From NCBI GenBank assembly GCA_033065855.1, contig JAVXUO010001561.1, positions 238,428 through 302,427 on the forward strand: a stretch of DNA of 64,000 bases, given 5' to 3'. The stretch's first letter is position 1, and every line of letters begins with the position of its first letter. Under the pieces are notes generated by a model. The model was not told where the DNA came from and did not search any database. It was given only the letters and a program-made list of their open reading frames with translations. A program made the translations under genes and the position numbers. Of this stretch, positions 1 through 64,000 are shown one piece after another. The stretch comes from Escallonia rubra (lineage: Eukaryota > Streptophyta > Magnoliopsida > Escalloniales > Escalloniaceae).

Positions 1-1224
1 CCACTGGGTTGCATGGAAGGATGTATATATTCCTAAGAAAGAAGGGGGCCTGGGGTTAAAAATGTCTCATGGAATGGAACTATGTTGCTATAAGTAAACA
101 TGTATGGGATATAGCTAGCAAAAAAGATACCCTCTGGGTGAAATGGTGTCATTCCTATATCATAAAAGGCAGGAATTTCTGGACATTTAAAGCCCCTGCC
201 GATACATTATGGACTTGGTTGAAAATCCTCAAGCTAAGGAATAGATTACAAGAATGAATTCTATACAAAGTTGGGAATGGCAATTCTACTTGGTTGTGGC
301 TGGATAATTGGCTACCTGAGGTCCTGTGGTTAAAAAGTATGGTTACAGGCCTTTATATGATGCTGGTAGCAGCATAGATGCCAAAGTGAGCTCAATTAAA
401 TCTCAGAGTGGTTGGGACCTTCCTCCTCCAAGATCTCATGCTCTAAGACAAATAAATTCCATAATTAACAATATGGGAAGCCTGGATATTACAAAAAAAG
501 ATCAGGTATTCTGGAAACTGACAGTAAATGGTGCATTTACAGTTCAATCTGCTTGGAAAGCTATAAGGACAACATGAAATGAAATGCCATGGTGGAGATT
601 AATCTAGTTCAAAGGATATAATCCAAAATGTGCATTCTTCCTCTGGTTAACATGCAAGCGCAGACTAATGACCGAAGATCGATTAAAGGTTTGGAATGTG
701 ATTAGTGAAGATGGTTGTGTTTTGTGGACTAATAGCCAAGAAACCTTGGATCATATTTTAATGGAATGCACATTCTCTCGGAGTGTTTGGCTGGAGGTAC
801 TGGGAAAACTGAACATGGGCAGCCAGTGTACAAATTGGATGGGATTTCTGGATTTTGCAGTCCAAAACTTCCGAGGGAAAAGCTTCAGAAATAGACTCAG
901 TAAGCTGGTGGTGGCAGTAACAGTGTATTGTCTTTGGGAGGCCAGAAATAAACGAATTTTTGATCAGAAACAGATGGAAACTCAGCAGGTCATTGCAAGA
1001 ATTGGAGAATGGATAAAATTTCGCGTATTAAGCTGGGAAAAATTAAAGGATAATCCTTGTAATATACAGCTGTGTGATGCATGGGGTATTCCTTTAGCAA
1101 TACTATGCTAGCTAGAACAAAGGAAGGTGGTGTTTCTGGGAAGTAAGAGGGAGGCTTGCCTCACCTATGTATCGATGATTGTATACTTTTCATAGTAATA
1201 AAGGATATTTCACCAAAAAAAAAA
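1..1224 (+). pseudogene. LINE/L1 non-LTR retrotransposon, 3' part of ORF2 and tail
   Basis: This is the C-terminal end of an L1-type reverse transcriptase polyprotein. It runs in from the left edge in a broken frame (translations start W-x-D-V-Y-I-P-K-K-E-G-G-L-G) and continues through a zinc-binding RT-associated domain at 668-1111. That domain shows the family pattern RLKVWN, then C-x-L-W, T-L-D-H-I-L-M-E-C, F-S-R-S-V-W, and a final LWEARNKRIF. Stops and frame changes near 255 and 575 show it is dead. A short 3' untranslated stretch ends in an A-tract at 1215-1224, the expected LINE 3' end. The element lies inside intron 2 of the oppositely oriented MED31 gene. Its 5' end lies outside the window, so no target duplication can be checked. 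Confidence 0.88.
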
Positions 1225-1312
1225 TTGATGCAATTAATTTTGTGTAGTCCTCAAAATCCATACTTAAACACGCACACAAACACACACAGAATGTTAAGTA
1301 ATACGAACTTAC

Positions 1313-1591
1313 AATGGATGTAGGTGGGATTAGCAAGGCACTGCACAAATTCCAATTCAAGCAAGAACCTTTGGCGCCCATCATCTGGATCCTTGTATAT
1401 GCTCTTTGGCCTGAAACAGTCAATATATAAGAACCCATTAAAATCAAGAAATTTCGATCTATTAGACTGCCAAGAAATCATAAGGTGCTTAAAATTAATC
1501 CAAAGAACTGAGTGGAAAACTAGACGAGAAGATGAGCTTACAGGGACGCAATATTGGCGGCTTCATCATCAGTTCCTGGGCTCAATTCCAT
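1313..1591 (-). CDS. MED31: Mediator subunit 31 (MED31), exons 1 and 2 only
   Basis: MED31 is a small conserved subunit of the middle module of the Mediator complex, which links transcription factors to RNA polymerase II in the nucleus. Exon 1 (1591-1542) begins MELSPGTDDEAANIAS and ends at a GTAAG donor. Exon 2 (1410-1313) follows a TTTCAG acceptor and reads SIYKDPDDGRQRF, then LLELEFVQCLANPTYIH, which is the MED31 signature, and ends at a GTAAG donor. The phase is consistent: 50 + 98 nt leaves one base of the expected Tyr codon. Exon 3 onwards is not visible; the next sequence is intron and then a LINE, so the rest of the gene should lie left of position 1. A telo-box-like AAACCCTAA sits at 1600-1608, just upstream of the start. 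A hAT element begins about 105 bp upstream of the ATG. Confidence 0.9.
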
Positions 1592-1841
1592 TGGTGGTTA
1601 AACCCTAATTTCAGATTGAGACGGTTGCACCTTTCCCCATTCACTCTGTCAGTAGTACTTGTGCTTGGGATTATAGTCGGACAGACACCGGTAAACAGGG
1701 GCGGAGCCAGAATTTCACCCCGGAGGTGCTAAAAATATATCGAAATTAATAAATTATTTTATAAGTAAAATGGCAAAAAAAAAAAAGGTGCGTTTTTTGA
1801 TAATACACAAAAAAATAAGAAAAAGTATCTAAAAGGTCTTA

Positions 1842-2096
1842 TCAAATTTCATGTCCAGAGTAAACATAATCCCAAATATTCAAACGCAACCCAGGATCGG
1901 CAATAAGCTCGTCAGAGTTGAACTCATCGCTAATTCTGCTTGAATGCCAGGAATAAACATCACGATGCACAATGGGAGCCTTGTCCTTTACTGCTGGATT
2001 TGGCGACTGTTGAATAGTATTTTGATTTCTACACTCATTCTTATTAGGCTGCAAGAGTTCTTCCAACTTTGCTTTCTTTTTAAAGAACTTTCCCAT
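1842..2096 (-). pseudogene. hAT transposase N-terminal fragment (TTF-type zinc finger/MYM1-like family)
   Basis: This 84-residue frame starts MGKFFKKKAKLEELL and ends with the motif ELIADPGLRLNIWDY. The pairing of an M-x-K-F-F-K-x-K start with a later D-P-G-L-R-x-x-I-x-x-Y motif is characteristic of the TTF-zinc-finger hAT transposases often annotated in plants as zinc finger MYM-type protein 1-like. Such proteins bind the transposon ends and catalyse excision and insertion. Only the leader before the TTF finger is left. The zinc finger, the catalytic RNase H-like core and the hAT dimerisation domain are absent, so this is a deletion derivative. The frame stops about 145 bp inside the left inverted repeat, consistent with internal deletion. 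Assignment is from motif recall. Confidence 0.6.
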
Positions 2097-2179
2097 TCTG
2101 AAAAAAATATATATTTTATTTTCAGTATCAATCCATCAATTATCAATCAAATAACCTAATTAATCAAATAATTTTATTC

Positions 2180-2455
2180 TTTTACTTTCCTAGTCATGTT
2201 TCATTATCACGTTAACCTAATTAACTTAATTTCAACCTACCATTCAACTAAATCACACATTCAATTCAATTGGGTCCCATCCTCTCTCAACAATCTCAAT
2301 AATCACACATTCAATTCAATTGGGTCCTATCCTCCGTCAATAATCACAATAATCACAATAATCTCAATCAATAATCAATAATCATAATTCGGAACTCAAA
2401 TAATCAATAATCAATAATCTCAATAATCATCAATCAATAATCACCCATGCAGCCA
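2180..2455. repeat. AATCA/AATCACA-rich low-complexity tract
   Basis: Degenerate repeats of AATCA, AATCACA and TCAATAATC, with the phrase ATTGGGTCCCATC repeated at about 2270 and 2325. A related copy of this tract occurs inside the CACTA element at about 27962-28110. Confidence 0.7.
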
Positions 2456-3546
2456 TGCTGGAATATCAAACTAGATAACTAACCTAGAATGCTTTTGCTT
2501 CTACAAAATTGAATAATGAGGAGTTACTGTACGCTGAACATCTTTGTTGTTCATCCATTGATATGATCAGACCCAAATCTACTAACATCGAACATCATTG
2601 ATCTTTATAACATTTTAGAAAGAAAAAAAAAGTCATCTAAGTTTGGGTAGCAATGACGTTCGATGCAATTATAGCAGAAGACGAGGATAGAGAGGGTGGT
2701 TTGAGGTTGGCAGATTAGGTTTTGATTCAGCATTTTTGGTCAGATTGCAGGGCAAACTTAGTTCAACCCCAGAGTTGATGCACCCACTGGCCTATCAAAG
2801 GGTGTAGTTTCCTGAATGCTTGCCTCACAACTCACAAGTCTCCTCTTGGGTTGAAATTTCAATAAAGCATGAAGTTTGTTGTTTCTTGTATCTACTTGTA
2901 GCACAGAAATACATAGTATGTCTTGCATGTATTTTATGGTTCCTATTCTTTAACCAGATGCCACCAGGCAGCAAACTAGTCAAACCCACACTTCCAAAAT
3001 TGAGCATTCATGGCAAGATTAAGGTGAATCGGAAAAATTGAGCTAAGAAATACTAAAAATAAAACAAATAAATCTTGTAGAGTTGTAGATATGGCATCAT
3101 GGCAAGATTAAGGTGAATCAGAACATACCTTTGTCGCCGATTGCTCTGCCGGTGATGAAGATCGAAGAAGATTAGGATTTGGGAGCTTAGAGCTGTGGCC
3201 TGTTAGCGCCGGTGGACTGGTAGGGTGACCGGAGGACTGAGGTCTTCAGAACTCAGACCGGTGCTGCCGGTGCAGAGGTCGCAGTGAGGCCGTCCGTCGG
3301 CGCGTAGCGGCGTAGATCTAGAACCAGATCTAGATCCAGCAGAGGTCGCCGTCCGTTGTGGCTTCGTGTCGACTGTGGTGGGTTCGTGGCCGTCGTCGGC
3401 GGTTTGTGCTTCGCAGGAGTGAGGCGTCGTGGCCGTGACTGAGACGGTGAGGAGGTCTGATCTCCGAGGTCGTGTCGTTGCTCGTTGGAAATAGGAAGGA
3501 GAGAGAGTTGCGAAAAGAGAAAGAAAAGAGAGAAAGGCCGAAATTC

Positions 3547-3548
<2 letters not shown>

Positions 3549-3589
<41 letters not shown>

Positions 3590-3594
3590 TTTTT
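3549..3594. repeat. (AT)n microsatellite followed by a T-tract
   Basis: About 16 TA dinucleotides run directly into a 14-base T-run, inside the hAT element near its right end. Confidence 0.95.
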
Positions 3595-3762
3595 CAAAAT
3601 CTGAGGGGGTACATTAGCCCCCCCTCGTGCAAGTGTGGCTCCGCCACAGGGGGTGAGTGGCGGAGTTGTTGTTGCGGGTTTTAGCCGAAGTGTGATGCTG
3701 TTTCAATCCTTTGGGTAAATTTTGTGCTCTTTTGACTTTCTGTAAATTGCTAGAAAAGAATT

Positions 3763-5111
3763 GGGTAAATTACACTAAACACCCCTGAGGTTTTACGTAA
3801 TTACACTCCACTACCTCTATCTTTAAAAATTACACTCCGACCCCCCCGAGGTTTGTACCCGCGTTACACACAACTACACACATTTAACGGCAGGCCCAAC
3901 TCCGTGAAAAGATTTCCTGACAATTACTTTGTGCAATTTTCATACCCAAAATACCCCCCCTTTGTCCTTTACTCACTTGTGAGGTTTTCCAAAATTTCAG
4001 TCAACTCCACAAACTTTAAGTGAATTAGGGGGTTTAATTTAGCAAATTTAGGGTTCAATTAGTTCATTTCAGGATTCAATTAGTTCAATTTAGGGTTCGG
4101 TTAGATTAATGCATTCAATTTGGGGTTCAATTAGTTTAATTTAGGGTTCGATTCGATTAGGGCATTTAATTTAGGGTTTAATTATGATTCAATTACTTCA
4201 ATTTAGGGTTCAATTAAGGGATTCTATTAGTTCTATTTAGGGTTCGGTTGGATTGGGGCATTCAATTAGAGGTATCTATTAGGGGGTTCAATTAGTTCAA
4301 TTTCGGGTTCGATTGGATTATGGCATTCAATTTAGGGTTCAATTAGTTTAATTTAGGGCATTCAATTTAGGGTTTAATCATGGTTCAATTACTTTAATTT
4401 ATGGTTCAATTAGGGTTCAATTAGTTCAATTTAGGGGTCGGTTGAATTGGGACATTCAATTTAGGGTTCAATTAGGGGGTTCAATAAGTTCAATTTAGGG
4501 TTCGGTTGGATTAGGGCATTCAATTAGTTTAATTTAAGGTTTGATTCGATTAAGGCATTCAATTTAGGGTTTAATTAGGGTTTTATTACTTCAATTTATG
4601 GTTCAATTAGGGTTCAATTACTTCAATTTAGGGTTCGGTTGAATTAGGGCATTTAATTTAGAGTTCAATTCGGGGTTCAATTAGTTCAATTTAGGGTTCG
4701 GTCGGATTTGGACATTCAATTTAGGGTTTAATTAAGGTCCAATTAGTTTAATTTTGGGTTCGATTCGACTAGGGCATTCAATTTAGGGTTTAATTACTTT
4801 AATTTAGGGTTCAATTATGTGTCTAAGTGAATTAGGGTGTTAAATTAGGGTTCAATTAGGGCATTCAATTTGAATTAGGGTATTCCCTCCAATAATTCCC
4901 CAAAACAAGTTTTCCCTCCAAAAATTCTCAAAAATAAGTTTTCCCTCCAAAATTCCAAGAAAACAGTTTGAGGGACATTCACGTCTTTTTGCACTGCACC
5001 ATTAACACTGTAAGAGAAAAAGTTACTTTTTGAGCTGAGTGTAATTTTTAAAGATAGCGGTAGTAGAGTGTAATTACGTAAAACCTCAGGGGTGTTTAGT
5101 GTAATTTACCC
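3763..5111. mobile_element. Non-autonomous Mutator-like element (MULE) with perfect 9-bp TSD
   Basis: The ends form 75-bp terminal inverted repeats (3763-3837 and 5037-5111) starting GGGTAAATTACACTAAACAC; I count only two mismatches between arms. The flanking 9-mers AAAAGAATT (3754-3762) and AAAAGAATT (5112-5120) are identical, which is the Mutator-class target duplication length. The 1349-bp element has no transposase frame. Its interior (4020-4880) is a degenerate minisatellite. Boundaries are well determined because the TIR ends and the TSD agree exactly. Confidence 0.93.
4020..4880. repeat. Degenerate minisatellite, TTCAATTTAGGGTTCAATTA type
   Basis: Dozens of variants of TTCAATTTAGGG and TTCAATTAGGG, with interspersed GGTTCGGTTGGATTAGGGC, fill the body of the MULE. 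The copies are out of register and diverged, which points to old expansion. Confidence 0.85.
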
Positions 5112-5120
5112 AAAAGAATT

Positions 5121-6134
5121 TGAGCATGTCTTTGTCGGTATTTTAGCCCTAGGCTGGCTTAAGCAAAATACTTACTTGAGTTCAATTCAAAGTTTAGAAG
5201 TTAGAATTATGTCCTAAAAATTTGTAAAATGTCAAATGGCACAAAAAATACGAAACATTAGGGTACTTTCACGTTTTCGGTCTTTCTTACCGTTTTGCAA
5301 TAATATGTTAGTGATAACCTTGCATTATCAAAACGGGAGGTGTTTTAAGAATTAAGATGCAAGCAAAAGTTGTACCAAAAATATAAATAATTAAAAAAAA
5401 CAAATAAGAAAGCAAGCAAAAGCCAAGTAAGGGAAACAGTGTGGGCACGACTTTTGTGTCTGCTTCTTTAATGGAGTATGTGATGATGAAGGGTATTTTC
5501 AGAAAATGTCTGGGGGGTGGGTGTGAGTTGTGATCACTGGGGATGTGGGGTACAACTAAAGTAGTGGTGAGTATTGTTTGAATTATTTTTGGGTGACTGA
5601 GGATCATAGCATGTGGCCAGTCCATTGCAGCTTCTGTCACGCCATGCTTCATTAAACATTGTTCTACAATGCAGCCCACATGAAATAGTACCAGAAGAAA
5701 GCATAAAACCCCAAGTTGCAAGTTGGGTGTCTTAGCAGAGCATGGAATGGTACAAAACTATAACCTCCGGAATCTTCGTGGTTGCCACTTTGGTGCTTGT
5801 AAAATTTAGTATTGGTAAGTAACCAATACAAGGCCTAAAATCTAGCTCTGAATTTGGGGGAAGTGCTACAATTAAATCTTGTCAATCTGCCGTCGGAACG
5901 AGCGAACATTGCCTGCCAGAAGTTCCTTTATCGAGTTTTTTAAAAGTAGCGGAAGATGAAGGAGCTTGAAAAAATTAATAGAGGATTGTCTCTTTGACAG
6001 TCCGCCGTGTGGAAATGGAATGCCAGCCGATGTATCAAATAAACATCTATCCGTTCTTCTATAAAAGCTTTCTAGTATTCACCTATTGTGATGTCAAGCA
6101 TAGGTTCGTGGACGTTCTCCATTATGGCAAAGAA
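5121..6134. other. Intergenic sequence, no recognised gene; one possible short exon
   Basis: I recognise no gene or repeat family here. A minus-strand open frame of 137 codons (5308-5721) has no family motif and low-complexity hydrophobic ends. On the plus strand, 5742-5814 would encode 24 residues, starting MEWYKTITSGIFVV and continuing hydrophobic, and stops exactly at a GGTAAGT donor. This looks like a first exon with a signal anchor, but I find no second exon, so it is only a candidate. Confidence 0.35.
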
Positions 6135-7267
6135 TAGTTCTTAGTAAATCAGTAGAGAAGATAAAAGAAATTGGTTAAAGAAATTACAAGCTCTGCTCCA
6201 GATACTAATGTGAGAGACGGCATAAAGGTCCTCTTCCTATATGTGCAGTGCATTGACCTTTTTCTCAGCAAATCCAAAGCACTCTGCATCGACCATTATA
6301 GGCCATACAAAAAGATATTCCTCATTTAACCAAAAAAAAAGATATTCCTCATCAGCAGTTGCCAATGATCTCGTCTACGAACAACTGGATATTCCGGTCC
6401 GACGAACCACCGTCTGCCACCGCCTCCCTCGCAGCCTCCTTAAGCTTGGCTGCATTAGTCTTATATTCCTCCGACCTTGGGCCGCTCATTATTTCCTGTA
6501 TACATTTTTCTACTTCCTCGCTGCCAAGCAAACCTTCTTGGTTCTTTGTGAGCCTCACGCCGATTTGCAAAACATCGGTTATGAGCTTGGCGTTCGTCGG
6601 CTGGTCCGTCCATTGCGGATAGGCTATAATAGGTACCCCTGCCGTGATGCTCTCTGACAATGAATTCCAACCGCAATGACTCAGAAAACAAGCCACAGAC
6701 GGGTGTGCTAACACCTGTGTTTGAGGACTCCACTTCACAATAAGTCCTTGGTCTCCCATATCATTCTTTAATTCTTTAATGGCATTGTCCCTTCACACTC
6801 TTTCGACTCGGAATCTGATGGCTTTACTACCCAAAGAAATGGATGTCCACTTCTTTTGAAGGCGGTTGCAATGCTCTTTATTTCCTTTGGCGATTGCACA
6901 AGAAGGCTTCCGAAAGATATGTAGATAACCGAAGAAGGCTTTTGTTGATTGAGCCACTCGATACAAGTATCCTCTGATTTGAAAAGTGTTCCCAACCCAT
7001 CTTAGTCAGACCCAATGGCCCGGTAGGGGTCCCACTACGCGCGAACACGTCAACATTGTCAACGGTCAATTTTCCAGCGCATCAAACCGGTCAGTGCCTG
7101 CGCACCCAAGACACGTGTTTTTCTCGCTTCACGTGCTTCGTGCGCGACTTAGACATTTTTATTTCGCATTGACGTCACTCACGCTAGCGCAATCGTCACA
7201 CCAAGATCACCCAAACACCTTACCAAAAATGTCGATCGACGGCGCAACCGGAGCAACAAGGTCAACG

Positions 7268-7985
7268 GACAAAGGCCTTGGCCAACCCCATGGGGTCGGC
7301 CTCGGCCTCACCCAAGGCCATGGGGTCGGCCTCGGCCTCCCATGGGGGTTTGGCCTTGGCCTTTCCCCCCCGGTTCTTCACTCTTCGCGCAAAGTCATTT
7401 TTGCACTTTTTTCGCTTCGTACGTTTCGTACATGACTCTGGCACCTTGTTTGGGTACGATTCTTGGTAGCATGCTCGTCGCAACACAACTTTCGGATTCG
7501 TCATTGCTTATCAAAACACCTACCGACGATGCGCCCGAAGTTCGCAAAAGGAGAAATTACCTTGGGCTCTGAAAATGGAAGTTGGCCACTTGGCCTTGGC
7601 CAACCCCAGGGGGTCGGCCTCGGCCTTCCCCAGGCCTAGGGGATTGACCTCGGCCTCCAGGAGGGGTTGGCCTCGGCCATTTTCCCCCGGTGGTTCACCC
7701 CTCCGCGCAAACCCTTTTTTCGCACTCTTTTCGCTTTGTACGCTTTGCGCGTGACTTTGACACCTCATTCGTCATATGGATACGATTTACATCGACACGC
7801 TCGTCGTAACGCAACTTCCGGATTTGCCTTTGCTTATCAAAACACCTACCGTCGGTGCGCCCAAAGTTCACCGAAGGGGAGAGTGGCCTTGGCCTCCCTT
7901 CATGGGAGTTGGCCATTGGCCTTGGCCACTCCCTAGGGTCGGCCTCGGCCTCCCCAGGGGTGGTGGCCTTGGCCTTCCCCCCAAT
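7268..7985. repeat. GGCCTTGGCC / GGTCGGCCTCGGCC repeat clusters in the solo LTR
   Basis: Three clusters (about 7268-7365, 7585-7680 and 7880-7985) of short GGCCTTGGCC and GGGGTCGGCCTCGGCC units. They are separated by a longer repeated segment that carries TCGTCGCAACACAACTT and similar text. Confidence 0.75.
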
Positions 7986-8049
7986 GTTGACCTATGGCCT
8001 CCCCTCCCGCGCGCACTTGTTTTCTCGAGTTTTTGCACCTCCGCGATGT

Positions 8050-8225
8050 TTAGGGACGTTCGTACATCAACCTCGCGACGTCCGTCGTGCATCACCTTAC
8101 GGACGTTCGTACATCAACCTCGCGACGTCCGTCGTGCATCACCTTACGGACGTTCGTACATCAACCTCGAGACGTCCGTCGTGCATCAACCTCGCGACGT
8201 CCGTCGTGCATCAACCTTGTGACAT
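8050..8225. repeat. About 50-bp tandem repeat (GACGTTCGTACATCAACC type) in the solo LTR
   Basis: Three to four units contain CGTACATCAACCTCGCGACG followed by TCCGTCGTGCATCA, with small differences between units. Confidence 0.85.
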
Positions 8226-8394
8226 ACGTCGCCCGGGACCGCACACCGCTCCCGCGATGCCCGTCACCCAAAGTCGCGCGCTACAGCCGAATGACTCGTC
8301 GCCGACGACCGCATTCCATCACTCCCAACTTTGTCACTACTACATGTTGCATTCATTATCTTGTTATGACAGGTACACTTAGCTCACATCCTGT

Positions 8395-8725
8395 CTTCGG
8401 GACACCTGACGCGCGCCCTTGCGCCATTCTCATGATACGTGCCCCGGCACCAAATATTGCTCTGCGACGTTCGTCGCCGCGCCCTTGCGCCATTCTCATG
8501 ATACGTGCCATCGGCACCAAGTATTGCTCCGCAACGTTCGTCGCCGCGCCCTTGCGCCATCGTCATGATACGTGCCCCCGGCACCAAGTATTGCTCCGCG
8601 ACGTTTGTCGCCGCGCCCTTGCGCCATCGTCATGATACGTGCCCCCGGCACCAACTATTGCTCCGCGACGTTCGTCGCCACACCCGTGCGCCACTTTCAT
8701 AACATGTGCCCCGACGCCAGGTATT
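8395..8725. repeat. About 66-bp tandem repeat, five units, in the solo LTR
   Basis: Units share CCTTGCGCCAT, CATGATACGTGCC, GGCACCAA and TATTGCTCCGCGACGTTCG, spaced about 66 bp apart. Confidence 0.88.
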
Positions 8726-8778
8726 GTCTCGTGCTGTAGGCACCGCGCCCATGCGGCACAATCATGTTACATGCTTTC

Positions 8779-9165
8779 GGGATGGGCTCACAACCTTATA
8801 GCCATCGCCGTCTCAATCCCAAGGGGGCTTCGGCCCTCGTACCGGGATGGGCTCACAACCTTATAGCCATCACCGTCTCAATCACAGGAGGGGCTTCGGC
8901 CCTCGTGGCTTCGACCCTCGTACCGGGATGGGCTCACAACCTTATAGCCATCGCCATCTCAATCACAGGGGGGCTTCGACCCTCGTACCAGGATGGGCTC
9001 ACAACCTTATAGCCATCGCCGTCTCAATCACAGGGGGGCTTCGGCCCTCGTACCGGGATGGGCTCACAACCTTATAGCCATCGCCGTCTCAATCAACAGG
9101 AGGGGCCTCGGCCCTCGTACCGGGATGGGCTCACAACCTTATAGCCATCGCCGTCTCAATCACGA
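8779..9165. repeat. About 65-bp tandem repeat, six units, in the solo LTR
   Basis: Six starts of GGATGGGCTCACAACCTTAT near 8780, 8845, 8926, 8991, 9056 and 9122. Spacing is 65-67 bp except one 81-bp unit, which contains an internal duplication of the CTTCGGCCCTCG phrase. Confidence 0.93.
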
Positions 9166-9622
9166 GGGGGTTCCAGCACGAGGATCCCTCGCAGCGGACT
9201 CTGAGCACGAAGCTGTGACTATGTCCACTCACGTTATTGTCGATCGTCGACATCACCAGGACAATGACCCACGGGTCACTCCGGGACGGGAGCAGGTCCT
9301 CGGAGGGCATCGCGCCTAGTCCGCCTGGCAGTTGGCTACAGGGGTAACCCTCACCGCTGTCAGGTTCTCCGCGCGTCTCTTGACGCGCCTCATGGGATTC
9401 AGTATGGGCTTGGATTGGTGGCTGGGGCAACGGGCTTACTCTGATCATGCTACCGCGGTATGGTCAGTCTTCTCAGACAGGTAGAGCGACGCTGTGTGGG
9501 GCAAGCAACGCGAATTTAGGAACCGGCAGTCCAACGGAGAACCGGTATTTTGGGACCCCCTGGTGACGTGTCACTCCCAGGGGACGACATGTGGCACTTT
9601 ATGACATAAGCACCATGTTTCC

Positions 9623-9630
9623 TATAAATA
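9623..9630 (+). promoter_or_regulatory. TATA box of the solo LTR
   Basis: TATAAATA follows a GTGACGTGTCACTCCC palindrome-bearing stretch. It is at the same relative place as the TATAAATA in both LTRs of the related element at 18474-26151. It points away from the UGT start. Confidence 0.7.
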
Positions 9631-10728
9631 GTGAACTTTACAACTCAAAAAAGGGACTTTTGCTTTTCTTACAAAAATCACTTTCTCACTCTAGAATTTG
9701 GGAGCTCTTGGATTCTAGTGAGAGAAACGTAACTTCGGACCGTAGCATTGGACCCTGACTTGGACTATCGACTGTCGGCCCTATTCGTCTTAGCTTTGCC
9801 TTCGCAGCACTGCCATTCCTCACGGCTCGTCTGAGAAGCCTTGCCCTCAGCCCTTACTCCGTCTTTGCTATCTCCCACTTTGCATACTTGGAAGCTGACA
9901 CGGACTGCAGCCTTTGTGGCACCTCCACGTAAGTAAGAACCCACTTTCCTTGGCATAAAAAAGATCAACACCCTCATCGGTTTCATCCTCTTTGGCTAGT
10001 AGAGAGGATGGGACCAATGGACCGATCGGCCAAATCGGATGGATTTCATCCATAGCCTCGATAACGTCGGTTTCAAGCTCTTGGAATGAATTTCCAAGCA
10101 CCCACTTCAGCTTTTTCATGTCTTGAAATAATCCGCATAGCATTTTCGGGAAACTGCTTAGAGAACTTGAAGGAAGAATAAAAGATGGCAAGTCTTCGGT
10201 GCAGAGCGATGGCAATCCTGGCAATTCTACATTCATTTGGGGGTTCTCTAATGTTGGGAAGGAGTTTAGACTATTGTAAAAGCGGTAGTATATTGCGTAG
10301 AGTGTGCATGGTTGAATCCATAACATGGCACACAGAATCTCGTGCTTCGCCGCAACGTCGGACACCCATGGCACGAAAGGGTTGTTGATAATGCATGAGA
10401 ATTTTTTAGAGTGGCTTTGGATTAAAGCAGAAAGGTTTATAGGTCCAAACTTGCCTATGGTTTCCATGTAGTAGTCCATGTTGGCCTCGCGGTTGTAGTC
10501 GAGGCTTAAACCGTCGGAGAAGAAGTCAAGGTGACGCCGGCAACAGTCCTGGTGAAACTGTTAGACTGGGCAACCTCATTAGTTGCGAATGTAACTTGAA
10601 GGCCTTTGGAAACTAGGCGTTTGCCGAGTCTGAGCATGGGGTTTATGTGACCTTGAGCCGAGAATGCCACCATTAGTACATGCATCTCCTTTTTCTCTCC
10701 CTCCAAAGCCATTATCTCCGTGTGGATG

Positions 10729-10732
<4 letters not shown>

Positions 10733-10763
<31 letters not shown>
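10733..10763. promoter_or_regulatory. (GA)n/(CT)n tract in the 5' leader of the UGT pseudogene
   Basis: About 15 GA units lie 20 bp upstream of the pseudogene ATG. On the gene strand this is a CT-rich leader, as in the intact copy. CT-rich leaders are common in plant 5' UTRs; its role here is inferred. Confidence 0.7.
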
Positions 10764-10765
<2 letters not shown>

Positions 10766-11019
10766 AGCTTAGATGCAAAGAGATCACCACCTACATATAG
10801 AGATGACCCCTGGATTACAGTGTAATGCGACTATCAAAAGGAAAACGATGAAAGTACTGGGACGCTCATTTCTCCTTGCCACTCAATTATCTTTTCTGTG
10901 ACTAACATGACAAAAATGTGAAGGTTTGCAGTGATGTCATGCTGAGGATATCCGAAGATTGCATCTAGCTAATATTCTAGTGGTCGCAAAACAAAGGGTT
11001 TCCTATTTGAACTTCTCCA

Positions 11020-11325
11020 TGTAGGGTTAAAAGGCTAAATGAATGGAGAACATAGAAAGTACAGGAGAAACAGGAAAAGAATTGCAAGCTGATTTTATTG
11101 ACTCAAGAAGTCTTTCCGGAGTACTTCATTCAAAGAATCACATCAGCCATTTTATAGGCTTTTTGGTGAACAGACTCCCTAAACAAACTCAACAGAAATG
11201 AGAGAAACATGGCACAAACATGTAAGCACCAAATCAGGAGGAAACAGAAAGAAAATCTGAACTAACAAGACTTATTCAAACTGCAAAAAACAAAACCTTA
11301 TCCAGGTTTGAATCACTCTTCAACA
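11020..11325 (-). repeat. 3' LTR of the copia element
   Basis: 306 bp. On the minus strand it runs TGTTGAAGAGTG to TTAACCCTACA. The polyprotein stop codon (11313-11315) lies a few bases inside this LTR. Confidence 0.96.
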
Positions 11326-14300
11326 CTCCCCCTTGATTCAAACTTGCACACACCAAGACGTGATCTGAAGTAGACATGTTTTTCTCGAGGCAAAGACTTG
11401 GTAAGAATATCTGCAACTTGCTCATTTGTACCGCAAAACTTCAAGCTTATTACTTCATTAGCTACCAGTTCTCGAATGAAATGATGTCGTATATCTATGT
11501 GCTTTGATCTCCCATGATAAACTGGATTTTTTGTCATGGCTATTGCTGATGCATTATCACAAAAAATTTCAGTTGCTCCTTTCTGATCTTGAAGAAGATC
11601 AGCCAGCAATTTCCTAAGCCACACTGCTTGACACGCTGAAGAAGTTGCAGCAATATACTCTGCTTCCGATGATGACAATGCTACAGTTGCTTGTCTCTTT
11701 GAAGTCCAAGTGATAGCCCCAGATCCGAGATTAAAAATACTGCCAGAAGTACTTCTTCTATCATCTAAACAACCAGCCCAATCGCTATCAGAGAAGCCAA
11801 CTAATCTGAAATTAGACACTTGTGAATACCATAACCCAAAATCTCTTGTTCCAGCAATGTAACGTAGAATCCTCTTAGCTGCTCCAAGATGATGTGCTGT
11901 TGGATTATGCATAAATCTGGAAACAACTCCAACAGAAAACGCAATGTCAGGCCGCGTATGTGTCAAATAAATCAAGCCGCCAACTAAACTTCTGAAGAAT
12001 CTTCCATCTGTTGATTGTGTCCCATCTTCAATCTTCAATTTCTCATTGACATTCATAGGAGTTGCTGCCACTTTACAATTGAGCATGTTAAATTTTTTGA
12101 GAAGATCAGTTGCATATTTCTTTTGTGAAATGAAGATTCCATCTTTTCCTTGCTTCACCTCTAACCCAAGGAAATACTGCAGCAAATCTAAATCTGTCAT
12201 CTCAAATTCACTCATCATGCAAGACTTGAATTCTGATACAAGAGAATAAGAGGAACCCACATATATCATATCGTCGACATACAAACACACCAACAAAAAA
12301 TCATTGTTACCATGCTTTTTCACGTAGAGTGTAGGCTCATTCTCACTTCTTTCAAATCCATGTTGACAGAAATAGGAATCAATCCTACTGTACCATGCTC
12401 TTGGAGCCTGCTTTAGGCCATAGAGAGCCTTCTTTAGCTTGTACACTTTCTCTTCCTGTTCTTTTACTATGAAACCTTCTGGTTGAGTCACATATACCTC
12501 TTCTTTCAATTCACCATTAAGAAAAGCAGATTTAACATCAAATTGAAAAATAGGCCAATTAAGTTGAGCAGCCAAGCCTAAAATAGCTCTTACAGTTTCA
12601 AATCGAGCAACTGGAGAGAAAGTTTCTTCAAAGTCAATACCTTGTTTTTGTGAGTACCCCTTTGCTACCAACCGTGCCTTGTGTTTTTGTAAACTTCCAT
12701 CAGCGTGATACTTTGTTTTGAATATCCATTTTAACCCAATAACATTCTTTCCTTGAGGAAGTTCCACCAAGTCCCAAGTTTCATTCTTTTCAATAACCAT
12801 GAGCTCTTCTTCCATTGCAATTCTCCATTCATTTTTCTTCACAGCTTCTTCGAAACTTGTTGGATCTGATGCAAAAAGAGCAAATGTGCAAGACTCATAA
12901 ATGTCTCTCAAGGATCTAAATTTCCTTGGTGGGGTCTCATCAGAGGATTCTTCAGAAGTGAGTAAATCGTTGCTGCTTGATCTGCTTGGAGTGGAATCTG
13001 GAGTGGGATTAGGTGTATCTGCTACTTCATTCAAAGAAGGTTCAACTTCCTTTAAAACTGGAAATTTTGATTCCACGCTGCGAATTTTCCAATCCCAAGC
13101 TGCACTTTCATCGAATACCACATTTCTGCTAATGATTATTTTGCCACTAATTGGGTTATATAACCGATATGCTTTGGATTGTGCACAATAACCAACAAAA
13201 ATACATTTTTGAGATTTCTCATCAAGTTTTTGTCGAGCTTGAGAGTTTACCAAAGCATAGGCAATACAACCAAAAATCTTCAAATGACTTACTTGTGGTT
13301 TTGTACCTCTCCAAGCTTCATATGGTGTTTGATAAAGAACTGCCTTTGTAGGAGAGATATTCAGCAAGTACACTGCAAAAGCAACAGCTTCTGCCCAAAA
13401 ATGGTTAGGAATACCCTTGGCCTTTAGCAAGCTTCTGGCCATCTCAATAGTGGTTCGATTCTTGCGTTCAGCTACTCCGTTTTGCTCTGGAGTATATGGT
13501 GCTGTTAATTCCCTACAAATACCACTTTCCTCGCAAAAACTATTAAATTCACGAGACGTAAATTCACCACCCCTATCTGTACGAAGAGTCTTGATACATT
13601 TTCCACTCTGCTTCTCAACAAATACCTTGAATTTCTTGAACATTTCGAAAGTTTCTGACTTGAACTCAAGAAAATATACCCAACTCATACGACTATAATC
13701 ATCAATAAATAACAAAAAATACCGACTTCCACCAAGTGATTGAGTGTTCATAGGCCCACATAAATCGGCATGTACTAACTCAAGGCAAGCTGATGCCCTC
13801 CAGGATTTTCCTACAGGAAAAGGTCTTCTAGTCTGCTTTCCATAAATGCATCCTTCACATACCATATCTATTGACTCAATCTTTGGTAATCCAAGAACCA
13901 TTTCATTCTGACTCAACAATTTCAGACCATTGATGTTTAGATGCCCATATCGTAAATGCCACAAACTTGTTTCATTTTTCTCCCTAGCAACCAAAGCATG
14001 ATTTTCAACACTTGCAATTTCAAGAGGAAACAAATTGTTTTCTGCCATGCAAACCTTTGCCAAAATCTGTCCAGATTTTTTATCTTTAATCTCACATGAC
14101 CCATTATCAAACCAAATTGAGTATCCACTACAAATTAATTGCCCAACACTCAACAAATTATGTGCCAAACTAGGAGAAAACAGGACATCATGAAGAAGCT
14201 TAACTTTTCCATGGCTATTCTTTACAGCAACCGTACCTTTGCCTTCTACCTCAATTTGCTTATCATCTCCAAGCCGAATTAGCTTCTTAAATGACTCATC

Positions 14301-15272
14301 AAGTTCTTTGAACATTGATCTTGCGCCTGTCATATGATTAGAACAGCCGCTGTCCACAAACCAAATACCGTTTTCAACATTAGTATCATTAAAACTAGCC
14401 ATGAACAACTTACTTTCTTCTTCATCTTTCATTTCCTCTGCATAACTTGCGAGCTTGTCATTGCTGTCACAATTCACTGCTATGTGCCCAAATTTTCCAC
14501 ACTTGTAGCATTGGACTCCATGATATGACCCAAAAAAACGCCCTCTGCCTCGGCTTCTACCACGAAAACCACCTCTGCTGTGTCCTCTGCCCCTTTGATT
14601 TGATGACTCCTCTCTCACTTGAAATGCTTTCTCTTCATTTTTTGTTTCAAGTGATCTGTTCAACCTTGCCTCATGTGCTTGCAAAGAGCCCATTAGTTCA
14701 TCAAATGCATAAACACTTAAATCTTTAGACTCTTCAATTGCAGCTACTACGTGATCAAATGTTGGAGTTAAGCTCCTTAAAACTTTTGCAACTACTATTT
14801 CATCAGTTATCTGCTCACCATACGACTTCATTTGGCTAACAATTGCAGTAACTCTAGACAAGAAATCTTGCACAGACTCATTATTTCTCATAAACAGTGT
14901 TTCGAAGTCACGGCGAAGAGACTGAAGTTTCACGGTAATTACCTTTGATGAACCTTGAAACTCCTTGTGCAAAATTTCCCAAGCTTCCTTTGAAGTAGTT
15001 GCTGCTGCAATTCTTGAAAAAATGGTCTCATGAACTGCTTGCTGAATGAACAAAAGGGCTTTATTATCCTTCTTCTTATTCTCCTTTAATCTGTTGTTGT
15101 TTTCTTCATCTGGATCAGCATATCCATTTTCAACCAGCTCCCAGAGATCTTGAGATTTGAACAACGTCTTCATCTTGATGCTCCAGAATTCAAAATTTTC
15201 ATCTTTGAATATGGGAATCAAAGATTGAGAGAAATTCACTGAATTTCCCCTGGCTGCCATACTTTTACTCAC
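11313..15272 (-). CDS. Copia gag-pol polyprotein, intact, 1319 aa
   Basis: This is the single polyprotein that packages, processes, reverse transcribes and integrates the element. Domains are in copia order. The gag part spans about residues 15-245, ending in an RG-rich stretch, with a CCHC knuckle [14 protein letters not shown] at 255-268. The protease has D-S-G at 307-309. The integrase starts with the [16 protein letters not shown] zinc region (about 439-478) and continues into the DDE core: HADLCGPM (about 501), RTDRGGEF (about 564) and [13 protein letters not shown] (about 594-606). The reverse transcriptase has [34 protein letters not shown] and the catalytic YVDD near 998-1001. RNase H has SDSDWAGC and [10 protein letters not shown] near 1161-1207. 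No stop or frameshift is present and all key residues are there. The start at 15272 was chosen as the first ATG after the primer site; an ATG four codons later is equally possible. Confidence 0.97.
11326..11334 (-). promoter_or_regulatory. Polypurine tract of the copia element
   Basis: AAGGGGGAG on the minus strand, directly before the 3' LTR. It would prime plus-strand DNA synthesis. Confidence 0.85.
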
Positions 15273-15300
15273 CCACTATGCCCAGTAATGATACGAACCT

Positions 15301-15312
15301 GCTCTGGTACCA
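15301..15312 (-). promoter_or_regulatory. Primer binding site of the copia element
   Basis: TGGTACCAGAGC on the minus strand, three bases inside the 5' LTR. It differs at one base from the usual TGGTATCAGAGC that pairs with initiator tRNA-Met. Confidence 0.9.
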
Positions 15313-15315
15313 CAA

Positions 15316-15621
15316 TGTAGGGTTAAAAGGCTAAATGAATGGAGAACATAGAAAGTACAGGAGAAACAGGAAAAGAATTGCAAGCTGATTTTATTGACTC
15401 AAGAAGTCTTTCCGGAGTACTTCATTCAAAGAATCACATCAGCCATTTTATAGGCTTTTTGGTGAACAGACTCCCTAAACAAACTCAACAGAAATGAGAG
15501 AAACATGGCACAAACATGTAAGCACCAAATCAGGAGGAAACAGAAAGAAAATCTGAACTAACAAGACTTATTCAAACTGCAAAAAACAAAACCTTATCCA
15601 GGTTTGAATCACTCTTCAACA
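15316..15621 (-). repeat. 5' LTR of the copia element
   Basis: 306 bp, apparently identical to the 3' LTR. It carries the element's promoter; I did not single out a TATA box. Confidence 0.96.
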
Positions 15622-16010
15622 CTCCATGCCACTCAATTATCTTTTCGTCTCTGTGTTTGCATGTATGCGGTTCTCATTCACTTGCTTGTTTAGGTCTTCC
15701 AGTTGGCTTTTCCCACTGAAAGACCAAAACAATAAAAGGCCAACTGGAAGACCAAAACAATAATAATGGTCTATGTAGGACCCTTTAAAGTTACGACTTC
15801 GGAGATTAATAGGAACACTGTAATTATCCCTTCTTAATTAATCAGTAGAGAAATTGGTAAATTACAAGCTCTGCTCCGGATACAAATGTGAGAGACGGCA
15901 TAAAGGTCCTCTTCCTTTACGTGCAGTAACCTTATCTTGGTGCATTGACCTATTTGTCGGCAAATCCAAAGCACTTTTATATCGACCATTATACAACAAG
16001 ATATTCCCGA

Positions 16011-17387
16011 TCAGCAGTTGCCAATGATCTCATCTACGAACAACTGGATATTCCGGTCCGACGAACCACCGTCTGCCACCGCCTCCCTCGCCGCCTGCTT
16101 CAGCTTGGCTGCATTAATCTTATATTCCTCCGACCTTGGGCCGCTCATTATTTCCTGTATGCATTTTTCTACTTCCTCGCTGCCAAGCAAACCTTCTTGG
16201 TTCTTTGTGAGCCTCACGCCGATATGCAAAACATCGGTTACGAGCTTGGCGTTCGTCGGCTGGTCCGTCCATTGCGGATAGGCTATAATTGGTACCCCTG
16301 CCGTGATGCTCTCTGACAATGAATTCCAACCGCAATGACTCAGAAAACAAGCCACAGACGGGTGTGCTAACACCTGTGTTTGAGGACTCCACTTCACAAT
16401 AAGTCCTTGGTCTCCCATATCATTCTGTAATGGCATTGTCCCTTCACTCTCTTCCGACTCGGAATCTGACGGCTTTACTACCCAAAGAAATGGATGTCCG
16501 CTTCTTTTTAAGGCGGTTGCAATGCTCTTTATTTCCTTTGGCGTTTGCGTAAGAAGGCTTCCGAAAGATATGTAGATAACCGAGGAAGGCTTTTGTTGAT
16601 TGAGCCATTCGATACAGGTATCCTCTGATTTGAAAAGATCAACACCCTCATCGGTTTCATCCTCTTTGCCTAGTAGAGAGGATGGGACCAATGGACCGAT
16701 CGGCCAAATCGGATGGATTTTATCCATAGCCTCAATAACGTCGGCTTCGAGCTCTTGGAATGAATTTCCAAGCACCCACTTCAGATTTTTCATGTCTTGA
16801 AATAATCCGCACAGCATTTTCGGGAAACTGCTTAGAGAACTTGAAGGAAGAATAAAAGATGGCAAGTCTTCGGTGCAGAGCGATGGCAATCCTGGCAATT
16901 CTACATTCATTTGAGGGTTCTCTGATGTTGGAAAGGAGTTGAGGTTATTGTAAAAGCGGTAGTATATTGCGTAGAGTGTGCATGGTTGAATCCATAACAT
17001 GGCACACGGGATCTCGTGCTTCGCCGCAACGTCTGACACCCATGGCACGAAAGGGTTGTTGATAATGCATGAGAATTTTTTAGAGTGGCTTTGGATTAAA
17101 GCAGAAAGGTTTATAGGTCCAAACTTGCCTATGGTTTCCATGTAGTAGTCCATGTTGGCCACGCGGTCGTAGTCGAGGCCTAGACCGTCGGAGAAGAACT
17201 CGAGGTGGACGCCAGCGACAGTCTTGGTGAAACTGTTGGACTGGGCAACCTCATTAGTTGCGAATGTAACTTGAAGGCCTTTGGAAACTAGGCGTTTGCC
17301 GAATCTGAGCATGGGGTTTATGTGACCTTGAGCTGAGAATGCCACCATTAGTACATGCATCTCTTTTTTCTCTCCCTCCAAAGCCAT
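16011..17387 (-). CDS. UDP-glycosyltransferase, UGT84/group L-like, intact, 458 aa
   Basis: This is a family 1 glycosyltransferase that would transfer a sugar, probably glucose from UDP-glucose, to a small acceptor in the cytosol. The catalytic His is H22 in AFSAQGHINPM. The PSPG donor-binding box is complete at residues 333-376 (WSPQTQVLAH, then HCGWNS, ending WTDQ). The final Gln is usual for UDP-glucose users. The INNPFVPWVSDVA stretch at about 109-121 resembles group L (UGT84-type) enzymes that form glucose esters of phenolic acids, with Asn in the place of the activating Asp of other groups. The gene has no intron and its length is normal or slightly short (family about 455-495). The acceptor cannot be told from sequence. 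The ATG at 17387 lies just below a (CT)n leader, as in copy 1. This is the only intact cellular gene wholly inside the window. Confidence 0.93.
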   Translation of the reverse strand: MALEGEKKEMHVLMVAFSAQGHINPMLRFGKRLVSKGLQVTFATNEVAQSNSFTKTVAGVHLEFFSDGLGLDYDRVANMDYYMETIGKFGPINLSALIQSHSKKFSCIINNPFVPWVSDVAAKHEIPCAMLWIQPCTLYAIYYRFYNNLNSFPTSENPQMNVELPGLPSLCTEDLPSFILPSSSLSSFPKMLCGLFQDMKNLKWVLGNSFQELEADVIEAMDKIHPIWPIGPLVPSSLLGKEDETDEGVDLFKSEDTCIEWLNQQKPSSVIYISFGSLLTQTPKEIKSIATALKRSGHPFLWVVKPSDSESEESEGTMPLQNDMGDQGLIVKWSPQTQVLAHPSVACFLSHCGWNSLSESITAGVPIIAYPQWTDQPTNAKLVTDVLHIGVRLTKNQEGLLGSEEVEKCIQEIMSGPRSEEYKINAAKLKQAAREAVADGGSSDRNIQLFVDEIIGNC

Positions 17388-17397
17388 TATCTCCGTG

Positions 17398-17399
<2 letters not shown>

Positions 17400-17443
<44 letters not shown>
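17400..17443. promoter_or_regulatory. (GA)n/(CT)n tract in the 5' leader of the UGT
   Basis: About 21 GA units, 13 bp upstream of the ATG. It is longer than in copy 1. Gene-strand CT repeats in leaders can bind GAGA-type factors (BPC family); a role here is inference. Confidence 0.75.
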
Positions 17444-17446
<3 letters not shown>

Positions 17447-17850
17447 CTTAGATGCGAGGATACCACCTACTTAAAGAGATAGCTTAGATGCAAGGATACG
17501 ACGATGAAAGTACTGGGAACGCTCATTTCTCCTTGGGGGGCTTGTGTGGTTTCGATGGGACTGTATATTTTTGTGACTAACATGACAAAAATGTGAAGGT
17601 TTGCAGTGATGTCATAACATATGACCATTCCAGTTGTCAGCCAAACAAAGGGTTTCCTATTTGAACTTCTCCATGCCACTCAATTATCTTTTCGTTTCTG
17701 TGTTTGCATGTATGCGGTCCTCATTCACTTGCATGTTTAGGTCTTTTCCGTTGGCTTTTCCAACTGGAAGACCTGAACAATATATAATAATAGTCGATGT
17801 AGGACCCTTTAAAGTTAGGACTCGGGAGATTAATTGGGAGATTGAGTATA

Positions 17851-18473
17851 CATATCTAACACTCCTGATTGTTTGCCGACATATGTTGCGTGGAGTCATG
17901 TAATTTGGAGGCTCTACGTACGGTGACTCCTTATGCTTTGAATCTATAGACTCCAAATCATTCGTACATCAGCTGGGCAAAGTCGATTTTCAATCCAACC
18001 AAAAAAAAGTCGATTTTCAAGTGAAGACAGATTTCCAAAGAATATGCTCAAGGCGTGTCTAGTTTTGTCACTATATATATGCTTCTAAGCATATTGCAAT
18101 GGAGGCGTTCTTACTTTCTTACTTTTTAAGGCAGAAAGTGACACCTTCCCTTACTCATTCCTACGCGAGTGTGCTGAATTTGTTAAAGCATAATTTAGAT
18201 TGTTTGACTCGTTTTCTGTAAATATAAGAATCTAGAGCAGATGATAACTTAATATGGTATTGAAACTCGGATTTGATAAAGTTTTGGGTTCGATTCTTTA
18301 TATTTTGATACTTGATTTCCTTTATTATAGTATAATTTGCACTTTGTTTATTTATGTACTTGACGATATTGTATCTTGATTTGTTTATCTACGTGCAATC
18401 AGAAGTTTGCACATGAAAAATAATTTAGAGCATGGTATATACTGTTCAACTCATTCTCTATCTGCTTAAGTTT
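17851..18473. other. Intergenic sequence, no gene recognised
   Basis: AT-rich. It holds two loosely similar ATAATTTAGA...CTCATTCTCT segments (about 18189 and 18420) around a phrase ATGGTATTGAAACTCGG and GGGTTCGATTC. These recall a degraded primer site or a SINE B box, but neither identity is secure. Confidence 0.4.
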
Positions 18474-19429
18474 TGTTCCCAACCTATCTTGGCCACACCT
18501 AAAGGCCCACTGGGGTCCCAATTTCCATGACACGTCCGCATAAGCACCAGTCAATATTCAACGCTCACAGGCCGGTCAATGCGTCACATAATCAACTCAC
18601 ATGCTTTTTCCCTTTGTAAAGCAACCTTGGTGTGCCTTCCACCTTGGGAGGGTCGGCCACCTTAAGGGGTCGGCCACCTTGGGGGGGTCGGCCACCTCGG
18701 GGGGTCGGCCACTTACCTTGATGACCGACGACCATCGTTCACGGTTGCACGCCGTAGTCGCGATGACCGTGGCTCGTCGCCGCGCTCTGTCGTCACGATC
18801 ATCGCTCGCGACCGCGTCCCGTCTCCGCGAAGCCCGCTGTTGCCCAGGCGCTGGCTTCACTGCGCCCGTCCCTCGCCGTAGCCGCGCCCGCGCGCCGGCT
18901 TTACGGCGCCCGTCGTCGTCGCCCATGAGCCGGCTCCGTGACTTATGTGCCCGTCGTCCGGACGTCATCTCCCCGACCTTCGTCGCCTGCGTTCGCGCGC
19001 CAGCTCCGCGACTCCCGTCGCCCGCGTTCCATCTCCGTGACCTTCGTTGCTCGCGTCCGCATGACAACTCCATGACTCCCGTCGCCCACGCGCCGTCTCC
19101 GCGACCCCCGTCGCCGGCGCCCGCGCACCGCACTTTATATAGTGCTCACTCACCACCCATGGTCGCATGACGCTCGTTGTCGCCCTCGCGTCGTCGTCGC
19201 AACAACCGTCACATGCGGCCGTGCATTGTCATCTAGGTACCGTCTTTGCGACAACTATCACATGTACGCTCTTTAACACTCGTCGCCGCGCCCATGCGCC
19301 GTGCCACTTTGATGACATGCCCCCCGGGTACCACACTCATTCACCACACCATGTGCACCTTGCCTTGGTCGTGGAACATGCTTCGACCCACTCTCCGGAG
19401 TGTGCAGCATCCTGCGGGGATTGGCGACT

Positions 19430-19980
19430 CCTCCGTGACACTCTCTCCGCCAGGGAGCTTTTCAACTCCCTTTCCGCCAGGTAGACAGCTCTTCCGGGAT
19501 GCTACCTCGGCCAGTCGGGTAGAAGGCTCCTCCGGGATGCTACCTTGACGCGATCTGAGTGCTTCAGCACAAGGACTTACCCGCGGGGATAGGCGATTCC
19601 TCCGGGACACTACCTTCCCCAGGGAGCTTTTCAACTCCCCTTCCGCCAGGTAGACGGCTCCTCCGAGATGATACCTCGGCCAGTCGGGTAGACGGCTCCT
19701 CCGGGATGCTACCTTGATGCGCTCCCAGTGCTTCGGCACAAGGACTCACCCGCGGGGATAGGCGACTCCTCGAGGACACTATCTCCGCCAGGAAGCTCTC
19801 CAACTCCCATTCCACCAGGTAGACGGCTCCTCCGGGATGCTACCTCGGCCCGTCGGGTAGACGGCTCATCCGGGATGCTACCTTGACGCGCTCCGACTGC
19901 TCCGGCACAAGGACTCACCCACGGGATAGGCGTGCCCTCCGGGACACTATCTCCGCCAGGGTGTCTTCGTGACTGACCTA
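19430..19980. repeat. Tandem repeat block in the 5' LTR (CTCCGGGATGCTACC type)
   Basis: About three units of 170-190 bp share GGCGACTCCTC, CAGGGAGCTTTTCAACTCC, CCAGGTAGACGGCTCC and GCACAAGGACTCACCCGC. The 3' LTR has fewer units (about 25120-25390). Confidence 0.85.
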
Positions 19981-20357
19981 CGTGCTCCGGCACCAGGGGC
20001 TTGCGTCGGCACCCCTAGCGACTATGACCCCCGGGTCACTCCAAGACTGGAGCAGGTCTTCAGAGGGCGTCGCGCCTAGTCCGCCTGGCAGTTGGGCGTC
20101 AGGTCTTCTCCACCGCTGCCAGGACTGTGGGACTCTGCAAGGGCTTGGATTGGTGGCTAGATCAAGGGGTGTTCTCTGGTAGCACCAATGTTGTGGGAGC
20201 CAGTCTTTCCAGATAGACAGAGCGACGCTGTGAGGAGCAGGCCGGGTGAATATGCGATTCGATAGTCTGTGGAGCACTGGCACTTGTGGACCCCTCAGTG
20301 ACGTGTCACTCCCGGGGAGAGCCACGTGTCGCGTGATGACATCATCATCTTAACCTC

Positions 20358-20365
20358 TATAAATA
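20358..20365 (+). promoter_or_regulatory. TATA box of the 5' LTR
   Basis: TATAAATA after GTGACGTGTCACTCCC. The same element is seen at 25786-25793 in the 3' LTR and at 9623-9630 in the solo LTR. Confidence 0.75.
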
Positions 20366-20698
20366 GTGGACTTTGGATTTCATTTTCAACAGAAATCTCT
20401 CATTTGACAATTTCACTTTCTCTCTCTAAAACCCATTCTCTCTGGAATTCTAGAGAGAGAAACCTACAAGACACTGACTCTGGACCTAAGCATCAGACTG
20501 TGACTGTCGTCGTATATTCACCGTGTGTCGTCGCCTTCGCAGCACTGCCACCCGCAGGCTCTGTCTGAGAAGCCCTTGATCTCTGCCCTTGTTCCACCAT
20601 TGTTGCATCCCACTTTAACATACTTGGCATCTGACTCGGACTGCATTCTTTGTGGCACCTCCACGTCGACTGCGAACCCACTTTCATTGGCATCATTT

Positions 20699-20716
20699 TG
20701 GCGACTCTGCTGGGGA
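20699..20716 (+). promoter_or_regulatory. Primer binding site (tRNA-Arg-like)
   Basis: TGGCGACTCTGCTGGGGA starts three bases after the 5' LTR. From memory it pairs with the 3' end of a plant tRNA-Arg with one mismatch. Tat/Ogre-type Gypsy elements often use tRNA-Arg. Confidence 0.75.
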
Positions 20717-20766
20717 GGTGAGCATCGCAGTGCAGTTCGTTCCTTGCCTGACACACCCAAGCAACC

Positions 20767-22637
20767 ATGCCTGTACAACGGAGAGCTACCAGGTCTGCCA
20801 GCCATGGCCTCAACCCCACCATCCAAAAGGAGCATCACATTGACAACCAGGAGGAGACCAGTGCTACACGGCTCCAACATCAACCTTCGGCCACTGTACC
20901 CGATGTACAAGTGGTTGTCAGTGCAGCTATACAGCAACTGACCCTGACTATAGCCAACCTACAAGACTCGCATACCACTCTCATGGCCGCCATTATGGAA
21001 ATGCAAAGATCCATACAGGCGTTGGCCTCACAACAACCCAGTGCACCAGTATGACCTTTAGGACCTGGGTTGGCTCCTGACATCGTTCAGGCCCAGTGTT
21101 GCGACCAGCGCCGCCTCGATCATCCAGACACTTGGCGGTAGGACTCGTGACATCTTCACCACCTATAGCTGATACACTGCATCCCGTGATGCCATCACGC
21201 AGACCTCAAGCAGACCTCAGACCAGTGTTGCAACAAGTCCTCTCTGTTGTTGCACCTCAACATGTGCCAGCCAGAAGCTCTTCCGAAACCCACAAATCGA
21301 TTGAGATGGAGCTTAACCCCTACCCAACGGAGCAACATAAAATAACCGGTCAAGTGATGGATATGTCTCGCCCACCCACCCATACCCCCATACACTTGCC
21401 ATTATCAGCACTTGTCATATATCATCATTTTGTTCCTCCTCCTCATCAAGTTACCCCGTCAGAGGGCTCGGGGGCTCGCGGCGCCCCAGCCAGCCACCAT
21501 CCCTTTGTTGGCCATGAAGAACCATCCTCCCACTGTGTTTTCAAGTCAGACTTCGACGCACTCCTCCACTGACTGTCACAGAATTCTACACCTGACTATC
21601 AGCCCGACTGACAGGCCATGCGCCATATGCCAACGACATAGCCATCACACCATACCCACTCAAATACAAGCACCCCACCTTTGTGCTCTTTAACGGACGT
21701 GAGGGCAACGCCCGTGAGCACTTAACAAGATTCGTCGGCTCATTAGAGCAATATGGCCCGGGCGACACTTTGAAGCTACGAGAATTTCACAAGTCTCTGA
21801 CTGGCCTTGCCTACTCTTGGTACCACCAGATCCCTGACGGCACTATCCACTCCTGGTCTGACATGGTTCAGCTTTTCCTTGACAAGTTTCACTATGAGAT
21901 GGAACGTGTGACCATTGTTGACATTGTCGAAATCCGCCAAAACCCCAGGGAAGACCTCAATGCCTATGTTACGCGATTTAATCTTAAGTGCTTGGAGTGC
22001 ACTGACTTCAGCAAAGATGAAACCCTTGTACCCATTTGCATCAAGCACATGAAAGACACCTACATGGTCTACCTTGAAAACCTCCAGCTACGGTCCTGGG
22101 GACAGCTTAAAGAAGCTGCGCGATGCACATATGACTCTGTCGGCCCGTCAAAGACCCCAAAGCCTCAAACTCATATTACCCTGGCCGCGACGACGGAAGC
22201 AGCCAGTAACGATGACAACAACCGTAAGCGTCAGTCTCAAGGGAGGGATGGGTGCCCAGACAAGAGAGGGCAGCCGAGGCCTGCCCCGGAATACCCGTGT
22301 GACTTGAAGACTATTAGAGCTCTCCTTAAGACATGGATCAACGACAATGCCATAGCCCTGCCCAATGCCGACACTAAACCTACCCCGGAAGACTTAGCCC
22401 ATCCCAACTACTGCCCCTATCACCGGAAGGTCGGTCACGCCCTCAAGTGGTGTAGGGGCCTCAAGTTTGCCTCGCTGACAAGATTGCATCTGGCGAGCTC
22501 AAGTTCTAAGTCTGGAACATGTGAATCAACCACCCAAGTCCTAGCCTGCCCTAAGTGCATTTTCTACACTTGTATTTTTTTTCGTCATTTCGCAAGTTTT
22601 TTGTGTACTCAATCCACATGTACCACAGCATGTCGCC
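20767..22637 (+). pseudogene. Ty3/Gypsy gag, degenerate
   Basis: Gag would form the particle that carries the element's RNA. The N-terminal part (20767-21054) starts MPVQRRATRS and holds a helical stretch ending M-E-M-Q-R-S-I-Q-A-L. The core (about 21683-22160) fits the Retrotrans_gag family: F-N-G-R-E-G-N-A-R-E-H-L-T-R-F near the start, then AYSWYHQIPDGTI and W-x-x-M-V-Q-L-F-L-D-K-F, and N-P-R-E-D-L-N-A-Y-V-T-R-F. The C-terminal YCPYHRKVGHALKWCRGLK (about 22410-22470) is the Cys/His region that closes gag in Tat-lineage elements. The parts lie in more than one frame, so at least one frameshift is present. No pol follows. Confidence 0.8.
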
Positions 22638-22799
22638 TACTTTTGTTATCAATGAAGTTGCATATCCCGGACTTAGAGAATTTCCAAGCTATATTGCTTT
22701 TACACAAGTCTTTTGACATCACCCTTCATGCATGCCATCACCTACTCCCTTGGGGGTTCTACCCTTCCCCAACCCTTTTTGCATGCCTCTCATTGTAGG

Positions 22800-24104
22800 G
22801 ACTTTGTAAGTGGTGCGCAGGGTGGCTCGAGCCACGCTACTAAGTCTTGACATCGGACCCCCGCCTCTGTTACTCAACCGGTCACCCATGCCAGCCCACC
22901 ACCCTAAGTCCCCCCTCCTTCTTATCTCAACCCTTCGTGGTCGCGGTCACATCACCACCCCATACCCATTTCATTTTCTCTCAACACTTAGAAAAATTTC
23001 TTCATTTTTCGCAGTCGGGTCATCACCCCTTGTGACTTCCTTCAGCACCCTTGCCCCAGCTCAACACTTAGCAAAAAAATTTAACATTTACATTTTTTTT
23101 TTGAACTTCCCTCGCAACCTACCTGCTCGTGGCTGGTTCCCCTTCTCTTTTCCTTTAAAAAGAACCTGGGTCAACCCATGACCCGTAAACCCAACTGACC
23201 CGTGCCTAGCCCCAAACCCTAACCCCAAAAAACCCTAATCTCTTCTTCTTCTACCTCGCGCCGTGCCTCATTGCGCCGCCGCCGACCCTTTTGACTCCCT
23301 GTCGTGCCTTCCACCACCGGCGGTCCCCATCCCCGTCGACCCTTATCTCCCGCCGACCCCCTACCCCCACCTCCTCCCTCCTCGGCCGGCCTCGCCGCCG
23401 CCGCCGATGGCCTCCCTCCTTATTTTTTCTTCCACTTCTTCTCTTCTTCATCATCCCGACCCCCCCATCAGCGCCAACCCCCCCTGCCCGACCCCCCCCG
23501 GCACCCCCACCGACCTTCTCTCTACCTCCCCACCTCAGCCGACAGCCTCACGCCATAACGCCGCCGGCGACCCTATCCTCTCCCTTTCTTGTTTCTTCTC
23601 TCCTTCTTTCACCACCCCGCCGACCTCCCCCAGAACCCCCCCCGACCCCCGACCCTGCCCGACCCCCCCTCGGCCTCTCTCTCTCTCCCTCTTCCCCGAC
23701 CCCGTAAGCCCGCCATCTCGCGGCCGCTGGCGCTGCACCGCCGCCTCCACCCTTCTTGTTTCATCATCTCCCACCCACCCCGTCGACCCCAATGCCGACC
23801 CACCTTCACCTTTGGCCATCTCCACCTCGCCGACCCCCCTTCGGCCATCACACACCCCACCACCTTTTGGCCACACACTTTGGCAACCACCTTGCCGGCC
23901 ATCACACACCCAACCACCTCGTCGCCGTTGCTCAGACGCCGACCCCGCAACGCTCGTCGCTCGAGCAACCAACTCTTCACCTTCGTCATTCAGAGACGAT
24001 GTCAACAACTCTCTGGCCCAACAACATCAACATCCTCCTAAGTGTTTATGCGTGCGGTGCCCGCTCGGGTTGCCCCTCCGCGCATACCCTACGCAGAGGG
24101 TTTA
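22800..24104. other. C-rich internal region of the gag-only Gypsy element, no pol
   Basis: This stretch holds AACCCTAACCCC, then a long run rich in CCC, CCGAC and CTCC. It gives proline-rich open frames in all three plus frames, which is a composition effect. The start (about 23210-23280) resembles a plant gene leader plus first codons (ACCCTAA, TCTTCTTC, then GC-rich), so captured host DNA is possible but I recognise no family. It ends at a weak purine run (GCAGAGGG) before the 3' LTR. Confidence 0.55.
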
Positions 24105-26151
24105 TGTTCCCAACCTATCTTGGCTACACCTAAAAGCCCACTGGGGTCCCAATTTCTATGACACGTCCGCACAAACAGTAGTCAATATTCAACGCTCACA
24201 GGCCATTCAAAGTGTCACATAATCAACTCACATGCTTTTTCCCTTTGTGAAGTAACCTTGGTGTACCTTCCACCTAGGGAGGTCAGCCACCTTGGGGGGG
24301 GTGGGGGTTCGGCCGCCTACCTTGACGACCGATGACCATCGTTCGCGGTTGCACGCCGTAGTCACGATGACCGTGGCTCGTCGCCGCGCTCCGTCGTCGC
24401 GACGATCGTCGCTTGCGACAGTGTCCTGTCTCCGCGATGCCCGCTGTTGCCCGTGCACCGGCTTCAGAGTGCCCATCGCCTGTGGTCGTGCGTCGTCGCC
24501 GCGCCCGCACACAGGCTTCACGATGCTCGTGGCCGCGCACCGGCTTTACGGCGCCCGTCGTCGTCGGCCACGAGCCGGCTCGGCGACTCCCGTGCCCGTC
24601 GTCCGGACGTCATCTCCGCGACCCCTGTCGCTCGGATGACATCTCTGTGACCTTCGTCGCCCGCGTCCACGCGACAGCTCCGCGACTCCCGTCGCCCATG
24701 CGCCAGCTCCGTGATTCTCGTCGCCCGTGCTCCATCTTCACGACCTTCGTTGCCCGCGTCCACATGACAACTCCGCGACTCCCATCACCCGCGCGCCGTC
24801 TCCGCGACACCCGTTGCCGGCGCCTGCGCACCGCACTCTATATAGTCCTCACTCATCACCCATGGTCGAATGACGCTCGTTGTCTCCCGCGCGTCGTCAT
24901 CGCAACAACTGTCACACACGGTCGTGCATTGTCATCTGGTTACCGTCTTCGCGACAACTATCACATGTACGCTCTTTAACACTTGTCGCCGCGCCCATGC
25001 ACCATGCCACTTTCATGGCATGCCCCCCGGGCACCACACTCATTCACCACACCATGCGCACCTTGCCTTGGTCGTGGAACATGCTTCGACCCACTCTCCG
25101 GAGTGTGTAGCATTCTGCAGGGATAAGCGACTCCTCCGGGACACTATCTCCACTAGGGAGCTTTTCAATCCCCTTCCGCCAGGTAGACGGCTCCTCCGGG
25201 ATGCTACCTCAGCCAGTCGGGTAGACGGCTTCGTCGGGAAGCTACTTTGACGCGCTCTGAGTACTTCGGCACAAGGACTCACCCGCAAGGATAGGCGACT
25301 TCTCCGGGACACTATCTCCGCCAGGGAGATTTTCAACTCCTCTTCCGCACCGGGGTAGGCGAGCCCTCCGGGACACTATCTCCGTCAGGGTGTCTTCGTG
25401 ACTGACATATGTGCTCCGGTACGGGGGGCTTGCGTCGGCACCTCTAGCGACTATGACCCCCGGGTCACTCCAAGAAGGGAGCAGGTCTTCGGAGGGTGTC
25501 GCGCCTAATCCGCCTAGCAGTTGGGCGTCGGGTCTTCCCCACCACTGCCAGGCCTGTGGGACTCTGCAAGGGCTTGGATTGATGGCTAGATCAAGGGGTG
25601 TTCTTTGGTAGGACCAACGTTGTGGGGGCCAGTCTTTCCAGACAGACAGAGTGACGCTGTGAGGAGAAGGCCGGGTGAATATGAGATCCGATAGTCCGTG
25701 GAGCACTGGCACCTGTGGACCCCTCGGTGACGTGTCACCCCGGGGAGAGCCACATGTCGCGTGATGACATCATCATCTCAACCTCTATAAATAGTGGACT
25801 TTGGATTTCATTTTCAACAGAATTCTCTCATTTGACAATTTCACTTTCTCTCTCTAAAACCCATTATCTCTAGAATTCTAGAGAGAGAAACCTACAGGAC
25901 CCTGACTCTGGACCTAAGCATCAGACTGTGACTGTCGTCGTATATTCACCGTGTGTCGTCGCCTTCGCAGCACTGCCACCCTCAGGCTCTGTTTGGGAAG
26001 CTCTTGATCTCTACCCTTGTTCAACCCTTGCTGCGTCCCACTTCAACATACTTGGCATCTGACTCGGACTGCATTCTTTGTGGCATCTGACTTGGACTGT
26101 ATTCTTTATGGCACCTCCACGTCGACTGCGAACCCATTTTCATTGGCATCA
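24105..26151 (+). repeat. 3' LTR of the gag-only Gypsy element
   Basis: 2047 bp, clearly homologous to the 5' LTR along its length. It has many substitutions and fewer copies of the internal tandem repeat, so the insertion is not recent. TATAAATA is at 25786-25793. Confidence 0.92.
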
Positions 26152-26156
26152 AGTTC

Positions 26157-26769
26157 TTAGAGTAGTTGTAACCGTGAAAAATTAAACTAGATTTCACATC
26201 AAGAATAAAGAAAAGAATCGGAGGCGATAACAGGAAATAAAGACACACAAGATTTACATGATTCGGCAAAGGCCAAATCCACGATGGTAACAGCGATTTT
26301 ATTATTATGTCAATGGAAAGTAAAGATCTCCTTCTTTAAAAAACCCTCTCAAAATAGTCTCTCTCTCTTAACCCTAATAAACAACATGAGACAACTTAAA
26401 TATTCAAGGCTAAGTTGCGACCTGCTCTGATTAATCCTCGAAACCCAAGTGGATCGGGCAAAACGTTTAGGCCAAACAATGCCCAATTTTTGGGTGTAAG
26501 CGGAGTTTTATCTAACACAAATTATTACGGTAACTTACCAGGATTTTGGTGCCTAAACATGTATGGGGTGCATGGTAATCATATAATTATGTTGATATAT
26601 TTTGGAGTTATTGGATTGCAGCTGTCGTTATAATTTCTTTTCTGAAAGTATATATGTCAAAAAATAAAGCATGTTTCAAAGGTGCTAGTAAGCATGTCAG
26701 TCACACGTAGGCCAGTTGTCTATGCACTCGAGAACTGTCAATTATTCGTAAAATAAGCTTTTATTCACG
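26157..26769. other. Intergenic sequence with a probable copia LTR shred
   Basis: The phrase ACACAAGATTTACATGATTCGGC followed by AAATCCACG (about 26243-26276) is typical of the inside of some plant copia LTRs. No partner LTR is seen. The rest of the stretch has no recognised feature. Confidence 0.35.
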
Positions 26770-26871
26770 CATGTGTGCAGTAACCTTATACTCGTGTATG
26801 GATCTTTTTGTCACCAAATCAAAAACACTTTACATGCTTAGACTCGGCGTTTGCCGAGTCTAAGCATGGGG
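26770..26871 (-). pseudogene. Remnant of a third UGT copy (3' flank fused to an N-terminal shred)
   Basis: 26770-26840 (TGTGCAGTAACCTTAT and following) resembles the 3' flank of the intact UGT near 15921-15985. 26845-26873 (GGCGTTTGCCGAGTCTAAGC then ATGGGGTTT) matches codons around residues 24-34 of the UGT (10615-10650 in copy 1). The body of the gene between these two pieces is missing. LINE sequence begins at once afterwards. The call rests on short matches. Confidence 0.6.
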
Positions 26872-27587
26872 TTTTTGGTCAAAGTCCTTTGTATTTCATT
26901 CAAAAAAGAATATAGCCGTTCGTTTTACAAATCAATGCTATACAACTTCTATTTATATACAAGTAACCGTACACTATCTACACACAAAAAAACTAAGCTA
27001 TAACTTTAACCCTCTAGCAATTATCCCCCACGAACAAGTCACAGCCCTGCTGATTAGCTTCACTGTTGGAAGATTCTTTCAGAAATTCCCCAATCTGTGC
27101 ATAGCTTCCTATTTCTAGCAGTTGGTAATATATTCATCCAACGGCGGCTTACTCTCCATTTGATCCAGTGTTGGATCACTTGACAGCACCCCTCTTGGCT
27201 TGTTTTCATATGCTAAAAAATCCTTACATTTCTTTCCTGCCACACTCCATAGATAACTGCAGTAATAGCTAGCTTATAGAATCTTGATTTTAAGTTTTTC
27301 CCTCTGATATGCCTGGCTCCATAATCTAGAACTTGCTCCCAATTGTTCAATGGTACCTGCACATCTAGCTTATTTAGGATTGTACACCACACTCTTCTAG
27401 CATATGGGCATTGAATGAAAAGATGATCCTTAGTCTCTTGCTGATTAGAGCATAACTCACAGTTATCTTCCTACAACATATTCCATTGTTTCAACTTATC
27501 TTTGGTTCTCAATCCTTTCTTGGATAGCAGCCACATGATCATAGAGCATCTAGGAATGTTACCAGGGAACCACATAACCTTCCACCA

Positions 27588-30500
27588 CACTACAAGGAAT
27601 AAGGCCTTTAGCAACGGGACAATCCGTCGTTAAAAGCCTATATTCTGTCGCTAAAACTTTTAGCGACGGAATTACCGTCGCTAAAAGTCCCTTGTTTAAA
27701 AGGCCGTTACTAAAAGTTTTGCGACGGAATTATAATATCCGTCGTCTAATATAGAACGTTTGGCAACGAATTTATTTCTAAATTAGCGACGAAATATCCG
27801 TCGCTAATTCTGTTTTACGTACTTTAATTTATTTTCTTTTTTACAAAATTAGCGACGGGATAAAATTTTTTGCGACGGAATTAATCTGTCGCTAAAAGTT
27901 AAAGTCATTTTTTTAAAAAACTTAATTTTTTAATTCCCAAACCTGTAATAAAATATTCAAACCAATTGGGTCCCATCATCCGTCAACAATCTCAATATCT
28001 CAAATGCACGATTAACAATCTAAAATCATCAATTAACAAATCATCGATCAATAATCACAATTATCAAATGCACAATTAACAACCTAAAATTATCAAACAA
28101 ATAGTCAATGTTCAAATAACACAAAATTGTTCAAAATGTACATATTCGACGCGATTAATTTAAAATATTGTCTAATTACGGCTCAGAGTTCAACATTGGG
28201 GGAAAGGTTTTTCACAAGTGCTTTGATCAAACACCAGCACTTGAAAACGCATTTGCCCCATGTGTTCAAAGATTACAAAGTCTCCTAGATGGAGGTCACG
28301 CTGCTGCACGAATTCGTTCCAACCCTCTTCGAAGCAAAGAACCTCTTGGCCAACCTTCTTCTTCAATTTAACAAGCCATGACCCCTTGCGACTGGTTAAA
28401 GTTGCTTCAAATCTAAATGTGGTAAGCAATCTCCAAAATGCTACCGGTATGGCCTAACATATTCATAATACAGTAAGACAGGTAAGTTTTTAACCAAAGA
28501 TAAAACTTTTAACACACATGAAAACACAGAAAAAGCGGGATGACATACAAGTTCTGTATGAAAACCATGCATCATGACCTTGAAGAAGTGCATGCTAACT
28601 GAAACGTCCATGTTCACCGAAGCAGAAGCCATTTAACCTACTTTAACATGAAAAACCAATCGAGGATTATTCAATCGACGAGCATCAATTTCATAGCTGA
28701 ATTAAATCTATCAAATTATGTTAAAGTGATGCTAAAAAAATAGATCCATAGCGAGTTGTAGCTAAAATGACTACCACAAAAATCTCAACTACGCACATCA
28801 TCATTTCACCACCCAAATAGCCACCTATACTGTTGAACGTCACTCACATATTACAAATAACACCCAAAAAATCTCAAACCAATCACTGAATGAAACCTAA
28901 CCCTAGTGCAAATCCAATCACTGGATCTCAACGAACCACGCAAAGTGGAAGGAAGTCCTAGCACGCCCAGGGTATATGGATGATTCCATGGATAAGTTCA
29001 TACACAACCTACATGAGCTTTAGGTTTCAAAGAAGATTCTGGAGAGCTTTGCTAGGTAGAGCTCGGATGGTAATCGTCTTTTCTTTTTGAAGTTCAATTT
29101 CCTTGTGTTTGTAATTTAGTATTCACGTAAGGGCACTCGTCTCGATCCCATTGACCGGTTGATGCTTTCTTGCCGCGCAGTTGGCTCCAAATTGTCAGAT
29201 TTATTAGAATCACCCCCAAAAATGTTATTTTCTCACCATTTGGTGAGGAAATTGACGCATGACAAATATCTCAATAGAGATACCTCATGAGATTTGTCAA
29301 TGATTTTTAGACTCTTACATGTTTTAAATTCTTTTTGTAAGCTAGAAGAAGCTTCCTCTTATTCTACCTGGTTGCTATTTCTCAACCTGTTCCATGCCAA
29401 TGTTTTTGGAGATCTTCTTAATAATAAATGTTACAGTTTCTATCCTCCATTGATATTCACTCTTCCCGTCTATAATGAAACAACAAAAACCTGAATTCGA
29501 CAAAATACTATCTTGGAGCTCGTTCTCTCCGAGCAGGGGCATTGAAGATGTGCCTGCAACCAATCAGAAATGCAAAACACCAAAAACTCCATTCCTGCCA
29601 CTAGCTCACTCAGCGGATAATGATCAATCTTCCAATTACGTGGGCTACTTCCAAATACTGACAGTTGCTTATCCTTAACTTTTATTTGTCATAATGCTAA
29701 TGAAGTGTTTAATCTCAGACACTGATGTTGCTTGAAGGGAATCACATAAACCCGGACAGGCAGGGCATAGATTTTTGTGAAGCCACTCCGTTGAGCATCC
29801 TGCTCATGGGATCCTGCACAAGCCTATGACTTGACTCCAATACAAGACATTTTAGGTTACTAGATAAAAAGTACGTGCAACTGCACTCGCCTATTAAAAA
29901 GGTTTGTAAGTTGTCTTTCTAAACACATTTGTCGGAAAAATTCTAACAATTCAAAGGTTCCAGCACACCTTGTTACAACAAAACATTCTTTCCTTGTCAA
30001 GTAAGCATGAAAATTCTCTTTAATTTTTTGCAATCGGAGACACAAGCATCTCAGAAGACACCATAATTTGACGACTTTAAGCCGTCTAAACCATCCAACT
30101 TTGAATCTCTATTTTCTTGTCAATCAATAACAACTCGTGAGCAATTAAAAATTATTGTTTCATATGATATTGAATTAAGTGAAATAGATCCACGCGTTGG
30201 TGTTCAATTAGACAGTCTAGCAATGAAGCTAGACGAGAAAATTAGAAATGAAGCCAAAACTCAAACATATTGGAAGCCAAAATTCAAACATATTGGAAGT
30301 AAGATATCATTGTTTTCACTTTGACTACTTTCCACTTCAGAATGTACAACTTAGGCGGCTAGCATATTTGCACATGGCTTTGAAAGATTAAAGATCGGCC
30401 AACTAAGTGTTCACTTCACCCAAAAACACAGCAACATCTGGTATAAGATTCAAAATACTCTCTGATTAATACCAACCCGCAAGCCTAGTTGATGAAAATG

Positions 30501-31160
30501 CAATTGGATATGCACAAAGCATAGCAAAAAGGCGTATAGGCTATTTAATCGATATCGGAGTACAAATGCATTGTACCAATTGAGCACAGGAATTCATGAC
30601 TAAAAAGGTAAAGAAAAAACTGTAATTAGGTTTAGTGGACTTACCTTATAATAAATAAAACAGGAATTAGACGACGGCAGCGAAGGGCGGCGGCATTGGT
30701 GGCACAGCGGCGGTGGAGAACTTTTCACGCGGCGGCAGTGGAGGGGGATCACCAGAGCTGAGAGGTGATTTTCAGAGAGAGAAACGGGGGGAGAGAAAGA
30801 AGCAGATCTGGGTGTTTTAATCGAGGAATTTTAGCGACGGAATTACCCGTCCCTAAAAGTCCGTCGGTGAATGGCGACCTTTACCGACGGAAGTTTTAGC
30901 GACGGTATAATTTTGTCGCTTAAACAATTTTATAAAACACTAATTTTATAGAAAAGTTTTAGCTACGGAATTTCTGTCGCTAAAAGACTGCCGCAAAAAA
31001 GTTGTCGGCAAAAACTTTTGTCGACGGTTCATTTCATCAGTAATAGTATTTAACGACGGACTTTTACCGACGGACTATTTCGTCGGTTAAAAGTCCATTT
31101 ACCGACGAAATAGATTCTGTCGGTAAAAATCCATCGCTAAAAAGGTATTTTCTTGTAGTG
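27588..31160. mobile_element. CACTA transposon carrying a B3-domain gene, TSD CCA
   Basis: The ends are CACTACAAGGAATAAGG at the left and CTTGTAGTG at the right (inverse of CACTACAAGAAAA). Flanking triplets CCA (27585-27587) and CCA (31161-31163) are the 3-bp duplication of CACTA elements. Subterminal regions (27600-27900 and 30830-31140) are packed with direct and inverted copies of TAGCGACGGA and CCGTCGCTAAAA, the presumed transposase binding sites. I see no CACTA transposase, so the 3573-bp element is non-autonomous. Inside are a two-exon B3 gene and an AATCA-rich tract shared with the hAT element at 1.7-3.6 kb. Confidence 0.95.
28190..28632 (-). CDS. B3 DNA-binding domain protein (REM-type), two exons, inside the CACTA
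   Basis: The predicted protein of 115 residues is one B3 domain. Exon 1 (28632-28549, 28 codons) starts MASASVNMD and holds MHFFKVMMHGFHTEL, the first strand of a REM-type B3 fold (F-F-K-V-x-x-x-G-F-x-x-x-L). A GTATGT donor follows. Exon 2 (28453-28190), after a TTAG acceptor, reads AIPVAFWRLL, then SRKGSWLVKLK, FEEGWNEFVQQ, L-x-L-G-D-F-V-I-F-E-H and FQVLVFDQSTCEKPFP before the stop. These fit the remaining B3 strands in order. Both exons and the junction are in frame with no stop. REM proteins are nuclear transcription factors of plants; whether this copy is expressed or is only transposon cargo is unknown. Only the DNA-binding domain is present, which is short for the family. Confidence 0.8.
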
Positions 31161-34093
31161 CCATTTCACTCTGTTTGCTTTAGTCCTTAGCTGATTCCAG
31201 GTAGATTTGATGGTAAACTTCAAATTAGGATGTAGATCCCAAGTTATTTCATCTTTACGACCAAGGCTAGGAGCTGGCAAAGAATTGATGATGCAGTTTG
31301 CCTCCCACAAAGCTATGGATCTGGTTGCAGGCAAACTCCAATTTTGATTCACAATGACTTAGGCAACTTTTGCATTCACTTTAAGGCCATAATCATATGC
31401 AATTCTCAGTCCATATTTCTGAGTCAGAATCCCACATGGTAGCCATTTATCCTTCCATAGCCAGATTTCTTTGCCATCCCCCACTTTATATGTACAAAGC
31501 TTCTGTACTGTCTGTCTTAAGTTTAATAACTTTCTCCAAGTCCATGAAATGTGATAGGCGCTTGAAATGTCCTAAGATGCTGACCCTTTATGATATAACT
31601 ATGGCACCACTTTACCCACAAAGAGTCCTTTTTGCTGGCCAAATCCCACAAATGTTTGCAAATTGCTGCTCTATTCCATTCCTCAAGTCTTTTATTTCCC
31701 AGACCTCCTTCATTTTTAGGTAAACAGACCTCTTTCCATGATACTTTTGCCCCTGTACACTTCTCATCCTTCCCATGCCAAATAAATGCTCGGATTTTAC
31801 TTTCCATAACCTTGATTATCTTCTTAGGCAAAAGAAATATGCTACACAAGTATACTTGCATACTCAGTAATACTGATGTAGCTAATTGCATCCTGCCTGC
31901 ATAAGATAAGTATTTGGAAGTCCAGCTTGTGATCTTTTGTGTCAATCTCCCAATTAGGACTGTGCAGTCCCTATACTGAAGTTTGGTGGAAATTAAGGGT
32001 ACCCCCAAATATGTCACATGGAGTTTGCCAACTGAGATTCCAGTGATGTTTGCTAGCTCTTCAATGTTTCCCTCATCAATACCAGCCATATACATAGAGC
32101 TTTTGTTCAAGTTAGGAGCCAAACCTGATAATTCCTCAAACTCTTATAAAGCTTGCTTTATTAGGGTCAATGTATTGCTATCAGCCCTTGCCAATAGGAA
32201 TAAGTCATCAGCAAAACAAAGATGACTTATCTACAGTGCTTGGCATTTTGGATGATATTTAAATGTTTCTTGACTAGCATAAAAGTCCATGATTCCTGCA
32301 AAACCCTCCATAACCAACAAGAAAAGGTAAGGTGAGATGGGATCACCTTGCCTTAGTCTTTTTTTACAGCCAAAGTAGCCATCCATGCCTCCATTCAAGT
32401 TTATTGAGAATCTAGATGTGGTGATGCATTTCATAGTACAATCAATAAACTGTCTTAGGAAATGCATAACTTACATAATCTTCTGCAAAAAATCCCATCC
32501 CACTGAGTCATAGGCCTTTTGGAGGTCAATTTTTAGTACACACCTTGGCTTCCATCCTTCTTTGTGATAATTCTTGACTAGTTCTTGCATTAATAGAATA
32601 TTATCTACAATATTTCTGTTTTCTACAAATGCAGATTGCCTTGCACTGATGAGCTGTGGTAGCACCTTCTTAAGCATAGCACATAACACTTTTGAGATAC
32701 ACTTGTATATCACATTACAACATGCAATAGGCTTGAAGTCCTTCATAGTGTTAAGGCATGGAATTTTAGGCATTAGTATCAGTGCTGTGTTGTTGAAGAG
32801 TTGTACTCCTTTTGATTTTCCAAAAAATTCCTTAATTGCTGCCAGCACATCCTTTTTTACCATCTCCCAGTTTTGCTGATAAAATTCTGAAGTAAAACCA
32901 TTAGGGCCTGGTGCCTTGTTAGTTTTCAATGAGAACATTGATGTTTCTATTTCTTGTTCGCTGACAGGTGCACTTAGTAAGACTTGTTCCTGACTTGGTA
33001 GTCTTTTTTGTATAACTTCCATTAGCCTCTCCAAGGTATGTTGGTTCACAGGGCCTGCAGCTCCTAGGAAGTTTTGAAAGTGATCAATAGCCACCTTATG
33101 AATCTCTTTAAGCCCCTATACTAGCTCCCCATTTGCCTCCCTAATAGACAGGATTTTATTATGAGACATATGCACCTGCATTTTCTTATGAAAATAAGTA
33201 TTGTTCCCATCACCAAGTTTAATCTCCTTAATCCTTGCTTTTTAAAAATAAAAAGCCTCCTTAGCTTGTGCTAATTCATAGTACTGCCTCTATATCTCCT
33301 TTTCCATGGGGATTAGAGAGTAATCTTGATGTTGCAGGATGGCCTTCTGGACTTCTTGGAGCTCTTTGAATTTATCTGCTGTTCTAGCTTAAATGTGGCT
33401 ATAACACTCTTTGTTCAGCTTTTTGAGCTCAGGTTTAAGTAGTTTCAATTTTGCATTCAACCTATGACATGCATCCCCCTTCACCTATGTTCCCCATGTT
33501 TTCATGACAATCTTCTTAAAATTTTCATTATGCATCCAGAAGTTGAAAATTTTGAAAGGTCTTCTGACTTGTACTTTGTTCAACTCTATGTGTATAGTAA
33601 GCAATGCATGATCTGAGATGCCAGGCACATGTATTTTTACTTATGTGTTAGGATAGTTTTTCATCCACCCATTGTTCTGTAGAGCTCTATCCAGTCTTCC
33701 CATAATCAACTCATTTTCCCTTTTATTACTCCATGTGTATAGCATACCCCTAGTGTTCATGTCCTCTAGTTGACAATTGTAAAGACACTGATTGAATTCA
33801 AACACATCCCTTCTATGTATTCATGTCCCTCCTACTCTTTCATGGGCATACCTCACCACACTAAAGTCTCCAGATACCATCCAGGGCTCATTCCCTATTG
33901 TAGTTGCATCTCTCTCTAAATTTTGCCATAAAATTTTTCTTTTCTCTCCTTTATTGTTGGCATAGATAAATGTTACATAGTAAATGCAACCATGCTCTTT
34001 GTTTGTGACTCTTGCTGTGATATGTTGAGAGGACTTAGCCACAATATCAACATATACAACCCCATCATCACATCCAAACCACAACCTTGACAC
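31161..34093 (-). pseudogene. LINE ORF2: endonuclease and reverse transcriptase, broken
   Basis: The order on the minus strand is that of L1 ORF2. An APE-type endonuclease piece is at 34093-33821 (ends E-P-W-M-V-S-G-D-F-S-V-V-R-Y). The reverse transcriptase is at 33094-31523: TNKAPGPNGFTSEFYQ, KPIACCNVIYKCISKVL, S-A-F-V-E-N-R-N-I, LRQGDPISPYLF and a catalytic FADD at about 32200. Then comes the start of the zinc-binding C-terminus (31352-31164, ending T-K-A-N-R-V-K-W-H-Y), which resumes at 27587 beyond the CACTA. Frames change near 32470, 32225 and 31500, and several stops are present. ORF2 would nick DNA and copy the LINE RNA at the nick; this one cannot. Confidence 0.88.
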
Positions 34094-34537
34094 TCCTTCG
34101 TTGTTCAGAGAATACTCAAAACCCTAGTTTTTCCTCCATTTTTTGGTATTTTTTTGTATCAACTCAGCTCTTACTCTAGTTTCCATCAATCCACATATCT
34201 CAGCTTTGTGCAACTTCAAGACCTTTTTAACTTCAGCTTGCTTTATAGGGTTATTCAAACCCCTTATATTCCAGCTTACTAGTAATGTCATTTCTGTCTA
34301 GCTTTATTGTCAGTCCTGGCACTTGACCTGTTCACAACAACAGGTTTTGTTGTTCCACCACTCAACTGTTTGGAATCATTTTTTGCTACAGGATCTTCTA
34401 TCAATGCAATGTTCATGCTCTTATTTCTCTTTGGTACATCATTACCATTTTCATCTTCTATATGCATTTCATCCTCTTGACTGATTATCGAGATTGAGTT
34501 AACATGTTCCTCATCCATTGAAAGAGATGCATACTTG

Positions 34538-36025
34538 TTAGTAGTCACAATTTGTGCTATTTTTTTGTAGTTGTAGGTTACCAGGTGTTGTCCTTTCCTT
34601 TTGCTGAGTTTTCTTCAGCATTTCACTTGGGGGCACCACCCTGCTTCCCTGTTCCTCTTTTATTTTCCAAATTTTGGTTTGCTTTTTGAAGCAGTTGACA
34701 TCTCTATGTCCAAACATATTGCATTGCTTGCATTTCACAGGAATCTATTCATATTCTACACTTAGCTACATTATGTGTTCATCTGGTCCCTTGATTGGAA
34801 TTTTATCACTGAACATGCCATCTACAGTTACTTCAACACACACCCTTGCATAACTCAACCTTTCCTTTGTGGCTGTCATGCTGTCCATAAACAAAGGCTT
34901 CCCAATTGAACTCACAATCTTGCTCAACATTTTGGCTGACCAAAATTATAATGGTAACTGTTTCAATTTGATCCATACTGGCGCTGTCCTTAATTCATCT
35001 TTTTGAATCAACATTCCAGGATTCCATGGTTTAATGATTAAGGGTTTGTTGTCAAAGAACCATGGTCTATTTTCCATCACCTATGTTTGTGCAGTCATAT
35101 TATCAAACTTAGCCACAAATACTCCCACTTATAGCAAACTAAGTGAGAACACCCCAAATTTACCCCATCTTTTTTCCAAGAAATTCCTCATTATATGGAA
35201 TGGAGGTCGTGCCCCAATTACATAAACAACAACAGCATATTGCCATGCTTTGACTTCCTCATTCACATCATCCTTTGTATACACGACCCCTTTCCTTCCA
35301 ATCACTTCCTGTGGTGGAATAAAATCAAGTCGATTGGCCAAATTAAATTCCCGATTAGGGCGAAGAACGGTGGCATAAGATTTCTGTTGTATCTGATTAT
35401 TTTCTCCCATCTTCTCCATTAACATATCTCTATTTTTTTAAGGCAGGGGTAGAAATTCAGAAAAAACCACGTCATTTTTTATATGCTTACTTGTTGTGGT
35501 GACGTGGCAGTGAGTTGACTTGGGTGATTGTCTTCCACGCTCCTTCATCTGCATTAACTGCCCAGAATCTTCATCGCCCAATGTCTCCTTAATACAGTCA
35601 TCAATTCGATTGCTATTCACCATGTTAATCTTCTCCGACAACTTCAATGCGGCATTGTAATCTCCTTGAATCTCACAATCTACCATGTTATTATTGATTT
35701 CCTCCTTTAATTTCCAATTTTCCTTTCACATTTCTTCCATTTGATTCCTTAGTTTCGCAATCTCCATAATTATTTCATCCCCATTGGAATCTGAACTTGA
35801 GTCTGTCATCGAATTCCTCTCGCTATTCTTCACCGGGATATTTTCCGGCCCCAGATCCCAAACATCTTTAAATTGTTCAGCCCCTAAGGCTACTATCATA
35901 CCTGTTGGAGCCACTTCCTTTGCATTATCCATGTTACTATTATGTACAGTTTGCCAATCTTTCCCCACAAATTCGTCTGCAAAAGGGTTTCTCGGAGGTC
36001 CTCTTTGCCTTGAGGATCGTCGCAT
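34538..36025 (-). pseudogene. LINE ORF1-like (DUF4283 and CCHC knuckle), broken
   Basis: The start MRRSSRQRGPPRNPF is followed by an acidic leader, a DUF4283-like region (35425-35129, with Q-Y-A-V-V-V-Y-V-I-G and FLEKRWGKFG) and a zinc knuckle MKCKQCNMFGHRDVNCF at 34738-34690. This is the usual plant L1 ORF1 order, an RNA-binding protein that coats LINE RNA. Stops and frame shifts divide it into at least four pieces. Confidence 0.8.
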
Positions 36026-36199
36026 TTGCTATCGTGTGTTCTAGAGAGAAGGCATACATTCTCTCTCTAAAACCGTCTTTTTTTTTTTGGTTTCATATGT
36101 ATTTAAACCACTAAAGGCACGTACGAAACATCTACATGATGGACTCGTGGACAGTGTTGTTTCCGTTTTTATCATTACAAAATAATGTCTTGCACCCAA

Positions 36200-36391
36200 T
36201 GTTAGATAACAATCGATATTAATTTAATATGTCAGTTATGTTCCCTATTATATAGTCTCAGTCTAAAATATTCTCCTACATCATTTATAACAGTCTTTCT
36301 TTGTCTTGAAAGATAGTCTTACCGTGCGTACATAAAACCTTCATGTACTCAATTTTAGAATATTCAATAATACAATTATCTTTTATATTCA
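36200..36391 (+). repeat. Probable copia LTR fragment
   Basis: TGTTAGATAAC to TATATTCA, directly followed by a perfect copia primer site. No second LTR is seen. A shortened inverted version lies in the right arm of the palindrome. Confidence 0.55.
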
Positions 36392-36403
36392 TGGTATCAG
36401 AGC
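36392..36403 (+). promoter_or_regulatory. Primer binding site TGGTATCAGAGC
   Basis: Exact match to the initiator tRNA-Met primer site common in plant copia elements. It is one end of a truncated element. A gag-like start follows at 36701 (MKLRNNVSDASPV), which soon meets stops. Confidence 0.85.
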
Positions 36404-39400
36404 GGCACGATCTTCCGATTTGAGCGTCGTTTAACCACTTTCGCAATTTTTTGGCAGACAGCCTTATCCCGTTTGCTGGGTCAATTGGTGTGTTTTTGCA
36501 ACTTTTCGCATTCTTTTTTTCCTTGAGTTCATAACTTTGGCCTACCTCTTCTTTCTTGTGACCTTTACTTTCATTAAAACCGTAGTATATTTGTTTTATG
36601 TGTGCCACAATGTGCCTTTTATAGCGTCACTCATTGTTTTTCTCCTTTTTCTTTTCTGCAAATTTTTCATCTTTATATGCAATGACATTCTAATTCAACA
36701 TGAAGCTCCGTAACAACGTTTCCGACGCATCGCCAGTGACGATGTCAACAATCCCCTTTGACCCGGTTTGCTTTGATCGGTTTATTCAAACCAGCTACCT
36801 TCACTTTTGACCAGTTCACCCTGTTATGACCCAGTTTCTCCTTTCTCAGACTACTTCATATTGGTTTGCTCAAATTCTCTTTGTATCTCTGCTTTCAGCC
36901 TCATATTCCATTACTTTATGATGATTTCTTGCTGAGCATTACATTTATCTTTTCTCTTTATCCTTTCAATCAAACAATATAGGAAGTTATGGAGATGGTA
37001 ACATATATGCAGACTTCATATCCAAGATCAGAGCAACACATGGAAGAAGACTTTGGACTAATCAATGCCACCGCCACATTTTTTGAGGCTGACTATGGTA
37101 GAGATATTAAAACAAAAAAAAAACACAAGTTGTGCACATGGAAACTAGGATCCTAAATATTTTTTGGCCTTAAAATATTTTCATTATCAAACAAAATAAT
37201 TTAGTGTTAATCTTTTGTTGCCAAATTTTTACAGCGGATACTATACAAGAGATTATTCGTATCCATGTAAATATCCTCATGCACGTACTAAAGCACACAA
37301 TCTCAAGTTGGCGTACTTTGCATATATTCAACCTGTCAATTTAAGAATTAGGTACGTGTTGCGTTAAACGTATGGATTGATCAGTTGGTCCAAATTGTAG
37401 TGCGAATTGTGTCACAACTCACAACTCATCACAAGTGATAACCTAACCAGAGAAGCCTAATAGTCAACCACGCACCTGCGTTGAAAATTTCTTACACGCA
37501 AGATAGAATTTGACAACGGGCCTAAAAACTGAGGGGTGCAATTTGTTGCTCAAAAATCAAAACAAATGTCCGTGTAATATGTTTAATCCTTTGCTCAATG
37601 CATGTAGTACATACTGATCTGCATATGATGCTTCAAATTATGTTAATTGATGGCCAAATTTGGAGAACGAATGACATAAGAAGTCACCTCTTGTACATAA
37701 AAGTATGCTTAACGTATACAAGATGCCGGTCCTATAAGGCTTCTGCTTTCAATCAATCAAATATGTAAAAGTACCATACACACGCAATCATGCATGAACA
37801 GGCACGCTTCCGCCATTCCAGACGTACAAGCTATAAATTACACAATCATTGTGAAACAATGTTATAAAAACTCTCTTTTCCTTAATTTAGTTGAGGTAGG
37901 TCAACTTACAGGTTTATCATGAGGGGTGGATGCATTTAGCACATGTTAGCCACCACATTCTTTTCTAAGTTGACACAATTGCAGATCAAGGTGAGACCAT
38001 CAGCGTTGTCATTACATATTTGAACTCAATATGAGGTTGACCACTAAACAATTGCCTTTCATGGTTTAATTGAAGATTATGAGAAGCTTGGTATGCCTGG
38101 GTACCACAGTTCAGTAAACACATGCATGGAGGCAGCTCCTATGTCAGCTTCTCTTGCCAGCTTGAAGTCTGGAAAAATTTTGATGTATTTGAGGGTGCTT
38201 TTATGATTATAAAGCGACTAATTTCACACTCACGAGCTCCATATCAGAACGAATACTTATTGTTACACCGACAGCCAAGGATCATTTGTCGAAACATTTT
38301 AAGGACAAGCCCACCTTGAGGGATTTGACTTAAACTCATCCCACGTTCCCTCCATTGGAGGGTTCAAGGAGGTAAATATGCATCTAGTTCTGTGCCTCCT
38401 ACTGAACCATGTGCACCATCACATGGTTTTAGTAGACAACGGAACGAGTCACCGAAAAAGTTAGACCACCCTCTTGACAACACAGACAGACAATACTCTC
38501 AAACTGGTTAAGTAAAGAACCAACAAAGGCGAAACAAAACTCAAATGTGAAGAAAGAAAAATGTGGGATTCCAACAGAAAATGACCTTACCTAACCCTTT
38601 TGCATCTATCCTTTCAGAAAATGCTAACCATCTCTCTACTGAACTTAATGCTGCCTTTCGCACACAAACTTGTGCGTCTATAATGGCGGAAAAATGTGTA
38701 TGCATGTGTTTATGCACGCATGTGTATGGTACTTTTACATATTTGATCGAAAACAAAAGTTGCATAATACCGGCATTTCATGTACGTTAAGCACATTTTT
38801 AAGGACAAGAAGTTTCGGTTGAGGTGACTACTTATCTCGCTCGTTCTCTAGATTCAATTAACATAAATTGAAACATCCTACGCACATTAGTACATATTAC
38901 ATGACATTGGACAAAAGGATTGAACATATTACACGGGCATTTGTTTTGATTTTAGAGCAACAAATAGCACCCCTCAATTTTCAGGCCGGTTATCAAACTT
39001 AATTCCTCGCATAAGAGGTTTTCGACGCAGGTTGTGTGATTGACTAGGTAATCACCCGTGATGAGTTGAGACACATTTCGCACTACAATTTGGACCAATT
39101 GATTAATTGATATGTTTAAGGCAACACGTACCTATTTCTTAAATTGACAGGTGAAATATCTGCAATATAGGCCAACTTGAGATATGGTGCTTTAGTACGT
39201 GCATGAGACGGTATTCTTATATAGATAAGGATCATTTTTTGTATAGCATAGTTGTAAAAAAAATTCGACAAAAGATTAACACTAAATTATTTTGTCGGTA
39301 TTACTAAATTTGAGAATAAAAACTTACTATCGTTAAAATATATTTAGCGATATCTTTTAATTACAATAGACATAGAATTCTGAGTTTGCATGTGCACGAA

Positions 39401-39740
39401 TTTGAGGGGCTTTGTTTTAATATCTCTACCATACAGTCAACCTCAAAAAGCTTGGTGGTGGCATTGAGAAGTCCAAATTAAGTTTCCCTCCACGTATTGC
39501 TCTGATCTAGGATATGAAGTCTGCACACATTACCATCTCCGTAACATCCCATCTCGGTTAATTGAAAAGGTAGAGGGAATAGATAATTTTAATGCTCAAT
39601 AAGAAATAATAAAATAATGGAGTAGGAGGCTCAAAGCAGAGATATAAAAAGAATTTAAAGGATATAGAAGAACATTTTAGACATATTAAACTAATATCGA
39701 TGGATGCAAGATTTTTTTTGTGATAAATAAAAACGGAAAA

Positions 39741-40208
39741 GGCAATCCAGTGCCTGGCATTTCTTGGAACTGAAAATCATTTATCCAAGTCGCAGTCATA
39801 TAATTTGAGGTAAACGAATTTGGTCCATCAGCATATTTCCTCCAGTGTGATCATATTATGCTTTCCTACATGTTCGAAGAGAATCCTCTGTTATTGCAAC
39901 TGATTTGGCTCAAGTTCAAGAACGTAGAGTCAGAAGGGTACAGCTTGCTTATATTCTCGTTTAGTAAAACAGTTGATTCATATGTAAAGGCATTATTCAT
40001 TATTATCACTGCATAAAAAGTTGCCAATTTTTTTTCTTTTTTTACTTTCTCTATACAGTCATCGAAGCAAGTATTTGGCGTTGGTCGTGACTCACCTGAT
40101 ATTTGTAATTGATGGAAGGTGGCCGGTAAAGACTCGATGGAACTTGGTGATAGAATATTCCTTCTTATTACTATTCAAGTTCCACCTTCTGAGTGATAAG
40201 ACGGAAGA
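39741..40208. other. Intergenic sequence, nothing recognised
   Basis: AT-rich with no coding or repeat signature that I can identify. Confidence 0.5.
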
Positions 40209-40357
40209 TAATAATATTCATGTGTATAAAAATATGTACAAGAAAGTCTTTATGTAGGCATGATAGAAAACCTCATATTCTAGACTAGGAAAAATAACAT
40301 AAAAACTCCTTGATTATACAAAATCTTATATAATAACAATAACATCCCCCCTCAAAC

Positions 40358-43250
40358 TCAAGGTGGGAGAGAACGAGCAAACTGGAGTTTAGAAACTAGC
40401 TCTTGAAGTCGCCGTGGAGAATGTGATTTGATGAAAATGTTTGCCGTTTGATTGAGAGAAGTGACAGAATGTAAGCGAACAATGCCACGAACAACATGTT
40501 GACACACAAAATGACAATCAATCTCTATGTGCTTGGTGCGATCATCAAAGACATCATTGTGAGCAATCTCAGTGGCATTTTGATTATCACAATATAAAGG
40601 TGTAGCAGTATAATGTTTAACTCCCATGTCCTCAAGTAGCCAACGCAACCATAAAAGCTCTTGGGTTGTATCAGCCAATGCTCGATATTCAGCTTTCGTG
40701 CTAGAACAAGCTGTGGGGGTCTGTTTCTTACTTCTCAAGCAAATAAGAGAGGTGCCAAGAAAGAAACAAAAAACCAGTAGTAGAGCATCGATTGGTAAGA
40801 TCCCCAGCCGAATCAGCATCAGAATATGCATTTAGCTTAAGAGAGGAATTGAATGAGCTGAAAAATGTAAGCCATGAAATAAGGTACTCGTGATGTATTG
40901 GAGAATGTGAAGGGATGAGCCAACATGACTCATACGTGGAGCAGAGAGAAATTGGCTGACCAAGTGCACAACGTATACAATATCAGGGCGAGTGACGGTC
41001 AGGAACACAAGATTGCCAACCAATTTTTGAAACAAAGTAGGATCACGAAGAGGTGTATCATCAATGAGGAGTAAGCCATAGATTAGGCTCAAGAAGAGTA
41101 GGAATAGTTTTGCTATCAGTTAAACCAACAAGAGAAAGAAGATTAGAAGAATAATTAGCTAGAGAAAGATAGTATCCGTCAGAGGCAGTGAAAACTTCAA
41201 GTCTAAGAAAGTAACTGAGTGTACCAAGATCTTTCATATCAAAGTGGTGATTAAGATCTAGCTTGCTTGAGAATAGAAATGCCATCAAGATCGCTACATG
41301 TGATAATCATGCCATCCACATAGAGTAGCTCAAGTATGATACCCTGAGCAGATTTTCGAATAAAGAGAATGCAGAATCATATGCACTTGATACAAAACCA
41401 AATTGTTGCAAAGTGGAACTGAACTTGGCAAACCAGGCACGAGGAGCTTGTTTGAGACCATATAATGCACGACGAAACAAGCATGACCAAAGACTTTAAG
41501 GATACTATAGTCAGGAAATAACCCATATAGACGATCATAGGGAGTTTGATCACCAATTATGGGTGATGGAACATGATTGGTGGTATAGACAGTCGTAAGA
41601 GCAGCTTCCTCCCAAAAAAAATTCAGGATAATAGGCAAAAATAAGCAAAGCACGAACACTATCTAGAATATGTCGATGTTTGCATTCAGCACGTCCATTC
41701 TGTTGGAAAGTGTTGGGACATGATCTATGAGTAATGGTTCCATCCTTTTGAAGAAGTTGGAGAAAGTCTTCTGATTTGTATTCCATGACTTTATCATACG
41801 AAAAAGCTTAATATTGCGAGAGAATTGAGTTTTGACCATGGTAACAAAAGTATGATATATTTAAGATAATTCAAATTGATTTCGCATCAAATATAACCAG
41901 GTAAATTGAGAATAATCATCAACGAAAATAACAAAATATATGGATCCTCCCATATTAGTGTTTTGAAAAGGCCCCCAAATATCAGAATGAATGAGATTAA
42001 ATGGAGCAGAAGAAATTTAGGCCCCGTACGCTTACCATATTCGTTTTCTGTTTTTAGCAATGATGATGAAAAAGATTCTTTTTTTGCGTACTTTTACCAT
42101 TTTCTGTTTTCGTTTTGGATAAAATTACTCAAATAGTAACAAAAAACTGAAAACACCTAAAAGGTGTTTTCAGCTTTTTTCACTCAAACTTAACCTAATA
42201 TAAGAAAAAATAGCTAAATATTTTTTTTTTTGAAAATGATAAAAGTACATGAACGGATTTTCAAACTGAATATGAAAATCATGAAAATGAAAACAGAAAA
42301 TGAAAACAGAAAACAAATATGGTAAGCGTACGGGGCCTAAGTACTTAAATGAAACGGTAGTGTAGTTTGTTTAGCAAGTTGACATGGTAAACAATCAAAA
42401 TCAGTTCACCTAACAAACCACTAGATATTAGAGGATGTAGCAGAGCAAATGAAACATGACCTAAACAAGAGTGACACAACTGAAGAGAATTTTGTGAAGC
42501 AACAGAGGCAGTAGATTGATGCGGAATGGTAGGACGATGAAGGATGGATAAATTGATGAGCTCAAACAGTCGTCCAACTTTACAGCCAATCCCAATAGTT
42601 TGGGCCGTCTCTGGATCCTGCACACAACAACCCGTACGTGAAAAATGTAAGTCAAAACGAAGATCATAGAGTTGACCAAAAGATATAAGGTTTAACTTAA
42701 GAGAAGGGATAAAGTAAGTATTAAGAAGAGATAAGGTAGATGTAGAGACATGGCCAACATGATTAACATGCATATGAGAACCATCAGCAGTATGAATGAG
42801 TGGATAGTGAGACATATGTTGCTTAAAGACAAAAGAAAAAAATATCAGATATCATATGATTGCAGCACCCAGAATCAAAATACCAAGAGGAGTTACCTAA
42901 GGTAACTAAAAGGGCAGAGGAAAATGGAGTACCAGAATTAGACATGATTTCTTTTACTATTTCAGCAACATTATTAACTGAGAGATCAGAAGACGAGGAA
43001 TCATTCAGAACATCATCAAAAATAGCAGCAGAGTGGGAAGGAGGCTTGAACCTATACTGGATCACCGATTTTGATGGAGCACTGGTTGAGTTGGTATTCT
43101 TAGATCATTTTTAGGGTTACGAGGACAGTCTTGTGGGGAGTGACCAGTGCCAATCTTACGACATAGTCTACAAGGGCGTACAGGGCAATCAAGAACCATA
43201 TGACCCAACTCATGGCAGTAGCGGCATTCCTGCTGAAAGGAAGAAGATGA
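40358..43250 (-). pseudogene. Copia gag-pol remnant
   Basis: Pieces in order on the minus strand are: gag zinc-knuckle text (about 43230-43090); protease S-S-W-Y-F-D-S-G-C-C-N-H-M at 42870; the GAG-pre-integrase region (42815-42345, with L-C-H-S-C-L-G-H-V-S); integrase (41786-41550, with TFQQNGRAECKHRHI); integrase C-terminus (about 41500); reverse transcriptase shreds with F-D-M-K-D-L-G-T-L-S-Y-F-L (about 41230); and RNase H (40831-40358, with SKKQTPTACSSTKAEYRALA). Many frameshifts and stops; the YVDD region is reduced. It could not make a working polyprotein. Confidence 0.85.
42020..42337. mobile_element. MITE with GGCCCCGTACGCTTACCATA inverted ends
   Basis: 318 bp. The left end GGCCCCGTACGCTTACCATA is matched by an inverted copy at the right end, and the inverted repeat continues into GAAAACAGAAAA text. 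It is flanked by TA on both sides (42018-42019 and 42338-42339), consistent with a 2-bp duplication or a longer palindromic end. No coding capacity. It interrupts the copia remnant, so it inserted later. Confidence 0.88.
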
Positions 43251-43404
43251 CGAACGTCTCGAAGCTAATAATATTCATGCGTGTAAAAGCATGTACAAGA
43301 GAGACTTTATATAGGCATGATAGAAAACTTAAAGAATATTCTAGACTAGAAAAATAACATAATAACCTTTTGACTATACAAAATCTTATACAATAACATT
43401 AACA

Positions 43405-44465
43405 CTGAGAAAGCTGAGTGTGTTTGCAACGAAGAAAAACTCAAGTTTCTTTATAGCCTTGAGTTGTATAAGGTCCTAAATTTTAGCTATTTCACACAAT
43501 ATTTTGCATATTTTTTCACTTCTATAAACGACCTTCATTTTTCCTCTTTCCCTTTGTCATTGAATATTTATGATTTAGACACTATTGTGGTCAATAAAAC
43601 CTCTGGCATGCCTATTCAACTAAATATTTCTCTTTCGTATACCTGATTTATCTTAAATCACTGTACACATTGAGTTCCCTAGTTAAGCTTATTGACCTTT
43701 GTACAGGGTGGAGTTGGCGTAAAAAGAAGTTTAGATGAGCTAGCTAGAGTTTATCTGAGAGACAAGTATTCCTAACCTCGGGAGTTCATATGATTTTTGG
43801 GTCATATGCAGACTCTAAACATGTATATCGGTCTTTAATTTTTATGATAAGCCGGTTAAGTCGTAAAGGAACCATTTTTATGTTTAGTACATGAATGCGG
43901 GATGGCAATGGCGCTCCATTTTAACCCCGAGGTCACAGGTCCATAACAAAAGCAACCCCTCCATCAAGGCAGGAGTAAGTCTGCCTTAGCAGTCTTACTC
44001 AAAAACAAAGTCTATAATTGCTTAGACTTACAATGCATTGGCGAGGGCCGTATATAGATTGCACGAGACCACTTGGACGATGAGTCGACTTTCTTGGTTA
44101 AACAAAAGTAGAGGGAGCAACAGTAAATTCTCTTGTACGTTGAGCCACCTTCTATGTCATTATAATTGAACTTTTAAGGCTTGTTGTGATTGCACATTCA
44201 TGCATTGTAGTTTCATCTTTATGCCTTCTTTTGGACGGAAGTAAATAGTTTGATGCAATATCATTTACTTCTTGGATTTCCTCTTAAGTAAGAGAGTGTA
44301 CTAAAAGATCGTGATTTCAACTTTGATATGTTAAGCTAAAAATGTTTTTTAGGTGAAATTTTTCTATCTTGCTATACAAGTTTGATGTCTACTCGGTACA
44401 CAAACTTGATAGAGATAGTAGTGGTATTGGTATCTCGGTGGCGGGAGGACACAGTTAAGTGCTAT
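43405..44465. other. Intergenic sequence, nothing recognised
   Basis: AT-rich, no family signature seen on either strand. Confidence 0.5.
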
Positions 44466-44650
44466 TGTTTTGCATTGTATCTTCCATGAGAAAACTGCTG
44501 AAGCTTTCTGCGTGTTGTAGTTGATCTCAAAAGGACCAAACTTCGCAGGAAGGAAAGTTATAATAAAGTGCAGTAGAAAACCCTCAGAGATATTCATAAC
44601 CAATCTAAAAGTTGAGAAGCCATATCATTCATCCTTAAAATACGCTTACA
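44466..44650 (-). pseudogene. Copia gag shred
   Basis: The minus strand reads M-N-D-M-A-S-Q-L-L-D-W-L, then ISEGFLLHFIITFLP and FGPFEINYNTQK. This matches the pattern of the UBN2-type copia gag (M-A-S-Q-L-K-x-L, then L-x-x-x-L-L-x-H-x-x-x-x-S-L-P, then F-K-V-x-Y-N-x-Q-K). One frame break occurs near 44605. No other part of the element lies next to it. Confidence 0.6.
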
Positions 44651-44772
44651 AACACCACTGGATCAACTGTACTAGAGCGTGACCATTTTAGTGATAAAAG
44701 TAGTAGCGTGTGCCTTCGAAGAGCCCTTAAACTACTCTTCAACATAAGTAAGGTACATCTTAGCATTTTCTG

Positions 44773-45874
44773 AGTACCCTGAAACTACCATAAGGGCCTG
44801 TAAAGTCTCACTTGAGGGTCTTAAAGTTTAATTTTTACACATAAGGACCTGTAAATCCAAAATTGCAACAAGTAAGGGCATCCATCCAAATTCCTAACGA
44901 TTCAGCCATTTCCGTTAGGGGTAATTTTGGGGTTCCATATTTGAAAAATCTCCTTGGGGCAGAAAAAATAATAATAACAAAATTCACGAGAAAACACAGG
45001 GCTGAACCCGCCAACAGGAACCCGCCCTCTCTGCCCGACCCGCGCGTGACCCGCCCGCGCATCTCTTCCTTTAACGAAGCCAGTATCCATCCTAGACCCG
45101 TAACTCGTAACCCGACCCATCCACCCGACCTGCACACTGCCCCTCTCTCCCTCTCTCCCTCTCTCAACCCTAATCCAAAAAAGCCCTAATATCTCTTCTC
45201 CGCGCTGCACACTTTGGCGCCGCCGCCGCCGCCCTTACAGCCTCACTGCCGCACCTCCCCATCGCCGGCCCTAAGCCCCGTCGCCCTTCATCGGTTGCTG
45301 CTTTTTTCACCGAAATCTCCCCACACATAACACCCAAACTGGCCCCTCTTAAACCAGCCAATCGTCGCCCCTTCCCCCGCCACCACCCGCTTCGACCACC
45401 GCCTTCTTCCCTGGGCACCATCAATCGACGCCACACACACACACTAGCACACACTCAAATCGTCCCATATTCACGCATCGCCCACCACACACACCAACCA
45501 CCGCCATTTCTAGCCACCACCCCTTTTCCCGGTCACCGCCCTCTTCCACCCCAAATTTCTTTTGTCGCCATGCTGCCACCATCGCAACCTAAACCCGCTA
45601 CTGCCCCACCATCCTTCACTCTTCCGAACACCTCCAACAGGCAGATCCGGTGACGGTAGTGATTAGTAGGGATGGTGCTAAAAGTATTGTTAATAGGGAT
45701 GGTGACGACATTATAAATTTGTTCGGACAAAATTACCCCTGACGGAAAAGGCTGGATCGTTAGGAATTTGGACGGATGTACTTACTTGTTGCAAATTTGG
45801 AGTTACAGGCCCTTATGTGTAAAAATTAAACTTTAAGACCCTCAAGTGAGACTTTGTGGTAGTTTCAGGGTACT
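44773..45874. mobile_element. MULE-like element with about 155-bp terminal inverted repeats
   Basis: Left arm 44773-44931 and right arm 45726-45874 are inverted copies (AGTACCCTGAAACTACCA outer end; AAGTTTAATTTTTACACATA in the middle; CCGTTAGGGGTAATTTTG inner end). The interior is about 800 bp, GC-rich, and looks like plant gene leader and first-exon sequence (ACCCTAATCC, then GCCGCCGCCGCCG). It has no transposase. The long TIRs suggest Mutator type, but no 9-bp duplication was found; the outer flanks may have been altered. Confidence 0.75.
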
Positions 45875-46907
45875 AACGTGTATTTGACTCTAACAATAAT
45901 CAATCACGTTACTACCGAAAATCCACATGATGAAAATAGTTAAAGTATTGTTGAAAAGATAAAATAAATTGAGTGATAAACAATTCATTTATATGGAAAA
46001 AGTAAATACACAAAACAGTTTCTAAATGAAAATTTAATATATCACTTATAACATTCCGTTGGACTGGTTATTAACATAAAAGTATTTTTTTTCTCCCTTA
46101 GCAACTTGGAAATCATTACAAGTAACATGAGTACGAATTATATCACCTTTGGGCATAAAATAATTTTACCACGCAACTTATTATTTCCTTTTTTTCCACT
46201 TAAAAATTTAAAATATAATCTTGCGTTAGGCTGATTAATATTTTATTTAGTGAGCGTAACGTGAGGTGGCATTTATCATTATCTCGAGTTATTAACAACT
46301 ATAAACTTCTATTGGGCCACTTACTGGCAAAATAAGTAAGAACCACTAGTTTATTTTCAAGTTCATTTTATTAGTCTAAACGTGCCAAACCAATCATAAG
46401 GTTTTTGCGTGACTCGTGATTTTAAACTAATTCTTGAAATTAATAACAATATTTGTACTTTATTAACATAGGTATCCCAACATTATAAGCCAATATTACA
46501 ATATATATGTTATCACTAATAACATATCAAATAAACAATTTAATACGAATATGTTATTAAGGCGGGTTTTGCAAATATTATATTGCAAGGTCTAATTGAA
46601 TACACAAGCCTTTCTCAAAACCCTTTTTTCCCCCCTTTTTTGAAGTGGCCAAAACATCCCCCAATTCGGTAGCTACAAGTCCCTTTTGAAGAGGCCGAAA
46701 AAGGCCCAAATTGTTGCCCAGAAAGGCCCAACTCAGCAGGCCGATGTACGTCCAATTTGCTGCTGGGCCATTTAAAAGATCACTATCAGGCCACAAAGGC
46801 CAACTGCTTCCGCCCAATCTCGTTGGGCCATTCAACAGACCACCATGAGGCCACACGACCAACTTTTCTAGCCTAATTTTGCTGGGCCGAATAACATGAC
46901 ACCAACA
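45875..46907. other. Intergenic sequence; repeated GGGCCATT-type phrases at the right
   Basis: Mostly AT-rich. At 46690-46890 there are loose repeats of GGGCCATTNAANAGANCACNATNAGGCCACA type, which give a 113-codon minus frame by chance. No family recognised. Confidence 0.45.
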
Positions 46908-48160
46908 TAGAGTTGTCAATGGGCCGGGCTTGGGCCGGCCCGGCCCAGGCCCAGCGGGCCTCCAATGAAATCGGGCCGGGGCCGGGCCTCACAAATGAAA
47001 AACGGGCCGGGCCGGGCCGGGCCTAAAACCTGGGATATATGGGCCCAGTCCAAGCCCAGGCCCTAGGCCCAATATTTAGGGCCGGGCTTGGGCCGGGCCC
47101 GGGCCCAATCCAATTTTTTTTCCCTTTCTTCCCAACTTTTTATTATAAAGACTTCTTCTTCAACAAATGACAAAGTTTTTGTAAACGGACCATTGAGTAT
47201 ACAATCACTTTTTCACGAATTAACCCCCTTTCGAAAAGGCAAATTGATGTTGATTGACCATTAACCACGGATTAAGTACAAAAACTAGTTGTTCTAACCC
47301 ACACATACTGATTTTAAGTGCAAAATTCAATCTCTTTCGTAATATGGTGTAAAACCTGTAAATGTCAAAGAAAAATAGAGTAGATCAAACAAAAAAAATA
47401 ACGAGATCGATGAAGATAAAATAACATCTTTTCTTGTTACATTCAAATTCTTTGGTCATTTAAGAAACCCTCCACTTCAATTGATTAGAGTGGTAGTCAT
47501 GGCTGTCTTGAGCTTGTGGAAGGCAGCCTCATGGAAGGCAGCCTCAGCTTCTGGCCTCTAATGAAATGCATTCTTCTTAATGAGCTCAGTAAGGGGTTTG
47601 CTTATGACCCCATAACCTCTTGCAAGCTTTCTTTAGTACTGTGTCAGCCCAAGAAATCCCCTAAGGGCCTTGACATTGGTTGGTCTAGACCAAGATTTCA
47701 TACTTTTGATTTTTTCTTGGTCAGCTCCCACCACCTCAGCAGAAATAACGTGGCCCAAGTGCTTAATGTGTGTACTGGCAAAGGTGCACTTGCTCCTTTT
47801 GGCAAACAGTAGATTAGCCCTTAAAAGGTCCAAAGCCAATCTTTGGTGCTTTCCAAGCTACTGCTATAAACAAGGATATCATCAAAAATTTAGGGGGAGG
47901 GCTAACGGGGCCGGGCCGGGCCGGGCCAAACCCGGGCCAGAACCGGGCCAGTTTCGGGCCGGGCCAGAAACGGGCCGTTTCCGGGCCGGGCCGGGCCGTG
48001 CTTTTTCCCAGAATTCTTTGGCCTGGTCCAGGCCCTGGCCCCAAGCCCAAATCTGCAGGGCCGTCACTGTTCATCTGCCGTGCCGGGCCAGCCCGGGCCA
48101 GAACCGGGCCGGGTCGGGCCAGCCCGCGGGCCGCCCGGCCCTTTTGACACCTCTACCTAA
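46908..48160. mobile_element. GGGCC-rich element(s) with TAGAGTTGTCAA / TTTGACACCTCTA ends
   Basis: Two arms rich in GGGCCGGGCC (46915-47110 and 47905-48145). The outer ends TAGAGTTGTCAATGGGC and GCCCTTTTGACACCTCTA are inverse versions of each other and look like ends of a common plant hAT-type non-autonomous family. About 790 bp lie between, including a Gypsy reverse transcriptase fragment. It could be one element with cargo or two separate ones; no clear 8-bp duplication was seen. Confidence 0.5.
47500..47893 (-). pseudogene. Ty3/Gypsy reverse transcriptase/RNase H fragment
   Basis: The minus strand reads F-D-D-I-L-V-Y-S-S-S-L-E-S-T, then LLRANLLFAKRSKCTFA, IKHLGHVISAEVV and TNVKALRGFLGLTQYY, and then pieces of the S-K-P-L-T-E-L-I-K-K-N-A-F-H stretch in shifted frames. 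This order, from just after the catalytic Y-x-D-D to the connection region, is diagnostic of Gypsy pol. A short duplication (GGAAGGCAGCCTCATGGAAG) near 47518 adds to the damage. It starts right at the end of the right GGGCC arm, as if carried as cargo. Confidence 0.85.
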
Positions 48161-48177
48161 ACGTCAAGGCATCCTTC

Positions 48178-50867
48178 CTAGTCCACGACGTATATTTGAG
48201 CACCTCCAAGCGAGCAATGTAGTCCATGTACTTTGAGGACGTAAATCCCGCAATCGTGACCGTTATATTGCTTTGGTCGGTCCTTTATCATCACGACCGT
48301 CCAAGGCTCCCCCGATGGCCGTTCGCACGCTAGCGAGAGGACAATAGTCTGCATCCAACAATAAAAACGAGAATCAAGCCTATGTAACAAGAAGAATATA
48401 CTATGAGCCAAGGTCAAAAAATAAAAACTAACCACTAAAGTGATGTACTCACTGTACATTTGTGCCAGCAGCTGTCCAGACTCGCCTTCCCTTAGGCTAT
48501 CGTATATGTGAACCGTTATGTTCGCTGGATGGAGAACTAATAGGAACCAGTGGTTTGCATGATGACAAGGTATCATGATAAGGTTCGCATCAGCAGCGTG
48601 ACATTGATAGTTTGTGTTCATCATGCCTAACACGTTTCCAGCTGGTTTCCACTTACCCCTACCGGCCCCTCGCCTCCTCCATTCTGTGAATTCCCTCACC
48701 GTTAATTCCACAAAATGAGTGGGATACATGTTAAGCTTCAAATATTCAGAACGGTTAAAATGTAGCTCTCTAATCCGGAGCAGATCTATGTAAGCGTTCA
48801 TGACAAAATTTGAAATATCTGTCTCCGGCGTCAACGTTCTGATATCCTCATGACCTAGGAATGTCGCAAGAGGAAAGTCTGTTGAATCGACAGACTCATG
48901 CCCGAAGTAGTGCCGGTCGATCCAACCTATCTTGTCCGGCCTCAATGGCTTCGTCGCTTGTCATTTGTCCGACCGGATGCTTGGGCACGAGGCCTAGATT
49001 CCTACTTGGGGAACCTGACTCTGGCGCTGAGAGTCGTACGCGTCAGGAGTCAAGTGACTATACGGCTCCCAGAATTCATAGCTCTGCGGCAAAGACGCGT
49101 CAGAAGGCAAGTGACTAGACGGCTCCCCCACCTGACTCTGGGGCTGAAAGTTGTACGCGTCAGGCGCTGAGTGACTAGATGGCTCCCCTTGGTAACCCCG
49201 GTACGCAACACTGAAGTTGTGAAGATTAGTCTTGTACCTCTCAATGGACCTCTTGAGACTGACAGGAGCCTGCGCGACAAACCAGTCAAACGACTCCAGC
49301 TGATTGAACACCTCAGTGCCCTGGTCAACCTAAAAAACATGCATAGAAAAATCACCGTCATCATTTCAGGCATTGTCGATAAGGTGCGCAAATGAATATT
49401 GAAACAACACTAGGGTGACTTACAATGTTCAATGCCCAGAACTGGTCATAGAAATCACGTGGCGCATACGATGTCTTCGTTGGCTGGGAAGGGCGATTCA
49501 CCCGCGTGCGCGTCACCTTGAGAAACCATTGCAGGTACTCCTCAAGACTGGTGCCGTCGTGCTTGAGCGATACAAGGCTACCATACGTTTCTTGCCAAGT
49601 ATTCCACTATTCGACCTCATCGCTCAACAAATTCAAGGCATCAGGCACCTCGAATTTCGGCCCTCGAACACACATGTATGGCCGCATGTCTACAGGGGGT
49701 TTTGGTATCCCTTGTAGACAGCCAGCTTGCTTCATGGCTCAATCGGGCATCTGAAACTCACATACTTCGAAGTGAATAAGCGGCACCCGAACCAAACCTG
49801 CCAGCACGTACGATACCGAAAGTTGCCAACACCACTCATCTAACCGATGCATCACCTTGCCATATGGCTGTCACGTCACCTGGGGTGCATCCAGCATATC
49901 TAGTTCCCCCCGATAGAGCTGTAGATGGTGGTGAGGGTTTACCCGTCTCTTCCGGTTGGTCTCCGGCCCCCAGGCCCACACCCTAGGCCATATCTCATCG
50001 GAATATTCCCGCGGTTGTGGACGTCGCGTGGGTAGCCTCTCATAAGACCAAACCTGTGAATGCAAACATTATATGGAATTAATAATTAATCACGAATACT
50101 TTGACACGTCAAAACAAGAATATAAATGCTCATACCTGTAATAGAGTCAGGCAGGCGGCAATAGACTTGGCATCCAATCTCGTAGCCTTATGTAGTGCTC
50201 GATATAGGTGCGCAAGAACAGCTGAACCCCACGAATACGAGTATACCTCCTCAAGATCCTCCAAGAACACCATATACTTCGGATGCACCGTGTTTTTCGA
50301 ATGCGTCGGAAGTAATATGGCTCCAATAATATACAGAAGGAATGCCTTCGTATTCATCACGAAATCATGAAGAGTGTATTCATCCGGTAGCACGCCGTAC
50401 TGCTCTCTCAGCCATTTAAGTTTGATGCCATTAGACGTAAGAGCTTCCCTCGGGATTCCCGAGAAATACTGCCTAGCCATCTTTGCTATGGATGCAGACG
50501 TTTTGCTCCAAGTAATGGGTTTGCCGTGACATGGGATTCTAAGTATAAATCCGACGTCCTCTAATGTAATAGTCATTTCACCAAACCGGAAGTGAAATGA
50601 GTTCGTCTTGCCCCTCCATCATTCAACTAGAGCGGATATAAGGCAATCGTCATGCCGAGACCAAATCCCGCAATCGGTGAACATGGCCAAATTTTGACGG
50701 TGTAATAGTTGTATTTGTTCCTCGTTCAGTACCCACTCTTCGAGGTGAGTTGTGCTTTGAATTGTTTCCAAAACACCTCTATCGACACCGTCAAATACGT
50801 ACCTCGCGAAGTGGTCATCGTCATCGTATATGATTGATGTATCATGAGGTCCGGGGTTGAAATCCAT
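48178..50867 (-). pseudogene. PMD + Ulp1 (C48 protease) transposon-type gene, decayed
   Basis: Four exons are readable on the minus strand. Exon 1 (50867-50136) holds the plant mobile domain: I-W-S-R-H-D-D-C-L-I-S-A-L-V-E, a stop where the family has Arg (before W-R-G), then GEMTITLEDVGFILRIP. Exon 2 (50053-49424) continues WSYERLPTRRPQ and V-W-A-W-G-P, with three stops. Exon 3 (49329-48453) has an S/P/Q-rich linker with one stop, then the protease domain with IPCHHANHWFLLVLH (catalytic His) and V-H-I-Y-D-S-L (Asp). Exon 4 (48348-48178) has the Q-x(n)-C pair in Y-N-G-H-D-C-G-I-Y-V-L-K. Introns start GT and end AG. PMD proteins fused to Ulp1-like proteases are known from Mutator-type transposons; here the damage makes it a relic. 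Its 5' side faces the hairpin array. Confidence 0.85.
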
Positions 50868-51494
50868 ATCTCTAAGAACAAAATATAATCGTAAACCAAC
50901 TTAACGTCCATAATATTTGCATTCCAAAAATATAACCGGATCTTAAACCTAGCTTACCAACGCGTTAGCAATAGTAATTATCTCATTATTTCAATGTATT
51001 AAAACAATTGCTCACTTCCCACCACTCCGAACGCTTAATTACTCTACTTCCCTAAAATTTAGAGCCAACGTGGCAATTTACCAATATACCCCCTGATGGC
51101 CGCTACACCACCAACACCACAAAATCGCTTTAAAACCACTTTTTAAATGTATTACGTCAATTATATACCAAATATTTCCTCAGGGTATTTTAAGGGAAAA
51201 AGTTACCAAAACACCCCAAACTTATGCAAAATACCCCCTGACAGCCATCGCCCCAACAAACATCTCAGAACAACTGGAAAAATAACTTTCTGGGTGTCTT
51301 ACACCCCTTCCCGAACTAAAAGTAAGTCGGAAAATTTTACAATGTTAAATTACCAAAATACCCCCGCTGAACGACTCGTGACCGAAATGCCCCCGGGGCA
51401 TCATTAGCACCCTAACGCCCCGCAATCAGCTTCAAAACAACATTTCAGGTGTTTTACTTACATTTCTGGACTAAGAAGTCCTTTGAAAAACTTT
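50868..51494. other. Upstream region of the PMD-Ulp1 gene
   Basis: Contains repeated phrases of the AAATTACCAAAATACCCCC type about every 90-180 bp (51070, 51210, 51350, 51430), perhaps terminal or subterminal transposon sequence. No gene. Confidence 0.5.
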
Positions 51495-51728
51495 ACCGGG
51501 AAAATTAACAAAACACCCCTCTCGGGGTGGCAAATTACCAAAATGCCCCTGGCTTCAGAAAATCTCAAAAGTACTTTAAAATGCTATTTTAAACTTCCTG
51601 AAATCATTCTTGATCTAAAAAGTATTTTACAAAAGTTTCGCCTAAAAATCTCGAACCGATCTCCGAATCGAGCGCTTATAAGCCCGTTCGGCGAAAAAAA
51701 TAGATAACGGCTTCGGAAGGGCCCGTGG
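51495..51728. repeat. Direct repeat, copy 1
   Basis: About 230 bp (CTCGGGGTGGCAAATTACC to TAACGGCTTCGGAA) matched by 54115-54346 in the same orientation, with perhaps 10-15% difference. Together the two copies bracket the hairpin array and the EDR2-like exons. Confidence 0.9.
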
Positions 51729-51759
51729 GGGCCACAAAGAAAAAATGGAAGGCCACAGA

Positions 51760-52420
51760 GAACCGCAACTCCTTGCGGTTCGGGGGTGGGGGGGCCATGC
51801 ACGAGAAAAAAAAAGGATACGCAAAAGAAAATAAGAAAACAAAAAAAGACACGGGGGTGGGGGCCACGAATAAAAAAGTGGAAAGCCACAGAGAACCGCA
51901 ACTCCTTGCGGTTCGGGGGTGGGGGGGCCATGCACAAGAAAAAAAAGGATACGCAGAAAACAAGAAAGCAAAAAAGGACACGGGGGTGGGGGCCACGAAG
52001 AAAAAAGTGGGAAGGACAATGAACCGCAACCCCTTGTTGCGGTTCAGGGGTGGGGGAGGAAGGGGTGGGGCCACGAAGAAAAAAAGGGAAGGACAGTGAA
52101 CCGGAACCCCTTGTTGCGGTTCGGGGGTAGGGGCCCACGGGGGTGGGGGAGGAAGGGGGTGGGGGGCCCACGGGGGGTAGGGGCCATGAAGATGGGAAGG
52201 ACAGTGAACCGCAACCCCTTGTTGCGGTTTGGGGGTGGGGGAGGAAGGGGGTGGGGGCCACGAAGAAAAAAATGGGAAGGACAGTGAACCGCAACCCCTT
52301 GTTGCGGTTCGGGGGAGGAAGGGGGTGGGGGAGGAAACGGGTGGGGGGTGGGGGACAGTGAACCGCAACCCTTGTTGCGGTTCGGGGGTGGGGGAGGAAG
52401 GGGGTGGGGGCCACGAAGAA
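51760..52420. repeat. Tandem array of palindromic GAACCGCAA...TTGCGGTTC units
   Basis: Seven units, each a G-rich spacer (GGGGGTGGGGGCCACGAAGA) plus a 22-25-bp hairpin. Hairpins lie at 51760, 51893, 52021, 52098, 52205, 52286 and 52360. Spacing is 75-130 bp because spacer lengths vary. Both hairpin arms are kept in nearly every copy, while loops differ (CTCC, CCCCTTG). Confidence 0.93.
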
Positions 52421-53398
52421 AAAGAACATTGCATGCAAACTGTTAGACAAAGACAGGAATGGCAAAAAGAACATTGCATGCAAACTAACATAATGTTTTG
52501 GATTGCTTTTGATCTTTCAAATACAATTAGAACACTAAAGACCAAGATTTAGGCTCCTATGCCTTTGGAATAAAGTAGAGGAACCAAGTAATTCCTTGTT
52601 CTGTTATTGGATAACCATGGATCGTTGTCTGCTCATTTATTCAACTTTTGGTCGATTCCAACGGTGGAGATGATTCATCTTGTCCCTTATGATTCAAATT
52701 TGAGATCAATTCTGCTTAGCCTTACTATAAGACTAAGCTATTTGGGTTTCAGCCACACGAACCCGTTTCTTCCCCTCTCACCTATCTTAATTTATTCTAA
52801 TAATGCTTTTCTAGAACTTAGACCTTCTCCGTTTCATGTTATAAGTTACAAGCTCTACGCATTTTTCCCTTCTTAGATTTGTGTGCATAGACAACGTTTG
52901 TTTGTATATCTGTGAATATTATCATGCAAGTTGGAGCTTCGAAAGTGTTCAGTTTTACATTGAACATTTAGGAAGTTGGTTTGAGGTGGGGACCAGTGAG
53001 GCATCACCCTCCCACCTTGAGTTAAGCTGAGAATATCACCTGACATAAATTCCTAATTTGGTATAAGAGTGTTCTATGGAAGTTTAAAACCAAAAGTCAA
53101 TCTACGCTTACAGTTTCTTGAGATTGTCTAGCTGAAAGGTCTAGAGGTAGAACAGATTGATGGGATGTACTTAAGCGGGCAGTTACTTCCAAAAATGTTA
53201 TTTACCTTGCATGTCAGTTTCCTGGATACGGAAAAATAGTTTTACAAGATTAAATGTGGTAATTCCTTCAATTATACGTATATCGAAAAAATGAGATAAT
53301 TCGGCGAATTGCCGAGTAGTTGATGCGATTGGTTACTGATTGGGCTTTATTGTGATTCTATTCAAGCTTAGCTATTTAATGAACTTATCTTTCTTCAG
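52421..53398. other. Intron-like sequence upstream of the EDR2-like exons
   Basis: AT-rich, intron-like, with a 48-bp tandem duplication at its start (AAGAACATTGCATGCAAACT at 52420 and 52468). I find no further recognisable exon, though the plus strand is open over 52607-52876. Confidence 0.5.
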
Positions 53399-53866
53399 GA
53401 GCCAGTGAGAAGTGCAATTATAGACTCCTGTATTAGGGTCACAGACAACGGAAGGGAAAGCTACCATAGAAAAGTATGCAGCTTACATTAAATTCCTTCC
53501 CAAACTTGAAAAAGGAACTTGTATGCAAAAGCAACACACATCTTTCAGTTCCTTTTGCTTACATTTTCCCTATTTTGCAGGTCTTCTTCATTTTCACCCT
53601 GTATAATACCTCTAATCACAATGATCAGCTTAAGGTGGGAATCACTTCTTATCATGAATGTTTGCTTGACTGTATAGTTATTGGTACTTTAGCCTTTTTC
53701 CATATTTGTAGTTGGGATATTGGTACTTTAGCCTTTTTCCATATTTGTAGTTGGGAGCCAGAAGTCCAAAAGAAGCTGCTAGATGGATTCGATCTCTACA
53801 AGACATAGCTCTAAAACCAGGGAAGAATTCAATGGGTAGTTCAAAGAGAAAGTGGCAGCCTTTCAG
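53399..53866 (+). pseudogene. Captured fragment of an EDR2-like PH/START/DUF1336 gene, three exons
   Basis: Three plus-strand exons with proper splice sites join in frame. Exon a (53399-53473, after TTCTTCAG) reads EPVRSAIIDSCIRVTDNG then R-E-S-Y-H-R-K. Exon b (53581-53634, after TTTTGCAG) reads VFFIFTLYNTSNHNDQLK. Exon c (53751-53866, after TTTGTAG) reads LGARSPKEAARWIRSLQD, then I-A-L-K-P-G and SSKRKWQPF, ending at GTAAAA. From memory this is the second half of the PH domain and the start of the linker to START in ENHANCED DISEASE RESISTANCE 2-like proteins, which bind phosphoinositides at membranes. Neither earlier nor later exons (START, DUF1336) are nearby. Repeat array sequence begins 14 bp after exon c, so this is a carried fragment. 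No stop codon lies within the exons. Confidence 0.75.
53680..53755 (+). repeat. 38-bp tandem duplication that doubles a splice acceptor
   Basis: TATTGGTACTTTAGCC and the following CATATTTGTAGTTGGGA occur twice in a row, giving two candidate acceptors (near 53711 and 53750) before exon c. Only the second gives the expected reading. Confidence 0.9.
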
Positions 53867-53884
53867 GTAAAAAATAAGGACAGT

Positions 53885-54070
53885 GAACCGCAACCCCTTG
53901 TTGCGGTTCGGGGGTGGGGGAGGAAGGGGTGGGGGCCCACGGGGGTGGGGGGTGAGGGCCCATGGGAATCGCAGGGTGGGGGGTGGGGGTGGGGGCCACG
54001 TAAGAAAGAGAAAAGAAAAAAGGGCAGGGGGTGGGGGGCAACAAAAAAAAAAAAAAAAAAGGAAGCGCAA
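53885..54070. repeat. Further hairpin unit and G-rich array downstream of the EDR2-like exons
   Basis: One complete GAACCGCAAC...GTTGCGGTTC hairpin at 53885-53909, followed by GGGGGTGGGG-type spacer and a long A-run (about 54043-54060). Confidence 0.9.
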
Positions 54071-54114
54071 CACCATCGTTGACTTAACATTGTTGAATTA
54101 ACATTGCAAAAATT

Positions 54115-54346
54115 TAACAGTGTAGAATTAGCTAAATACCCCTATCGGGGTGGCAAATTACCGAAATGCTCCCTGGCATCGGAAAATCTCAAAAGTGCTT
54201 TGAAATGCTATTTTAAGTTTCATGAATTCATTCTTGATCTAAAAAGTATTTTACAAAAGTTTCGCCCAAAAATCCCGAACCGGTGTCCGGATCGAGCGCT
54301 TAAAAGTCTGTTCGGCCAAAAAAATAGCTAACGACATCGGAATGGC
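54115..54346. repeat. Direct repeat, copy 2
   Basis: Partner of 51495-51728. Shared text includes CATTCTTGATCTAAAAAGTA and TTTTACAAAAGTTTCGCC. Confidence 0.9.
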
Positions 54347-55022
54347 GCAAATTCCGGGGAAACGGAACTTTCCAACATCCTAGGGTTCTCATAAAAGTTT
54401 CGCGCGAAATCGCGCTAGTTTGATATTTTAAATTACACTGCGAAGTTACAAGGTTTCCTGTATCAGTTGACCCCTTTCCAGTCCCCTGATATATATCTTT
54501 TAAAAATAACTAGGGTCTCTTATTTGCACTTTGGCAAAATCTAGCTCTAGATATTTTTTATAAATTCGTGAAAAATTCAAATTTTGACGCCCTACAAAAA
54601 TGACTATTTTTGGACTTCGAATGAATATTCGCTAATAAACGCTAGTTTAATCCCTAATTTCAAACTCTCACAAAACAAGAATTTTAGACTATGGTAAGAA
54701 CAATTTAAGCTAAACACAATTTAAACAAATCATTGGTAAGAACAATTTGAAATTAACATTGAATTATAAGAAAATTCAAAATACTTACTTGTTTTAACTT
54801 GATATATTGGTATCAAGAAAAATCCACCGATCTTCTAGCGTAAATTTTTTTCGTTTGTATTGTTGTGGAGATTATGTAAGTGAGATATGGAGTATGAAGT
54901 GTGTGTTGGTAAAGATGATGGGGAGTGGAAGAAAGGGTTCGGGGAGAAGGGTTTATAAAGAGGGAAAAATGAGGGAGAGAGATGAAAGAAAGCAGAGAAA
55001 CGTCGGAAAAAGGACGGGGAAC
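54347..55022. other. Sequence beyond the direct repeat, no gene
   Basis: AT-rich to 54850, then purine-rich (GGGAGTGGAAGAAAGGGTTC and GGGAGAGAGATGAAAG). On the minus strand this would be a pyrimidine-rich leader. I recognise no gene. Confidence 0.45.
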
Positions 55023-55058
55023 CGGGCACGTGGCAGGAGGGCCGCAAAATGGTGGGGG

Positions 55059-55352
55059 GACTGCAACAAGGTGTTGCGGATTTGGGGGGGGGGGGGGGGA
55101 CCGCAACAAGGCGTTGCGGTTTGGGCAGGGGGGACCGGGGGGGCATGTGGCAGGCAGGGAAGGGAGACTGGGGGACCGTCTGCCACGTGGCAGGCAGGAA
55201 GGGGGAGTGGGGGACCGCCCGCCACGTGGCAGGCAGGGAAGGGGGAGTGGGGGACCGTCGCATGCCACGTGGCAGGCAGGAAGGGGGCCAGGTAAAGGAC
55301 GGGTGGGTGTAAAAAAAAATTAATGATACAAACCGCAACTCTTAGTTGCGGT
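55059..55352. repeat. Outlying hairpin units (three)
   Basis: Variant hairpins at about 55060 (one arm imperfect), 55099 (GACCGCAACAAGGCGTTGCG) and 55331 (ACCGCAACTCTTAGTTGCGG). The last ends exactly where the 1.6-kb direct duplication begins. Confidence 0.85.
55143..55290. repeat. About 42-bp tandem repeat with a G-box palindrome (GCCACGTGGC)
   Basis: Four units share GGGGGACCG, then TGCCACGTGGCAGGCAGG and AAGGGGGAG; the first has CATGTGGC instead. CACGTG is the core of plant bZIP/bHLH binding sites (G-box). A further CACGTGGCAGG lies at 55027. Confidence 0.9.
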
Positions 55353-55839
55353 CATTTTTTATAATTTTCCCTCTGTCCGCCTGATTATGGGACAGACGTC
55401 CGCATGGACGGTAAATCAGCGTCCGACCCATAATTGGATGGAAGACGAAGTTCACTTTAAAAACAACGGGGATCCAGGCCACCAATGTCGACAACGTAGA
55501 TGGCCTGACTAAGCTGCAAGCACTATATTTTAACAGTATGTGTGAGCACATGTGTGGTGGGTGGGTGGATGTGTGGAGAGATATACATAGGCATATCCCT
55601 CGAACTACATATAAAATAAAATCATAAGACGTACAAAGCAAAAGGTTCAAGGTGCAATAGGTGATGCTTTTATACCGCACGACCAAATCAGCATGCAATA
55701 AAACACACCTAATAGATAAGGTGTCCGATAATGGCAGCAAAAATATACTAGTGCATGAAGTTGAATTTTGTGAAATATCTCATTCGAATAATTTATTGTC
55801 GTGCAGAAGAAAGATTATAAGATTGCACCCAAAAAAAAA

Positions 55840-55871
<32 letters not shown>

Positions 55872-56930
55872 ATCGCATGGGAGGTGGTTGGTTACTCTAG
55901 CTAACTGAAATCTCAGGGAGCGAATTTAATGTTGGGAAAATAGCTTTGTGTGTAGTTGTGCAGAAAATAATTTCGAAAATATACTAACATGCAAATGTTA
56001 ACGTTCCAAAAACAGAAGTAACGAAAGCAAGAAAATAATATGTACTAACTCACAGCAAAATTACAGAACAGCAAATGGAAGGCCAAGGCGTGAATTTGAT
56101 TCACTGTCCTTAAGACTTATTCGTCCCGCAACGGTGCTGACGGCTCTTAACGACAGTCTCCCAGGATACAACGGCTACGTCTGAAAATAGGAGCACTCCA
56201 AAATTTTAGACCCGTTGAACCACACAATGGAAGAACTCTTTCTTTTTCGGGCACAAAAAAAAAACGGACAGAATAGCAGAAAGAAAATTTTCGGGATTAA
56301 AAATTAATTAACTTATGTAAATGACTCGTTTTTATACACAGAGTATTTACTGGGGGGTGCAACTCTTCACAGAAAAAACTGCAAGCTGGAAAGGTCACAA
56401 CTTTTCGGAAAAGAAAATAAAGCCCAAGCCACGGACCGAGACGGGCGGCGCGAGCGTGTAGTGGACCTTGGGTCAACCTAGGTCCTCCCTCCTTACAAAA
56501 CATGGCTACCCCCAAGGGACCCAACCCTTAGCTCAAGACTAAGCCTTATAAGGAGACAACATTGGCTTTAATTCTTCAATGTGGGATTCTCTCTTCCCTT
56601 CAAGTTGAGCCACCAACTTCAACTTCAATTTTCTCATTCACTTCCCATTTGTTTTAAACATGTGAATATACCATGATCATCTATTCCAATAGATGAACAT
56701 GAATCAATTTGTTCCTAACCAAAATATGGTTTGGAACCCATTTAAAAATTGAGTCAAAATTACTTCTCCACAATGGGTTTAAAACCCAATTCCAACAATT
56801 AATTCAAACATAAGACTTGACTAAAGAAAAGAAAAAATTGAATTATGAAGGGTGTATGGAAATAGTAATCGTAAATAGACAAATCAAGCAAACATTGTGA
56901 AAAAGAACCGTGGAGATTGGTGAACACGAA
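55347..56930. repeat. 1.6-kb direct duplication, copy A
   Basis: From TCATTTTTTATA to TTGGTGAACACGA; matched along its length by 58888-60460 in the same orientation with few differences. It includes a (GAA)n tract, CCTTATAAGGAGACAACATT and TTCAATGTGGGATT. No confirmed gene; a minus-strand open frame (55342-55740) is present in both copies but has no family match. Confidence 0.95.
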
Positions 56931-58762
56931 ATTAAATTACAACGTGGCAATCAGACAGTTTTTCAATCTTTAACGAAATGCGTTGAAGATTTACCGTCAC
57001 AAAGGAAAAGTTAGGAAAAATAGTTATTGCGGATATAAATTCAGAATTTCAGATTTCAAAAGATCCAAAAAATTAGCATTGACACGTAAGATTTATATTA
57101 TAACTATTGCCGAAAATAAAAGAGGTGGGAATTGCCATATAATACTTCTTTTCTCCAAAATTTTAAGAAAATTACAGGTAGAATGTTTTTTGGGAGGGAA
57201 GCATTCTGGTTCCTTTTCACAAACTCCTACATATTCTTTGAACATATATATGACTCTAACTATGTGGTGGAAGATATTGCGTTCTAGATGTATATTTGGA
57301 AAAGAGGAAGTCCTTTGATTCAAAAGGCAAAAAAAAGAGAGAAAGAACAAAACAATTCATCCCTCCCATAATATTTATTTAACCATTGAAATTCATGAAT
57401 CCCAAACTTCTTTCTCCTTCTATAATAAGGGATTTCTTTGGTAAATTAAAATTTAAGTGCTGAAATCTTAAGCGTTGATTTTGTCAAACTAAAACTTAAG
57501 GACTAAATTTTTACCACTGACAAATGAAAACACGTCTGAAATTTGTTCCATTTTACAATTTTATGTATTGTACATGTAATGTATGTTTTTTGTAATCTTT
57601 TTATTGCTGAGATCACGTATAGTAGCTTATATAAAGTCTTTTCTTCCTTCATTCAAAGCCAAGGACTATAACACTCTCTTACAAAAAATAATGACAACAA
57701 CAAGAATAATAATAATAGACGGTTGCATGAACGTTGGTCCTAGCCTGGTTTATTACTTTGAGAACAACCACCTTCTCCCGCATAATTTCAAAAACCTTAT
57801 TGACCCCCCTCTGGTTGTTTTATTGGTTTCACATAGTTACTGGCTATCCTACACAACAACATGATTACTGCCGTTTTAATAGATTGTGACGTGATTGTCT
57901 TCTCAAGTCCTAGAATCCTACTTACTCTATGTCATCTCCAGCTCGTTAAGCTAGCCAATTGACCGTGAAGCAAAATTCATCGTTCCTACGAGTGTTAGAG
58001 AAAAATAAGAAATATCATCTCCTGTATCGAAATATAACTACCGATAAAACGGTATTATAATTAAAATATCGATGTTTATATGAACAAAGCATACAATTTT
58101 TTCACCTAAGAATTTCATCAAAATGGCTAAAATGCATAAGTAGAAATCATAATGGTGGGTGAAAGTGCTATTTACCAAGTAGATTGTGGAAACTAAAGCT
58201 AAACTATGGCCAAAGGAACCAATCGATGCATATTCAAAATGCTCAATTAAAAACAAAGGCAACAATTTAATCAACCTGAACAAAGGCATTGAACATGTGT
58301 CACTGCTAGAGATATTCTAATGATTACCAAACAAGAGTGTGCAGGGGAATATAAAACTCGATTTGATATGTTGTCATCGTACTTGTCATCCGCAAGTCTG
58401 AAAAATAAAAACAAAGTATATGTTTGGAAAAAAAAAATCAAATTCATTTTACATGTGTCTCTATTGTTTCTGTCTCTCTGGAAACTCCTCGCTAAATCAT
58501 TCTCGCTGTAGATCCGAACCTACTTTTTTAAAAATCCTTAAAAAATGAGCTTTCTTTTTATAAGGACTAAAATCACTTATTTTGGCTTTTTTTGTTTTTT
58601 CTCTTTCTTTGGGGGAAGGTGAAGGTCAGACCTGAATTCTTATTTTTATTAACATGCTAAACTCGAGGAAAGAGTATGCATATTCATGTCACTCCTTGGA
58701 TTGAGTCAATAACAACACTGGAGTGACATGAATTATTGTGTGCGCGCGCGCATGCATATATA

Positions 58763-58818
<56 letters not shown>

Positions 58819-58887
58819 GCTGATCCTTTGTGCTGCTAGCTTAAGTTAAGTAGCCATTGTGATCCGACAGGGATCTGATAACTTTTT
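56931..58887. other. Sequence between the two 1.6-kb copies
   Basis: AT-rich, no recognised gene or retroelement coding region. It contains a GCGCGC/(TG)n/(TA)n compound microsatellite at about 58741-58818. Confidence 0.5.
58767..58807. repeat. (TG)n microsatellite
   Basis: About 20 TG units, preceded by a CGCGCG and ATATAT tract and followed by (TA)n. Confidence 0.95.
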
Positions 58888-60460
58888 TCTTTTTCATTTT
58901 TTATATTTTTCCCTCTGTCCGCCCGATTATGGGACAGACGTCCGCATGGACAGTAAATCAGCGTCCGACCCATAATGGGATGGAAGACGAAGTTCACTTT
59001 AAAAACAACGGGGATCCAGGCCACCAATGTCGACAACGTAGATGGCCTGACTAAGCTGCAAGCACTATATTTTAACAGTATGTGTGCGCGCATGTATGGT
59101 GGGTGGGTGGGTGTGTGGAGAGATATACATAGGCATATCCCTTGAACTACATATGAAAGAAAATCATAAGACGTACAAAGCAAACGGTTCAAGGTGTAAT
59201 AGGTGATGCTTTTATACCGCACGACCAAATCAACATGCAATAAAACACACCTAATAGATGAGGTGCCTAATAAAGGCAGCAAAAAGATACTAGTGCATGA
59301 AGTGGAATTTTGTGAAATATCTCATTCGAATAATTTATTGTCGTGCAGAAGAAAGATTATAAGATTCAACCCCAAAAAAAAAAAAGAAGAAGAAGAAAAA
59401 TCGCATCGGAGGTGGTTGGTTACTCTAGCTAACTGAAATCTCGGGGAGCAAATTTAATGTTGGGAAAATAGCTTTGTGTGTAATTGTGCAGAAAACAATT
59501 TCGAAAATATACTAACATGCAAATGTTAACGTTCCAAAAACAGCAGTAACGAAAGCAAGAAAATAATATGTAATAACTCTCAACAAAATTACAGAACAGC
59601 AAATGGAAGGCCAAGGCGTGAATTTGATTCACTGTCCTTAAGACATATTCGTCCCGCAACGGTGCTGACGGCTCTTGACGACAGTCTCCCAGGATACAAC
59701 GGGTACGTCTGAAAATAGGAGCACTCCAAATTTTCAGACCCGTCGAACCAAACAATGGCAGAGCTCTTTCTTTTTTGGGCACAAAAAAAATGGATAGAAT
59801 AGCAGAAAGAAAATTTTCGGGATTAAAAATTAATTAACTTCTATAACTGACTCGTTTTTATATACAGAGTATTCACTGGGGGTGCAACTCTGTACTGAAA
59901 AAACTGCAAGCTGAAAAGGTCACAACTTTTCGGAAAAGAAAATAAAGCCCAAGCCACGGACCGGACCAAGACGGGCGGCGCGCGCGTGTAGTGGACCTTG
60001 GGTCAACCTAGGTCCTCCCTCCTTACAAAACATGGGTGCTTCCAAGGGGCCCAACCCTTAGCTCAAGGCTAAGCCTTATAAGGAGACAACATTGACTTTA
60101 ATTCTTCAATGTGGGATTCTCTTTTCCCTTCAAGTTGAACTACCAACCTCAACTTCAATTTTCTCATTCACCTCTCATTTGTTTTAAACATGTGAATATA
60201 CCATGATCATCTATTCAAATAGATGAACATGAATCAATTTGTTCCTAACCAAAATATGGTTTGGAATCCATTTAAAAATTGAGTCAAAGTTGCTTCTCCA
60301 CAATGGGTTTAAAACCCAATTCCAACAATTAATTCAAACATAAGACTTGACTAAAGCAAAGAAAAAATTGAATTATGAAGTGTGTATGGAAATAGTAATC
60401 GTAAATAGACAAATCAAGCAAACATTGTGAAAAAGAACCGTAGAGATTGGTGAACACGAT
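58888..60460. repeat. 1.6-kb direct duplication, copy B
   Basis: Partner of 55347-56930. The copies diverge at once outside TCATTTTTTATA and TTGGTGAACACGA. I found no terminal TG/CA, primer site or target duplication that would prove a retrotransposon, so tandem or ectopic duplication is the simpler reading. Confidence 0.95.
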
Positions 60461-60778
60461 AAAACTTGGGTTGGCATTGGTCGGGTGAAAAACGGGAGGC
60501 ATTGTAACCTGACCCACCCCGACCGACAATAGGAATCTTTTGTTTTTGGCACTTTTTTAGGCATTAGAACATAATGTATACCAAAACAGTCTATTTTCAT
60601 GATTTTTCATATTGATATTACTACATTGGTAATGGACGCAAATGAGGCCTATTATTATTTGAAATCATCATTGATATTTAACCAATAGCCCAAGATACAC
60701 GGAGAAGTCAAAAGTTAGAAAAAGGTGAACAAGATTTAGGAAAAATATTAGGGCAAATCCCAATAGCCCAAGATACAC
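60461..60778. other. Intron-like sequence downstream of the MED15 exon
   Basis: AT-rich. A short duplication CCAATAGCCCAAGATACAC (60683 and 60760) flanks about 75 bp next to the exon's donor site. Confidence 0.5.
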
Positions 60779-62398
60779 AGTCATCTGATGAAGCTGCTGC
60801 ATCTGGTTCGCTTGCAACTGTGCAGGCTGCTGCTGCTTAGTTTGCTGCAGCTGCTGCTGCTGCTTAGTTTGCTGCAGCTGCAGTAGCTGTTGCTTCTGAA
60901 TGAAGTGCTGCTGCATTTGCCGTTGTTGATACTGTAGCTTAAATTGCTGATTCTGCAGCATCTGTTCCTGCTGTTTTAAATGCTGGTGCTGAGCCATATT
61001 CGAATTTGACTGAAGGGGATTAAGGGTTGGCTGCAGTCTATTCATCCCACCTTGTGACGACAAGGGATTCAAATTTACCTGTTGGGGACCACTCACAGGA
61101 TCATGTTGCAGAGATCCAACAGCAACCTGCTGCAACGTATTCAATGCGTTATTCTGTCCTGGATCTAAAGTGGAACTGGGCAGTAGTGAATTCATCATGC
61201 TCTGCTGTGCATTTGAAACCCCCAACAACGGAGATAAAGAATTATGCTGCAAACTGTTCATAGTATTCTGCTGCATTGTTGCCACAGAACCCTGTAGGTT
61301 CATTGATTGCATCTGGGGATTCATTTGACTATCATGGTTTTGCATTTGAGTCATTTGAGGTTGTGGCTGTTGCATGGAGTGCATATTAAGTGCTTGCCCT
61401 TGCTGCATCGAGGAAACAGGCTTTCGGGGCCTATTTGAATGAAGAAAATTGGTAATTTGCTTCTCGTAGGCACCCAACTTGTCCTTGAAACCAGGTATTA
61501 CACTGCTCTTGGGAACTTGTAAGAAAGTTATGAGGCGCTCCAACATAGTCTTAAATATTTTAAGCTTCTCAAGTTGCTCGTTCTTTGGTTGCTGAGGAAG
61601 AGAATCATGCTGGAAATCAACAGATGCATCAGTGTAAAAGTAAAAAAAAATCAGAAGAAGAAATAAATAATAGCAAAACTATTTATCCAAAAGAAACATG
61701 AAGGAGTATTAGCAAAATGCACCAAAACTAATGCAAATACAAGCTATGTTACATGAACTCTTTAAAATGCGCAAAGTACCCGTGTCAGACACTCGGACAC
61801 TTTGGACATGGGTATGAGATAGAAATAACTAAGAAACAAGAATATCATAGAAATATTTCGCCGTGTCCCCTTGTCTTAAGGTTATGAAAAATAGACGAAT
61901 TCGACACTTGTACATGTATCTGACTCGTATCAAGTCCATGTAACATGGTGTATAAGTATGGTGTGCCCAGATGGACACCCATTTTTGCTAGAACATATAA
62001 ACCCCCTATAATGTATCCTATACACACACAAACATATAACGTGTATGGGCGGGCTTTCTTTGTTTCTTTCATTTCTCTTTCCATGGGTACAAAGACAATT
62101 GACCATCATTAGCCACAGATTTTATAGGCTGCTACAACTTTTGTCCTGCAGTGCGAATCCGCTTAAGAAGCAGCTTCTCTATCATTTAAGGTCATTGTCC
62201 CACATTATCCGGGGACAGCCCCTGACACGACCCACATTCAAAGAAGATGACATCCCCTTTCAATGACATGCTAAAGGCTGATTCAAAAAACATGAAGCCA
62301 TAAAAAACGTGATGACTGCTTACTTGCTGCAATTTACCAGCAATTTTCTGGTACATTTCACTTAGATCTGCCAGATACATATCCTTCATGGCTTTTAT
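60779..62398 (-). CDS. MED15: Mediator subunit 15 (MED15a-like), two internal exons only
   Basis: MED15 is the large Gln-rich tail-module subunit of Mediator that contacts activators through an N-terminal KIX domain. Exon A (62398-62324, 25 codons, between a TTGTAG acceptor and a GTAAGC donor) reads I-K-A-M-K-D-M-Y then LADLSEMYQKIAGKLQQ. Exon B (61609-60779, after TTTCCAG) reads HDSLPQQPKNEQLEKLK, M-L-E-R-L-I-T-F-L-Q and EKQITNFLHSNRPRKP, and runs into a long Q/M/N-rich tract (MQQPQPQMTQMQ and others). It ends L-H-Q-M-T at a GTGTAT donor. Both exons are open and in phase, and match plant MED15a order from memory. The KIX domain and C-terminal exons are not in view: upstream lies a LINE reaching the window edge, and downstream no exon was found for 15 kb. 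It is either a gene with long introns or a partial copy. Confidence 0.8.
61610..62323 (-). other. Intron between the two MED15 exons
   Basis: 714 bp with GT...AG borders. The middle (61780-61980) has GTGTCAGACACTCGGACAC-type text often seen in plant repeats, but no identified element. Confidence 0.65.
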
Positions 62399-62769
62399 CT
62401 ACAAGATAAATGTGACTAGTGTTAGGTTTCATTGCCACTAATTTAACATCATTGAAAACTGAAGGTGTATCCTCTTTAGTAGTTTGATCTCAAAAAAATG
62501 CAGATTAGATCGTTTGGCAACAAATGCATATTAAATGATGTGGCCTCCGAATAAACATACAACAAATGCTTACATAATGCAACTAAAACTCCTATATCAT
62601 GCGATTAAAGATCATGAAGAACCATATTTAATTCCTCCACTTACTCCCAAAACCCATCATTCTAAGCAAGTATAGTTATAGTTATAAGTTCTAATTCACG
62701 TGGTCGACTGGTCGTATGCTCTTTAAATATCCAACTTGTAAACCAAACCAGGTGCATGCACTGATTGCG

Positions 62770-64000
62770 CTCTAAGTCTGGAGCCGATGGATTCAAACTG
62801 CATCGCCTTCAACAAGCGCATTTTGAGTTTCCAGAATTACAGCAGTAATCACTTTCTGAAGATGGCACGTCAAGACCTTAGAAAGCAACTTGTGTACCTG
62901 CCAACTAAGTTTATTCCTTAATATCCCTTGCACAACCCTTTTTAGGTATCGAACAGATGAAGGTAGGGTTAACAATTCTTGTCATCCTTAATCACCTGCC
63001 AACAATGTTCATAAAAAGCCACATTTATCTCCTCCTCCTCAAAATGAGCTTCCAAGGTTGCATTAGCATCAGGACCAAGAAAACTAACAGCCAGTCTAAT
63101 CTGGGACTTGACAGATTCTCCTCCTGAAATAATTGCTGGTAGAACCCAAAATGGCCTCCTGAATCTTTGTCTCATCTAAGAACTCTATGCCATTGACCAT
63201 TATCGTCCAAATTTGACTTGACCTCTTATGCTTGCAATCTTATGGAAGAATTTCGTGTTTCTATTCCCCGCTTCCAGCCAAAGATCTCTAGATGTTTTAA
63301 GGCAGCAGATCTCCTCCGACAAGAATAGACAATTAGCTTACTCAAACCACGTTCACCTTCAAAAACATCAAGCTCATGGATGTAAGTCAAAACTCGAGCC
63401 AAGCTCAACTTCACCCTTCCGACCACTTCCGCATTCCATTTCTGCAAGTCATTCTTCAGCAATTTAATTTGCTGGCCAAGCAAAAGCTCGGAGTCCTTTT
63501 AAGTCATAACTCGCCCACCAAGCCCTAACCAACTCTAAAAACCCGACGCAAGAAGCCAAAAGTTCTCATATCTTAGTGAGGATTCGCCTACGCCAAGACC
63601 TCCACTAAAGCAAAGGCATGGGATCAGATATCACCGACAAGCACGCCTGAGTAACATTGCTAAACCTATTTTCCAACTGTTCCGGAATCAAAACTTTATA
63701 AATCCTTGTACAAGACAGATTCGTATAGAATCTTCATCCCAATGGTAGTATATAAAATTGAACTCCAGCATCTCCCGAGAGAATGAGTAACAAGTCTTTC
63801 TCTAGGAAGTCTAGCAACATTGAGGTCGCCACCAATACACACCAGTCTACTCCATGTGTGAAACCCCTCATCCACTCCAACTGTGATGTCATATTGTCCC
63901 TAACTTTAACAGGGCCGTACACAAAATATCCAACAGAAGTAATCATCCACCATTTAAAAAAGACAAGAAGCCGAAAAAGAGCCGTTAACATCAACATTTG
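62770..64000 (-). pseudogene. LINE/L1 remnant (endonuclease end to start of reverse transcriptase)
   Basis: On the minus strand, from the right edge: endonuclease residues W-C-V-L-V-A-T then G-G-D-L-N-V-A-R in the neighbouring frame (about 63830-63800); a helical linker ELLLGQQIKLLKNDLQKWN (63490-63430) and ARVLTYIHELDVFE; and the start of the reverse transcriptase (about 62965-62800) with KLLSKVLTCHLQKVI and T-Q-N-A-L-V-E-G. Many stops and frame changes. It stops abruptly after V-E-G near 62795, so the catalytic core is lost. It lies upstream of MED15 exon A, perhaps inside a MED15 intron. Confidence 0.75.

Follow-up and report, generated by a model that had tools for sequence, protein, structure and literature searches.

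The window analysed here, a stretch of 64,000 nucleotides of Escallonia rubra DNA, holds the remnant of a Mutator-like transposon (MULE) with a PMD-Ulp1 gene and, inside a G-rich palindromic array of that element, a fragment copied from an EDR2-like gene located elsewhere in the genome. The features of the locus are provided in Table 1.

Table 1. Features of the locus in window coordinates. Donor numbering follows the reverse-complemented L003+L004.
Feature	Position	Strand	Remarks
MULE remnant carrying PMD-Ulp1: internal part and most of right TIR	48156-55352	.	left half and right tip absent
PMD-Ulp1 gene region of the MULE	48181-50867	-	in-frame TGA
Putative 5'-leader intron of the PMD-Ulp1 gene, around arrays and captured fragment	50872-54788	-	proposed from consensus signals
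R1, internal/subterminal family repeat	51453-51722	+	
Left part of G-rich palindromic array	51725-52423	+	
Capture tract A	52419-52441	-	donor 7939-7917 inverted; AAAAA common with array, AACT with tract B
Captured fragment of EDR2-like gene	52424-53872	+	1449 bp; 95% to donor C2239:323485-324835
Capture tract B	52438-52487	-	donor 7965-7916 inverted; 50/50 identical; AACTA common with tract C
Capture tract C	52483-53872	+	donor 7966-9316 direct; AAAA common with array
Older dispersed repeat, captured along with donor intron 1	52483-53020	+	donor 7670-8503; matched by 11 further genomic rows (72-84%)
Exon a (donor exon 2)	53399-53473	+	PH domain
Exon b (donor exon 3)	53581-53634	+	PH domain
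Perfect 39-bp tandem duplication spanning exon c acceptor	53679-53756	+	in captured fragment, not in donor
Exon c (donor exon 4)	53751-53866	+	PH domain and following residues
Right part of G-rich palindromic array, where the interrupted unit continues	~53873-54060	+	
R2, at inner end of right TIR	54079-54346	+	TIR extent from relatives
Palindrome close to element tip, motif shared with array	55333-55351	.	

The fragment sits in a MULE. The PMD-Ulp1 region was present in both full-length relatives read, which measure about 11.6 and 12.07 kb, and one of them (C988:619749-631813) matched window positions 48150-51725 at 94% and 53942-55206 at 90%. This relative is flanked by a perfect 9-bp target site duplication (TSD), and the ends of the other, on C1426, sit in TA repeats. 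The C1426 relative, the only one scanned, gave matches to MULE (7.8e-31), FAR1 (2.8e-14) and SWIM (5.3e-5), and in the transposase part the C988 relative aligned with it at 94%. The transposase-bearing half is absent from the window copy; positions 1962-5628 of the C988 relative were unmatched in the window at E 1e-6, and the tips of the relatives extend about 40 bp past the base equivalent to 55352. The relatives carry terminal inverted repeats (TIRs) of 1247 bp (90.8%) and 1222 bp (92.7%), while the window copy has a single TIR with its tip missing, the pair being lost with the left half and the right tip. The sequence-only reading had proposed an element without classical TIRs, which was rejected in view of the 1.2-kb TIRs of both relatives and the TSD of one; the window copy is simply truncated on both sides. 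It had also described direct repeats of about 230 bp bracketing a mobile block. The repeats are present (51486-51722 and 54108-54346, 86% over 239 bp), but one of the full-length relatives has R-type repeats at five sites, and R1 and R2 were therefore discarded as element ends. Two 1.58-kb direct repeats (55352-56929 and 58894-60459) were considered as LTRs but, on reading, did not appear LTR-like.

The neighbouring gene had been taken for a PMD-Ulp1 transposon gene, in agreement with the Pfam matches on the minus strand to PMD (5.5e-38) and Peptidase_C48/Ulp1 (2.6e-14). A TGA at 50621-50619 lies within the PMD reading frame. A genome-wide search with the PMD stretch gave 975 first-look candidates, 40 of which were scored (39 non-self at 97-98%). 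The putative leader intron of this gene would be delimited by a GTAAGT at 54788 and by TTGTTCTTAG immediately before the ATG, with a minus-strand TATA-like box at 54959. GTAAGT was kept in the five printed loci (of 29) and the acceptor string in 17 of 19, the loci being too similar for this to be telling. In both full-length relatives the array was found on the PMD side, and none on the transposase side.

The palindromic arrays reported on both sides of the exons were confirmed, and they are two parts of one array. The pattern CCGCAACN{2,6}TTGCGG had 16 matches, on both strands and at nine places, all of them inside 51763-55351 (0.03 expected), and single-stranded DNA folding of six palindromes gave z-scores of -4.6 to -7.5. 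The captured fragment breaks one array unit at an A-run. When the flanks were joined (52423|53873) and compared with the unit at 52231-52314, all aligned letters were identical with one 3-bp gap, and the sibling locus L025 has this unit uninterrupted (107/114 columns). The G-rich array was present in 15 of the 24 sibling loci having a complete R1, and an insert of this kind was seen in none of these 15 readable arrays, in a comparison that would miss short or G-rich inserts; the longest run of 100-bp windows below 20% G was 6 steps in the sibling arrays versus 197 in the window under study. The array was consequently rejected as a frequent capture site, and its being break-prone is not supported by any recurrence.

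A perfect hairpin was likewise rejected as a constant trait of the family, since nine of the 15 arrays (L017, L023, L024, L027, L028, L033, L035, L039 and L041) had no strict A-type palindrome. Loci with both an A-type tip and an array had A palindromes in all six cases (L016, L018, L025, L031 with an imperfect tip, L036 and the window copy), and those with a B-type tip in two (L019, L030) of eight (L019, L023, L027, L028, L030, L033, L039 and L041); this comparison excludes the array-free loci (including L044, A-type tip) and eight loci in which a tip was not found. The match between tip and array was not taken as evidence of co-evolution, given that two subfamilies may explain the pattern.

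The captured fragment begins within donor intron 1 and ends just inside the intron that follows exon c. Its three exons have AG/GT borders and join in frame into 82 aa, as had been read from the sequence; by themselves they matched Pfam PH with E=0.0021, under the curated cut-off of that family. The EDR2-like identity that had been proposed was supported by the donor, in which exons 1-4 of our own prediction matched PH (1.2e-10) and the locus matched EDR2_C (DUF1336; 6.7e-22). A START match was not reported in the frame-wise scan of this locus, in a gene expected to have many exons (22 in Arabidopsis EDR2; PMC1955445). When the exons were aligned to the 566-Mb genome, two matches were obtained, the locus itself and the donor, which is retained on a separate contig. 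For the whole insert the donor was the sole near-full match besides self (13/13 candidates scored), so that the search for further copies of the block yielded none near full length. The 82-aa protein had no relatives in the collections of genome contigs and viral contigs searched, its peptide strings were not found in a text search of the literature, and against PDB its top match was an unrelated protein at 0.05, followed by pleckstrin PH domains at 0.076-0.62. The fragment shows no sign of having moved again after its capture; lying antisense to the PMD-Ulp1 gene, within the putative leader intron of that gene, it is in all likelihood an inert passenger. These results support the earlier proposal that a host-gene piece was captured within a Mutator-type element, with its donor elsewhere in the genome.

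The seams of the fragment are resolved to the base. At the left seam the array is followed by the donor inverted (tract A), the donor inverted again (B) and the donor in direct orientation (C), after which the array resumes. The overlaps at the four switches are 5, 4, 5 and 4 bp, and a reconstruction of A, B and the beginning of C from the donor equalled the window sequence at 92/92 bases. The donor order looks ancestral, since seven of the eight intron-repeat rows fetched (of the 11 further ones) align in one piece across the inversion point. In random joins of these sequences, microhomology of at least 4 bp arose at 0.016-0.024. Of the four microhomologies, however, two consist of A-runs, which arise easily in a unit rich in A, and the event is a single one.

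The chain of tracts at the seam, together with the 4-5 bp common to all four switches, indicates template switching; the locus combines a retained donor, microhomology at every junction and templated inverted tracts. We consider it very probable that the EDR2-like piece was captured by microhomology-mediated template switching after a break or stalled fork in the MULE array. A DNA break or a stalled fork would have occurred within the G-rich palindromic array of one high-copy MULE copy, and the new strand would have left the array at the A-run. The 50 bp adjacent in the donor would have been copied twice in inverted orientation (the 50 bp and 23 bp of it), together with about 1.35 kb of the unlinked gene comprising part of intron 1, exons 2-4 and the start of the next intron, and the strand would then have re-entered the array across that A-run. 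That the process was template switching is inferred, as are its trigger, the enzyme involved and any contribution of array fragility.

A capture in two steps, in which a plain donor fragment was acquired and the 50-bp inversion and 23-bp inverted duplication arose later within the element, is unlikely, although it would give nearly identical letters. It would fit with the complexity being confined to the left edge and with the 39-bp tandem duplication, which is another rearrangement relative to the donor. Against this, both inverted tracts are located where the fragment meets the array and derive from donor bases directly beside tract C, and 4-5 bp are shared at each of the four switches, also at the two that involve the array. 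Mobility of the fragment on its own, as a Helitron, a nested Pack-TIR or a retroposed pre-mRNA, is very improbable: the A-run after it could pass for a tail or a short target-site duplication, but its introns are retained, the donor is the only other near-full genomic copy, and inverted donor tracts at one end are unlike a transposon terminus. Its ends share no inverted repeat (score 6.0, attained by 263 of 500 shuffles), and these three mobile units were rejected on this and on the absence of further near-full copies. There is equally little chance that the assembly falsely fused array and donor. The array is of low complexity and repeated across many siblings, but the 31 substitutions scattered over the length of the fragment, its small indels and the 39-bp duplication are unlike a false join of donor reads, and the substitutions argue against a recent chimera. 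That a resident EDR2-like gene was split by repeat expansion, as the open exons and native-looking splice sites might suggest, is practically negligible, since the gene sits on another contig instead of being contiguous with the locus, the two array flanks fit together once the fragment is taken out, and START and EDR2_C were unmatched in 43800-63701 (a six-frame scan of limited sensitivity for short exons, which did not report the PH exons either).

The locus can be compared with several known systems. Pack-MULEs of rice and other plants are described as likewise carrying a host gene fragment, with introns kept and a donor elsewhere, in a Mutator-like element (PMC8277862, PMC4858842, PMC13317346), whereas here the fragment lies in the array of a large PMD-Ulp1 MULE copy whose two sides are now truncated. 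A preference for GC-rich sequence is reported for Pack-MULEs, and the captured piece is not GC-rich (0.37, versus 0.43 for the window). Multiple copies are not a defining trait, about one third of rice Pack-MULEs being given as multicopy (PMC8277862); of the carrier with its fragment no further near-full copies were found in this genome. The window copy does not present the fragment between two TIRs with a flanking TSD, and we class the locus as a gene-capturing MULE remnant and not as a Pack-MULE because the left half and the right tip are absent. Single-copy Pack-TIRs of animals, attributed to gap filling, likewise hold a single-copy fragment in a TIR transposon with breakpoint microhomology (1-36 bp, median 2, at one or more breakpoints) and a retained donor (PMC8277862), while the present case is a plant MULE with four switches of 4-5 bp and two inverted tracts. 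Templated and inverted insertions at yeast breaks, attributed to microhomology-mediated template switching, also include one distant locus inserted inverted (PMC11724301); here the event is natural, in a plant transposon, and its longest tract is about 1.35 kb.

With respect to the accessory gene, KI-MULE/KIU and other Ulp1 MULEs of Arabidopsis, grapevine, melon and rice are reported with an Ulp1-domain gene besides the transposase (PMC13317346, PMC2528002). In the family studied here Ulp1 adjoins a plant mobile domain and the TIRs are of 1.2 kb, whereas the literature places KI-MULEs among the non-TIR elements; Ulp1 MULEs of grapevine are listed with and without TIRs (PMC13317346, PMC2528002). 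VANDAL/VANC anti-silencing MULEs similarly have, in non-coding sequence of their accessory gene, tandem repeats that differ from copy to copy (PMC5735166, PMC10398659). Their TIRs are described as degenerate, unlike those found here. The PMD piece gave a weak match (3.1e-6, 27.6 bits), below the cut-off of 35.1, to DUF1985, the domain expected of a VANC-like accessory gene. By analogy, the variable G-rich palindromic array might form a VANC-like self-recognition (anti-silencing) pair with the PMD-Ulp1 gene in whose leader region it lies, in a TIR-bearing MULE, with the tip palindrome as a second binding site and the capture of host DNA as a by-product of a recognition array prone to breaks and slippage, a proposal that we regard as rather doubtful.

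The capture event is of a kind already known, and its resolution is unusually good, as donor, empty site and all switch points are available to the base for one event in a high-copy family of one genome. A 2021 paper considered gap filling or fork-stalling template switching worth exploring for plant Pack-MULEs (PMC8277862), and a 2026 review, in its section 7, attributes gene pickup by plant MULEs possibly to a yet undiscovered mechanism (PMC13317346). With the seams of a single event resolved to the base in a high-copy family, the question becomes testable by seeking more such seams. In this plant, part of a disease-resistance-related gene has been copied into a MULE, with seams preserved well enough to suggest the route by which it was copied.

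The sequence-only reading had described three exons with proper splice borders, joined in frame and of EDR2-like origin; AG/GT borders and an open joined frame were indeed found. When the exons were aligned to the host assembly (566 Mb, 3222 contigs), two matches were obtained, the window itself and, on the minus strand, the donor at C2239:323491-323919. Exons a-c alone gave a weak Pfam PH match (E = 0.0021, below cut-off), and the first four exons predicted for the donor, once joined, matched PH at E = 1.2e-10. EDR2_C was found at the donor locus (E = 6.7e-22) on the same strand as the exon match. With these domains, the C2239 locus is by its sequence an EDR2-like gene, and the origin proposed for the exons holds. 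A START domain was not reported there by a frame-wise scan, a weak test where a gene is split into many short exons; 22 exons are given for Arabidopsis EDR2 (PMC1955445).

The captured fragment (window 52424-53872) was 95% identical to the donor, gaps counted, with 31 substitutions in 1347 gap-free columns, five of them exonic. Relative to the donor, the window copy lacks 2 bases and carries 41 more, of which 39 form a tandem duplication across the acceptor of exon c. It runs from within donor intron 1 to shortly past exon c, taking in the first few bases of the next intron; donor exon 1 (7511-7663 of the reverse-complemented donor stretch) is absent. Window 52483-53020 is part of an older dispersed repeat residing in the donor intron. 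The genome search with 52424-53872 returned 14 rows, of which 11 were this repeat and the others the fragment itself, its donor and an inverted match of 50 bp within the donor; it found no second fragment copy besides the donor.

The fragment lies inside the A-run of one unit of the G-rich palindromic array. Its joined flanks (52423|53873), aligned with an intact unit (52231-52314), were identical in all aligned letters, with a single 3-bp gap. Against 29 sibling loci of the Mutator-like transposon (MULE) family, the best alignment spanned the junction in 19, many loosely, and the closest sibling (L025) was identical in 107 of 114 columns. Since the same 3 bp are missing from some siblings (L017, L022, L023 and L039), the array sequence lost during capture may be zero. 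The left edge is no simple cut; it is a compound seam, and its donor pieces rebuild the left end in 92 of 92 window bases. Short sequences are shared at the joins: AAAAA by the array and the first inverted tract (52419-52441), AACT by the two inverted tracts, AACTA by the second inverted and the direct tract, and AAAA by the direct tract and the array at the right edge. Random joins of the same sequences have microhomology of at least 4 bp at a frequency of 0.016-0.024. Eight of the 11 intron-repeat rows were fetched; seven align with the donor unbroken through the inversion point (the eighth falls short of it), and therefore the inverted order in the window appears to be derived. In yeast, insertions made up of two sequences from a single locus, in inverted orientation, have been attributed, as a proposal, to microhomology-mediated template switching (PMC11724301).

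Coordinates of the captured exons, seam tracts and related elements
Feature	Location	Remarks
Exon a	window 53399-53473	AG/GT borders
Exon b	window 53581-53634	AG/GT borders
Exon c	window 53751-53866	AG/GT borders
First inverted tract	window 52419-52441	donor 7939-7917
Second inverted tract	window 52438-52487	donor 7965-7916, 50/50 identical
Direct tract	window 52483 onward	donor 7966 onward
Full-length relative	C1426, about 485290-496860	MULE, FAR1, SWIM domains
Full-length relative	C988:619749-631813	perfect 9-bp TSD
Second tandem array (L065/L066)	C1426:491451-492386	
Second tandem array (L067)	C988:624211-625324	

The genome counts given here are either first-look candidates or lower bounds. 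The R2/5' stretch had 3393 first-look candidates (40 scored, 39 besides itself at 90-96%) and the PMD stretch 975 (40 scored, 39 besides itself at 97-98%); judged from such similarity, the region around the fragment is a member of a high-copy family. Both full-length relatives align with the window PMD-Ulp1 region and have TIRs of ~1.2 kb. The MULE/FAR1/SWIM scan covered the C1426 relative, with which that on C988 aligns; the ends of the former fall in TA repeats, where TSD status is ambiguous. Capture of a host gene piece within a Mutator-type element, as first read, is thus borne out by the C2239 donor and the MULE domain on C1426, and the supposed absence of a classical TIR is not a property of the element, the C988 relative having its TSD as well. 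The window copy lacks the TIR pair because it is truncated. It starts at 48156 and ends at 55352, ~40 bp before the family tip would be reached, and from there on another repeated sequence follows (766 first-look candidates, 40 scored). Stretch 1962-5628 of the C988 relative was without a match across the entire window at E 1e-6.

The 230-bp direct repeats had been read as bracketing the whole block; they belong to a set of R-type stretches that numbers at least five in one full-length relative, which rules out that R1/R2 delimit a mobile block. In both relatives the G-rich array is found on the PMD side, and the other side has a 386-bp gap without array. Among 29 sibling loci fetched, 24 had a complete R1 (five without it were excluded). 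Of these 24, a G-rich gap of 589-1147 bp was present in 15 and absent from 9. Within the 15 arrays, consecutive 100-bp windows below 20% G extended over at most 6 steps, versus 197 in the window; therefore none has a long low-G insert, by a test that would miss short or G-rich ones, and the 15 gave no sign of the array as a frequent capture site. Perfect palindromes as a constant family trait were rejected on the sibling comparison. On the array-free side, sibling L043 probably carries an insertion of another sequence, because its low-G gap measures 1063 bp against about 385 bp.

Several further features were observed. The element at 46908-48155, presumably of the hAT family, is rich in GGGCCGGGCC, has the ends TAGAGTTGTCAA and TTGACACCTCTA and directly adjoins the MULE remnant, exactly at its stop; inspection by eye showed no clear 8-bp target-site duplication there. 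The MULE tip is cut at the edge of a 1.58-kb direct duplication (55352-56929 and 58894-60459, 94%) of the repeated sequence with 766 first-look candidates. About 40 bp from the tip (window 55333-55351; tips of L016-L044) lies a palindrome that occurs with two kinds of stem, CCGCAAC/GTTGCGG and CCGCAC/GTGCGG, each of them mostly paired; a pattern requiring outer ACCGC/GCGGT located tips in 21 of 29 loci (imperfect in L031 and L043), so the inner pairing alone is informative. Tandem repeats of 39 bp containing CACGTG (55147-55287) lie upstream of the putative PMD-Ulp1 promoter, and in both relatives a second tandem array of ~170-bp units lies past the Ulp1 end, on the side of the transposase part. 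A ~1.1-kb element at 44773-45874 has 157-bp inverted ends (87%), a GC-rich interior and a Pack-MULE-like outline. The minus-strand glutamine-rich frame at 60668-61546, which we take to resemble a MED15-type Mediator subunit, had no significant Pfam match.

Putative leader-intron signals of PMD-Ulp1 are a TATA-like box (54959), GTAAGT (54788) and an acceptor (50872); from these consensus signals, the fragment looks to be antisense within a putative 5'-leader intron. GTAAGT is located in the TIR and hence present at both element ends. A function of the fragment is unlikely, given the truncation of the copy, the stop in its PMD frame and a genome search that found no copy of the fragment besides the donor.

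Gene capture by MULEs has long been known. A rice study cites gap-repair and stem-loop models (PMC4858842). Animal single-copy Pack-TIRs were explained via microhomology-guided gap filling, whose extension to plant Pack-MULEs was called worth exploring (PMC8277862), and a 2026 review considers that the way in which DNA transposons pick up pieces of unlinked genes may still await discovery (PMC13317346). In titles and abstract openings from part of the open literature on capture and microhomology, we found no plant MULE capture resolved to such detail, which does not prove absence. VANC targets are described as tandem repeats within VANC and VANB introns and upstream of VANA (PMC5735166); the array, similarly placed beside the Ulp1 accessory gene, resembles them in its position, which is a lead. 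For this one event in one genome, template-switching repair of a break, or of a fork stalled within the array, is the best supported account of capture: once the lesion had arisen, the repairing polymerase would switch templates at short matches, copy an unlinked gene and then return to the array, with a trigger and enzyme (e.g., polymerase theta or break-induced replication) that we infer.
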